From Chromera velia (lineage: Eukaryota > Sar > Chromeraceae), in NCBI GenBank assembly GCA_018398765.1, contig JAHBMJ010002315.1, positions 1 through 64,000 of the forward strand: a stretch of 64,000 nucleotides of DNA. Reading direction: 5' to 3'. The notes below the pieces were generated by a model, which was given only the letters and a program-made list of their open reading frames with translations, had not been told where the DNA came from and ran no database searches. Shown one piece after another: positions 1-64,000 of this stretch. Position 1 is the first letter of the stretch. Each line of letters starts with the position of its first letter. The translations under genes were made by a program, and so were the position numbers.

Positions 1-1605
1 ATTTGAATCAGCATGCGTGACGGATCGGTACGTGCAAAAGTTTTTTCGGGACCTTCATATTTGAGGTTGAAAGTCATATTGATCAAATATTTGATCGTAT
101 TTGATAGGTCTTTTAAACACTAGGTCCTCCCTGACTGGATATTTGATTTAAGCTTAAGCCCTACCTCAAATCAAATCAAATCAAATCAAACATGGTCACT
201 AGTCACATCATCATCATTATCATCATCATCATATAAAAAGAAAATCTGATTAATTGATCAATCTTCCTCGATTTTAAGTTCAAGCAGGACTGGTTTCTCC
301 TGGCAGGCCTTTGTGGTTGGGTCTGATTGTTTTTTTTCTTTCCTTAGCAACCAATAGCAACTTGAAGTCTGAGCTTAGATTGAGCTTAAACCATCAAATG
401 GTATAAGTTTACTTTTGACAGTGGACCGCGGAGGTTCAACACAGAATACAAACCCTAATCCTTATAAAGTAGTGCCACTGTAGTAGGCCAAACAGTGTAC
501 ACACAGTTTTCTAGGCAGTTTTTTATTTAGTTCAGAGATGTAAAATGTACCTAACTAATAGTCACCAGCCAATCTGAGCCTCTTTTGCTAAGCCTAGGCG
601 AAATTCATTACATACATGGTCTCTCAGTACATGATATCGAATGGTCGGGGCCGGACAGAGAGAAGGAAAATCAAATGCAGCTGACACTTGCGCGGAGGTC
701 TGGATACAAGAATTATTGTGCATAGGGCTACACGTATCTACACGTCACAGGGAGACTCGGAGTGCGTCGATGCTATAGCATTAGTACACATGCATAGCAG
801 TGCGAAAATGCTGAAAAGGAGTCGAAGAAAGATATATGCACATCTAGAAAAGAAAGATCGACGGAATCATGAGAGAAACTGCACTGGAGCCAACCAGGCT
901 CATTTCTGAACTAAGTCTTTGTGATATGTGTACATGCTGACAGCAATCCGAATCTTTTTGATGTCTCGATCCTTTCATGCTCCCAAACTTAATACCCCGA
1001 ATCCGGCCTCCTCCGCTTGAACGGCATTGCGGTGAAAGACACGAAAAAAAGAGCAGAGAGAGAGAGAGAGGCGGAGAGAAGAGAAGAGAAGAGAACAGAT
1101 TGACTCGGAGTTAGGTCTGCTTTCAGCTACGCATGAGACAGGTACTGTACTGGGAGGATTTGCGGGCCAAGAATGCCAAAAGGGAGGGAAAACAGCCCAA
1201 AAATTGCAGACTTTGAACTTGGGACGAAAAGAGGTGAGAAGAGAGATGAGAATCAATATCACATATTTGTGAGGACTTTCTTGACCCGACTTACCATCGT
1301 GAATATCTTTACACCGGGTCGTTGCAAGGCAGATAAAACGGCCGGTCCTCACGACTCCCTCCCAGATTTAGAACTCAAGACAATATAGAAAAAGTGGAAA
1401 GGATTGCTCTCTGGGAAATCACGCTACATGTCAAGCACAAAGAGGTCTTGGCCTCCCTGTGCGATTTGATTTCTCCCCCGTGTGCCCTCTCCCCCATGCT
1501 GAAGATACGAGTGCCGGAAAAGCAACAGATCGGGAAAAAATGATCAACTGCCAACGCCCAATGCCCTACACAACGCATCAAAGTACTTAATCGAAATCCT
1601 CTTCA
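1..1605. other. Intergenic region downstream of the RNF213-like gene
   Basis: AT-rich sequence without a convincing reading frame. It holds an AAATC/TCAAA tandem run near 166-190, a TCATCA-rich run near 204-231 and a GA-rich run near 1050-1095. The region lies 3' of the minus-strand RNF213-like gene, so its right end should carry that gene's 3' UTR and polyadenylation signal, which I cannot place with confidence. Confidence 0.6.
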
Positions 1606-3807
1606 TCACTTCAGGAATTTCTGTTTCGTCGAGAGACCGTTGCTGCACTGCCATTTTTGGTTGAGCTGACTGTCATAAAACAGCTGCTCGAGCCCAAACT
1701 GACAGAGGGCCGCAAGAAGAGAGACCCTCCTTCCATGATCCCCACCATGAACGGCCCTGCTTGCCTGCTCGATCCAACCCTTGATCTCTTCGCACGGCTC
1801 CTCTGCGAATCGCTGAGGGATTGACGGACTCTGGGCCCACGCCCAAGCAGCCACAGCCCGAAGATACTCCAGCTGCAGCGTCTCTCGCAAAAGAGAAGAG
1901 GAAAGGAGAATGTCCCTACCCAGTCTCTGATCGAGGGACAGCAGGTTGTTGGCATCCAGAAGCCCCGAAATGCTTGCGAAGTCCTTCAGGCCTGCGTTGA
2001 CTGAGGTCTCGAACCTCACAGGAATTCCACAGAACCACAGAACGAAGGAGAGAATTGCCTGTGCAAGGGCTGGGTCTCTCTGCCCAGCAACTATCGTTAG
2101 TCGCCGCAATTCCTGCAACGGAAATGTTGATTACAATTTCAGAAGAGAGGCACCCTGAGAGCAGAGAAGGACCAGAGAAGAGCTGACAAAGATTATGTGA
2201 AAAAAACATGTCCCGAGAAACGGAAAACCAACCTTTTCGATCTCCCTTAGAATCGAAATCGTCTGAGGAAGTTGATAGTGAAGCTTCGAGAGCAGGGATT
2301 TCTCTGGTGCCGAGTCGGAGTAGATCATCTCTTCGAGCTCGTTTGCAAGAAGGGCCTGCAACAACACAGGGATGCAAAGAAGGTCGAGAGGGATAGAAGG
2401 AAGATGGACAGAGACGGGGGCGGCTGCAAAGTGATCAACGAGACCGTCACGTTGACAGCAGGAAAGAGTCTTGCAGCTGCACTATTTTCTGGGCTGAATC
2501 TGTCTTTTCTGCTAAGAATTTATCTTGACGGACCTTCTTTCTCAGATCGAGGACTTCCACGAGCTGGTCCTGCAGCTGCTTCAGGTAGGCGAACTCGTGT
2601 GTCCCCCCAGCTGACAGGCTGAGGTTTCCCGCAATGAAGCTCGGCAGCATCGGAAAGAGATGCTCTGACGGGATGAAGACGAACATGTGCTCCTCACGAC
2701 ATCCGAAAGGATCCCCCTCTAGGGACTGAGGAGTGAATCCCCCACTCTCCGCCAGAGAAGCGATGATATACCGCTGCCGCTCTTCGCGACGGGCGTAGAA
2801 CGCCTTCGCGCAAAGCCCGAGACTCTGGTCGCCTGGCAGAATCATCGCGAGCGGAAGTTCTAGAAGGGGTGTTTCGAGGCAGATCTTCTTTACTCCATCC
2901 AAGTCCAGGCAGTCGTGCCTGCAAGTTGCGCAGAGGAATTTCAGATTGTACATCGTCAACAGCGGAGGACGGCAGCTGGCATGTTTCGCTATTCCATCGA
3001 CTTTGCTTGCGTGGCATGAGCAGCAAGACCATAAGGCTGACGGCCGGTTGGCGGACTGGAACGCTGCCAGCTAGAAAAAACACACAGAAGAAAAGACTAA
3101 ACAAAACTTCAAATGGAACAAAGCGCTCACACCAGAAACACAGAGAAGAGGCAACCAATGAAGAAACGAAACTGAACTACCGACCAGAAAAATTTTGGAA
3201 AGAAAAAAGAACACAGGTCGACTGACTGTGGCATGTGCATCCAGACAGCACAGAAGTCCTCGCTCATAGACTCAATTTTCACACGAATTTCCTCTGGATG
3301 CCCAGGGGTTAGTCTCCTCTCCCCCTGCAGTTGAGACAGAGCTTTGCTGACAGTGAGCGTCTCTGCCTCTCTCTTGGAGATACGTCGCTAGAAATGGGAC
3401 TTGAAGAGCCTCACAAGCCACACAAAGTGGGGAAGGATGTGAAGCAGTGAGTCCTTGGGGCGCTTCTCCTGCTGTGACAATGCTCGCAGGAAACGAAGGA
3501 CACCAAGCGAAGCGTCTGAAGGAAGGGCCTGCCAAAGAGTCTCCACAGTAAAGAGAGGGATGTACTTCCAATGGGACGGGAGAAGACGACTTCTTTTGGT
3601 TTTTGACCAGCTGCTCAAACGCTTTTTTGTGTAGTCTTCAGACATGAGGATGGCATCGGCTAGGGAGTCCCAAGCAAACTCTCGACAGGCTTGCTCTTTT
3701 CTCTCCACAAAACCCCGAATCAGTGTCCCCCGCTCTCGGAGGACAGGATCGATGAGCGCATCCTGACATCCGATCTCCAAAGTCTCTCTCAGCTGGCTGT
3801 TTGTCAA
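1606..3807 (-). CDS. RNF213: RNF213-like gene, C-terminal domain exons
   Basis: Four exons follow the RZ exon at about 3807-3388, 2959-2490, 2359-2232 and 2112-1606. The second holds MILPGDQSLGLCAKAFYARR, which matches the human LLPRRRGLGLCATALVSYL. The first holds VETLWQALPSDASLGVLRFL, comparable to human VPILWHFLQKEAELRLVKFL. The last holds LRRLTIVAGQRDPALAQAIL and ends in KQKFLK with its stop at the 1606 edge. Acceptors are TTGCAG-like. The order and lengths fit the C-terminal helical domain of RNF213. Confidence 0.82.
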
Positions 3808-6800
3808 CGGCCACGCTGACTGTCATGGAATCTGCACCAGATGGCGGGGGGCAGGTGAAAAGATACTCTCAATGCAGCAGTGAAGGAGTGCAAACGGAGA
3901 CAGCGACGCTTCCTCCTCACCCACAAAATGCCGTCTTCTGATTGCGGCGATGTCCTTCAAAATTCCCCGAGCCGCTCGCTTGCTAAGCTCACTGTCGAAG
4001 TAAGCAGCATCTGTGGACAAAAGGCCGCGGCCAAGAAGCGCAGCAGCTACCAGAGCTCGCAGAGAATGAAAAGAGGCGGGGTTTGGCCGTCTCACTGTGG
4101 TGTTGTGATCCGGTCTTGCCGTCAGGCGATCCTCCTCGATGTACCCGCGGTCGATAGGCAAGTGGTGCGCACCTTCGTTGTACTGCTGTCTGACACGGGC
4201 TACTTGACCGAGCCGTTGATTTTCTGCGTGGAGGTGGTCGGTGGAGTTCTTGCCACCGATCTGGGCTCCACAACCTTCGACAGGGCAGCGTCTCTCGTCT
4301 TGCATGTGGACACACCCTTCTGCAGTCACATGGGATGACACAAAAAAACACATGGCAGGGCCAGAAATAAAATCAACACACAGCAGGGCGGGAAACAATA
4401 AAAAAACGTGGCCATACAGCCCAGAGGTCGGAACAGGAAGCCGGAAGAATCGCATTTCTGAAAAAACAAAAGTAACGAGAGCAATGACTGACTGACCAGT
4501 GGTGTACAAGTGTCTATTGGGACAGAGGTACGCATAGTGTCGAGGTTCCGCGATTCTGAGCTTTCTCAAAGAACACTGTGGGACTCATGCCGGTCAGAAA
4601 AGACTGCTGAATATTAGATTCTGTCGGACTGCAAAGAATGCCTCCAAGATGCGCGACAAGAGGAACAGAATCGACCTGTTCCCTCTCACAACTCAGCAGC
4701 GCGGCTGTCAAGTGAAGTACCAAGTCGACAGATTGGACCCGCAGTGACTCTTGCACGTGATCCTGCAATCCGCCTGCCTCAACGTCAAACAGTCGTTCTA
4801 GAGCCTGAACGACATCACCTTCGTTCAAGTGAGCTCTCATCAGACTGACAGGGGTCTGAGAGAAAATGCGTCTTCCGGGAGAAACAGCAGTGTCTTGCAC
4901 TCTGTGCTCGAGAACGTTCAGAAGGCCATTCAAAGGCTGTAAGGGTCCAGCAACACCTCGCAACCCTCGTGCAGTGTCACACACAGCAAGAGAGAGGGCG
5001 CATCGCACCCTCTGCTGACTTTCTGCAGAAGAACATTCTTCCAACACGCCGACAATCCTTCTGGCAGCTGAGTGGGAGGCTTCTTCACTGACAACGCCGA
5101 GTCCCTGGAAGACTACCTCACCCAGCTCACGAAAGCTGCTAACGGCTGCGTACAGCGGTAGGATCCCCCCTCCCCTCCGCCATCCGTCGGCAAAAAAACG
5201 TCTCATTTCAGAGAGCTTCTCAAGATCCTCAGGGAAGTCAGACCTGTCCCCGACCTCACTCGCCCTTCCTTCGAGCCCCCGAGAAAACAAATGTCGAGTG
5301 GCGCCTATCTCAGGGCTCCCTCCGGTGAGGCATCGCAGAAAGAATATCTCTAGCTCCCGATGGAGGTCTGGGTTCAGCGAATCTCTACCCTGGCAGAGAA
5401 TGCTCAACACACCTCTAGCCACCTGCTTTACATCCTCCAAAGCGTCAAGACCCATCCCCTCGACACCTGTTCGATGCTCGACATCAGCCTCGGCTGCTGC
5501 TGGCACCGCAAGCAAAGTAGGGGAAGGTGGTGGAGATACGGGGGGCGAACGAGTTCCAGAGCCTGCAGGCGCAGCAGCGGCTGGTGCGGAAGGACGCGGT
5601 CCTGACATTGTTTCTTCATTCTGCTGGGACGGGAGAAGAATACAAGAGAGGAAGGCTGCGATGAGACGAGTGATCTTCATGGACGGCGACCACTCACACG
5701 CGACTGGCGGGTGCTTCTTGCAGGTCCAGCCAGGGATCATCCTGCCATCCCACACAGGCGCAACCCCTCCCACTGCAACCGCGTCATCTACTGATTGTTC
5801 ATCTCTGCACAGGTGAAGAAGACACTCTGCAAGCCTGTGCATCATCTTCTTCAGAGTCCCGACTACCAGTATGCGAAGGAAGGGAAGGTTCATCCCACCT
5901 GACTGATCAGCGATGCTTCCAAGTCTCCGCATGTGGTACAAGTCATTCTGCCAGAGCTCATCCAGACCTTCGGCAAATGGTTGACCCTCCACCCACTCTT
6001 CTGTATGGGACTGCGTGTGCATCCCATGCCCAGGTCCATCCCAGCTGACCCAAGCTTGGGAAAGGAGAACAGCGAAGGTGTCGTCCTGCGCGAATTCCTG
6101 TGCAATGATGAATTTGCTCAGCCTCTCCGACATAGACAGCCGGGTACCATCATCTGCCAGTCCGAAGACTGCAAAGATAAAATTGACAAAGCTGGTCGCG
6201 AGGGTTGTGCTCACTCCAGCACCTTCGCGTGCAACCGAATCACGCCAAGGGCAGGGGATGCGGTCGTTAAAGAGCAATCCAGCCGTCACCGTTTCTACCA
6301 GGGAGTCGGAAACAGTAGCAGACGGAGTCACGCTTTGCATGACACTCTGCAGCTCTTTTCGGAGGAAGAGAAACAGATCTATCAGCATCCTGCAGCAGGC
6401 GAGGATGACATCTTGATCCCGCCTGTCGTCTGGCAAGAGATCCTCTCCAGTGCGCGAGATCAGGATCTCAGCCAGCTCAATACCGGCCTTTAACAAGTTC
6501 ATGACAAAAAGGTCGAAATCCTCAGCGAGAGAAGCGATCTCTGCTGGTGAAGAGGATAAAGAGGAAGCCTTCGTTACTTTCTGTTGGCTGCATGGTTGGA
6601 GCTTCTGCAGGCCGGCCTTCCACGGCATCCATATGGAATCCTCTGGCAGCACTTCGGAGTTGGGAACCCCGATTGCGACCAGATGGCGCCATGCACAGCC
6701 CTCTACAGAGTGGAGAAGCTGAAGTCGGTGTGACTCCCGAACAAGCTGTGTGATGCGCTGCTGGACATGCCAGAGTGGCTGCAGGTTTGCTGGCGGGGAG

Positions 6801-9800
6801 CGAGCCTCAGCGCCTGTAGGCATGTTCTCACCAGTCACCACCGCCGCGGCAGCAGCAGCGGCCGCGACGATACGTGTGGGTCTGGAATCACCCAGAGCCT
6901 TCTCGGTTGTATTTGAGACTGAGGAAGTATCTCCCTCTACCCGGGCTGCACCGTGATACTTCTCTCCCGCTCTCAAACTACGAGTCCCAGAAGGGGCCTC
7001 CGAGAACCACTGAGTCACCCACAACTGCAAAAAGCTTGCCTCTTTCCAGCAGACAGAGGCAAAGAGCTTCAAACTGGACACAATCGCAGCGTCACAGAAA
7101 GAATCTGAGTTGCAGTTGGGAAAAAAGGCGGTCAAAAAGTGCTGCAGAATGAGAACAGCAGCGGGAGTCACAGAGCCACCTCCATCTACCTGTGGATGGC
7201 CCAAGAGCCGAAGCCACTCGGGAGGCAGAGTCTCACGAACGAACCCGTCGGCAGCTGCAACAAGCAAAGACGGGCAAGCCTCCACCAATTCCACGACCGC
7301 AAACAGGATCTGTGCGTGCATCTGATTCCGAAAGAGAAGGTGGACTTTGAACGGTGGAATGGCGTCTTCAAAAAGGTCGCACAGATCCTCGAACTTCGCC
7401 CTTGAGAATTCGTCGGGTTTTGCAAGAAGCAGAAGTGCGTCGGGAGGCACTCGAACAGAGTCAGCACACAGAAGTGCCACACATAAAAGCACAGCTGCGA
7501 CAGAGCTTTCGCAGATGTCTTTCTGCAGCTTTTCCTTTGTGAAACGCTGTATAGCTTCTGCTACATACCTAGCCTTCCATCTCGGGGGAAGGTTTTCCCC
7601 GTCAAGAACCTTGCACGCATCTTTGATAGCCTCCTGGAAGCTTTTGTCGGCTTCCGGAAGAGCTTCAAAGTTTCCAAGGTCGAACGCCTCTAACCACTTC
7701 ACGACACGAGCAAAGATGAAGGGAAAGAACGGGAAAATGATCGGTGACGCGCCCCCTCTCTCTGTCACCTCTTCGTCACAGTCCCGACCTTCCCACCCGT
7801 TTCGAGTATCCAGACCTCTGTCCAGTCGAAGGGGACACTGGGTTGAGAGAGGCTGGAACGATACCCAAGAAGCCACACCAGGAATTCCTGAAACGCTCTG
7901 ATGTGAAAACAGCTTTCCCCACACCTCAAGGTTACCAGAAAAATCGGCTCGAGAGAGGCGCAGGTTCTCTCGGCAGTCAGCGAAGGCAAGAAGGCTGACA
8001 AACACGCTGCAGAGTGTCTGGGAGAAGAACATCTCCAGAGCACTCATGCATATGCGCTCTGCCCCACCTGCAGAGCCTCCCAGCGCTCTGACCACCTGCC
8101 TTATCCACTCTCCGTTCTTCACAGGAGGGTACGCAAGGAGTTCGTCCAGGGCCCGTTGGACAAGCAGACGCACGGCGGGCAACGGTTCCCCGTGCTCACC
8201 TCGGAGGTAATAGCTCAAACGCCGTTGAGATTCTTCCAGGACAGACCTTGCACCTCCGTAGCCTACAGCGCAGCTTGGAAGACAGAACACCAAACGAGAC
8301 GCCATGCAGCCAATGTTGCTCTGCAGTATCTTGATCGCACGCTCGAGGGTGAGAATCTCGCGCGACAGAGGCAAGGGGGTCCAATCCCTCCCCTCATGAT
8401 GATGCAGGTCCCGGTAGCGACCTGCTTCACTGCACTGCAAGAAGTGTGCGAATGTCAGCCCTGTTGAGCCCTCTCGCTCAACCATCCTGTCTACAGAGAC
8501 CACGTGCCAGTCCTTCTGGAAAATGAGAGAGAATGACGTGGAGGAAGTCAATGCGCTTCCACTGCCTGTGGACAGGAGGGAGTGAACGATGACCACGTGC
8601 TTGTGGTGTACCGTGTCCACCTTCTCGGCGGATTCTGGCCGAGAGACTCCTCGCATGCGTGCCTTCTTGTGCATGCACTGAAAGCAGAGCTCGTGTAGAG
8701 TCCGGGTGACAAAACAGCCTGCTTTCCTGTCATGTAGCCCATCCTGAGCCAACCCTTCTGTGGCATCTTCAATTCGAATGAGAAGAAAGGCATCCCTTCT
8801 GCTGGGACTCGCAGCTGCCGCGGCCCCTCCACCCCCTCCTGGAAGTTTCAGTGCCTCCTCGTGCCAGTTGTCGCACGTGAAGAAGGCCTCGACCTGGTCT
8901 CTCACAGACTGCTGAGAAGACAGCGGATCTACGTGGAGATGGACGAAGGAGGAATTCGAAACGAGGCCAGCGTCGTTGATGCGACGACGGAGACTGGCTT
9001 CGAGATCGTTGAGAGTCCACGTGTGGGTAGGCTCTTCTGAGAGAATGAAGAGTTGGAGACAGTCTGCATTTCTCAAAAGGTCCATGTCTGGAGTCTGGCA
9101 AGGACCGCGCACTGCGGCTGCTCCCATCACCGTGCAATCCAATCCCGCCCCTTCCGACAGCTGGCAAAGCGCTTCAACCACCACCGCTGGTGCACTTTCA
9201 TGACGCTGGTACCAGAAGTACTCCCTCAGCATCCAGTTCACGTCGTCGGGCTCCAAGACTGGAGAGGCCTGTTCAAAGTCCCCAACTGCCAGACGAAGCA
9301 TGCTCTTGGGAGAGGCGGCCCAAAGCAGCTTCAGCAGCATCGCATCGCGCGAAAAGCCAGGAATGCCGAAAAGCGGAAACCCGAGCAGACCCGGAAGAGA
9401 GCATTCCGACTGCTTCTGAGAAGAAACCAGATGGGAAACGAAGAGACTGTTTGGTGTACAGTCGTCCAGAAATCCAGGGACCATATAGGACACCCACGAG
9501 TTGTCTTTCATGCTCTTAGCAACACGATGGTCGTGATCCGTGTCAGCTGTGGCAGCAAGAGCAGCAGCAGAAGGAGCAGCAGAAGCAGAAGCGACCGGGG
9601 GCTGTCTCACGGGAGGAGAGCCGAGAAAGAATCGTCGCATGCTTTTCATGGGGCGGCTCAGAGCTGCCGTACCGCATGCTGCAGATCTCTGAAAAATCTC
9701 CTCGAAGAAGGTCTCTGCTGCGATCCCGTCCTCTGCTTCCGACAAGCCAGGAAAACCGACAAGGGACTCATCATCTAGTCTCACTTTCTCGCACCTGTGG

Positions 9801-12800
9801 CGGAACTGAGGGGGAAGAAGCCAGAGATCTTCCAGGTCCACTACGAGAACGCAGCGAAAGCGGGGGTACACGGGACACGGCTTGCTGTGAGCTTGCATGG
9901 AGATCGTCACAAACTTGGAGCGGCCCTGAGTTCGCCAATGCTGCAGACAGAAGCAAGTGAAGAATTGTGGACCTACTCGATAAAACAATGGAATCAACTT
10001 ACTTTTGTGTCATTTCAGACCATGTCAAGGAGCTGAAAAACTCTCTTCACTTCATGAAGACTTTGATTCACTGCAAATCGAAATGGGAGACCAAAAATTG
10101 GAACTGGGGTTGACAGAGAAAAGCTGAGTGCCTGACTGACTTGATTGAGTAGGTCAGCCAGTGACTTGTAGAGGAAACGGCATCTGTACAGGATTGCCGT
10201 GTGCCCGGTGCGCATGCACCCCATCACTCTTTGCAGTTCGTAAAGAACTCGCTCGTCGGTCCACACAGCCTGATCGTCAGATCCCCAGATCACCTCAGTC
10301 TCTGTATGGCACAGCAGGCCCAGATCAAAAAGCAGGTTGACTGCCCTTCCGTGCTGCGTGAACAGCATAAGATGACGTCCGTCCGTCTCCTCAAGGTTTC
10401 GAGCGATTTGTTGAAGATCCATCTCCTGGTTGAGCACGGTGCTGCAGGACGGTCAGAGACTCTCGCCTGTGAGCCCCCTGGCACCCTCCAGGGTCTCTTC
10501 AACGGGCAAATCCGTTGCGTCGTCCTTCAGTAACCCGGCGCACAGACGGATGCGGTTGACACAATGCCGAAAGCTGTCAGCACAAGTGGTGCAATAGTCT
10601 GTTGGGCGTTCATTTCCCAGTCTGAACACAGTCGCTGCGTCTGGCGGGGCAGCAACGGAATCCCTTCCCTCCAAAAGAGCCCGGCAAAGGGCTTCTTGAG
10701 TTCTGCGCTGGACTCTTGAATCGATCGACCCAGAGAAAGCCGAACGGACAGCTCGGTGAATGGCATGGCTGTTGAGCCTGGCCTGGCTGTCCCCTTCGCA
10801 GCACTGGTGCGCAAGCAGCTTGATGAGGACAAGAAAGTCATGCTGCCCATTTGCGACAAAGAAGGGGAGACATAATAAAAGTCACCAACAGGCTGCTTAG
10901 TGTGGGACTGCTTGGAATGGAGCGAAGACCAAGCGATGAAACATAAATAGGAAGCAAAACAGAAGGGCAAAAAGACACAAAGAAAAACGAACAAAAAACG
11001 CCAAGACACATAAAAAGGAAGACACTCGGAGGAGCAGGGGCCGCGACTGACACATGAGTCTCGTGGAAGGGTCTTTGAAGACGTTCAGAACAATCGGTAC
11101 GAGATCTTCGACTCGGGATCGCAAAGCTTCGAGCTGGCTCTCTTGCTGGCGAGAGAGACGAGTCCCACTGTCATTGTAGCACGCCAGAATCAGGGCGTCA
11201 GCAGTCGCCTGCAGGCACTCAAAAGTAGGAACTCCACGATAGATGACGTTCCCATGTCCCATTTTAGCAGGATCGATTTTGTAGTTGCTCGTCGTGACAA
11301 TGGGCAGCTTGATCAGCTTTCCTTCGACCTCAACTCCGTGGTCGACGAATGCATGCAAGAGCATCAGCGGGTTGTGCGGAGAGAAGACTGTCACTCCAAT
11401 CTCCTCGAGAACCAGGATGACTTTGTGATCGAGCTCTCCCTGGATCATCGACTGATGGTAAAGACTCGCCGCTTTCTGTGCTCTCCGCAACAGAGCCTGT
11501 GAAGTCATCGTGGGAGTGCACTGAAGGGTCACTTTTGTCACATGCGGAAACTCCTTCTAGAAGGGACGTTGCCTGTTCTTCAAACTCATGTTCTAGCACA
11601 GAATGTCTACAGCAGACGACTTCGAACTTCCAGGAGTCCCAACGATCGTGATCATGCTGTCAGTCTCGATTGCGAGAAGCACACCGAGAACATTTTCCCG
11701 CACAGCAGCATTCACTGCATACTCTGGAGGGAGCTCCAACCGCTCGCAAATGAAGCCGGAAAGCTCGACAAACGGACGGTCGAAGTCGTCAGGAGAAGGT
11801 ATGAGAAGGAACAGTTTCGGAAGCCTCCCCGAATCAAGACGGGAGCGGACCTCTTCCCATTCGCGACAGAGGGCTTCCATGAAGCTTCTGCGGTCAGCCT
11901 GTGGAAGCCGTTGTGCATATGAGAACAAAAAGGTGGAGCGAACGGCGTCCGAAATCTCCCCCCATCTCGGCAACGCAGGTGGTGAGTCGCTCAACGAGTT
12001 CGCGGTCTACAGGTTGTCACGCGCATCTTCTACGACCTTCTGGAGACGCAGCATTCCGTCAATCGATCGCACCGCTCTCTCCATGTGTCGAAGGTTCACG
12101 AAGGGGAGGTCCGGACCAGCACGGCTGCGGAAGAATGCCTGGGAAGCGAGAAGAAGGCACGTCACCAATCTCCGGAACAACACCCAAAAGGCAGCCGTCT
12201 CACCGAAGTCCCGCAAGTTTCGCAATTTGAGGGCGGCACGCGGGTCATTCCTGCAAACAGATTGCGGGAGAAAACAGGAGGGCACCAAGGATTTATGTTT
12301 GATGGTACGCATGTCGTATACAGCCGTCCGCAGTCACTCAACAACCCATAGTCCTCGCTACCTCTAGCTGGCGTCGGCTTAGTCGACCTTTCTACTTGCA
12401 TTGCACTGCACTAAGTCTTCTTTCTTTACTTATTCTGGATCTAGACTACTGTCTCGCTTCCTCGCTCTGCCCGACCAGCGTCCCGACTTGTCATTGATTT
12501 TCTTTTTACTAAGCCACTTTTTCCTTTCTGAAGCAGAGTTTTATCCCACTTCTTTTTTTTTGCAAAGTGATCCTTTGTTGCGCTGTCAAGCCGGCTGACC
12601 CAAGTCCGGTGGATCCACTGATCAGCCCATGTACCATTCCTTCAGCAACGAGGGCCTCATCAGACAAGTACTTCGGCAGAAAGACCGTTCGCTTCTGCAC
12701 GGCATCTTCCGCTTGATGCACTGTCAGACAATTTCCCGCCGAGGTCTCATTGACCAGTCCAAAGTCCATCGTGTTCATCATCGTTGACTCTGGACATGTG

Positions 12801-15800
12801 TGAACTGGATAAATGAGGTGTGCAAAAGGGCTGCGGGCAAGAGTCCATTGTTGAAGACTCTCTGCGTTGGCACAAAGAGAGGCCCCCGCATTGGCCCTCT
12901 CGTGCTGCCCTGACGCCAGATGCCCTTCCTGCTCGAGGGTGCTCAAAAAGTACTCCTGGAAGTCCTGACCACTTTCGACCTCAGCGTGGCTGCAGACTTC
13001 TTCACCCGAATGGGATTCATCGCGATGATCACTCGAAGGTTGTCGGGGAGCTTCCGGCCACAAAGAAACTTGTCCTGACCCATTTCCTTCACGGCCCACG
13101 TTGCGGGAGAGGCGTTGGCCTCATCGAGAAAAAGAACGACGAGACTTGAAGGATCTCTTTTGGCTTTGCTGATCGCTGCCTTGATCTTGAAGAACCCCTC
13201 AAAACTTTCCCCGCTGTCCATTCCTCCGTGGATGTTGGCAACGAAGAAATGCCATCTAAGCATGAGGCAGAAAAATTCGATCAGCTTGGTCTTACCACAT
13301 CTGGTCTCCCCAGAAAGGCTAACCACCATGCCGCTCCGAAGTCTGACGGTGATGGCAAGCATCCTCATCAGATTTTCAAGTGTAATCGTCACGTTCTCCT
13401 GCCGGATTCTCTCCAGCACGGACTTAGCCTCTCGACGGAAGTCTTTAGGCGTCCTCCCTCTGGATCTTCTGTTCCCTGCAACTGCTCTCCCACTCGAAGC
13501 CGTTGCCTCCTGAAAGGACAGCGCATCCCTTGCTGCAATCACCGACTGCAGCTTGTCGAGGGACTCCCAGCCATGCACAATCAAATCATCCGAGAGCGGG
13601 TGCCCTCTGCTGTATGAGGAACTCGTCAGTCTCTCATAAACGTGCCAGACGGAGAGCGCTTCGGCTGCGTGGAAGAGTGTTCAAATTCGAAGACGTCCCC
13701 CCTCGAAGTTGGCAAGCACCTTCCTCTCGCGGTCTGACGGACAACCAAACAGTTCGAAGCCTACGGACTGAAACCACTGCTTGAACTCGGCAACCTGTCT
13801 GCTCTCCGGATAGGTCTGGAGAAGCTCCGTCATCAGGCTCCGGTCGTGCAGAGACACAAGGCTGTAGCTGTCGTCGTGAAAGACGATGTAGGCCTTAAAG
13901 AACTCGTCGCTCTCGAAAGATGGAATCTTTGAGAACCTCTCATAGTGGTCGGCCTCTGCTTCAGCCAGGGAAGACGTTGTAGGAGGATCGAGAGTCGACA
14001 GCACCAGCAGTGGGGTGGTTCGCAGGACCAGGTTCACAACCATGTGCATCAGCATCGAGGCAAGGGTGGACTCTGTTGTTCTGAAGAGCCTGCTCAAAGC
14101 AGCATGGAAGAAGGAAAGAGAAGCTTCCAACAGTCCTCTACGAACCCCCGTCCCAGAATTCTTCAAAGCGGCAATCACGTTGTTGAAGTAGTGAAGCAGG
14201 GGACTGGCGTGGGCCTCCATCATCTTTGCAAATCGGCAGCGCATCGGGAGGGAGGACGTGAGCTTCTCAATATCTTCATCACTCCTTCCAGTATCCCGCA
14301 ACACCCAGCACATCGCAGCCCTCAAGACAAGGTCAACCTCTGAGCGAGCGACTTCCGGCAAAGAATCGGGAAAGACACGCTGATCGACTCCAGCAAGGAA
14401 GCCCTTCAAAATGGAGATCACCTGCAAAAGCACAGTGTCATTCTCCCTCGCAACGGTGTAGAGGAGATCTTCTGAATTCTTCACTGCTTGCAAACGAGGA
14501 AGCGACGCACGAATCGAGGTTTGGATACGGGTCGGTGCAGCAAGAGTCTGAACGATGGGAAGCGCCTGCCAGAAGAAGAAATCCTTGGGGCATCTTTCAG
14601 ACGGCAGTTCTATCGCCACATGATCCACAGCTCTGAGACGAAAGACGCGACCCTGGGAGTCCCCCAAATGTCCAAGGACAAACAAAGAGAAGAGGCTTTC
14701 CGACAGCTCTGGGAGACAAGCAGCGTGGCCGATGCTGAGGTGAACCTTCACAGAGTCCAGCCACTGTGCAGTCCTCCTTGCACGTGCGAGACTCTGCAGT
14801 TTGGGACCGAGGTACCGGACCGTGGGGTCTCTGTCGATGCTGATGCGGTGGTAGGCAGGTTCATTTCCTGGTCGCCCGCTTTTGTGGAGGAGAATGGCAC
14901 GGGTCTTTCCCTCAGCAGGGTTTGCCGTCGTCCAGACAGAGACCGACGCGCTGCCGACCAGTCTTTGGCGCATCAGACGCCGCGCTGGGATCAAGCTGCA
15001 AAGAAACACGGTAGAAGACGTGCAGATGAGCGTCTAATCAAGAACTTATTTTGCGAAATCGGCAGCACCAAAGAGTTGAGCAACTGCTCGCAGACTTACC
15101 AATTGGTCAAAAGGGACGAGTTCTGGTCGAAGAGCCGCAGCTTGAAAGTCTCTGACAGGAGCTCACAGGCAGAATGGGCATTGTACAGCTCCTCGAGTGT
15201 CTGTATGGATGTCATCCATGCTAAGAGCTGTGAGCAACAGGAATGCGGACCCCTGAGACGTCTCTCCTTGCCTGCAAGAACATACAGAGCACAGATGTCA
15301 GCAATAAACTCTCCTTTATATCCTTAGGATCAAAGTCGGGGGAGAGAGAAAAAGGCAGGGTGGCTCACTTTGTGTCTGATCTGGTAACGGCCGCTTGCAC
15401 TGCGCTCAGTTCCTCCTTCAATGCGGAGAGAAGAGGTCCAGACACGTCCTCGGGAATCATCATGACAAAGAGGAGGTCGAGGTTGAGGACACGGGACTGC
15501 TGCCAGCGCTGGATAAAAGCCTTCAGGCACGCCTCCGTGACTTCACGATTGAGGATGCACACCTCGAAGGGAGCAGGCCTACGCTTTCCAAAAACGTTGA
15601 ACAGGTTGACAACGAAGGGCGGCAGCAAGGACCGCGTGGGCACGTCAAACAAAAGAGCGCGAGTGCCATCTCTCCCAGTGTGAACTCGTTCGAATGGATC
15701 GACGAACGGTGTCTGAATGGAGGCTTGCTGGAAGCGCAAAACAGCAAAGGGAGGCGTGCTCTGGCGAACCGACTGCAAAAGCCCAGAGAGTGATACGTGC

Positions 15801-18182
15801 GCCTCTCTCTCCTGGATTCCAAAAGAAACAAGGGCGTCGGATGTGTCTACATTTTCAGGGTAGTGAAGGTGGTCCAAAATCCTCCTTTCTGCACCAGCTG
15901 TTTCCAGGATCCCGAGAAGCAAGGTGTACCCCGTCTCAGCGCTAAAAGAGCCCGACAAGTCGTTGCAATCCCTCACTGCTCGTTCGGCTGCTTATTGAAC
16001 CGCGCATGGCGATAGAAGGAGAGAGAGGTAGTTGCAGAGAGATGCTTTCGCTTTTTGAACACGTGAAATGACGGAGCGTGAGCTCTTGTCGCGAGGTGCA
16101 TTGCAGAGCGCCGACAGAGCCCCGCTTTGATCACGGGCTGCATCGCTGAGCAGGGACGCCTCACGCCATCTCGGGCGGCTTTGCAGAGAACAGACAGCGC
16201 TTGCAACATTCGAACAAGCTGTTTGAGGTCGAAAAGCCCCAGAAAGGGTGACCGGGTCGTTCCTCTGAGAGATCTGTGCCATGAACTCATGTTGAATGTC
16301 TGCCCAGGCCCCAATCTGCAAGCACGGCACATTGAGTCGCAACTTTTTCAAGCACTCTTTCGTGAAGTAAATCTGCATGACATGGGTTGGCCACAACCTA
16401 GGTAGTGGCTCACTGGCTTCAAACAGAAAAATTGAACTCATTCACGACTGTGTGACGGCAGAAATGTCCTTCTCTGTCCAACTGAATGCTCATTCACGCC
16501 TGCCCTTCCACCCATCCTTCGCCTTATCGGGTCGTTCGGGCGGCCGGCCCGATCAAAGATCCATTCTCCAAAGTTGCGCACAGCTCGCCGGGAAGAACCA
16601 GACAACAGTCGACCCCCCTGGAGTCGAAGTAAAGCAAACCCGCAGTCACTCTCCTTCTTGCACAGCTGATCTTTGGCAGAACCTGCAGCAACGAGATACA
16701 ATCGTTGTATCGACAGAACTGAAAAATTCTCCTCGCAAGAACTGAAAAATTTCCCAAGTGGCAGGAAACGGTTTTCAGATGGGCTCGAAACGGAAGGGGG
16801 GAAATGCCTTTCGACTGTTTCGGGGTGGGAATGCCTTTGCGCGAGTGAAAATGGAGCGACTTACTTTCCACACCGTCAACGTCTCGCGTGACCTTCTGAA
16901 GCCTGGCCAAAACCCCCAGGAGCAGATCAGAGAGTCTCTCCTGTCCACCCTGAGAAACCAGGAGTCCCTCGACCTTCTCTTGCAAAATTGAGGCAGGCCA
17001 GACCTCCACGAGAAGAGAAGCAACGGCGCTTGTTCCAGGGGATCGGTCCCTCACAACTTCTTCGAGAACGTCAGGATCAAGGAGTGCGGGATCGTAGTCC
17101 TCTGGAAATGTCTCCCGAGTTATGGTACCCGCTCCCTTCAGGAGGGCACGGATCAAGAAGGCGTACACGGCACACTGAACGCAGGCGGGACAAGCGTCAT
17201 CCCGGAAAGAGCGCACGATGATGGAACACCACACCTGGATATTCTCTGAAAAGAAAGTGGTCAGCTCGTGCGAACGACCCTTGATCAGGTTCCACTCAGC
17301 AGGCCCTGGCTGCATCCGGTGGACCACGTCCGAGACGTTCTTATCGAAAGGCAGGTAAGGAGGCCTCAGAAGCCGCATCAGATGGAGAGGGTGGTCTCCA
17401 AATTTCTTGATGAAGTCAGACAAGAAATGATGCGGCCTCAGAGGCATGTCCTTGCCGATAAAGTCCAGTTCCTTGAAGCACACGGTCACCAAATCGTCCC
17501 AGCTTCGCAGATCAGGGCTACGAGCTGGCGGGCCGAAAGCATGGAACTGCTGCGCAGTGGTCAGAATTGAAACGAGGGCCTCGACATCATCCCGGGGCCC
17601 TGATCGGCCCTGAAATCCAGCAGGATAGACTGAGAAGAATGGATTCATTCTGTTGGGGTGTCCGGCCTCCACAACTGTGACGATGAAGGCCGACGCAGGG
17701 TCAGGCTTCAACTCGCCTCTGACTATCTCTCTTCCCCGCCATTCGAAAGCTGCCCCGCCATCCAGTAGATTCAGCAGGAAGACTGCCTTCTGTCTGGATG
17801 AAGGCCATTTCAGCCTTGTCCCGAAGAGGTTGGAGCCATCTGCGTTATCGGAACACTTCAGGGGCGTAAGCTGAGAAGGGTTGTACCAGTCGGTATTGAC
17901 ATGCAGCCGAAGATCGATCGACGACCAAGCCTCAGTACTTCGGCAGTATGGAAAGTAGAAGAAGAGATAACGGATTCTGTCAACATCCACAGGTGCTACT
18001 GCTGTTTCCTTGAATGCCTGGCGTCCCCTAGGGCCACGATATCTATCTTGAATGGCGTGTATCGATTCCGGACGTATTGACGGAACCAAACATGTTGTGC
18101 TCTCAAAGTAGGAGACGGCACACAGAAGGAGACGAGACACACACCCATGCAGGTTCGTGTAAGGGACCTTGGCGAAGCACAA
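1606..18182 (-). CDS. RNF213: RNF213 (mysterin)-like giant AAA+ E3 ubiquitin ligase, multi-exon
   Basis: Read on the minus strand, successive open exons follow human RNF213 in order. They are a region preceding AAA2 (about 15976-15365), AAA2 (15009-13681), AAA3 (13584-12600), AAA4 (11994-11050), the AAA5/6 region and E3 shell (10437-4570), the RZ finger (4569-4260) and the C-terminal domain (to 1606). Human RNF213 is a 5,207-residue dynein-like ATPase and ubiquitin ligase that acts on lipid droplets and on intracellular bacteria. Here the visible exons give roughly 4,300-4,600 residues. The shortfall is mostly N-terminal, since no CBM20-like segment was found. The first exon is uncertain: an open frame begins near 18182, but upstream exons are possible. 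The largest exon is about 5.4 kb (9997 to about 4570). Family assignment is secure from the combined AAA3, AAA4 and RZ signatures; the exact exon structure is not. Confidence 0.9.
4260..4569 (-). CDS. RNF213: RZ-type zinc finger of the RNF213-like protein, split by an intron
   Basis: After removal of an intron at about 4320-4496 the sequence reads LCPNRHLYTTEGCVHMQDER, then RCPVEGCGAQIGG and a His-rich stretch with DHLH. Human RNF213 has TCPNGHPCSVGECG, CIDCHAPIGG and IDHKP in the same order. The zinc ligands (Cys, His, then a Cys pair) and the loop Cys of the EC/GC pair are conserved. In RNF213 and ZNFX1 the RZ finger is needed for ubiquitin transfer. The frame here is offset by one base from the long exon upstream (see findings). 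Confidence 0.92.
4320..4496 (-). other. RNF213: Intron inside the RZ finger
   Basis: Donor GTCAGTCAGT follows the codon stretch for LYTT, and a TGACTGCAG acceptor precedes AAGGGTGTGTC. Joining phase 1 to these two bases gives Glu and restores the RZ motif in frame. The length is about 177 bp. Confidence 0.8.
4570..9930 (-). CDS. RNF213: RNF213-like gene, very long exon: AAA6 end, hinge and E3 shell without a RING
   Basis: One exon of about 5.4 kb with no in-frame stop. Landmarks match the human order: a SKFV...VLVVDLEDLW strand, a DAFLLIRIEDATEGL strand (human CKILIFQTDFEDG), KDWHVVSVDRMVEREGS (human LWQSVHIDDLRRST), then a long helical E3 shell. The E3 shell ends in ALLSCEREQVDS and SPTESNIQQSFLTGMSP, directly before the RZ finger. 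An Ala-rich and Pro-rich low-complexity insertion lies near 5480-5600, and Ala runs lie near 6840-6870. In the place of the human RING (about 6540-6700) there is no Cys/His zinc pattern. Confidence 0.85.
10015..10437 (-). CDS. RNF213: RNF213-like gene, AAA5 region exon
   Basis: The exon encodes HLMLFTQHGRAVNLLFDLG, followed by a segment with VIWGSDDQ and later LYRCRFLYKSLADLLNQ. These match the human stretch YLLVLTKNYVALQIL, IIFGSGFP, LLLNLQNLYESLYDALNQ. In RNF213 this part is an inactive AAA-like module with no Walker motifs, and none is visible here. The next exon (from about 9925) continues with FRCVLVVDLEDLWLLPPQFR, equivalent to human FRLIVIEEKDVVYKHFPIPL. Confidence 0.85.
   Translation of the reverse strand: MLNQEMDLQQIARNLEETDGRHLMLFTQHGRAVNLLFDLGLLCHTETEVIWGSDDQAVWTDERVLYELQRVMGCMRTGHTAILYRCRFLYKSLADLLNQVSQALSFSLSTPVPIFGLPFRFAVNQSLHEVKRVFQLLDMV
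11050..11994 (-). CDS. RNF213: RNF213-like gene, AAA4 ATPase module (two exons)
   Basis: The Walker A variant GTPGSSKSS near 11615-11648 matches the unusual human AAA4 loop GKPGSSKS, in which Ser replaces the usual Gly before Lys. After an intron near 11545-11590, the next exon reads VTLQCTPTMTSQALLRRAQK (human VSFQCSPHSTPQG...). It then has the Walker B strand VILVLEEIG near 11393-11423 and SNYKIDPAKMGHGNVIYRG, which matches human SNWALDPAKMNRGIFVSRG. The exact AAA4 Walker B in human is VVVLDEVG, so here the first acidic residue is Glu and not Asp. Confidence 0.92.
12600..13584 (-). CDS. RNF213: RNF213-like gene, AAA3 ATPase module
   Basis: The Walker A motif SGETRCGKTKL lies near 13285-13320, where human has GETGCGKTRL. 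A NIHGG motif follows, where human has VHGGT. The Walker B LFLDEANASP lies near 13107-13137, where human has LFFDEANTTE. GRKLPDNLRVIIAMNP follows, where human has a GQPL...IIAACNP segment. A second exon (about 12830-12600) carries LIYPVHTCPESTMMNTMDFG, matching the human QLVYRVH...LVWDFGQL strand. AAA3 is an active-type ATPase module with both Walker motifs complete. The short intron between the two exons lies near 12940-12835. Confidence 0.93.
13681..15009 (-). CDS. RNF213: RNF213-like gene, AAA2 and linker exon
   Basis: The exon starts with a degenerate nucleotide-binding loop (ANPAEGKTRAI) and continues with a segment like the human AAA2 core (VKVHLSIGHAACLPELSES). Near its end is KAYIVFHDDSYSLVSLHDRS, which matches the human PYVFFNDDHTTMTF strand that precedes AAA3. 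Human AAA2 also has an imperfect P-loop, so the degeneracy here is a family trait. The exon is followed by a short intron and the AAA3 exon. Confidence 0.8.
   Translation of the reverse strand: MFLCSLIPARRLMRQRLVGSASVSVWTTANPAEGKTRAILLHKSGRPGNEPAYHRISIDRDPTVRYLGPKLQSLARARRTAQWLDSVKVHLSIGHAACLPELSESLFSLFVLGHLGDSQGRVFRLRAVDHVAIELPSERCPKDFFFWQALPIVQTLAAPTRIQTSIRASLPRLQAVKNSEDLLYTVARENDTVLLQVISILKGFLAGVDQRVFPDSLPEVARSEVDLVLRAAMCWVLRDTGRSDEDIEKLTSSLPMRCRFAKMMEAHASPLLHYFNNVIAALKNSGTGVRRGLLEASLSFFHAALSRLFRTTESTLASMLMHMVVNLVLRTTPLLVLSTLDPPTTSSLAEAEADHYERFSKIPSFESDEFFKAYIVFHDDSYSLVSLHDRSLMTELLQTYPESRQVAEFKQWFQSVGFELFGCPSDRERKVLANFEGGRLRI
15365..15976 (-). CDS. RNF213: RNF213-like gene, exon preceding AAA2
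   Basis: An open exon whose segment RPAPFEVCILNREVTEACLK, followed by a hydrophobic LDLLFVMMIPED, aligns with the human RNF213 stretch just before AAA2 (RPLPTYDEVLLC..., then an LVMVCDGD-like strand). The spacing to the AAA2 exon matches the human order. Introns flank it, and the N-terminal junction near 15976 is not resolved. Confidence 0.7.
   Translation of the reverse strand: MRDCNDLSGSFSAETGYTLLLGILETAGAERRILDHLHYPENVDTSDALVSFGIQEREAHVSLSGLLQSVRQSTPPFAVLRFQQASIQTPFVDPFERVHTGRDGTRALLFDVPTRSLLPPFVVNLFNVFGKRRPAPFEVCILNREVTEACLKAFIQRWQQSRVLNLDLLFVMMIPEDVSGPLLSALKEELSAVQAAVTRSDTK
16863..18182 (-). CDS. RNF213: RNF213-like gene, first recognised exon (N-terminal region)
   Basis: This open frame of about 440 codons is rich in aromatic and hydrophobic residues and ends at a strong GTAAGT donor near 16862. 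The next exon starts after a TGCAG acceptor near 16687 and keeps phase 1 in a different frame (SAKDQLCKKESDC...). The segment corresponds by position to the part of RNF213 N-terminal to the AAA core, but I see no residue-level match to a named domain. The initiation codon is unresolved: the frame opens in a CTP-rich stretch around 18182 that may be intron. Confidence 0.6.
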
Positions 18183-19144
18183 ATCTCATCCCTACGCAAA
18201 CAGTTTTTTGTGATTCTTGGAGTCTCCTCGAGTTGCCCAAGAAGGAAAACACATTCTAAGTCTTTCCGATAGTTTAACAGACAAGCACGAGCGCCGGGAC
18301 GCCATAGATGGAGACGGCATCCACGCGCGCGCTCATGCAATTTAGCAGAGCGGGTTCGGCGTGGCTCGGCGTGGCCCCGGAAGTCTGGCGCATCCAGCGT
18401 GCGAAAGCAAAAAAACTAACAATTTCTTGTTCTATATGCACACGCAGTGATCAGAGCTTCACTCTATACAGGCGGAGAGGAACCTTGCATGATAGTGACT
18501 AATGCATGGTTACTAATGGCCGGTGACTGCGGGTGAGCCAGAGTGAACAATGATTAAATAATTTAAAAACGGATGGATTGTTTTCATCGGGAGCGGCGCT
18601 TGTATTAAAATTGAAGTGTCAATTAAGAAAAGTGACGTACACCAAACTATATCACATCTGCCCTTCATAATAAGCTCATATATATGGGGATGCGACATAG
18701 ATAATAAAAACCTCGGTCATCACTATGCTACACACCTGTAGTACGTAGAGACTAGTACTAGAGAGAATTATAGAGATCGCGATGAAGAACATGTATATAA
18801 GAAAAATAAAGTCCAAGCTGGCAGGGGCTAGGATAAGGGTACAGTGACCAGCTAGGTGACCAGACACTTTAATAATTAACACACAACTGCAACTTGCGCA
18901 CATTATAGGCAGCAATGTACAGCAGTGTGTTACATAGACCGCAGGCAAAACCCTATAAAACTAGCTACAAAACCCGGAACATCAATCATTGTTATGCAAT
19001 GCGATACAATGCACTAGACAATGCACTGCCGTTTACGGGGGCGACCTCTATAAGACAAAACGGTGACAGTGCTTTAAGGCACCACTAAATCATTTATAAC
19101 TTATGCTACAAAAAGAAAGAAAGAGAAAACTCAGCCGGAGTCTG
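18183..19144. other. Intergenic region upstream of the RNF213-like gene
   Basis: AT-rich DNA with short frames only. It should contain the promoter, and possibly a first exon, of the minus-strand RNF213-like gene. I can point to no specific promoter element. Confidence 0.55.
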
Positions 19145-19151
19145 TTATACG

Positions 19152-19174
19152 TACCCCCAAGAAGCCTTCCTATG
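19152..19174 (+). repeat. Left inverted repeat of candidate element
   Basis: TACCCCCAAGAAG followed by CCTTCCTATG. It matches the reverse complement of 20594-20616 at 21 of 23 positions. Confidence 0.75.
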
Positions 19175-19212
19175 ACCCTATAGTCTGTCAATCAAACTCC
19201 AGGCTTTGGCAG

Positions 19213-19233
19213 CCTGGCGCCTTCGGCGCCAGG
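19213..19233. repeat. Perfect 9-bp hairpin, CCTGGCGCC-TTC-GGCGCCAGG
   Basis: Perfect inverted repeat with a 3-base loop inside the left subterminal unit of the candidate element. The loop-flanking CGCCTTCGGCG sequence is the same as in the tandem array on the right. Confidence 0.75.
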
Positions 19234-19952
19234 GCTTTGACGATAGAAAGCTCATTCTTTCTAGTATACAATATCGTCAAGGCTCTGATGACAGAAAGCT
19301 AATTCTTTCTAGTATGGAATATACCTCCAGTCCATTGTAGCTTAAAGATATTATAACCTAATTTAATCTAGTTTAACCTAGTTTTATAATATTTTAATAC
19401 TCTCTTATAGTATCTGCTATAATCAACTTAAATATGTAAAATAACAAAAAAAAAAATATTGATTTTAATCAGTTTGAATCTGTTAGTCTTAGTCAGTCTT
19501 CACTTAGGAATTCTAGATCCATGGACTCTGCGTGCAGCAGGGCGATAGTCATTGTCATCATCATCAGACTCTGTAACCCCCCCTCCTTCGCTACCACTAT
19601 ATTCGCTCGTCGCCCGGGCAAACAAAGTAGCCTTTGCTTTCGCCTTGTTTTTTGCCTTAGCCTTTGCTTTTACTTTCACTTTTCCTTTTGCTTGCGCTCT
19701 TTGTCCTCTTGCTTGAGTACGTGAAGAGAAGTGGAGAACACTGACCGCAGATGCAGTTCTTCGACATGCATGCATACAGAACGATTGAGTCAGCCAGTGA
19801 AAAAGAAACGGACCCATCCAGTTGGCCATCAATCCCCGCGATGCTCCAGAAGGAGGACTCTTCTCCCGCATAGAGGGGAGGGCAGTCCGTTTCCGAGACT
19901 GCGTGTCAGCCTCCTGTACCGGGGGCGCCTTTTGCTAAGGTTCCGCTTTCTG

Positions 19953-20189
19953 TCAGCCCCCTCCAAGCCGCTTCAAAAAAAAAGTCTTCAATTCGTCGGC
20001 CTGTCGAACATGTCGAAGCTTCAGAGCTTTAAATTCCTTTCGGGGTTCAAAGTACTTCTCAATATGCTCTGTGGATTCCACCCCCAACGTCTTCAGAAAG
20101 AACTCTAAAACTGACTCCGCAAGGGCCGCATCTTCAAGGAAGTCCGACACAGCAATTCGCAAACGAGCGTCAAAAGGCAGGCTGGACAT
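19953..20189 (-). CDS. Small hypothetical ORF inside the candidate element
   Basis: From an ATG at 20189 the frame encodes about 78 residues beginning MSSLPFDARLRIAVSDFLED. It is a well-mixed, helical, leucine-rich composition quite unlike the low-complexity frames around it. A second in-frame ATG lies 33 bp upstream after a T-run. I recognise no family. It sits within the inverted-repeat-bounded element and could be the remains of an element-encoded protein. Confidence 0.4.
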   Translation of the reverse strand: MSSLPFDARLRIAVSDFLEDAALAESVLEFFLKTLGVESTEHIEKYFEPRKEFKALKLRHVRQADELKTFFLKRLGGG

Positions 20190-20396
20190 TTTGGAAAAAA
20201 AAAAGTATACAGACAGTGTCATGGTCAGATCAAATTCACCAGCCTAAGGATAGGTGCTGACTATAGCGGACCGATATACAGTAACAAACCAGAAGACCGG
20301 GATGTTTTTCAGATAGCTTTTACACCTTTGTGCATGCATGCATTAATACGTACAACTGCAAAAGCCACATGCATGTGGGCTTTGGGGCGGCACGTA

Positions 20397-20580
20397 CGGT
20401 CGGGCTTTGGTAGGCCCGCGCCTTCGGCACGGTCGGGCTTTGGTAGGCCCGCACCTTCGGTGCGGTCAGGCTTTGACAGGCCCGCGCCTTCGGCGTGGTC
20501 AGGCTTTGGTAGGCCTGCGCCTTCGGCGCGGTCGGGCTTTAACAGGCCTGCACCTTCGGCGCGGTCGGGCTTTGACGGCC
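20397..20580. repeat. 33-bp tandem repeat, about 5.5 units
   Basis: Units of 33 bp begin CGGTCGGGCTTTG and end CCTTCGGCG, with scattered differences between copies. Because 33 is a multiple of three, the array is open on both strands and would encode an 11-residue repeat (PKPDRAEGAGL on the minus strand). I do not regard this as evidence of coding. Confidence 0.9.
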
Positions 20581-20593
20581 GCTCTGGATTAAC

Positions 20594-20616
20594 CATAGAA
20601 AGCCTTCTTGGGGGTA
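20594..20616 (-). repeat. Right inverted repeat of candidate element
   Basis: Its reverse complement reads TACCCCCAAGAAG followed by GCTTTCTATG. It pairs with the left repeat and lies directly beside the 33-bp tandem array. Confidence 0.75.
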
Positions 20617-20623
20617 GTTATAC

Positions 20624-21360
20624 GCCATTTAATGCATATTTATTCATTGTACCATCGTCCACAATTATTTTAGTACAGTGGATACAAGCGAGACCAAGTT
20701 TTAAACGTAGACGGACGCCACATAAAATGTATGATCGATACACACACAGTGCATATAACATAATAACGTACACCAACTTTTTTTTTCTCCCCATTCAATG
20801 ATAAATTCATATCCTGTATTGAATTATCTAGTAAATTATATAGGAGAACTCAAAAGATAAGTCACATAATCATAACTGATAAGTCATGTCCTGTGCATGC
20901 TATAGAAAAACCCTCCGAAACCTTCTTCACCGGAGAATCTTCAAACCCACTCCTCACCGATGGATGAATGAATTGCACCCACAAAAATCCGACGCGGAAC
21001 CTAGCGCGGAACTGTGCGATTCTCACGTGTGAACACTTCCCTCCTTCCTATCCCTCTTCTTTGTACTCCTCCAGGACGAGAATGGATCAGACAAGAGACA
21101 CAATGACCGTATGGTTACCCTCTGAGTCTCGTATATGGGCTCCGAACAGGCCACTGTCTGCCTGCATCTTCTTCCTACCGCATTCATCTCACCCCCTTTC
21201 CTCCACTTTCTCCTGACACCCTCAGCCTCTGTTGCCTCTTCCCCCCCTTCCCCCCTCTTGAAACAGGCAGCCCTCGTTCCCTCCCTTCCCTTAAGTCAAC
21301 CTTTTTCCATCAACACCTCACCTCTTCCTTCCTCCTTCCATCCCTCGTTTCTTAATTCCC
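20624..21360. other. Intergenic region between candidate element and RNA-binding protein gene
   Basis: AT-rich to about 20900, then C/T-rich on the plus strand (21030-21360), which is purine-rich in the transcript sense of the minus-strand gene ending at 21361. No gene is supported; it should include that gene's 3' UTR. Confidence 0.55.
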
Positions 21361-21585
21361 TCAGTAGCTGTACGAGATGAACCCCGTGAGGAGACCCTCC
21401 ATCTGGGAGTCCACCAACACCGCGTTGTCTGCCTCCGCAGAAGCAGCCAGCCCTGTGGCATGGGGGAAGCAGAAGCGAGCACCCGAGTACGGATCTGCCC
21501 AGAGACCTGTGGAGGGACCAGGAGGGGCGATGCCTGCTGCCTCTGCGGCCACACTTGGAGGAGGGTGCATGCCCCCCTGCGCGCG

Positions 21586-21648
<63 letters not shown>

Positions 21649-22930
21649 CGATGGAGAGAGAGAGAGGCAAAAACACTGATGGACGGGTCGAAAGGAGGAC
21701 CACAAGCATGCAGGACGAAGGCCGAAGCGGTAAAACCTCAAGTATCGATCAGTCAAGGAGGAAGGAAAGAAGGTAGGGAAGAGCCGAATGCTGTCAACCG
21801 AAATGTAGGAAGAAAGGAAGGTGAGACCCACTCGGGAGGCTCACTGACGCACGCACCCGTCCACTCAGAGGCTTGCTCACTAATGGGTCCACTTCACACG
21901 CACAGGAATTACAGGACTGATGGCTCTACTTTCCGACAGACTCGCTGACGTATCTGTCTCTCTGAGAGACTGACGGAGAGAATCACAGAGAGTCGCGAGT
22001 GGGTGTCCTGCAGTCCGTCCATTCCGAACGCCTCAGCCAGAGCACGGGCCTTCTCTCCCGACCCCCCGAGATCCCTCAGAGCACGTTCTGCACAACAACA
22101 ACAACAACAACAACAGCAAGCGGCTGACGAAGACAGAGAAGCACCATGCAGAGACAACAAAAATGGACCAGAAGAACCAGGCAGGGGAGGAAAGGGATGG
22201 AAAGGGCACAGACAAATAAGGGAATCAAGGGTGGAAGGAAAATGGAGTGAGGTGAAGAACAGAGACCTCTCTTTTCGTGTCCGAAGAAGCACAGCGTGGA
22301 AGGAGGAGAACGAGAAGAGGAAGTGATGCTATCTTCTTGCGCTCCCAAAGCACAAAAAAGTAAACACCAAATAATCCGCAGCTACGACACGCACGAGAGC
22401 ACGAGGGTTATCGGTCGATGCAAATTAAAAAAAAAGATCCCGACTTCCCCTTCTCCACCGACCTTCCCCCCTCAGGAGAGGAACGCTGTGGAGTTCTTCT
22501 TCCTCAGTTCCAGGGGGACAAACCTCCAGCGCCCCTCTCTCGCCCCCCTGTCCCACATATCCCACAGAGAGCATCATCTGCATCTGCGCCATCGCCGTTG
22601 CGGGGTCGCCTCCCCCCATCGCCACTGCCTGAACAGTCGCAGGATCCCACCCCATTTGGATGAGCACCATCGCCATCTGATGAACGAACTGCATCTGCTG
22701 TGCCACTGCCGGATCCCCTCCCCCGTAAACGTCCCCACTCATGTCCATGCCCATACCCATGCCTCCCATCGACTGAGGAACCATCTGCTGCTGCTGTGCT
22801 CCACCGTACGCGAACGCGCCTCCGTCTGCTGTCCCTCCCATCCCACCCATCTGCCCGTATGCCTGAGTGTCCCTCTCCCTGTCCCCTGTGCGGTATGAGA
22901 CCTTCAGCCTCATGTTCTTGAAGGCGAATC
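21361..22930 (-). CDS. RNA-binding protein gene, RRM3 end, Met/Gln-rich tail and putative 3' exons
   Basis: The exon from 22930 starts GFAFKNMRLKVSYRTGDRER and runs into GGMGMGMDMSGD and AMAQMQMMLS. An uninterrupted frame would stop at 22425 with a basic, unlikely tail. Better-looking continuations are an exon near 22090-21985 (ALRDLGGSGEKARALAEAFG) after a TTGTTG...TGCAG acceptor, and a last exon near 21567-21361 (PPGPSTGLWADPYSGARFCF, ending FISYSY) after a GT-repeat tract and CGCAG. The junction phases were not fully verified. Confidence 0.5.
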
Positions 22931-24638
22931 CTGCCAGCCAAACACACATGCACACACACAGACAGAGACACAGACACAGACACGGCCAGACACCGATGCA
23001 CTCACTGAAGATGGTCATGGTGCAACGCTGGGGTATGTATAAACAGTCATGTAGGTACAGATACGGGGGTAGGTAGTCAGACAGATGACCGAGAGAGAAA
23101 TGGCGAAGCCGGCCTCTTCCAAGGATGACTGAGAGGGGTCAAGAGAAAGATGGCGTTCTGCATGGAAATCTGGGAGTTCAAAAGGGACCGCACGGTTCTT
23201 CCGAGCAGCGCATCCATAGGGTCTTCTGCGGAATCTTTGGAACAGTTCTTGAACTCGTTTCTCCCATTACAATTCCAATTTTGAAGTCATGCACAAAGAA
23301 AAGAAAAGAAAACAACAGATACACATGTACCGGAGGCAACAGAACACAGATCAAGTGGGACTTTCCAGGAAATGCGCGTTCATCAACACAGCGACTCTTA
23401 CGGTGCCGAAAAGGGGCAAAGTCAGTGACTTGGCTCTCTTGACCGACCGTTCAGTTGCGAGATGGCGCGCTCTGCAGACTGGTAGTCGCCCACATGTACG
23501 AACGCAATTCCCTGCGCACGTACATACACACTCACACACACATGCACACACACCATCATTCTGCCGAAGCAACAAAGCGTGGCAGACGGGAACAAGTGTT
23601 TTCTGCAGAGGCGGCCAATCAATCAATCAAACAAACGGCCCGACATCAACCAACCGACAGACCCACCTTTGCAGCCACGACGTCCACAGAGACCACGGAG
23701 GCCCCAGTCTGTTGGAAGAGCATCAGAAGTTCATCACGAGGAATCGCATCCGCATCCCGTCCCACACCCCCGACAAAGAGAGACACTGTCTGCCCCCAAT
23801 CCCCCGCCGTCGTGTTGCCGTAAGATCCCTGACTTAGTCCTCCAAACGCCCCTCCTCCCATCCCCCCGTCTCCCCCAGCCCCGACTGAGAATCTCTCCCC
23901 GGTGGAATCCCTCTTCTGTCTCGATCTATCCAGCCGAATCGACATCCCCCTCCAGATCTGCCCATTCATCTCTCGAAGTGCCCCCTCTGCCTCCTTCTCA
24001 TCCCCGAAGCGAATGAAGGCGAAAGTCTTGGACGTCTCCTCTTTGGTCACCAGCTTCACCGCATGCACAGAGGGGTAGTGTTTCTTGAACAGGTCCAGTA
24101 ACTCGGCCTCTGTGCACAGACGGGGCACCTCGGGCATAAACAGAGACACCTCCCCCCCCAGGTCCCTGGCAGGAGAACGGGAGGGCATCCGCATCCCACG
24201 CCCTCCGCCCGCGCCCCCTTCCCGATTTGCACCCGAATCCCGAGGTCCCCTCTGAAGTCCCCACTTCAAACGGTACTGCCTGCAGAAAGAAATCGAATAC
24301 CATGGGGAGTGAGAGAGGGCCAGATGCATCGATACTAGCATACTGTCTGCAAAATGGAAGGGGGGGGGGGAAACAAGAAGGACTGACAGCGAAGTTCCGG
24401 GTACTTGGGTGTTGGCCAGGCGTTGAAGGACAGATGCCGCCGCTTCATGCGTGTGAAAATGAACGAATCCATACCCAGCAAGCTGTCCAGTATTTTTGTC
24501 CCTGATCAGTCTGAGGTCAGAGATTTGGTTTGCCTCTGGGTCGTTTCCGAAATAAGTCTGGAAGACCCACTGATCTGTCATCCAGGGTTGGATCTCTCCC
24601 ATCCAAAGCACGTTGTGTCTGTGCTGGTCGTCCTGCAT
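21361..24638 (-). CDS. Three-RRM RNA-binding protein (RBP45/47, Nam8, SECp43 type)
   Basis: Exons on the minus strand encode three RNA-recognition motifs. RRM1 (24638-24388) has VLWMGEIQPWMTD and GYGFVHFH, with its conserved tail RLKWG after an intron. RRM2 (within 24279-23667) has SLFMPEVPRLCTEAEL, HYPSVHAVKLV and FAFIRFGDE. RRM3 has SLFVGGVGRDADAI, then GIAFVHVGDYQSAERAI in a 64-bp exon at 23511-23448, then NMRLKVSY from 22930. The order and the RLxW tail are typical of RBP45/47 and of SECp43, which act in mRNA or tRNA-Sec metabolism. The tail is rich in Met, Gln and Gly. The start at 24638 is a plain ATG with RRM1 almost immediately following. The 3' end is less sure: either the stop at 22425 or extra exons down to 21361. 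Confidence 0.85.
21586..21665. repeat. Compound microsatellite (CG)n(CA)n(TA)n(GA)n
   Basis: In the transcript orientation this reads TC, TA, TG and CG runs that end in a CAG acceptor. It is therefore likely the 3' part of an intron of the RNA-binding protein gene. Confidence 0.85.
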
Positions 24639-27249
24639 TTCGTTTTCGCTTCTTTTTCGTCACGAGGAAGGTCCCTCAAAAAAAGAGTGCAGACGATAAA
24701 AAACAGCTTCAGGACTCGTCAACACAATCAAGGAAATATTTTCTCTCCTGCGGCAATGCCAGACACAAGAAAGGATCTTCTTCTTCGGATCGAGACGTCA
24801 GGCTGGAGAATCCAAGTTAAATTCGGAAAGCCGAACAACTAAGACGAAGCTCAGGTGGAGCACGTGTATTTGTTCGTATGTTCTCCACTGTCGCGGGCAA
24901 TGAAGGCAAGCAGCAGTGAGTAGGAATACCGAGGCTCGGAAAGATGACACGGATTCAGTGATGATTCAGTGACACAGTTATTAACATCAACAATCGATCA
25001 AAATCATGCAAGTTTCGGAGTCTCTTGACGTTAATTAGGAGATCGCATGGAGATCGCGCGACCGTGCGCGGTCAGAGCGGCGGTCTCTTGACTATTGTTC
25101 ACTGCGGCCGCCGCCCTATGCAATGTATGCATGCAGGCCGGAGGCGCCCGCCATACCCCCCCCCGTCTCGCCCCCCGGCGTTCCACCGAAGTCCGGACTG
25201 CTCGAGTTAGCTCCCTTAGTTCTGGAACCTGGCTTTTACTGGCTTTAGGTATCCAATCAAATACCTACAAATACCTTTTGAACTAGAGTGTGCTTTGGAT
25301 TTGGGTTATTTGGCAGTGCTAAATCTAGGACTTAACCCTAAATCATCATGATCACCATCAGCACGAATCTACATTACTTTTTAATTAACGTTACAAGTCT
25401 ATAGTATACTTAGTACTATATTTATTTTTATATTTGTCACTACATTTGTCAGACCAAGTTAGACCATATATTAAATTCAACCAATTAAACTATATTAATA
25501 ACTGAAACAAAAAATCACGAATATATCGAAATATACTAACCAATATTAATACGAGAGTTACATGACAGCATAAAGTATAAACAGAAGAAATTGCCTAGGA
25601 AATTATAAGTAATTGCAAGGCTTTGTACCTGGATTACCCGCATTTACTATTATTTTAATTCATGAATTGAATCAATTATGTTTTTTAAATTCATGTAATC
25701 CATGCAAAGGTATAAAATCCGATGAAGGGTGGGCCGAGTGGTGACAGCTTCTCACAGTAGGCCACGCTTGATCAATCATCGCGGCTGGGGCTGCCTGTGA
25801 CTAGGCCAGTGACAACGTGACCAGCCGGAAAGATCAACATACTGAAGAAGGACACCAACAGCCGAGAAAAGAGGCAACCGTGAAATGGGAAAGCGCATAC
25901 GGATGACTCGGAGTCCCGGGTCAGGAGCACGCAGCAACCCAACCTAGGTCAACACCTCGTACGAATTAATGGTAGTCGCGTGCTCGCAGGCATTCCCTCC
26001 CACCTCCACAAAGATTGCATGCACACGCTCCTGCACCCCTCTATGATACCCTGAAAGAGTTTGTCTGACAGTGCCCTAAATAGAACACGACTGACTCTTC
26101 CAGTCAGTCAGCGACGCAGCCAGCAGGCGGCATCCCCGTCGCCCCAGCACCCATCACATGTTTTGAATTCTGGCATGAGTCCCCCCCCCCTCCCCAAATC
26201 TTCCCCACCTCCCCAACGTGCCATGCATACCCCCCTCCCACCCAGAACAAAACAACAAACCAAAGAAAGGACGGAAGACAGAAAGAAAGAGAGAAAGAAA
26301 TTGCGAGAAACAAAGAAAGCAAGAAAGAAAGAAACAACTCTCCTCTGAATTAGTCTTGTGGTGGACACTGGCATGGGAAGGTGTGCAGGGCGTTTAAGTC
26401 TCTCTCGATTCATCTTTTCGATGGATAGAGAACTTTCTGGAGAAAACCAAAATCCAATCACTGATTGTTCTCCCATGCACCCATGCACAAAAGACACCCC
26501 TCTGACTCACCACACATAAACAATCCGGCCTTCCACATGGTAGAGTCCCCTCACCACACACAAATAGAGAATGCCGGCAGCCTGCCAGTGTGGGGACGGG
26601 ACCAGATTGACGTAACCTCAAGGCGAGAGAAAATGATGCAGGGCTTCCGTGAGGAAACCATAGGCGAAGGAAAGTGGAAAAGAGGGGGGGAGGGAAAGTT
26701 CCCTCGAAGCGAGGGACATCGGTGCCCTCAAAATCATGAAAGATCAAGGGAAGTTGACAGGATTTTCTCCTAATCCCAGAATTCTTGCAAGGAAACAAAA
26801 CGACGAGAGGAGGAAGGGATCCTCGCAGGCGGGGGGGGGCACGGATTGAATGAGGGAAATCAGACAGAAACGTACAAATGAGCATGCATGCATAGAAACA
26901 CACGATTCAACAATAGAGGACAGAAAAAAGTCATCGAGCCACGTATCCCTCCCTCCCTCCCTCAACAGAAGTCTGGGAATTGGAGGAAGGAGGGGTGCAT
27001 TCTCGGAGGCTGCTGACGGCCCACTCCCCCGTGCTCAGAAACCACGCTCGATGCAGTCTGCCTGCAGACACAATTCAGATGCAAGGCGACCGATGAAGAG
27101 GGGGACAGGGAGAGGGACCGAATCCGAGTACGCATGAAAGACCTGAGTAATTTTAGCGGCCAGAATTCGAAAAGATGATCAAACAGAGCCGCACCGGTGA
27201 AGCAGTAGAGGAGACAGAGGAAAGGGGCCATGAGAGTTCTGCACGCCAT
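24639..27249. other. Intergenic region between the giant gene and the RNA-binding protein gene
   Basis: About 2.6 kb without a supportable gene. It is AT-rich at 25300-25700, with CpG-rich patches near 25050-25190 and simple purine runs near 26270-26340. A TGTATGCATGCAGG motif lies near 25123. The left part should hold the promoter of the RNA-binding protein gene. The right part should hold the 3' UTR of the giant gene. Confidence 0.5.
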
Positions 27250-27980
27250 CTAGGAGACGCAGAGGATGAACACGTCCGGAAACAACTCAGCGGACCTCCC
27301 CCCGTTGTGTGCATGCGCCTTGAAAAAAATGGCCTCCAGGGGGAGTGAGTAGTCAGAGAAAGCAAGGGCAAGCGAGATCAGCGAATAGAAACGGTCGACA
27401 AAAGTGCCGAAGGGTCGGGACGAGCACATGATAAAATAAAGTTTGCTGGTTGGGAAATAGCTAGTAAACTGACATGAGCAACATCATCTTCTTCCTCTTT
27501 CTCTTGCAGGAGCGGCTGGAGGCCCTTCCGGAGCTCTTCCTGCTGTTCGACTGTTTGTTCTTTCCCTTTCCGGACTTCCTTCCGTTGCGTCCAGATGTGC
27601 CCTTCGCGGGGCTCTCTCTCTTCTTCGCCTTCGAAGACTGCGTGTCCTTCATGTACCTGCACAGGGAGAGAAAAAGAGAAGAAGAGCGACGAAGGGAGAG
27701 AGGCAAAGATTCTTGAACAGGCTCGAACTTCGTTTTGCCACTCTCTCAGTGGAGTCTACATTCATGAAAGAAAGAAACAAGGTATTCGCAGGAGGACCAT
27801 GGATTATTCGTTGACTTTCCTCTTCCTTCCCTCCTTCGCAACATTCTCACTTCAATTTGCTCTCCTCCAGCTGCATTCCTTTTTGAAGCTTACCCTTGCG
27901 TCTCCGTCAATCTTTCGTTTCAGCACAGAAGTGACAAAATGCAATTTGTCCATTTTCGTCTCGCACATAGAGCCTTCTGC
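27250..27980 (-). CDS. Giant gene, putative last exons
   Basis: Between 27980 and 27470 there are plausible small exons: one near 27980-27892 and one near 27661-27475 with KKRESPAKGTSGRNGRKSGK or, in another phase, an acidic helix. The most convincing final exon runs to a stop at 27250-27252 and encodes LYFIMCSSRPFGTFVDRFYS, then ISLALAFSDYSLPLEAIFFK. It contains a moderately hydrophobic stretch that is not a clear membrane span. Confidence 0.4.
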
Positions 27981-30900
27981 GTGTATGTAAGACAAAGAAA
28001 AAGGGAGTAAAGGGTGTTCTTCTTTCCCTCTGTCTTTCCTGCTCATCCTTTCTCGAGAATCCAGCCTTCCAGTCTCCTCCCACTCCGTATGGTGTGTAAA
28101 CGGGAATGTGAGATTCACAGGACGCAGGTATCAAAGTAGCGAAGATGGTAAAGTGAAGACTGTGAAGTGAAGAGACCTACCCGGGCTCCGAGTTTGATCT
28201 CTTCCGATCGGATTTCTCTCCAGACGCTGCGGCTTGCTTTTTCTTTTTGTCAGAAGATGCACTCTTGTCTTTTTTCTGAGAGCCTCCCTCTTTCTTTTCT
28301 TTGTCCGCTGTCGTCACTGTCGAGTCAAAGGATTCCGAATTTTTCGCATCCTTCTGTGCCTTCTCCTTTTCTCCCTTGCTCTTTTCTTCTGCATCCTTCT
28401 TTGCTTGGTCATTTTTCTTTGCTTCCTCTTCTTTCTTTTCCTTCTCTTTCTTCTCTTCCTCCGGTGTTTTCTTCTCCCCTTGATTCTTTTCTTCGGCTTT
28501 CTGCTCTTCCTTTTCTTTTTCCTTTTCAATCTCATCCTCTACCATCTTCTCCTCCGCCTCCTCTTTCTTTTCCTCCGGGAGATTTGCAACCTGTCGAGAT
28601 TTCTTCGCAGCAGCCTCAGCATCTGCAGAGGCTTCATCGGCCTCTTTCTTCTTTCTGTCTGCCTCATCCTTCTCCTTTTTGTATTCTTCCGCTCGTTTTG
28701 CCTGCTTCGCTTCGTGCTCCTCCATCCGCTTCTTGGTGAGGCAGTCCTTCGATCCAGGATCGGGGCAGCCCTTGCTGGCTGCCTCTTTCTTCTGGTACTC
28801 GTCAAGGGACACACCCTCTTTCTTCGCGTTGTAACGGTCAGCGTTCTCCTGCTGATCGGCGTATTTCTTCGACTCATCGGCCAGCTTCTTTTTCTGTGCA
28901 TCCGTTTCAACGTCCTTCCGAATCTTTTCCTTCTCTGCCTCGGTCAATTCCTTCTGACCATTCTTCTTTCGGTCCTCGTTCTGCTTCTTGATTTCTTCTT
29001 GTGCTTTTGCCTCTTCATCTCCCATCTCTTTCATTGCCATCTCTTTCGAGATGCCGTCTCGCTTAGCTCTGGCTGCTGCGGTGTCTTCTTTGAGCTTCTG
29101 CTCTCTCTCTGCCTTCTCGCGTGCTGCTTTCTTTTGGTCGTCCTCCCACTGTTTCACACCTGCATGCCGTCACACGCCCGATCACACACACACACACACA
29201 CACACATTTACCACAAAAATACATAACGGACAATGCACTTTTTGCCCCTTCTAATTCTCTCTTGCACTGATTTTTAGCCTGAAACGCATAAGTAAAAACA
29301 AAGAAACAGAACGCCGCAATTCAGATAAAAGGAAAAGAAAATATCTGTGTCCAAGCAAGCAAAGGCAAAACGGGAAGAAAGCGCATCGCGTGTCTTGCTG
29401 CTGCGGAACTACTTCATGAAACGAAGCGATGCTTTTTGTTAGGAAAAAATTGGGCAACCGGAGAGGGGGAAGGGTCGAACGGCTGCGTGAGAGAATGAGC
29501 TGGAAAGAAAACTCAGACGGAAAACGTGCCTTCATCAGTATCAGGATATCCTGCATCCTTTGCCGCCTTCTTCTTGTCATCCGCCGACATTTTCTTAATT
29601 CTCTCCCCCTCATTCTTCTCTGCATCGTCTCCCGCTTTCTGCCCCCGCTTGGCCTCTGCTTCAGCCTCTGCCCTTGCCTCCCTTTCCGTCATCCCACACT
29701 TCTCCTGGAGTTCTCGCGTGCGGTCATCGATCTGCCACTTCTTTCGGTCTTCTTCGTCGGCCTCTTGGGCCCTCTCTGCCGCGAGAGCTTCCTCATTCCT
29801 CTGGTGCTCGGCGTCGTCCTCCTCGGCCAACTTTTCCATGTAGGCCTCTTCGGTGATACCGAGCTCCCGTGCCTTCTCCTTACGGAGTTCTTTCACAGTC
29901 ATTCCCTTCTTCTTCGCCTCATCCTCCTCCCTCTTCAACCTGTCCTTTGTGACCTTCTCCTTCGCCATGTCCTCCCGTACCTGCTCCTTCAACTCTTCGT
30001 CGGTTCCATCGAAGCCCTCGTCCCTCAACTTCTGCATGCGGTACGTTGCCCCCGCCTCTCTTCCTTTCATCGAGTCAGTCAGGCGACCCGACGCCCTCTT
30101 GTAGGCCTCGGCACCCAAATCCCCGACCGCTGTCCCGGAAAGTCCCGTGATGGCGGCGTCTGTGTCCACCGCGAGGCTGAAGGCAGCCCCCAGGGGATCG
30201 GACTTCCAGTGGCTGATCATGTTGGTGAAGTACCTGCAGGCAGGCAGGCAGTGAGGGAAGGAGGGAGGCATGGATCTGCTTTATACGGGGTCAATCAGAT
30301 ACGGGTCTTGGCGCATGCCATTCTGGGTCGTTCGGCAAGCGACAGATGAAAACAACAGTGCTTATCTCACCTCTACAGCAAGCCAAAGATAGGAGGCATG
30401 ATTGCCAACTCAAAGAGCAGTCAAACGCTGAGCACTCCCACAAGGACTTTTTTCAACCTGTCAGAAAATCTGTCAAGATGGGCTTCAGGCAAGCGGTCCC
30501 ATGCAAGATTTAGTTTGAAAGAAATTAAATGCCCAACATGGATCCATCAATGCACTCATTCACTGACTCTTCAGTCTTCTCCCATTCGTCTTCCATGACC
30601 TCTAGAGTCACGTCACCCAGAGCAACAGTGCTGCCCCACAGGTCTGCAAGGTTCTGGCCCCACTCGGAGGAATCACGCGAGAAGGTGGAGACGGCCAACT
30701 CCTTCAACTGGGTAGATGGATCTACCTCTTCCTCCTCTTCTTCCTCCTCCTCCTCCTCCTCCTCTTCCTCCTCTTCTTCTGTCGCACCCTCAGCTGTGTC
30801 TTCCAGAGGCGAATCGTCTCCTTTCGTGTCGCTGGCCCCCTTGCTGCTGGTGTCCGTAGCAGAATCAGCGCCCCCCTGGTCGTCTCCCAGGACAGTGACA

Positions 30901-33900
30901 TAGTTGTTCTCTTCTACCGGGTCCTTCCCGCTGGTCGAGGAGGATGTGGCAGTCGAGTTGGACTCTCTCTGCCGAGACTCTGACTCGGCTTCTGTGTCTG
31001 CCTCCTTCTCAATCTCCAATTCATGGTCCGAGTCTGAATCATGCAGAGACGTGAGACTAAGTGCAAACCGATCAGCGACCTCCCCTCTGTCAGAAGAAGA
31101 CACCACCGAGGGAGAACGTACCACCCTGCCACTCCTGCGAGGGCGTCGTCGGGCCTGCGCGTGAGGCGTCCGAATCTGCACATCAAATCACGCCATCACA
31201 TCTTTGCTAGGAAAGCCAAAGAAAAAGACGAAACACGCAGACCTGCCACCCGAGACGAGAACATTTTCTTGTCTTTTCCGTTCCGGAAGTGCCTCTCGTT
31301 CTTTCTTTCTTTCTTTCTTCGGTTGAAGCTTTCTCTCTTTGTCATCGTCACCAGATGTCCAGAGCGCAAAGAAGGAACAAAGGGCCTCTCTCTTCTGTTT
31401 TTCCTTCTTTCTTTTTTTCCCGTTTCCTTGCGTTCCCTCCATTCCGCCCCCCTCCATTCTTCCTTCGTTCCTTCATCTCTAAATTCAGCGCGGTGCCTCA
31501 GGATGCAAACTGCTGCAGACAGAATGACGTCGGGACAGGAGGGCCGAAGGAAGGAAGGAAAAAGGTGTGTCGAAACAGGAAGCAGGAGGACAAAAAAGGA
31601 TGGAAAGGGGAATTAGTAGAAAGAGAGACAAAAAAAGAAAAAAAAGAAAGGGCGAACCTTCCAGTAGGAGGATGGTCCTTTTCTTGCCCCTCTTCGTGCT
31701 CCCCTTGTGCCGAAGGCGAAGGAAGCTTCCAGAGAAACAGCCTGCAATGAGCCAAACCAGTCGACGGCGTACTTTCATACATTTTTTGGCCTGACTGCCT
31801 TCTGAAAACAATGAGTCAAACCTCCGCGGCGAACAATGTTTCCAGAGAAAAAGCTGGTGTGCAATAAGTCTTGGACTCACAAAGAGGCGACTTGCAGACA
31901 TGAAATTTTTCTCTTGTCTGATACCCTTCCATGCAGTTGGCAACCGAGTTCAACCAACCAACGTACAGCCAGTGCATTCAGTGCATTCAAGCACTTGGAG
32001 CCGCCATAATTTGAGTCGAGGGAACGGCAGCTGCCAATGTGAAATTTTGGACGGACTTCTCCTCTACGTGTTTGCTGCTGATAGAAACGATGCACAGAGA
32101 GACTGGACGGCTGCGTTGTAGTGTGCATACTATGTCTTGCTTTCCTGACTGACCTGTGTTGAGGCCTTCTCTGCGCCCAGGAACCGACAGCTGTATCCCT
32201 CAACCTGCCCGCAAAGTGCCGCACACTCCTCAGCCTCCAGACAGGCACTCTTTCCGTTGATAACCGCCAGGGAGCCGCCAGTCTGCTACCAATCACGCAC
32301 AAAGAGTAGAAGATGAACGCAAGCACAACAATATGTGGTGGGGAATGAAGTGAATTCCCTGTTCCAGAGGAATCGTGCAAACCAAGATTTGCTTGATGTT
32401 GAACGCTCTGTCTCACAGTCTCTGTGCGCTGGGACCGGCTCGCTCACTTCTTTACGGCCCCGTGGGATGCAACTCTTGTTTTTCCTTCCCAGTCCAACAA
32501 CGCAATTTCTCTCGTCACCAACTCTTCCTCTCGACCTTCCCTCCTCTCGTCCGTGTTGCTGTTTCAAGATCGAGACGCTTGCCTGATAAGTCCCCTAACC
32601 GCACCCTGGTTCTCCGTTCGTACTTCCCAGAAAAAATGGAAAGGCGGAAGAAAGAGGTATTCAAGCATCTCTTTTTGACACTGAACCAGGAATTGTAGGC
32701 GGAAAACACTAGAGACATCGATCAAATGAAACAGCTTAATTCCGTTTCAGCTCCCCCTATCGACCGACCTCGCAGAAATAGTGTGCCCTCTCGCAGTCGT
32801 TCAAGGTGTCGTCGATAGGCAGGCCCCAGTCCTCCGTGTCCGTCACCGCGCCCGGACTCAGACTTGGCCAGTTCGCAGCCGCACAGAAGAACTTGACACG
32901 GAACCAACCCCGAGGCTCCCACCAAGATTTCGGCACGCACGGCTGGAAGCTGAAGCTCGACAGGGCGTAGCCGCTGTCACCGCTGTTGCACCCAAAGTTC
33001 AGATTGTCAGGGGTGCTGCCCGTGAGGTCGCTCACAGGCGCACAGGCGGTCTGGCCTGCAACAACGACCTGTGCTCCCTCTCTCCCGGTACGCTCTTCTC
33101 GAGAGGACAGACAGCACGAGTACTCCAATTTGGCTCGGTCTCCCTCAGGAGCGACGACCACCTTGAGGTCACTCAGAAGCCCCGATTTCTTCTTCTTCCC
33201 CAGACCGTCCCCGTAATCTCTCAGACAGTGGACCTGGGGCATCCTGATGAAGGTCTCGAGGCCAAAGCTGCCGTCGCTGGGGAGGCTCCTCCACTCCGTC
33301 TCGAACCGTTTGCAGTGGGACCGAAGCGAGGCGTCCTGAGCACCCTCGTGCAACCGGACTCCCGCGCAGGTCCCGGCAACCTTCAAGTGACCCGCAGCCG
33401 CCCGTGCGAGCAGCTCGGACGCGTCCTTCTGTTGTTTCCCCCCACTTTTTCCGGAGTCACGGCCGTAAAGGGACCCCCCAGTGGAGGCGGAGACGGCCGT
33501 CCTCCTTGACTCAGAGGCTATCAAGGCGAGTGCTGCAGGCAGACAGACAGACAGACAGACACACAGAAGGACAGTGCGGGTCCAGGCAATCAAAGAGAAC
33601 AAATCACACAGGCAGAATATGAGCGAGAAATATAACGGCGAGAGGCATGGAAAGGATCCAGACAGACTTGATGATACGTGTGTGAGTCGACAGCGGGAAT
33701 TTGAAGTTCAAGAGAAACACAACTTAGAAGCTGCAATGCACTTCGATTTTCAGAGATCGACTCCCTCCAGAGAAAGATGCCTCCCTAACCAAAGCAGAAA
33801 GCAGAAAATAGAGCACAAATTACTGATTGCTTTTGCTTTGTGTCATCCACCGAAACATCCATATTGATGTGCAGCCTTGGCGCAAACCCTCTAATTGTCG

Positions 33901-36145
33901 TTTAGTGTCTTTGATTAGGATAAAATTGCAGCAACGACCTTGAACAAACGACAGGAGCCGACTGACCCTGGCTGGTATCCTCGCTGCAGGTGTCGAAGGA
34001 AATGTCCGAGAGGAACCCGTTCGGGTTGCACTCGAATTCAAATCTCCTCGAAGCAGTGCTGGCGGGCCCGCACACCCCGACGGCCTTCCCTTTTGCCGCC
34101 TGCACTTCCCACTTCCCTGCAACACGATCGGAGGGGTCAATGCATGCGTAAGTGAAGGGTTGACTTCTTCTTCTCCAGAGAGGCTCCACGACGTTAGTGA
34201 GAAATTTTGACGGGCCAGGGGGAAACAGGACGCAGAAAGAGAATGAGGGAGAAACCCTCAGGTCGAGCAGACAACTTACACACACGCAAAAACAAGATAA
34301 TTCGGGTAAACAAATTAGCATAAAACGAATGTGTTGCATGCAGTCAGGACAACAGCCACTCGATCTGAATCGCAGTCTCGCTCTTCATTCCCTGACAGAT
34401 CCACTGACTTCTGTCTATGAATGCGCACTTGTAGAGGAACCTCCTGTCCCCCCCAGTCTCGCAGTCGCGGACTTTGTATCCCTGCACAGGGGGGAAGGCA
34501 ACAAAGGCAGAGGGCGACGACCAGACACAAAGCATCAGACTCCGCGACAAACAGACAGGGGCATAAGAAACGAGCAGAAACACCAAAGATGAGCGGCATT
34601 GAAGCGAAGATCTCTGCGAGAAAGACACACCACACACATGCAGTATCCGTCTTTTTTGGTCGGGAAAATCGATGGAGGCACGATTTTCATCCGTTTGTGG
34701 GGTCTATCGAATAAGCTTTTTTCGGCTGGCGTAAAAGGACTGCACGCCAAGCGAAAATTCAGTTGGCGTTTTCTTGCGACTGGCTGTCGTCCACATTGAA
34801 TGTGTTGCGCTCCGTCTCCGTGTGTACCTTTGTCCCCCCCCCCACCTGTCTCCCCCTCTGTTGGTGTATGCGTGTGTGTGTGTATGTCGTGTCTGTTTGC
34901 AACCGGGGGGCACTGAAGCTTTTGATGTCCATCGAGTTTTGTAAACCATGGAGTGCGCATGTGAAGATATACAAAGCACATGCTGCATACTTTCTCGCTG
35001 ACCTGAAGGAAGTACCCTTGAGGACACTCCAACTGAGCAAAGGCCGACTGCGCCTGCAGTGCCGGGGCTGCGTTGTCCTTCTCGGGGAAGCACGCAGACC
35101 TGAAGAATTTGGAAACGTACAGAGATCCCTGCACAAGCTTCATAGAGGGCCCCGGCATGCCCCCGAAGGAGTCATGGGAACTCCCCGCCAGCTGGTCCAG
35201 GGCCCCGCCGAAAGGGATCTGCCCTGCCTCCCTCTTCATTGTGTCGCAGCACGAGTACACCACACGCGATCTTGCCTCGCTCACAGCGCAGCCGTACTGC
35301 GCGTAGAGGGTCCTGACTGCCGCCACGCCACATGAAGGCACCCCCAGACTCTGCGGATCCGTGTGCACTGTGCAACTTGTGTGGCCGTCGCACAGAGACC
35401 TCAGGGAGTCAAGAACCGATATCGACGTGCACTTATCTGCGTTCCCGCTTCCGGTCTCCTCGAGCTTGGCACGCACATCCGCTGCATGCATGCATGCGCA
35501 CCACACGATATATTCACAAGCTCGGACGTGAATCGACGCAGATCGATGCATGACTGAATTCTGTTGATCAATCCATTAATCTGCCCCTTCCCGCACATAC
35601 GTGGAGCATCCCCCGTCCTCCCGGTATACTTCCAGATCATTATCTCATGTGCACATTCGGAGTGTAAAGAGACCATACACGAGGCAGTCCCAAGAAGGTA
35701 CAGCAGGTTGGTGCACAACTCAGTGTATGAACAACGCCCCGCCAATGGTCAGAGACACACAGAGCAACTACAGAACGAAACAAGACGGACAACGAGCCCA
35801 CCAAGAAACAACAAGTTTGCTACTTGTACAGACACAAGCTTCACAGTCATAAAAAGAAATCTTCCCTCCTCCCCTCCCTTCTCCCCGTCAAGCCCCCCTC
35901 AGACGAAGCTTGTTAACGATGGACGTGCACCTCAATTAAGCAACTCAGACTCAAAAAGCGATGCATACATATCCTGCCCGCCCACCCACCCACCCCTCCC
36001 CACGTACAATGTTTTGTGTCGTAGCACGATGAGGGCGGCGCGTCCATGTCCAGGGGTCCAAAGAGAGTTGCCGCGACGACCTTCACTTTCCGCCCAGGAG
36101 GGCAGCCGATCTCCATGCTGCCGCCTTCACATACTCTCCCTAGCC

Positions 36146-36208
<63 letters not shown>

Positions 36209-37756
36209 GCACACACAAACACATACAAACAACGAATGAACGAGTGTAGATGCATTAGGACTCTTTCCGTCAGTTTGCCTGACTCTGTCTGTTCCTTTAA
36301 TCGTCCCTTTGTCTGATGTTCCTCTGTCCTTCTGTCTATCTGTCCCTCTCTTGCGTCTCTCCGTGTGTGATCCCCTTCCGTCCATTTTTTGTTTGGCGTT
36401 ACTCTCGACTTCGGCATAGCCTTCCCAGGCACCCACCTTCCACGGGTTCACTGACCTCTTCTTGTTGGTCCGTCGGGACAGGTCCGTACACCTTGACTTC
36501 GATGGGATACACCCCTGAGTTCGAAGTGCTTTGTCCAATGTACACACGAACGAAACGACCCCACACGGTCGGCCTGTCAAGCTCAGAGAACAAGTAGAGG
36601 TTCCCCTCCTCCGACTCGATTGGGCCGAACGCAGTCCTCAGAAAGACCCTTACTGATTGAGAGAAGTCCTCCGTGTCGGAAACCACAATTTTCTTGCGGC
36701 AAAACCCCCGACCGTCCCCCCAGTAATTCCACAGACGCACCGCGTTCATCTCAACCCGGCCGCCCATATCCAGCTGTATGTAGTATTTGTCACTGCTGCA
36801 GTCTGCAGGACTGGCGTATGGCTCTGCATAGTGCTTTTCATACTCCTCCATGGTTGGCCGGTATCCGTCTACCAGGAGAGACGGATTCCCGCGTCCAAAA
36901 TTCGTCGTTGCGCTTGCTACATGGTATTCCCGACCATACCACGGCCCGAAGACCTTGACCTCGATCATGTGAACGTGGTTGTTCATAGTGTTCCTGCCCG
37001 CGTACACGCGGACATACCTCCGCAAGACAACCTTTGAGAACGGGAGGAGGTTGCCTTGCGCCGTCTCTTTCGGCCCATACTCAGGCTTCGCATACACCTC
37101 TTCCTTGTCATCAAATGATTCGGAGTCAGACACCTCGACCTTGACTCGGCAGTAACTCCTGCCGTCAGCCCAGTAGTTCCACAGACGGACAGCGTTCATT
37201 GCCACCTTCTCTCCCATGTCCAGTTGAATGTAAAACTTGTAGGAGTCACAATCCACGTTCCCCGTTCCCGAGTTCCCGCTCCACGGCGAGTTCTTCCACT
37301 CGTTAGTGTAGGCAACGCCGTCAATTGCTTTCAAAGCATTTCCCGCGGGGAGGTTGCTTGTGGCACCGACTGGATGCAAATTCCGGTAGACGAACTGACC
37401 CCCTGTGGTCGCCTCGCCGCTCTGCATGGGCATACATAGTCACGCAGGGATATATGTTGCTCTGTATTGTGCAGGGAGAAAGGACGGATCACAGGGAAAC
37501 CTGTCAGCGACTGCACAAAGCACCATTCAGCCCAAAGCTTGCTTTTCCTGAAATTTCTACAAACTGTTCCTCTTCACACCCCATCTGTATATGTACCAAT
37601 CCACTCAGCCTCCATAAACAGAATAGACAGCATAATTAGGAAAGACAGCACAGCCTGATCGAGATGCGAGTGTCCAGTCCGACCCGCCGACAGACAAATC
37701 GAAAAACGGACATATAGACAGAAAGACCCAGGAACACACTGTCACACACACGCACG

Positions 37757-37812
<56 letters not shown>

Positions 37813-39299
37813 AACGGATAGACAAAGAGAAACACTGACAGATTCGGGATGCCACAGAGGTTCTGCAGGTTCCGAAATCCACCTCAAATTTCCGAGGACC
37901 TCCGTGCCTTCACACTCGACAGATCCTTCGGGTCCTCTCATGTCCTCATACCTGAATGAATGAATACATGAAAGAAACACCATGGAGCCAGGCGGATGTC
38001 TTGGACAGAAGACGCGTACGGATATGGAAAATATCAATGAAAGACGGCCGTGATCCAATCACTCATGATGAAAGAATTTCTGACCCAGTAGTAGCGGAGA
38101 AAGGGTAGGAAGGAAACAAACACAAGGAAAGAAGGAAGGGAGGTCAAAGCAGGCCCCCCCCTCGCACTGATCCGATTCGGCGTGCTGAAGCTGCAATAAA
38201 CGGTCGCCGTTTTGGACATTTAATTGGCAATGGAACCTAGGAGGGTCCTCTATCTCCTTAACGATTCAGTCGAGTCTTGAGCGTCGAAGGAAGGGAGTGC
38301 CAAGTTGGTTCACCTTGAAGATTTGCAACAGAGGGGAGTTAGGCAGAGCAAAAACAACGAAATCCGCGGTAGTCTCTACTCGTTCCAAGTTGCAAAATGA
38401 ACGAGAACAGAAGAGAAGACAACAAAATGAAGAGGGAGCAAAGAAGCAACGAACCAACCCACCAGTCGGTCCTGTGTTCTGTGCATGTCATGCCGGGCAT
38501 TTCCGCACGCGGGGGAAGGTCGTGAAGGTCAACCGGCAGTCTGCATTGGTGGACGGTCCTCAATAACTGTTCACCGTCGTGCGTCTGCCCACAGGACTCC
38601 TGCACTGCGCCTGAGAGGAGGAAGCCTGCGTGAGCGCTGCACAGAGCTCCGCTGTCAGTCCCGACTTCCCCGACCTTCACGGGGTCTGCCTGCGGTGCTC
38701 CAACGACACAGTCGCTCTCGCACGGCTTCACCTGCACGGTGTCCGCCTCGGCATTGCACTCTAACCCCCCCCTTTGGGGCACCGGATTCGTGCAAGATCG
38801 GAACCTGAAGGACTGGCATGTCACTGAGCAGGGGCCCCACTCGGTCCACTCGGAAAACCCACCGTCGACGCCTCGCGACACTTCCTGGCAGGTTGCCTCC
38901 AGGGCAAGGTGGTCGTTTTCCACCGTGTACTTGACCCTGAACGCCATTGGAGACACATAGTGAGACGGGAAGAAGGAAGAAAGAGCAAAAGCAAGGAAGG
39001 GAGGAATCGCGAAAGGATGGTGCATGAGGAATCTGAACGAAACAAGTGATTGATTGCATAAAGCAACTTGAAGAGTTGGGCAGCTGCAGACAGTGATCTC
39101 GGGGTGCACGAAGCAGGAGGAACTTCGGAGACTACATGAGGCGGACATGCTCAGAAGTGTGATGAGATGTCGAAGAGTGACTGGGTAACTGACCCTGTCA
39201 CGACTGAATGTTGCATCCCATCGCCAACACACGAAGCGTTTACTGTCGTGAGATCGAGAGAATTTTTTCCTGAAGGAAGCAGACGGCAGTCGAACAAAC

Positions 39300-39330
<31 letters not shown>

Positions 39331-39420
39331 GAAGGAAAGAAGGAAGGAAGAAAAAAAGAAAGAAAGAAAGGAAGGAAGAAAGAAAGGAAGAAAGAAAGAA
39401 AGGAAGGAAGGAAGGAAGGA

Positions 39421-39451
<31 letters not shown>

Positions 39452-39464
39452 GAGACAGACAGAC

Positions 39465-39500
<36 letters not shown>

Positions 39501-42500
39501 GCAAACGTTCTTTTTCTTTTCGCGGCTTTGCTTTGACTCGTCGGATGAAAGTCTGGGTGAAGCAAATGAAGTCAGAGTGCATCAAAGGAAAAGGAAAGGG
39601 CCCCATAGCGAAAGACAGAAACGGCAAAAAATCAGGCCTAAGCGGACAACAAAAAACAAGGAAGATCCAGCATGCCGGCAGTGAAAACCGCATTCTCAAC
39701 CGAGACATGGTAATAGCAACTCAACGGATCTCTGAAGGCGATTGCAGCACAAATGCAGTCGCTACAAGTCCACACTCACCTCCTTTTTCCATTGCGGCCG
39801 TCGCAATACTCTTCTTTTGCACAGGCTGATGGTTGTACTTCGCCTCAGCCCCTGTGAATATGCCGTGGTTCCGGCAGCAGACGAAGGAGACGTGGAGGAA
39901 TTTTTGGTCCGTGGAGACCTCCTCCGTAGAGGACGTCTCCGACTCCGGATAATAGAACCACCGATTGATGCTACTTTCTTTCCCCCCCGCGAAGTGTCCT
40001 TTGGTCGTTGCGCTTTCTCCTTCTGCAAGGACCAGAGGATTGGCACTCAGCTGCCAGTGGATGCCTGCGAGTGCCGTCCCCTGAGGACACTGGATGTTCG
40101 TGTTGTTCCACTTGTGCATATCCCAGCGGTCTATTGGGACCTTCCTCACCTCTCTCTTCCCGTCCACCTCCGTCTCTTCCTCTCTGTGATCCACTGTATG
40201 CGTCGCACAGGTGCCCCTCTCCCAATTGGTTTGACACCCGAACTTGGTGCGGCCCTCCCCCGTGCCGCACTCAACGCCGGATGAGATCATGGCGAAGTCC
40301 GTGATCCAACCCTCATTTGCAGAGCAGGAAAAAGACTGTTCACTTATAACCTCTCCGGGGCCCTTGCTCAACTGGGAGCACTTTGGCGCCTTCTTCTCTG
40401 TGTCTGTATACCCGAGCCACTGAGAAACGCTGAACGGTGACACTTCCTCGGAGGCCTCTCTCATGGAGACCTTTGCCCCCCTCTTCTCCCCTGCTTCACT
40501 GTTGGGTCTGGCGAGTGGAGAATCATACTCGGCACTAGAAGAGAGACCCGCTGTTCCTGTTCTGTTTGCAGAAGAAGGGAGGGAGGGAATGTGCTGCAAG
40601 GGGGCACCAAGGAAGGGCCCCGATCTGGAAGGAGCCCACGTCTTCTTTCCAGTCTCTGTGGCAATCAAGGAGACGGGAGGGTCTGCCTGGGAGGAGAACG
40701 CAGCGGGCAGGCGGGTGCTGAGTCCCGGCCGGGGGTACCCACAGGGGCCCTTCACTGCGTAGGCAACGGTCTGCCCCATCTCGGCGGGATCTTCATAGAC
40801 CTTCGACCCGGATATGTACTCAGTCACCTCCTCTGCATCATCATCATGAAGGAGAAGTTTAGACATGCGTGTATGGTTGGGCACCGACATTAACAGAGAC
40901 CTTTCATCGGCATGAATACAACCGGCTGAAAGAGGAGAGGCAGGGGTGTGGGACGGAGTGAACATATGCAGAGTCAAAGGGCAACATTTCAATGAGGAAA
41001 AAAGTCTCCGACTCCATCTCAGAAAGCGGACAAAGAAAATGTCTCTCATGTACCTCTTCTGGCAGGTCTGTGTATGGCAGGCCTGAAAATTGCTGCTTGC
41101 ACGATGCATGTCTCGTAAATAAATGTCTCTCCACGACCATGGACCATGCAAGCAATCGGAGGAAGCAGATGCCACGCACGTGCTCTCAGGGTTTGAATTT
41201 TCGGATCATGCGCTCAACTGACTGTAGTCGACGTCTGCACAACTGAACGACAGCTCGTACTTGTTGTTTTCCGTACACTCTTTGATCTCCACCTTCTGCA
41301 AAGCCCAGTTCGCACCACCACACGACAAAGACGCGCCCTTGCCGTCCACCCCCTGCAGCTGCCTCAGCAGCTCCCCCGAGGGGATGCAGCCGTTGCTGTG
41401 CTGCCGCACAGGGAACGCACGGGGGCCATTCAGGGGTCGGCAGCACCTGAACTTGATGTGCGGCAGGTCAAATTTGAGGCCGGAGAGAATATACTCGACC
41501 GGACACGCTGCAGATGACGACGAACTCTGACTGTCTTTGCACTCGAAGTCGCTATCCTTCATGACGCCCTCTGTGGCATCAAGACCCTTAGTGCACCCAG
41601 TCAAGAGCTTCAGCTGGTCGTCGCTCGAACAGCTCCTCGAAGTGAGTTTGGCAAAGGCGATGAAACGCCCCGTGGGGCACTCCCAGCCTTTCGAGCCGGC
41701 AGGTGAGAGGGGCTTCAACAGCTCTGCCAGTTCTTTCTTGTCCGTCTCGATCTTCGCGCACGTGCTGGGGTCAGCTGCTGTGATTGTGAGCGCCCCGTTC
41801 TCCGTTACACGGACGCCCTGGCACGTCGACCGAAGACGGTAAGTCCCCGAGTCCTTGCCACACGACTCCATCTGGACCCCCGTGAGGGCCGCCTGGATGT
41901 CCAACTCCTCAAAGCCCGACAGGACGGCGGGACAGCGCGACTCCAGGCCCCTCAACGTTCCGACGTATGTGCCATCCAGCGGCCTGCAGGCGGATTCCAC
42001 TTCCGTCCTCTCGACAGCTCCGAACGCGTCCGGACTGCCACAGCAACGCGTGCTCATCGTGAGAACCTTCTTGCGAGCGGTGCCGCGAGAAATCGTGGAG
42101 ACAGTGTCGCTCTCTTCGTAGTCGATCTGTCGTGACTGCATGAAGAGCCCCGGCGGGCATACGGAGGGAAGGTTGAGGAGCGCTGCAGGACCAGGAACCG
42201 CTGCCTCCAAGAGAGGCCCATATACCTTTACCTCAACAATGTGCGCCCACTTGTTTAGAGTGTTCGATCCCGAGTATACCCGCACATACCGACCCCAGAC
42301 CGCCCTTGTGAACTCCAAAACCTGTCCCTCTTCCGTTTCGAAAAAAGGCAGGTATCCGATTTCCTCGAAAACCTCCTCCTTGCGCACAAAGCTGTCGGTG
42401 TCGGAGACCTCGACCTTCACTCGGCAGTACTTCCGTGGATCGATATAGTAGTCAAGAAAATAGTGCCACAAACGGATAGCGCTCATCATCGTCCGTGACC

Positions 42501-44820
42501 CCATGTCAAGCTGCACGTAGTCTCTGTAAGAAGCGCAGGAAGCCCCGTCTCGATACGGGGTGTCTCCCCACTTGAGATGCAGATCTCCATCAATAACAAG
42601 CCCAGGGTCACCCCTTCCAAAGTTCGATGTTGCCTTCGAAGCGCGGAGTTCCCTTTGGTACAGAGGGCCGTATACCTTCACCTCGATGATGTACGTCCAC
42701 GGGTTCGCAGTGCTCCCCCCGACCCAGACCCGCACGTGCTGACCCCAAACGGGTTTCCGGAACTGAAGGAGATTGCCGGTCTGCCTCTCGGACGGGCCCC
42801 ACCCGGGCAGGGCGTAGACCTCTTCTTTGTGGTCAAAGGTGTCGGTATCAGAAACCTCGATCTTCACTCGGCAGAACTGGCGGGAGTCCTTCCAGTAATT
42901 CCAGAGCCGAATTGCGTTCAGCTCCACACGCGTGCCCATATCGAGCTGCATGTAGTTCTTGTAAGAATCGCAGTTTGTGTCCTTGACATCGGCACACGGA
43001 ACAAGGTGATAGTTATCAGTCTGTGGTTTTCCGTCAACCCAGCCTGCAGCGTTCCCCGATGCACACCCAGCCATGTTTGTCGTCGCCTTCTCGACCTTGT
43101 ACTCCTTCAGGGGGAAGGGCCCGTACACTTTGATCTGAATCATGTGGACGCCCTTGTCTGCTGTGTTTCCCCCGACGTACACACGCACGTAGCGGCCCCA
43201 GACAGCCCTGTTGAACTTGAGAAGGTTGCCCTGTGGAGACTCCAACTCTCCGTAACCGGGCTCTGCATATACTTCCTCCTTTCGGGCAAAGTCAGCAGTG
43301 CTGGACACCTCAACCTTCAAACGGCAGTACCGTCGGGTAGGGGATCCAAGCCAGTAATTCCACAAACGCACCGCATTCAGCGCCAGCTCTCCCCCCATGT
43401 CCAGCTGGGCGTACCATTTCGACCACTCATCGCACCCTCGCCCTTCGTTCACTGCATTTTGCCCGCTGAGATTCGGTCTTTTGTCCCAGTTTGAGCAGTC
43501 GCCCGTTGTAAATTTCCCGTTAATCAACTTCGAGGCATCTCCTGCGGGAAGGTTGGAGGTGGCGTTGATGACCGTGTACTCGTGGTCTTCCGTGCCCATA
43601 CCGTCAGCATCATCCTCCAGTTCACCGGGCGGGAGGGACTGCACGCACGCACGCACGCGGACTCGAACCTCAGAAAGCAAATGAAAAACCCAGGCCGCTC
43701 TGAATCTGACTCAGGACACCTCAAATGCAAGGAAGAAGGCAGAAAGGGTTGGCTGCAGGTCTGTCTAAGAAAAAATGAAGAAGTGGAAAGCTTCTCCCAG
43801 GCGCACTTGCTTTCACAGTTTGAGTGCGGCGTCACTGAGACCACTAAATTCAAGTGCGGCGAGTCAAAACATAAAAATAGATTTGACGAACGTGGATGAA
43901 TTCAACAGCCTTGGGTAGACTGGTCGACCTAGCAGTACAACCAGAAAGGCACACTGCATGTCGTTTCGTTTCTTTTCGAGCTGCACGCCGACTCACTTGC
44001 CCACAAACCTTCACCACAGCATTCTCTGTACGCGTATATTCACTTCTATGCATCCGTGTGGTTGTGTCTGTTCATGTGCGTATCTGTAATTGTACCTGCA
44101 TGTATGACCATGATCCACCGCCTTGAAAGGTACGCCCGTCGACCCACCTGCTCAGAAACTTTCACGACGTCACATCTCACGGGGACTTCAGAGAGGTCAA
44201 GGCCCGTCTCCGCGGCTGCTGTCGTTTCCGCGAGGGCCGATGCCGCGGCAGGGGTCGGGGACGGGGACGGGGGTGCGTTCTTCTGGAGCGCGTCGTCGAG
44301 TGCCCTCGAGTGGACGCACACCGAGAACGGCGTCACGAAGTCGTCCAGAGCCCCGCACTGCCTCAGCCCGAAGCCCTGCAGGAAGTACAGTGATGAGGGG
44401 TGCGCCGCGAGAGGGCATCCCGCAGCCATTTTCTCGCCCGAGATCTGGGAGAGACCCCCGGACACGTCCGCCTGGCTGCACGCTGCATGGCGCTGTTGAA
44501 GAAGGGGGCACTTTACGGAGGACTGTTCTACCCAATCCCTCCCCTGCAGCTCCTGCTCAGCCCCCTGAAACGTGCAGTTGTTCAGAGAGGGGGGGATGTC
44601 CTTGTCCCAGCTGACATCTGCACAAAAGAAATGTTGCACGGTTTTGGCCAATCTGGGGCATAATCGTGTCGGATACTTTCGTCTGCAGGGGTTCTTTGGG
44701 TGAAATAAAGCGAACATGTATCACGCCACTGCTAGAAGAACAGCTAGAGTACCCTCCTGAATTGCAGAGGTAGTGAAGACGACAGATGGTCAGACACAAA
44801 CACCCACATACCCATACACA

Positions 44821-44870
<50 letters not shown>

Positions 44871-47800
44871 CACGCACACGCACGCTCGCACGCACGCACG
44901 CAGAGAGCAGATAGAGAGAGGGAGAGATTGCGAACAAGAGGCGAAGGAAGAGAGAGACACCCAGTTAGATAGACAGACACAATTTCGTGCTTACCGAACA
45001 GAAGCGCGCAAGTGTATTTCACCCTGTGGGACTCCGCAATGCCCAGTTCTTTCCCTGCAGGCGGCTCTCTGGCAGGGCACTTCTCGATTTCGAACTTCCT
45101 CAGCACAAACTCCGGCCCTCCGCACTGCACAGAGAAGGCAGAAGCCAGCGTGGAAGCATCGACGGCACTCAGATCGGTGCAGCTGCCCCTGATTTCCCGA
45201 TCCACACTCTGGAGGGGAAGGTCACAGCACGTGAAGGAGGTGCGCAATCTTTCAGCCCCGACATTCTCGTCGTCCGTCTCCAGCTTGAGCTCCGTGATAG
45301 CCTGCCCGTCCTCGCACTCACTGGCAAGACCCTCTGCGTCTCCGGGAGCGAGAGTGGTGCTGTCCGATGTCCAGTGCGACGTGCGAGGAGAACACGCAGA
45401 CGAGCTCGTGTTTGCAGGAGCAAGCCCTAGTCCCCCGCAAACAGCAAGGGGACGCCACTCAGTCACAGTTGGGGGCGCGATGGTGCTGGAGACCTGGTCA
45501 GTCAACGACATCTCCTGGCAGGGTTCGAAGGCGAAGTCCGTGATGAAGGACCTCTCCGGACAGTTGGCAGGAGCCTTCGACGCTGCACACAGCACACACA
45601 GCAGAACAACAAACATTCTATCTTTGATTTGAGATGTTCAGTTCCTTGAAAGGGCTCTCAACAAAATGGTCCATGACAGAAGATGCGGGGTGGATTTCTT
45701 CATGCGACAGACGGACGGCACAACTCAAAATGGCCAGACACAGAAAAATGAGAGAGTGGGTGGGAAACGAAGTGATCGAAAAATATCAACGTGTCAGACA
45801 AGAAATGTCCTTCTGTCTCTAACCTTCTGATCGGTGGCCCCTCAAAAAAGGCCTTAATTCCTCTTCGTTTCACTGAACCGAACCGACCGTCTCCCAACAC
45901 AGCCGCGTTCTTTCCCTGTAGCTCTCTGCAGGTCCCCCTCTGCACCGTCGTTGAGACCACAGAGGGAAGAAGAGCAAGGGGCGCCCTGCAGGAGTAAGCA
46001 ACCCGGAGGCCTCTAGGCACAGACCCGCCGCTGTAGCTGCACGCGATCAGTTCGAGGTCCGAGAGGATGAAAGGGGGGGGGCAGAAAATCGGCTGGTCGA
46101 ACAGAAGCTCCAACTGCCCACTGCTCTCGCTACCTGCCATCGAGGCCACGCACTTGTTCTCCTGACGAAACGTGGGAGAGTACGCGACGGTGCCGGAGCT
46201 CTTGCAGCATGTGTACACGAACTGGGACGAATCCGACTGCTTCATGCCCTCGTCGTCCTTTGTGCCTGCTGCCTCCGCTTCGATGCGCACGTCCTCGGAG
46301 GTGCCTGAAAGCTCCAGCTGCATTCATGCTCAAAACAAAAAAAATGATTGGTTTGGCTGCGAATGAAATGGAGCGTGTGCCTTTTTTCTCTTAGAGGAGC
46401 AGCTAGCTTTCATGGATTTCTACCGCTTCCAAGATGCTGCCTGCCGCATGAAAGCAAGAAGAGCATAAGCAAATCCTCACACAACGACTGGTGACCGTGA
46501 AACAGCAACGAGACACCTAACTGTGCTGACTGAGTCTGCCTGCCTGCCTGCCTGATCTACTGACATGGAATTCGGAGAGATACCATCCCGTGGGGCACTG
46601 CATGGGCCTGTCCGTGATGCTCTTGAGGACCGCAGGGGGCGAGTTGGGCTCAGCAGTAAAGCTTGCACACACCACCCTGGCCGCGAGGAGTTCGGAAGTC
46701 TTTGCCAACAAAGTCGGGTCGTCAGGGTCCTCAGGGAGGCCAGACGCAACGGCCAGCTTCCGCGTCTCCTCCACCTCCAGAGGGGGGGGCAGAGCCGCGC
46801 ATCCAGCGACCACGCGCGCATAAGCGGGGAAGCGCTCGTACCCGCAGGACTCGAAGGACACCGACGAGACCGCGTACCCTCTGTACACACACGCCACAGG
46901 AAAGTCTCGGAGAACGTCTGCCCGCTGTGCTACAAGAGGTCCGCACTTCCCGTGCCGCAGATACCGTCTGCAACCATTTGCAGGCGACGGCTTGAAGGAG
47001 CCCTCCACCATTGTGTTCCACTGCGTGTCGGAGAGACCGGGTGGTCGCTCCCCCAGCTCGCATCCGGGGTCGTCGGACGTGAAGGGGACGGCGTTGACTG
47101 CATTGGAAAAATGAGGGGAGGCAAAGCAATGTTGCATTTGGACTTGGGATAGGGGGACAAAGTGCCAAAGAGACGGCAGAGAAATCCACTGTGGGGCGTG
47201 CAAAGGAAGTATCAACCGAAAAAGCACGAGTTTTTCATGCAGTGAAGGCAAAAACTCGATTTCTCTGGTTTCTTAAGAGTCTTCACACGCACGCAATGCA
47301 GGAGCTCCTCGTTACGCTTGAGACAGCCAGCACAGTCGGTCGCTTGCTCGATGAATTTGGAGACCAAAAATAACATTCTCACGAGAGAAGAATAGAATCA
47401 TGACACTCCCAGCATTCCACCAATGTGCCGAAATCCATATTCATCGAGAGGCACTACCAGATCGAAAAGCAATCAAACCCACGTACCAAGATCCATGTAC
47501 GTGCAGGTGTACTTGACGGCGTATTCGACCTCATCGGTACCCCCCGACCCTGCATCGCGACCCTCCTCGTGTGTCTCATGACACGGCACAATCTGGAAGC
47601 TGCTCAGAGCCCACCCTCCTCCAGTGTCGTCCATTCCGGGTTCGCCCGTACAAGCAATTTCTTCGAGGGCGGAGAACGGGGCGACGTGAGGGCTGAGGGC
47701 GCATCGTGTGATAGCGGTGGTGGTTGGAAGTTCGTCGGGAGTACCCGTGGAATCGCAACACTCTGCAGAGAGAGTGTACTTGGCACTTGCAGGAGCACAA

Positions 47801-50800
47801 TATTGCGCGACGACATCCTTGCACCAGGGGAAAGTGTTCTCATTCTCACACACCAGGAGGTGTGAAGTGGCCGAGGATGCAGACACAGCCGCCTGACAGT
47901 CTTCCTGCGAGTCGTACTTCGCACACACACTCTTGCTCTTGGAGAAACAAGAAGGCTTCTCCCCGACGGCCACCTTTCCGGGGGCATCACACTCCAGGTT
48001 GCTTCTGATGGCCTTCCACCCATCTGCAAACTTGATGCAGTAGAACGATCCAGCCCCTGCATGCGTTTCGAAAGTCTTACTGGTTTCCACACCCAGGGCC
48101 ATATTCCGCATCAACGAACTGCTAGGGCATCTGAGAGGAGGCAGCAAGGAGAGGGCCACAAAGCTGTCCTCGTTGCTCTCAGCAGAGACCGAAATTCCAG
48201 TGCAGCTCATCTTCTCAGCACTCGGCGCTCCCTCCACTTCGTCTGCAACTTCCTTGGGGGGCATGTCCATCTGCGTGCAGGTGATGCGCAGCCGCCCCGC
48301 GCCCGGGGCCTCGGAACCGCAGGGCTCGACTTTCCACGCGGTGAGGACAGTTCCCTCAAGCTCGCTGCAGGAAGCAGACGAGAACAGGGATGCAATAGAG
48401 TATGCTTTGTCGTTCTCGGGGTAGAAACAGTCGCCGTACAGCGACCGCTTCCTTTGGAGTGTCTTCTCCCCGCTCGTCTCGGCAGGCATAGCAAACTCCC
48501 CCTCGCCCTCTGCTCCGTCAAGCTGACCACCCGAATCGCTTGACCCCACCTCATCAGATTCTTCTCCTAGTTCTTCTGCGTTTGCGCTCGCGGATGCGGC
48601 AGCCATGCGCGTATCTGTGGACAGATCTGTCTCCTCTCTTGCCCTTTCCTCATGCTCTGCTGTCTGAAGGAGGACGAGGGCGTCTCCCACAGGTCGTTCG
48701 GGGGAGCGAAGTCCGGGAGAAGAAGGAGCCTTTGGGAATTCTGGAAGGTCCGTCTTGTGCATTGCGAGGGAGAGGCCTCCCTCGACGATCGGCTTCCTCG
48801 TTTTCCGCGCGGCTTCCTCCGCCCGCTTCAGCAGGTCGAGCGCGGGAGGGGAGGCTTCGTGTACGTGGTGCTGAGATGAACCCTGCTGGCTGGCACAGAT
48901 AGCAGACCGAATGGAGTCACCAGACGATCGCAGAAGCTCTTCCAAGCGCTCGCGCTCTTCGGATGCGCTTGCATCGAGGAGAGACGGCAGAGGTTTATCG
49001 AATTGCGAGAACGATTCGGGTGTTTGTTCTCTCTGCTCATCAACGAGCAGCCGTCTCCTCGACGAGGCGACTCTAACTTGGCGTCGGCCCGTGGACCCGC
49101 CCACAAATTCTCTCCAGACACTCACGACGGACTCGAGAGACCTCAGAGCCTCTTCAACTGCTGCAGCATCCTCATGGGAAGGAAGGATGTCGTGCGGAGA
49201 GGGGGATGACGCGACTGCGAAGCCCGTGCTACCCGTCTCCCCTCCCTTTTCTTCTGCAGAAGTTTCTGAGAGTGAGAGCAGTCGTGCATTCTCGGGGTGC
49301 CACAGCTTCTCCTCCACCATCCGGCCCTGCAGGAAGTCAACGACCTCGACCAACTCGTCCACAAAGTCAACCAGCTGAGCAACAGACCCAGTAGACAGAC
49401 CAGCACGCGCCGCCCTCTGCAGCCACTCGCCAATGCGGGACTCTAGGCTGCCCTCCCCCTCCTCGGATTCCTCAACGCAGAGAGATGACGAGAGGAGCTC
49501 AGAATCTCTCTCTCCCATGTCCGTGTCTTTCTCGCGAGAATGGGGTGACTCCGACTTTCCGAACACAACGCCAGCCAAGAGTGGCACAGCAGAGTAGGGC
49601 TCCCGGCTGAACGCGTCGAGTTCGAGGGTCGCCAGACGCAGAGGCAGCCCGAACCCCCAAAGCTTCTGCGACAGTCTCTGCACAGATTCCGTGGCCGTCC
49701 ACCAGGCCCGCACCAGCAATCTGGCGGTTCTCCCCTCTGCTCGGCGGAGTGCCGTCCAGCGTTGAAGGAGTGTTCCGTAGGGTTCGTTGTCGCTACAACC
49801 GAGGTACTCATCCACTGCCGAGACCACCTGGTGACGCTCACCCAGATGGGCTTCTGCAAATCGCAAATAGGTGTTGACGCTCTGGAAGGCCGTTTTGATT
49901 TCATCCGAAAAGCCCTCCATTTCGTGAAGCACTCGGTCTGCCTCCAACTGAGAAGACTGGTGTTCGATGGCATCCTCAACAGCCTCCAGTCGGCCGCCTA
50001 TAGCACTCTCTCCACGCTTTTTCTGGAGCGCACTGATCCTCTTCAGCTCCGCTTGCCTCTTGCGGTGGCTCGCGACCCATAGAGACACAGCAGAGAGAGA
50101 CCGGGAAGCCTGAAGCGTCCAGAGGTGTGCTTCTCTTTCGAGTGTGCTCAAAGACCGCGACACTTTGTCAAGGGACGACCGCGTTGATCTGCGGAAAGAG
50201 TGGAGGTCCATGTCCGACACTCTGCCGCTGACACGAAGGGGCCCGTGATGGTCGGCCTTCCCTCTGACGTACCCACTCCGATCATGCAACGGGGGCAGCT
50301 TGTCGGGAGAATCGGAAGGGGCACCCATAGCACCCAGAATGTCTAGGTGGCGGTGGAGCTCCGTCGAGACGCCCTCTCTGTGGCCCTGCACTTCAGCGAC
50401 CAATTCTTTGACAGCTCTGTCAGACACACGCGCAGCGCGCGACTTCTCCCCCCCGGTCACAACGGAATGCGACTTCCCGAGGGCCTCCAGCCGGGCCATC
50501 GACTCGTCTGTGCGTGCCTTCACTTGGGCTTCAACTTTCTTTGCATGTGCAGCGACCTGTCTCGAGAATTGGAGCACAGATCTCTGTGTGTCGGCGTCTC
50601 GACAGTCACGGTGGAGATTGGTTCCTACACAAGGGAGTGCACTCAGCCGAGCCTCCGCAGAGGCGCGGAACGCGTGAAGGTGATTTGCCAAGGCGTCCAC
50701 CTCAGGGTCCGCTTCCTCATCCTCAGTCTCTCCTGGAATCCCACCACGCCCTCCCAGCCGGAGAGCCCGGGTCACACAGCGGAGCATCACATTGTTCGTG

Positions 50801-53800
50801 CGTCCGTGAGAAGCACTACCAGCACTCGCGGGTGCATTGGGAGGCTTCGGAGGTTGGTGCGCGGGTGATTCGGGCAGTGTGGCCCTGCAGTCTTTGAGTG
50901 CCTGTTCGAGGAGGCTCTTGCTCTTCTCCTCAGACAGAGAGTCTCCAAGATCTGCCACAGCATCCGAGACCTGTGCGACCTTCTTCCCAAGCTCCTGAGC
51001 ATGCCAGTCTTGTAAATCTGCAAGCCACTGCATCAGGGCCTCCGAATAGGAAGCGTGGTAGTCCATGTAGGTCAACAAGTTCTTCAGCAGCGTGTTGTAC
51101 ACGTCCTGGAGTCGATCCATGATCGCCCGGTTGCCTGTCCGTACCGCATCGCTTACACATGAGATGTCGCAGAGAGTCTTCGCCACTGCATATGCGTTCG
51201 AGTCACAATCGAGGCCCTCAAGGGCCCCGTAACTACCCTCAATATCCGCCACCTTGTTATCTAGATGGCTGTTGACTTTGTCGAAGACGAACTCAGCCAT
51301 CTCCATCATTTGCTCGAAGTTGTCAAGGGTCACTCCGATGCCGTACGGTGCCAGTTCAAACTCTGTCAAAGAGCCGATGAAGGAAAAGATCATGGTCGCG
51401 ATATCGTAGGGCTTCTGGATGGACTCCCGGAAGTCCTCCACTTTCTGGGTGGCCGCGCCCATGTTCCCCTCTCTTTCTCCCACACGCGCCGCACAGCCCG
51501 CTATGGCTTTGAAAGGAACACCCGCCGACTCGCTCGCACTGGTTGGGTCCACAGTCTCGGTCCGCGTGTTCCCCAACACATACCCACACGGGTCCGCATC
51601 CTGTAACCCACTGTCCCCAAGGGCTGCCGGCTCCTCTCTACCGAAGAGGAACTCATCATCATCTTCCTCGTTCTCTTTCGGGAGAGGCTCTGAGGCGGCC
51701 TTGAAAAATTCGGACTTCTCGACATCTGAGGGTGATGCGATGTCGTCTGGGAGGTCCTTGATCAGAGGGCCGTGGAGCTTTTTGCGGTCGTGGGCCTTGC
51801 AATGGGGAGCATAGAGGTCTTCCATGTTGACCTCCTTTAGCGGAACAAGAGGGGGAGGTGGGGGCTTTTCGGGTTTTTTCGGTTTCTCGAGGATCTCCTC
51901 GCCTTCCGATGGCGGCTCTGGTGCGAGAGGAATCATGTCGTCAACCACCGTGACCCCGATGGAGTTTCCCCCGGGACTTGCGACAGAAGGAGTGGGGGCC
52001 TGCGCGGGGTGTGCAGCCATCGAGTCCAGACACAGGGTCTGGCTGGTTGGGACGTCGATTCCCTTCAGACACCACTGCATGCGGGCAGGGTTGAACTCGA
52101 GGGTCGTCCTTCCGTACACAGTCCGCATCTCCTGTTGGGGTGTGTGGAAGGCTGTGCACTGCAGAGAGGAGCAGGGAAGGAAAAGGGAATAGACATAGAG
52201 AAACTCAGATGCACGGAGAATCGGCAAGAACGCTTTCACTCATTTCTCTTCAAGTCAGGAAAGATTCATGCTTGCTGCTGACTCGAAAAAGAAATGCAGG
52301 ATGGACAGAAAAAGTCGTCTGTCTATCTGTCTTGAGTCGCAAGCAGGCCCACTCCCTGAGACAAAAACACAGCCTATTCGCGATAGTGAAACACACACTT
52401 GACTTTTACGTAAGGACGCCTTTCTTGCCTGACCATCTTGAAGATCAACCTGCCGGTCGTGTCTCGTCCGGCAGGGCAGTACTCGCCCTCCCAGGGCTCC
52501 ACGTCTGGAGGCAGACGCATGGAAGGTGGCACATATGCGTGAGAGAGCTGCTGCAGAGCGAAGGACGAAGCACTCACAGCGCAGCAGGTCCTCGTGACCT
52601 CAATATTCTTCCCACTCGCCGTCGCCACAAATTTCTGAATTGCCATTCCGGGAGGACAGGTAGCGGCCCCCCCGATCAACTCGAGCATGCCTGCACGCTC
52701 TGCGCGTCTCTCTGCGTTCTTTTCGGCTGCCTTCAGAAGAGACTTGTGCAGACTTGTTACCTCAGCCTTCTTTTCCTCAAGCCTCTGCTGCATCTCTGCA
52801 CAGTACTCCTCGAAGTCGGTAGGGAACACAGAGCCTGCAGTCACATTGGTTTCGCAGCCCGCCCCCGGCCCCTCCACCCTAACGAGGCCTGCCGGGGTTT
52901 CGCGGAATCCTATGAGGGGGTCTCCACGGTCTACAGAGCCCTCAGACTGTCCGTCACCACCGCCGCAGCAGGGGTGGTCGTAGACTCTGTCCAAATCGGG
53001 GGCGTCAGGAATGTGCGCTCTGTTGGCACACCACTGGGCATACGCGGAGGGGAAGTCCAGCCGCTCGCAGTCGGCCTGGAACTCCGCACTGATTCCGTCA
53101 CGCTCAGCCCTGGCTTCAGAGAAGTGCCGCACGGCAGTGTGGAGTTTCGACGCCGCTTGGGAGGCTTCTTTCTCGACCCACTTCTTCCCCTTAATCTGCA
53201 CTCGCTCCTCCTTGCAGCTTTTCACGCTCGCAGCCAGGGCACACACGTAGCTGCCGGTAACGAAGACATCGTGCATGTTCGTCTGACTGAAGAAAGACAG
53301 CGCGGGTGGATCCAGCCGCGAGAGCACCCAGGCGGAACCCGGCGTGCTCGAGGCGGCGCCTATTGCAGCCTTGGAGCAGTCGATTTCCAGAGAGTCCTGA
53401 AAGTGCCCCGTCTTTGCCAGATGCCCGAGCCCGACGTTGTTTTTGTCCACGGAGGAAAGCAGCGCACCACTAAACGGCAGACGTTCAGAGAGGGCAGCGA
53501 CTGCGACGGGAACTCTGGTGGTCACAGCGAGGCGAGACTCGGGGGCTGCATTCAGACGGACATACAGATTCAGTTGCTTTACATTCACACTTAGAAGGAA
53601 AGAAAGCAAAATATGGATAAGGGAAAGGGGCCGGCAAGAAAAAAAGCAAGGCACGGAAAAGCGAAGGAGGCTCCTAGAGCTCCCAGAGTAAAGGACGAAT
53701 TCTGGGAGCCTGGAGGGAAGAGCAGAGAAGAAAAAAGAGAAGAAAACGCAAAGAAAGGAAAACAGCCAAACAGTCACACAGCCAACAGGCAACATTTAGA

Positions 53801-56800
53801 CCAACCAACCTCCGCAAGAGGCCCTTACAGAGACAGTGCCGGGGACAGCCGTGTATCCCGTTACGGAGGAGAAGAACACACAACGCTCCTCTCCGTCCTT
53901 CTTCTTGCGCATGCTCACATAGTGGCACTTGGTAGATTTCTTGCAGTCTGTGACACACTGTTCAAACCCAGCTGGTGGGGCACTGACGTAGTGACCGCAC
54001 CACCTCTCTTTCTCCTCCTCCTTGCAGAGTCTGTCCGGCTTGTGGGACCACATGTGCTGGACCTGCCAGGTAGTCTCAAACCCCCTGTGGTCTGTCCACC
54101 GGCTGAATTGCTGCCCGCAGTGCAGCATATCTGATCGCTGAGCTGTTCCCTTCTTGCGGGCGTTTTCGCACTGTGCCAGTGTCTGAAAGACGAGGCACCC
54201 CCCGAACACATTGCCGGGATGTCTGTACCCCCCATGCGCAATCCAGAAGCTCTGCAGACCCTTGTTTGCCCAGAAGGGCCGAGTGCCGTGCCAGCCAGCA
54301 CACACAGGTTGGCCGTCTGAGCACAGTTTCTTCACCAGAATGTACCTGAAGAAAAGCATGAATGAAGAGTCCACCTGAGTGAAAACCAGTGTGTGTGCCT
54401 AAACGCATTCCAGGACGGTGAAGCATGCGAAAGAGCCTTGATTTTCTAGATGCACATAAAAGCGTCCCGAGGATGAAAGACTGCATGAAGACAAAGGAGA
54501 CCCTTATTCCCTTGATGCATCGGCAAGAAGAGACCTTCGTGCAGGCGGATCCATCCACGGCACATATACTCAATTTTCACAGGCCAGCCAAAGCAAAGCA
54601 GTATGAGAGCTGCATAGAACAATGCACTGTTGTCGCTTCAGTCTGCTACACACCTTTGCGTTGTCCCGCTGGTTGTGTGGTACACGTTGTCGGCCTTGCA
54701 AGTCCAATCGTCGACAGTCTCCTCTTTCGGCGTGCCTGCAGTAAAGGATCATCCGTTCAACCTGTCAAGCATCCCCCTGTCTCCTGTTTTCATACAATCT
54801 CTGAGGAACCATCTCCGACTAGGAAAAAAGGGACGCAGCGACTGCTTGCCACCTCTGCGCATGTACAGCTGTTGGCTCTTCACTAACAGACAGACTGCCC
54901 TCCCGTTTCGCTAGGCCACCTCTCTCTCCTTTTCGATTCACTTATCTCCGAACACCATCTTCCCGTTTTCTTTGAAATTTACGGCCACGAAAGTCCAGCA
55001 GTTCTTTCGGCATGCAGGCAGGGTCTCTCTCCACCGAGGGACTAACTTCACACAAATGAAAGAAGACTTCACCATCCTTTCTCTCGACTCGATTCAAACG
55101 TATCACGTAGAAGAACATTTACCCTGTTTGCTTCTTCTTGAGCAACCCCCTTTCGGCTATTTGCATTCACCCAGAGTAGGAAGAAAGAGAGAAGATGCAT
55201 AGGGGAGGTCAGCGTGAAGAGAATGCGGGAGTAGATGAGCATGCAGAGCTGCGTGACGAGTGATGGAGCAAGTCGGCAAGCTTCTCGCCGAGAGTGAGGC
55301 AGGGACTCAGACTAATCGATGGTAGGCGGCGATGGTCGCAGACAAAAGCCTTTCTGACTTCGATCAAGCTCACTGACTTTCTTTCAGCTCCACGTATGTT
55401 AGCTCGTCACCCTGAAAGAGCACTCCCTGGAAATGACACTCTGCATGTCATGGTGCAAGCAGACAACGGACAGCAGAATTCAATTCACCAGTCGTTGGGG
55501 GTATGTTCGCTGTGTTTTTTACAGGAAAAATGCTTTGCCAGAGCACTTTCAAGGCTCCGCACGAACGCAGATATACGATAGCCCAGAAGGTGCAATGCAA
55601 GAACGAAACACAGGCTGCAAGAACAACAGGAGGACCAATGAAGGCTGCAAAGATGGTGGTTCGATGCGTTCATGAGCTGGTTGATGAATCTTACTGACGC
55701 ACGCATCCTTGAACTCACTCGAAGTGTTCATCGGGGACTCCAAGACAGGCCCGTCGTGCCTCGACTCCTTCTGCAGGCAGGGAAGAGTGTTTATACGTAA
55801 ATGAGGCATCAGAGTTTCTCAGTCAGAGCTGTCGATCTCTCTCTCTTGCCTGGCCGGATTCTCTCACTAGACTATCTATCCCGAAGAAAACTTCTGGGCA
55901 GGGTCTGCAATGCCGGGCTAGATTGATTGACTGATTTGAAAGAGCACCGAGGGAGATTTTCCCCAGTTCGTCAAGCCTCGTGACGCACGATTTCATGAAT
56001 AGAAAAATGTGCCTGCCTTTTGAGCCTCGCGGTCAGCCTCGTCACCGATCAAAAAGAAAAGAAAACGTTTGAATTGACAAAGCTTTCCTGCCCTGTTTGC
56101 CGACCGTCAACGAAAGGAAGGCGAAGGAATTCACCCCGACGCCGTCTGATCTGAAGGGATCAAAGTACGTGGCGTCCTTCGGGAACTCCTCCGTTGCCTC
56201 ATCGGCTGCCCTGTTGATCTGCAGGCAGGCACTCGATCGAGGTCGGTACACAATGTCCGTCCGATCCGCATGAAGGAAGCATGCTCGTGAAGAAGAAAAA
56301 GGAAATTGATAATTTTTCGGCTTTACTTTTTTTTTTGCCCCTCTGCATGACGCATGCGAACTCCGCATACAGGGAAAGGCACTGCGTGATCGAGAAGAGT
56401 TGACAGTAGACAGGATCCGAAGAGAATCTGGTCAGAAAAATGCACACAAACAAACTTCACATCAACCTTTCGACAGAGACCGCTGGATGCCTCATTGAGG
56501 CCCTCGGGAGAAAAAACATACCCAGATGCGCATGTTTAATCTCCCATAAACGCACATACACACATACAGAAGGGGGGACATGGAAGCTTTTCTTTGTCGC
56601 CTCTCGGAAGCGATCGATCGAGCGGCTTACTGACAGCCAGCCAGACAGACGGACCTCCGGAGACGTCCAGAGCCTCATGATTTCCTCCAGGACAGAGTCC
56701 AGGGAGTCGGGCGTGCCCAGTGCAGGGATAAGCAGAAGGAGGCTCCTGAGCACGAGAACCATGTGCTGTCCCGAGGCCAAAGCGACAACGTTCTTGATCA

Positions 56801-59800
56801 GAGAGAGGTAGTTATCCAGGTCTGCGTACGACTTGAGGATCTGGATAATGTTGTTAATCACATCCTCAGACAGGTGCGCAAACGGCATCTCTCGCAGGCA
56901 GTCGAATGTCTCCTCAATCTTCTCGACAGACTTCCCGTAGAGGTCAAGACCTTCCGAGAGGACACCTGACCACTTGCCGAGGAAGGTCTCCATGAAATCC
57001 TCCACCCTGCTGGTAGCCTCGTCAATTTTCAGAGCAACGCTCAGAAGGGCCTTGTGGAGTCCCTCGAGGACCGTCCGTGCAGCGGCCTTCTCAGCACTCA
57101 CAGACAATTCCACAAGCGGATCTCTCGGAGCGATCAATACTGAGAGAACCTGCTTTTTTTCTCCTTCTCCTTCACCCGTACCTCCCATCGCGTGGAGTCT
57201 CAACAGGGGTAATCTCAGGTTCAACGTCGTCTCCTTGGAGTCTTTCTGTCTCTTTCCGTCAGCCTCTCCACCCTCAGATAGTGTCAAGAGACTTGCATCA
57301 GCCCCCTCCCGAGAGGTGTCGAGGAGAGAGAGGGCGCCTGGGTCCAAAGAAACCACCGTGCCATCACTCCTCAGGCACTCAGAGGAGGACCCGACTACCC
57401 GCTCTAGACCCCCTTCACTACCCCACTCGAAAAAGCTGTCAAGGAACCCGTGGAGCGACACGCTGGTGGACTTCAGTGTCCGTTCTACCTTGTGTTGTGC
57501 TTCAGCATGTCCATGTTGCCCCGCCTCTGCCTGGAGTGCCTCCCGGACTGCATCCCACTGCTGAGGCGTCCACTGACGGAGACTGCACAGAAGTGCGGCG
57601 CCCAAGTCGAGGGCTGCAACGCCCTCTTGCGGGGCTCTGGTATCATTGGGGCTGTGAAAGCTGACCGCCACGGGAGCCGCCGACCCGTTGAGCGCTGCCA
57701 TCTGGAGACTTCGGAGGTCCGAGACGGCACTTCCGATCTGCACATATGAAGGGGTAGACGTACGCAGACAGACGTACATGCATGCATCTCTGTATGCGTG
57801 CATAAATGAAGTCAAAAAGAACTTTCAGGATCGATACAGGGCGGTAGACATGACTGTGACGAGCACAACTGCGATCTGTCTGTACAGAGGCTGTTGGTCA
57901 AATCGAACTTTGGGGCCTCGGCCAACTGCATCGGAATGAACCGAATCCAGAAGTCGAGCTGAAACACTTAAGCTGTGCGGGTAGAAAGCAAAGAAAGAAA
58001 AAAAGTCATTGCAGGCATTGGAGGGCTAGAAAAAAAACGCGGTGGAGGGAATAGGAAGGCAAGGGAGAAAGGGAAGTAAGGCAAAAAGAAACAGTACCTG
58101 GAGAAGGGAGTGCTAACAAAGGAACAAAGTGCAGAGTGGGGATGTTGGCAAAACAACTAAAAAGGGGGCAGAGGCAAGGAGAAAACTGGGCAGACAGACC
58201 TCTTCAAGGATGGCCCCGAACGCCTCATCTGCCCCCAGATTTACACGGAGGTGTTCCTCGAACGCCAGCTTCACCCTCTTTCCGGAGTGCTCACTCACTA
58301 CAGAAGCAGGGACGCCGCCTGCAACAAGCACGCGCTTGATCAGAGACCCGGGCATTCCGTGCAGCGCTCCTCTCTCGATTTCCTTCACAGCTCCAACAGA
58401 CATGCTGAAGCCCGAATCATGCTCCTCCCCCCCCTTCAGAGACTTCATCTCCATCAGAGCTTCCTGAAATTCCGGGCGGCCATGCAGAGCTCGGAGCTGC
58501 AAGAGGCCGGAGATGCGCACCCGGTTCTGTTTCTGCTGCTGCATGCTGCTGGAAGACGAACGACCGGCAATCTGCCCGACATGTCCCTGCGTGAAAGGGA
58601 GAGAGCCGGAGAGAGCAGAAAGCAAGTGGCGGTGTGGGCCACCGGAGGCTGCTGTGCTCGTTTGTGTCCCTCCTTCTTCCATCGACATGTTCTCAGAGGA
58701 GAACAAAAGGGAGGCAGGAAGGGGGGATTCATCTTCCGTGTGTTTTGTTAGCTGTCGGAGAGCCCGCATCCCTGTCGTCCCATCCCTCGCTGGACTTTGA
58801 CGTCTCCGTGAGGAAACGTCCCGGCGTTGCAGGAGGGAGGAGGCCTCCATTCCCTCCAGCTCCACAACCACCGAGGGCACATCCCCCAGCTCTGCGTCGA
58901 ACAGAGAGGCCGAAATGCCCGGGTCTGCATGGTAGGCGTCCGCCATCCCTGACTGCAGATCGTTCTCGACTGCAGAGAGGAAAGCTTCGTCGAGAGCGGA
59001 AGAGTCAAACAGGCTCTTTCCGCCCCCTGCACTGTCAAACTCGCACACTTTGCCCTCTGACAGCTCAGGTCGCAGGAAGCTGAGGGAGCGGGAGGCGCTC
59101 AGGCACTGGCCGAGTGAATTGACGATTCCGAAGTGCTGGGTGCTTTTGGCAATCTTGAGGTACACAGGGGTAATGGGAAGGGGGGCCGGGATAGGCCTCT
59201 TTCGGCCCAGAAGACCGGCCATGAGGCTTCTGCCGTCCTCATCCGGGATTCCTTCGGCAAACTGCCCTCCCGGGACAAGAGTGTGCAGGTCTCTGGTGGA
59301 CGACTCGGCGTACACAGAGACAGGGAGGGCGTCGAAGAAGTAGAGGTGCTCCTTCTCGGAAGCCTTCAGAGAGGAAAGTTCGGGTTTTCCCACCTGAACA
59401 GACAGGAAAAAATTGAGCCGGTTGATTCAGAACAGAGAATCGATTCTGCTTTCTTCATTTGCCTCCCCACTTTTGTGTCGCTTGACACCATCTCAACCAC
59501 CTTGCGTCGCTAGTTGAGGGATATTTCTACAACACATTCAACTTCAGCAAAAACATCAATACTGACATCATTACCACACGGTACCCAACCTACCTGCACC
59601 ACAGCCGCGCATTCTGCCTCCGAGAGAGGAGGGTTCCCGTCTCTGTTCACCCAGGAGCCGTCCACACAGGTGATGTCGAAGGACAGTCCCTTCAGACCCG
59701 CCTGGCTCCCCTTGAGGAACATCGCGTACCTGGCCTCCTGACAGGTCACTTTCATCATGCTGCCAGAAGAGTACTCAACCCGAGGAAGGGATGGGGGAGC

Positions 59801-62800
59801 CCGGTCGTAGACCTTCTGCAGCAATGCAGACCAACGTTTTACTTACGTTCATAAAAATTAATGAGGGCGCTTTTCAGACAAGTCTGAATTCATGCGCCTA
59901 GCTCTGGATGTCCATGCATGAACTTACGTACATCATCATGCAGCTGGCTTTGTTTTCAGTCGAAATTCAGCGAGACAGAAGGAAGCACTACGCTGACTCG
60001 CGCAAGAGAGAGGGGTGAGGAGTGGGAGGAAAATGTTCTTGTTCTCATAATTGTCTCTCGCATCTTATTACTCAAACAACAAGATAGAAATGTCAAAAAA
60101 AGGACAACAAGCTGACATACGTGCGTTCCCTCAACTCATCTCTCACAAGCTTGTCATCGTAAGAGTTAACTGTTAAGGCTGGACTGACGTGAGAGGTCCT
60201 CTTTTTGAGAGTGCACCTGCCACACTGTCCAAGCGTCGGCACCTTCATCTGGTCAAGAAGGCTCTTGTGTTCACAGTCCATCAACTGTTTCTCGAACAAA
60301 CAGAGCTCCTCCCCAATCTGCGCGCACTCATCCAAGCAGGACATGATCGACGCGTGGATCTCCCTTCTCTTTTCTTGCGGAGCGTCATTCGGGTGCTTCA
60401 ATTTCTTCCGACATGACAGGCAACGGACTTCTTCCTTCCGTGCATTTCGCTGCTGTCCCTCCCACCCTCCCCAGTGAGTCTGCGCTTTGCTCTGTAGGCA
60501 GGCTACTGGGGGGCTTCTTTGTCCTTTCGTTTTGATGATTTCCCCCTAGCTGCTTTCGCATGTCGTTTCCGTGCATTCCTCAAGCAGACCCTGGCTTCCT
60601 TTACCCTCTGACGTTTTTGCATTTGCCGTTGCTGTTTCACCTTTCTCTCTCTAGCTGTATTCTTGCCTGGCTGGCTGCCCTTCCTCTTCCCACCCCATGC
60701 TTCCCTCGGCAGCTTCTGTCCTGGGGCTTTACATGAATCCATTGACTTGCACCTACAGAGAAAATTCAAATGCGAGAATTGATCTTTTCCTAACAGGCAG
60801 ACCGAGAAGACCGACCGGAGCCTCGCTGTAGTACACGTCGGAGTGCTTCTCCAGAATGTCGTCTGCCATCACGCGGACGCTCTCCGACCACTTGAGAAGG
60901 TAGAGCACTTCCGTGACGGGGTCAGGAGGAAACTTGAGCAGGCACGTGAAGAACTGGAGAATGTCCCCCATGGTCTCGAAGACGGACGCCAGGTCAGTGG
61001 CTGTGTCTCTGAGGGCATCCAGACCTTTGGAGAATTCCAGTGCGGAGGCGGGCACGGTGTTCATCGCCGCCACTGCCTGTTTCATCCTTGAGAGGGTCCC
61101 TGTGAAGTCGTCGACGTTGGCACGGGCGAAGAACGGTTCGAGGAGCGTTCGGAGAGTCGCAATGGACTGCACGAGGGCGGCCTCGAATTTAGTCCATCCC
61201 TCTAGAGCCTCGATGGCCCTCTGGCCGATGTTGCTCTGGAGAAGCTTGAGCTCGAATACCCGCAGCACTGTCTCGACAGACCGCTTGATGGTCTCAGGAA
61301 TATTCCTGACCTGCATGGCCGGATGCACTCATGCATTCACAATCGCAGATTTCCTTTTTTTTGCTTCTGTCTTCTACATGCTATCGAATTCTATCTCAGG
61401 AAGCCAATTGTAAGTTCCGTGCATGGTCTCCGGGAGCTGTGCTGGCCTCTTTTCTAATCTCATATTTTTCGATTCATGGGTCTCTTTCCGGGTTGCTACC
61501 AGAACAGAGGCTTTTCTTTTCTCTCTCAAAAAAGCCTCTGTAAAAAGAAAAGCAAATCCCTCGTTTCCCTTGTGAGTCTGTCCTCAAACAATACAATTTC
61601 TTACGGTCTTGTTCCGATTGAAGCCGATCTGAGTCTCCTTTGACAGCACGCAAAAAAGGGGCAAAAATTGTGTTTGCATTCAGATTGAAGCTCTGGTCGG
61701 CACGCGTCCTTTGCTTGGCTGACCTCGAAGAACTGTGAAGAGTAGGTGGTGGCTAGGTTCTCGCTAACCAATACGATCACGTGGTCGACCTTCGCACCGA
61801 AGTCGGAGAGGATCATTTGCATCCCTCCCCTTCCGAGAAGGTCGACCAGTTTGTACATGTCGGAGAAGAGCCTCTTCACCCTCATGATCTGCCTGCTGAG
61901 CATCATGGGGGCCTTGTGGAGGGACTCAAAAATCGTCCGGAACACAGAGGGGACCTGCAGAAATGGGAAAGGGGGAAATGTTCAAAATCGCCAATGACCA
62001 TTCTTGAATTGAAGAAGGATCGGAGCCAAATCAAGAAGGCTGGCGTAAGATTTGTTTCGTTTTTTCAGAAAAAAAAAATGACGAAACTAGTACAAGCCGC
62101 ATGATCTCCATCATCGTGCAATAAGAGCACAGGCCGAAGGCATGCAGAGTGGAGCGGCTCGACAAGGGCAACTAAGAGCGAAGGAGATAGACACACCACA
62201 GAGAGGCACTGCCTGCCACTGTTGGAGACTTTCTTTCTTTCCTTACGGACTAACTGACGGTCATCATGGTCATGACGAATCCGAGAAAGTCCTTTGAAGC
62301 GAGGATCGTGTCTGGCAGGAGAAACAGGAGCTCCCACGTTCCCTGCATCACCTCCACGAATTCTTGCATCTGCTCGCTGAACGAAGGCGCTTTCCGAGCA
62401 CCTCCAGTCTCTGCCAATGCCGTGTGCTGGTGAAAGAGCCTGTGTGCATTCAACGAAGACGACGACAGCACTAGACGGTGCATGCTCTGAGCCATTTCGC
62501 GCATTCTGCCCTCCTCCAGCACTGAGAGTGCAGATCTACCAGAAGCCGATACGGGGGCGCCATCGTGGCCCCACTGCAGCACCCTCATCCAGAAGGCCTG
62601 GGAATCTTCCCTCGTTTGCCCGGATAGGAACTCTCTCTCCAATCTCGTGTACATCCTCACACCGTCAGAGGAGACACTGGAAGAAGAAGAGGATTCCTCT
62701 GCGCTCATGGATGAAGAGGAGAAATTCGTGAAGGTCCTCAACTCCAGAAGGCCCAGAAGGCCACTTGCCCCCTGTGCAACTCCGCCCGTTGTAGAAGTGC

Positions 62801-63992
62801 TACGGTGGTCGTGCGGTCCCACTGCTGCCACCCGCGCGTGTCCGTCGGGAGCTGCTGACTTGGGCAGAATGTCTTCGGTCACCTTGGAGGAGTCGTGCTG
62901 TTCCTTCATTTGTGCCAGCAAAGCAGAGGCCTGCTCCAGAAGGGAAGCACCTTCTGTGCGGTTGGAGAGATGATCAGGCACGTGAGCAGCGTGCGAAGGG
63001 AGAGATGCCCATTCGGCAGCAGGGGAATCCGAAGAATCGTCTCTCTCCTCAGTGTGCACCCTCTCCTTCAGTGTGGAGAGGCCAAGACGCTCACTCAGTC
63101 GCCGTTCGTGTTCCGTCTCCTGCGAGAAAACGGCCGAAATCCCCGTGGATGCGGCGCTGTGCTTCACACGCAGCTGGCTGAGCACCTGCAACAACGCGGC
63201 CCCCTTGCCCTTTGCCACCTCCATGGCGTGCGGAATGACTGAGGCTAGAGCCTTGGAGAGCCAGGTCTGAAGCGACAAAGTGTGGAGTGAGTCTGTGGGT
63301 GTGCCTGTGGCCATCTTTCTCCTCTTGGAGCCATTGTGACACTCTTCAGGGTTGACAATGAGACACGAGTTCGTGCGCGAGACGCCAAAAAGCTTCCCGC
63401 TGTTGGTGGGTTGGGGGTCGGTGTGGCGGGTGACCGGCGTGAGGAGCATGTCGCACTTCGAGTACATGATGCACACCTGCAGTCAGTAGCATCAATAAAC
63501 ATTGCATGCAAATTTGTGATGGTCTTTCTGCCGTCTTGTGCCCACCTGCCAGCCTGCCAGCCTCTTTGTCAGCAGCCACAGTGTGCAAGAGAAAGAGAAG
63601 TGACACCGAAGGAAGGAGAGAGGGAATGATTGAAGAGAAGGACCGTGTTTGGACAGAGTAAGCAAGGAACGCAGACCAGTGAGGAAGCAACGTCACTCAC
63701 ACAGGAAATCTTGACGCAGGCACTGAGGCAGGCCCTGGACAACAAGCGAAGAGGCTCTTCAGCCAGTCTTCGATGACACACTCTCCCTGACCTGATTGCC
63801 TCCCGAGTTGCCTGTGAAGAAAAAGTTGCAGTCCTCTTTGCTTCTGCAGGCCTTTGAGCACGCAGCCTCGTCCATCACATCAATCAGTGCGTCTTTGCTG
63901 ATCACATTCACCAGAGGGCACATGTCGCCCTTCGCAGAAATGAGCACGTCAGGCGCAGACACGGGGTCCAGGAGATTCCCCCCCGAGGGTAC
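27250..63992 (-). CDS. Giant mosaic extracellular or adhesion-like protein, more than 30 exons, 5' end beyond the window
   Basis: A chain of exons with matching GT-AG boundaries runs on the minus strand from the right edge to a stop near 27250. Together they give roughly 23 kb of coding sequence (about 7,000-7,700 residues). The order is PAN-like Cys exon, helical stalk exons, sushi-like exon, more helical exons, Cys-rich exons, a 4.67-kb exon, repeated Cys modules, three discoidin domains, Cys modules, TSP1, two discoidin domains, a SUEL lectin, Cys modules, PAN-like exons and a charged coiled-coil tail. The modules are those of secreted or surface proteins. No transmembrane segment is obvious within the window, and the signal peptide would lie outside it. 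Most introns are 200-850 bp. It could be two or more genes; the internal candidate start at 45616 is the main doubt. Confidence 0.65.
28181..29159 (-). CDS. Giant gene, Lys/Glu-rich coiled-coil exon
   Basis: A 326-residue frame that is mostly Lys, Glu, Ala and Asp (for example REKAEREQKLKEDTAAARAK) with a small Cys pair (GCPDPGSKDCLTKK). It ends KRSNSEPG at a GTAGGT donor and starts after CATGCAG. The matching plus-strand frame is an artefact of this composition. Confidence 0.65.
29184..29209. repeat. (CA)n microsatellite near the acceptor of the coiled-coil exon
   Basis: It reads (TG)n in the transcript and lies about 25 bp upstream of the GCATGCAG acceptor at 29160. Confidence 0.8.
29531..30233 (-). 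CDS. Giant gene, charged coiled-coil exon
   Basis: After CCTGCAG the exon encodes YFTNMISHWKSDPLGAAFSL, then a long Lys/Glu/Ala helix (EELKEQVREDMAKEKVTKDR and similar) with repeated MTxxELRKEKARELGI and MTEREARAEAEAEAK units. A helical coil is clear; the function is unknown. Confidence 0.65.
30568..31175 (-). CDS. Giant gene, acidic tail exon with poly-Glu
   Basis: The exon follows GATGTGCAG and ends at GTCAGT. It starts Arg-rich (RTPHAQARRRPRRSGRVVRS), becomes Ser/Asp/Glu-rich, and has a run of about 20 Glu at 30725-30785 encoded by GAG/GAA codons. It ends with WGQNLADLWGSTVALGDVTL. The composition suggests a disordered, charged region. Confidence 0.65.
31659..31741 (-). CDS. Giant gene, short basic exon (putative)
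   Basis: A TTGCAG acceptor and a GTTCGC donor frame 83 bp encoding a basic peptide such as SFAFGTRGARRGARKGPSSY in one phase. The support is splice consensus only, and the phase is not determined. Confidence 0.35.
31881..32282 (-). CDS. Giant gene, two PAN-like Cys exons
   Basis: Exon 32282-32154 encodes TGGSLAVINGKSACLEAEEC, then AALCGQVEGYSCRFLGAEK. Its C-x4-C-x3-C-x6-C-x-F spacing is similar to PAN/apple domains. Exon 32030-31881 encodes CRSLDSNYGGSKCLNALNAL and LGCQLHGRVSDKRKISCLQV, ending at a strong GTGAGT donor. These exons mark the end of the Cys-rich ectodomain. Confidence 0.6.
32769..33532 (-). CDS. Giant gene, Cys-module exon
   Basis: The exon begins after CCTGCAG with ALALIASESRRTAVSASTGG. 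It has Cys-rich segments (CAGVRLHEG, HCLRDYGDG, LEYSCCLSS) and a clear Cys module CNSGDSGYALSSFSFQPC with FRVKFFCAA, ending DCERAHYFCE before GTCGGT. A signal-peptide-like frame just upstream starts with TTG and reads through the acceptor, so I treat it as intron. Confidence 0.7.
33967..34482 (-). CDS. Giant gene, two small Cys-module exons
   Basis: Exon 34482-34409 encodes GYKVRDCETGGDRRFLYKCA and a few residues up to a GTCAGT donor. Exon 34116-33967 encodes GKWEVQAAKGKAVGVCGPAS, then FECNPNGFLSDISFDTCSED and a GTCAGT donor. Each boundary has good consensus. The second holds a compact copy of the Cys module. Confidence 0.65.
35003..36146 (-). CDS. Giant gene, SUEL-type (galactose/rhamnose-binding) lectin domain in two exons, plus Cys module
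   Basis: Exon 36146-36008 encodes VCEGGSMEIGCPPGRKVKVV and the first half of a SUEL lectin. Exon 35481-35003 encodes the second half (LRSLCDGHTSCTVHTD, then LYAQYGC). The join is in frame (phase 1, Ser). SUEL domains of sea-urchin egg lectin and latrophilins bind galactose or rhamnose, and the Cys pattern (CEG...C...LC.G..SC.V...C...Y.C) is complete. A Cys module follows, ending CPQGYFLQ before GTCAGC. Confidence 0.85.
36147..36207. repeat. (CA)n(GA)n microsatellite at a 3' splice site
   Basis: In the transcript sense it reads (TC)n(TG)n directly followed by CAG and the SUEL exon. Confidence 0.85.
36437..37421 (-). CDS. Giant gene, exon with two discoidin (F5/8 type C) domains
   Basis: Two domains of the same type as at 42-43.6 kb lie at about 37370-36945 and 36930-36490. 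They show YIQLDMGEKVAMNAVRLWNY and IQLDMGGRVEMNAVRLWNYW, a CRVKVEVSDSESF or CRKKIVVSDTEDF strand and the EVKVFGP/EVKVYGP end. The close similarity to the three-domain exon indicates tandem duplication. The donor is near the EEVSEPVEG codons. Confidence 0.88.
37743..37811. repeat. (CA)n(GA)n microsatellite in an intron of the giant gene
   Basis: In the transcript sense it reads (TC)n(TG)n, inside the intron between the exons at 37951 and 37421. Confidence 0.85.
37840..37951 (-). CDS. Giant gene, short exon
   Basis: An ATTCAG acceptor and a GTCAGT donor flank a frame encoding YEDMRGPEGSVECEGTEVLG and LRWISEPAEPLWHPES. It links the TSP1 exon with the second discoidin exon. Confidence 0.55.
38463..38936 (-). 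CDS. Giant gene, thrombospondin type 1 (TSP1) exon
   Basis: The exon encodes FRVKYTVENDHLALEATCQE, then the TSP1 signature FSEWTEWGPCSVTCQSFRFR and the rest of the repeat (RSCTNP, CNAEADTVQVKPCESDC). The six-Cys spacing is that of TSP1 domains, which are common in apicomplexan adhesins such as TRAP. A Cys-rich tail follows, to the GTGGGT donor. Confidence 0.9.
39297..39501. repeat. Polypurine (GAAA/GAAG)n then (GACA)n tract
   Basis: About 120 bp of GAAAG/GAAGG repeats followed by about 80 bp of GACA repeats on the plus strand, inside the 840-bp intron between exons 39780 and 38936. In the transcript this is a 200-nt polypyrimidine tract. Confidence 0.9.
39780..40925 (-). CDS. Giant gene, Cys-module exon
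   Basis: The exon lies between TTTCAG and a consensus GTGAGT donor. It has an acidic start (LLLHDDDAEEVTEYISGSKV), a Pro/Ser-rich linker, then CSANEGWITDFAMISSGVEC and CPQGTALAGIHWQLSANPLV with VSFVCCRN. Two to three Cys modules are recognisable, with unusually long loops. Confidence 0.7.
41223..43638 (-). CDS. Giant gene, exon with three discoidin (F5/8 type C) domains and Cys modules
   Basis: This 2.4-kb exon encodes three tandem discoidin-like domains at about 43570-43130, 43115-42665 and 42650-42210. Each starts with an ATSN(L/M/F)-type motif, has a YxQLDMG strand, an (A/V)(I/V)RLWxYW motif, a CRxKVEVS strand and ends RVxVG/YSG...EVKVYGP. Discoidin domains bind sugars, collagen or phospholipid head groups. 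Four Cys modules follow (CPPGLFMQSRQIDYEE, CPTGRFIAFAKLTSRSC, CPVEYILSGLKFDLPHIKF, CGGANWALQKVEIKEC). It ends at a GTCAGT donor. Confidence 0.88.
44148..44617 (-). CDS. Giant gene, Cys-module exon
   Basis: The exon runs from TGTGCAG to GTGGGT. It encodes DVSWDKDIPPSLNNCTFQGA, CPLLQQRHAACSQADVSGGL, CPLAAHPSSLYFLQGFGLRQ with a following Cys, and a Pro/Ala/Ser linker before PVRCDVVKVSEQ. It belongs to the same Cys-module series. Confidence 0.65.
44823..44896. repeat. (CA)n(TA)n(CACG)n compound microsatellite
   Basis: Located in the intron between the exons at 44995 and 44617, about 200 bp upstream of the acceptor in transcript sense. Confidence 0.85.
44995..45582 (-). CDS. Giant gene, Cys-module exon (possible alternative gene start at 45616)
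   Basis: The exon encodes CPERSFITDFAFEPCQE, CEDGQAITELKLETDDENVG with SFTCC, and CGGPEFVLRKFEIEKC with VKYTCALLFG, ending at a good GTAAGC donor. A TGTGCAG acceptor precedes it at 45583. The upstream bases also encode an ATG-initiated MFVVLLCVLCAASKAPANC, which looks like a signal peptide. A separate gene starting at 45616 is therefore possible. Confidence 0.7.
45824..46317 (-). CDS. Giant gene, Cys-module exon
   Basis: The exon starts after GAATGCAG with LELSGTSEDVRIEAEAAGTK. It holds FVYTCCKSSG, a CVASMAG segment, CPPPFILSDLELIACSYSGG and VAYSCRAP, which are again copies of the Cys module. The donor GTTAGA near 45823 is weak, so the junction to the next exon is uncertain. Confidence 0.65.
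46565..47097 (-). CDS. Giant gene, Cys-module exon
   Basis: The exon lies between ATGCAG and GTCAGT. It encodes VNAVPFTSDDPGCELGERPP, a CPVACVYRGYAVSS-like Cys stretch with SVSFESCGYE, and ends CPTGWYLSEFHV. These are copies of the recurrent Cys module. No named domain was recognised. Confidence 0.7.
47487..52158 (-). CDS. Giant gene, single 4.67-kb exon: Pro-rich, helical, then Cys modules
   Basis: One uninterrupted exon of about 1,557 codons between CTCTGCAG and GTACGT. It begins CTAFHTPQQEMRTVYGRTTL with a Cys module. A Pro/Glu-rich linker (EKPKKPEKPPPPPLVP) follows, then about 900 residues of alpha-helix with regular heptad-like stretches and few Cys, and an acidic Ser-rich linker. The last 350 residues are Cys-rich and hold several copies of the short Cys module (such as WKVEPC...LRITC and WALSSFQIVPC...VKYTC). 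It is much longer than any other exon of this gene. Confidence 0.8.
52374..53545 (-). CDS. Giant gene, coiled and Cys-module exon
   Basis: After ATGCAG the exon reads PESRLAVTTRVPVAVAALSE. It has a CALAASVKSC-type Cys region, a charged coil (EEYCAEMQQRLEEKKAEVTS), a CPPGMAIQKFVATAS Cys module with TRTCC, and a final CPAGRDTTGRLIFKMV module. The uninterrupted frame ends in a stop at 52374, so the true donor lies a few codons earlier. The GTAAAAG following RRPY is the best candidate. Confidence 0.65.
53810..54345 (-). CDS. Giant gene, Trp/Cys-rich exon with PAN-like end
   Basis: An exon of about 178 residues beginning YILVKKLCSDGQPVCAGWHG, rich in Trp, Gly and Cys. The end (GFEQCVTDCKKSTKCHYVSM, then ERCVFFSSVTGY) has the C-x3-C-x5-C-x-F spacing of PAN/apple domains and resembles the exon at 63.8 kb. 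Role: probable ligand binding, inferred only. Confidence 0.6.
54654..54735 (-). CDS. Giant gene, short Cys exon
   Basis: The exon lies between CTGCAG and GTGTGT. It encodes GTPKEETVDDWTCKADNVYH followed by TTSGTTQR. Composition and consensus support it; it joins the PAN-like exon at 54345. Confidence 0.5.
55699..55770 (-). CDS. Giant gene, 72-bp micro-exon
   Basis: A CTGCAG acceptor and a perfect-looking GTCAGTAAG donor enclose exactly 24 codons beginning KESRHDGPVLESPMNTSSEF and ending in DAC. The symmetric length means skipping would keep the frame. Confidence 0.5.
56134..56218 (-). CDS. Giant gene, short exon
   Basis: A CCTGCAG acceptor and a GTGAAT donor bound a frame for INRAADEATEEFPKDATYFD and about eight further residues. 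The assignment rests on splice consensus and composition only. Confidence 0.4.
56635..57737 (-). CDS. Giant gene, helical exon
   Basis: The exon runs from GTGCAG to a strong GTCAGTAAG donor. It encodes IGSAVSDLRSLQMAALNGSA and a long alpha-helical stretch that includes SVALKIDEATSRVEDFMETF and VLVLRSLLLLIPALGTPDSL. The final helix resembles those in the exons at 61-62 kb. Cys is nearly absent. No family was recognised. Confidence 0.7.
58200..59393 (-). CDS. Giant gene, long low-Cys exon
   Basis: Acceptor GTTCAG and donor GTCTGT bound 1.19 kb of open frame. It begins VGKPELSSLKASEKEHLYFF, includes a single early Cys pair, then a Ser/Gln-rich disordered middle with SSSSSMQQQKQNRVRISG and charged helical ends. 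No domain was recognised. Confidence 0.65.
59594..59815 (-). CDS. Giant gene, sushi-like Cys exon
   Basis: The exon lies between CTGCAG and GTAGGT. It encodes VEYSSGSMMKVTCQEARYAM, then LKGLSFDITCVDGSWVNRDG and a final Cys. The pattern V-x-C ... I-x-C-x-D-G-x-W is like that of complement-control (sushi) domains, which mediate binding in surface proteins. The loop lengths are unusual, so this is a resemblance and not a firm assignment. Confidence 0.5.
60100..60752 (-). CDS. Giant gene, unresolved exon(s): Lys/Arg-rich and Cys-rich frames
   Basis: From a TAG acceptor at 60753 a frame encodes a strongly basic stretch (QQRQMQKRQRVKEARVCLRN) to a stop near 60503. A second frame between about 60400 and 60120 encodes HASIMSCLDECAQIGEELCL and GQCGRCTLKKR with Cys pairs. 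The phase from the upstream exon does not fit the basic frame, so at least one junction is misread. Only the Cys-containing part looks like the rest of the protein. Confidence 0.35.
60795..61310 (-). CDS. Giant gene, helical exon
   Basis: Open exon after ATGCAG encoding VRNIPETIKRSVETVLRVFE and a series of amphipathic helices, ending near SEAPVGLLGLP before GTTAGG. It is almost free of Cys. Like its neighbours it looks like part of an alpha-helical rod. No family was recognised. Confidence 0.65.
61724..61954 (-). CDS. Giant gene, helical exon
   Basis: The exon lies between CTGCAG and GTCAGC. It encodes 77 residues beginning VPSVFRTIFESLHKAPMMLS and including LFSDMYKLVDLLGRGGMQMI, an amphipathic helical composition with no Cys. 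It resembles the helical ends of the exons on either side. No family was recognised. Confidence 0.65.
62259..63476 (-). CDS. Giant gene, Ser-rich helical exon
   Basis: Acceptor CTGCAG and donor GTCAGT bound a 1.2-kb open exon. It begins VCIMYSKCDMLLTPVTRH, has a few Cys, then a long helical and serine-rich stretch, and ends in a hydrophobic helix near WELLFLLPDTILASKDFLG. No named domain was recognised. Similar hydrophobic helices recur in the next exons, which suggests a stalk of related helical units. Confidence 0.65.
63792..63992 (-). CDS. Giant gene, PAN/apple-like Cys exon
   Basis: The exon follows a TGCAG acceptor at the window edge and ends before GTCAGG. It encodes CPLVNVISKDALIDVMDEAA, then CSKACRSKEDCNFFFTGNSGG. 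The C-x3-C-x5-C-NFFF spacing is like the core of PAN/apple domains, which bind protein or sugar. The assignment is tentative because only half a domain is encoded here. The gene continues to the right of the window. Confidence 0.55.
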
Positions 63993-64000
63993 CTGCATTG

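Follow-up and report, generated by a model that had tools for sequence, protein, structure and literature searches.

Can an RNF213-type ubiquitin ligase exist in nature without its RING? The question is raised by a gene on the minus strand of a 64-kb stretch of Chromera velia DNA (C2302:1-64000, hereafter the window), which a first-pass annotation took to encode a natural RING-less RNF213 that keeps its RZ finger. The mammalian protein supplies the background. Mouse RNF213 in which the RING (residues 3941-3999) was replaced by a linker was as active as the wild type in auto-ubiquitylation (excerpt of PMC7311170). Ubiquitin goes via the RZ residue Cys4462, with His4483 as the base, and the enzyme is activated by ATP binding to AAA3 and AAA4 and docks its E2 through the C-terminal domain (CTD; excerpt of PMC12075652). 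When the RING was inactivated in cells, two bacteria were still ubiquitylated and ubiquitylation of the Toxoplasma vacuole was partly impaired; RZ mutations abolished ubiquitylation of both bacteria and the vacuole (excerpt of PMC11549300). The excerpted texts thus agree with the premise that transfer by mammalian RNF213 is independent of the RING and dependent on the RZ finger, save for the partial RING effect at the Toxoplasma vacuole. For the isolated RING, activity in vitro is cited in the excerpt of PMC11549300, and none was detected according to that of PMC12075652. The function of the RING is called elusive in the excerpt of PMC12440826, which argues for its importance from conservation and from Moyamoya mutations. 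In the open-licence full text of PubMed Central we found no description of a natural RING-less RNF213.

The window contains a long open frame that runs on the minus strand from 10009 to 4517, with 1831 codons free of stops, whereas none of 50 shuffled versions of the 64 kb had a frame of more than 289 codons. Coding starts at about 9940; AAA5 lies at the start of the frame, followed by the E3 part and, at 4586-4600, the anchor FLTGM. The whole 1831-residue frame had no PDB match at E≤1, and therefore kinship was demonstrated exon by exon. An open frame at 13680-12946 (minus strand), with Walker A GETRCGKT at 13288-13311 and Walker B VVLFLDEA at 13117-13140, corresponds to AAA3; its best PDB match by phmmer was RNF213 (E 2.6e-12), followed by midasin (7.1e-4). 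AAA4 is spread over two minus-strand frames, one at 11596-12006 with Walker A GTPGSSKS (11617-11640) and one at 10900-11556 with Walker B ILVLEEIG (11395-11418). The second of these matched RNF213 in the PDB at E 3.2e-8 (phmmer), and nine of the ten sequences matched at E≤1 were RNF213, the tenth being a designed peptide (0.79). The AAA4 exon of a second locus in the same genome, C330, used as query, also found this part of the window (C2302:11191-11667, E 1.8e-10). For AAA5, a minus-strand exon at 10452-10141 was spliced to the long frame (donor 10140, acceptor 9940); the product matched RNF213 AAA5 at E 6.9e-12 across the junction, and its further PDB matches were four unrelated chains at E 0.32-0.88.

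RNF213 chains were therefore the top PDB matches for AAA3, AAA4 and AAA5 alike, in agreement with the annotation of an RNF213-like protein, and, judged by its AAA core, the gene is real and RNF213-like. The Walker A motifs are intact, and the nucleotide-binding motifs of AAA3 and AAA4 are kept. The predicted Walker B motif of AAA4 has Glu in place of the Asp of human, mouse and C330, with the catalytic Glu retained, a substitution that may change nucleotide handling. A search for relatives by AAA4 alignment in viral contigs and prokaryote genomes yielded 26 and 21 pattern matches, respectively, none of which was confirmed.

A RING is built of several Cys pairs, with eight zinc ligands in cross-brace order. 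Across the whole long frame, Pfam returned no family at E≤1. At E≤10, eight proteins (two in-frame stretches covering 7600-4520 and six open reading frames in alternative frames) gave a weak IQ motif as the sole match; in the positive control, the human RNF213 RING by itself was recognized as zf-C3HC4 at E 1.8e-8. The strict C3HC4 pattern did not occur in any of the six frames across the 64 kb. Because a degenerate finger in C330 also escapes this pattern, others were added. Two relaxed half-RING patterns, the first of which does detect the C330 finger, had no match in open reading frames of at least 20 amino acids on both strands of window positions 1-20000. The only CxxC among the 1831 residues of the long frame falls at 8675-8686, ahead of the E3 part, although residues 755-1800, which make up the E3 part, include 26 Cys and 25 His. 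With one CxxC and no half-RING in 1-20000, the window protein lacks the eight ligands of a cross-brace.

We also built a RING profile. Of nine loci in the genome that were searched for fingers, five yielded one within the length limit; human, mouse and C330 brought the profile to eight rows. The best score of this profile at window positions 1-16000 was 8.0 bits, a value attained by 11 of 20 single-base shuffles, and the best over the whole 64 kb was 10.9 bits. The 47.5 bits of C330 in the same profile follow by construction, C330 being in the training set. Trained without C330, the profile gave the C330 finger 10.1 bits (E 0.045), which ranked first in C330; trained on the genome's own fingers alone, it gave the human RING 21.9 bits and left the C330 finger outside the top three. 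RING profiles are thus weak for degenerate fingers, so that such RINGs can escape detection. The CxxC count is independent of the profile. Taken together, the RING is absent from the predicted window protein on all tests made, and none is detectable. The first-pass statement that the long exon has no C3HC4 motif therefore stands, with zero support for one from Pfam, patterns or profiles, and the scan with RING profiles and Pfam that had been proposed as its check found no RING in the long frame or in the alternative frames scanned.

The RZ finger, described by the first-pass annotation as complete in its Cys/His ligands and loop Cys, does have all of these residues; it lies outside the long exon, in another frame, and is split by an intron. 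Its first exon (4497-4584, minus strand, upper boundary provisional) carries Cys at 4524-4522 and His at 4512-4510. The second (4173-4319, minus strand) carries the Cys equivalent to the nucleophile at 4314-4312, the zinc Cys at 4287-4285 and 4272-4270, and a candidate base His at 4236-4234. The intron between them, with donor 4496 and acceptor 4319, was the sixth of six pairs listed by score and was selected because it restores the RZ pattern. With this splice, on which the score depends, Pfam PF20173 matched at 35.9 bits (cut-off 27); without it, the second half alone was caught, at 19.1 bits, under the cut-off. The human RZ finger scored 74.7 bits in the same scan. In human RNF213 the zinc ligands are C4505, H4509, C4525 and C4528, the nucleophile is C4516 and the base is H4537 (excerpts of PMC12075652 and PMC11549300). 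The window finger has an equivalent of each of these six, the base His as a candidate, in the order C-x3-H-x6-C-x8-C-x4-C-x11-H, compared with C-x3-H-x6-C-x8-C-x2-C-x8-H in human; the spacing is longer by two residues within the final ligand pair and by three ahead of the base His. Across the genome (an assembly of 177.8 Mb in 4040 contigs), PF20173 gave three weak matches (C1374, C1789 and C961) and none above the cut-off; the window finger is missing from these because it is split by its intron. The best of the three, at C1374:17698-17838, reached 22.8 bits; since a C3HC4 RING pattern overlaps it, it is probably no RZ finger and was set aside.

How the RZ finger is joined to the rest of the protein is less regular. 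The long frame passes through the FLTGM anchor and stops at 4517, and the RZ frame starts at 4584. Their overlap (4517-4584, minus strand) requires that the reading frame change or that an intron start from an upstream donor; such introns connect the two frames but delete the anchor, and no ordinary intron that fits between the frames was seen. An indel in the assembly, a genuine frameshift or an upstream-donor intron could account for this place. The stretch around the break is single-copy in the assembly, and introns interrupt other domains of the gene too.

The E3 part itself has diverged strongly. The long exon had been described as collinear with human RNF213 from AAA6 through the E3 shell. 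We found instead that its start matches AAA5 and that residues 755-1734 fare no better than shuffles: their score against a human plus mouse RNF213 profile was reached by 100 of 100 shuffles, and against a profile with C330 added by 8 of 100. The last stretch of the frame, with the anchor, together with the RZ finger outscored all 100 shuffles with both profiles. Human RNF213 entered the E3 and C-terminal comparisons as segments of 889 and 358 residues, respectively, each with its mouse counterpart. Since the part before the anchor does not align, the proposed pairing of IGVPNSEVLPEDSIWMPWKA (6614-6673) with the start of the human RING has no support. MAFFT sets the human post-RING helix near 6200 rather than at 6614-6673, also weakly, and hhalign of the window E3 part with RNF213 profiles gave a probability of 0.1. 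As for the E3-back, shell and core fold, nothing before the anchor aligned above shuffles, and the AlphaFold2 model that was computed from the single sequence of 718 residues (5609-7762) had a pLDDT of 39.8 and was set aside. The position of the lost RING cannot be fixed by alignment, neither 6614-6673 nor about 6200 being secure.

Downstream of the RZ finger, tentative C-terminal exons in several frames, with provisional splice sites, occupy 1609-4010 on the minus strand and include LGLCAKA (2801-2821), GLEQLFYD (1672-1695) and LNQKWQCSNGL (1633-1665). The region scored weakly against the human plus mouse C-terminal profile (3.0 bits; one of 100 shuffles as high), and a single query made of the RZ finger and C-terminus had no PDB match at E≤1. 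For the CTD we looked for the E2-docking residues, which in mouse are F5093, W5097, D5101, Y5106 and E5108. LNQKWQCSNGL, soon after which a stop follows, could equal the docking helix; no W-x3-D/E motif occurs in the minus-strand frames below 1750, and no counterpart of the last ~40 residues of human RNF213 was seen in the window protein. The docking helix thus seems at best partly kept, and the predicted C-terminus looks short. RNF213 that lacks the CTD, or just the final 20 residues of that domain, is reported to be inactive on the substrates tested (excerpt of PMC12075652). The frame break and the short C-terminus are real arguments against activity. An otherwise intact E3 module is not supported, since the frame is broken ahead of the RZ finger, the E3 part has diverged beyond alignment and the C-terminus seems about 40 residues short.

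The window gene has company in the genome. Searches with AAA and E3 exons led to four RNF213-like loci, the window (C2302), C330, C1056 and C3877. Weaker matches were seen in C3846 (56442-56600, a 53-residue match to the window AAA4 exon, E 0.009), C1388 (0.14) and C1183 (0.96). Of the copies, C330 is closest to animal RNF213 in AAA4: its exon matches RNF213 at E 4e-61 and is 47% identical to human, and the window AAA4 stretch is 30% identical to that of C330 over the aligned part. The spliced E3 model of C330 matches RNF213 at E 1.5e-4, with the domain that pairs RCSHSVCLDC with the human RING contributing only 0.1 bits. Against the human plus mouse profile it gave three collinear domains (33.8 bits in total), the first of which (6.4 bits) runs from the second half of the RING into the helix that follows, and MAFFT aligns the entire finger, from CDRC to CGVGGC, with the human RING. 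In Pfam the finger reached 17.6 bits as zf-RING_5, below the cut-off of 27.9. C330 is thus predicted to carry a degenerate RING-like finger at the human RING position, but an altered RZ: in its sequence, CPNTKCGEPYHVGDC...KCSHCGGPIGRG, which an FL.GM anchor precedes, Cys replaces the ligand His and the base position has no His (Pfam 23.1 bits, under the cut-off).

In C1056 (~27990-28850), the site after an FLPGM anchor lacks the last two RZ ligands in the splices tried, two versions gave no Pfam hits, and the profile detected no RING; this copy is possibly a fully E3-dead RNF213 paralogue. C3877 (48766-65425) is a very divergent RNF213-like locus with open frames of 1028, 971 and 836 codons, in which no RING was found by profile; its 971-codon frame (58622-61534) has a Cys-rich CCFCKGRRC. 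Among the paralogues, then, the window copy seems to keep the RZ finger and have no RING, C330 to have a RING-like finger and an altered RZ, and C1056 to be without both.

We interpret the window gene, with a probability of about one half, as coding for a divergent RNF213-family protein that has lost its RING, has a complete RZ finger and would act as a RING-independent transthiolating ubiquitin ligase. The parts of the first-pass proposal that survive in this interpretation are kinship, the absence of the RING and the RZ residues; the site of the lost RING and an intact E3 part are not supported, and the gene is not the only copy in its genome. The RING is most simply taken to have been lost in the window paralogue, since in C330 the position homologous to the human RING is occupied by a RING-like finger. 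That finger is degenerate and below the cut-off, so the argument for loss depends on a weak finger. The predicted architecture is a dynein-like AAA core, a RING-less E3 region, an RZ finger and a C-terminal region, in a photosynthetic eukaryote. The contigs gave 58 chlorophyll-binding matches, one such exon having an LHCI chain as its best PDB match (E 4.1e-23), and no match to Photo_RC. By analogy with mammalian RNF213, ATP bound at AAA3 and AAA4 would license the E3, an E2 charged with ubiquitin would dock on the C-terminal domain and hand its ubiquitin to the RZ Cys at 4314, with the His at 4236 assisting the onward transfer, and we infer from the same analogy an ATP-licensed, RING-free transthiolating ligase.

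The chief rival explanation is a non-catalytic or decaying paralogue, whose AAA core serves as a scaffold or regulator, whose E3 part is eroding and whose RZ residues are leftovers or a structural zinc site. The frame break before the RZ finger, the unalignable E3 part and the short C-terminus all speak for it, as does the sister C1056, which has apparently lost RZ ligands too. On the other hand, 1831 codons have stayed free of stops with the Walker A motifs intact, and the RZ finger retains every one of its six zinc and catalytic residues, more than C330 does. We regard decay as possible, though on the unlikely side. An ancestral absence, in which this branch never had a RING, or the C330 finger arose separately and nothing was lost, is an unlikely account: the finger that would have to be explained away sits at the human RING position, with the following helix aligned too, in the copy whose AAA4 is nearest to that of animal RNF213 (47% identity), even though the finger is weak (17.6 bits against 27.9) and C1056 and C3877 are RING-negative as well, by profile only. 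That a RING exon was missed, because introns split it, it fell into a gap of the assembly or it has degenerated too far to be seen, we consider very improbable. Introns do divide other domains of this gene, and the C330 finger reached only E 0.045 when untrained and fell outside the top three with the genome's own RINGs alone; against this, the frame is unbroken from AAA5 to the RZ anchor, has one CxxC in 1831 residues and is accompanied by no half-RING in alternative frames.

Comparison with known systems places the predicted RING-less ligase more closely. With human and mouse RNF213 it shares the AAA3-AAA5 matches, the order of AAA core, E3 part, RZ finger and C-terminal region, and the RZ zinc and catalytic residues; it differs in having no RING, longer RZ spacing, an unalignable E3 part, a shorter C-terminus and the Asp to Glu change in AAA4. 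The engineered RING-deleted mouse protein (excerpt of PMC7311170) likewise has its RZ finger and no RING, but it is a laboratory construct that is otherwise intact, whereas the window protein is without a RING by nature and its E3 part has diverged. C330 shares a homologous AAA4 and the FL.GM anchor ahead of the RZ finger, and is unlike the window in its RING-like finger and in an RZ with Cys for the ligand His and no base His. ZNFX1 also has an RZ finger with a nucleophile Cys and a base His (excerpt of PMC12075652); it is set apart by its description as an RNA helicase, not a dynein-like protein with six AAA modules.

The pattern among the paralogues also allows the rather doubtful idea that the zinc modules were divided after duplication, with C330 having a RING-like finger without the normal RZ histidines, the window an RZ finger without a RING, and C1056 neither. 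If that were true, RING and RZ would be separable in nature, and the RING would serve a role other than RZ catalysis. If the reading of the window gene as a RING-less, RZ-dependent ligase is true, nature itself has performed the RING-deletion experiment in an alga. The RING-bearing sister C330 makes the genome its own internal control, but the window gene is a divergent paralogue. A natural RING-less, RZ-complete protein beside such a sister would allow a comparative test of the role of the RING, in addition to the engineered deletion.
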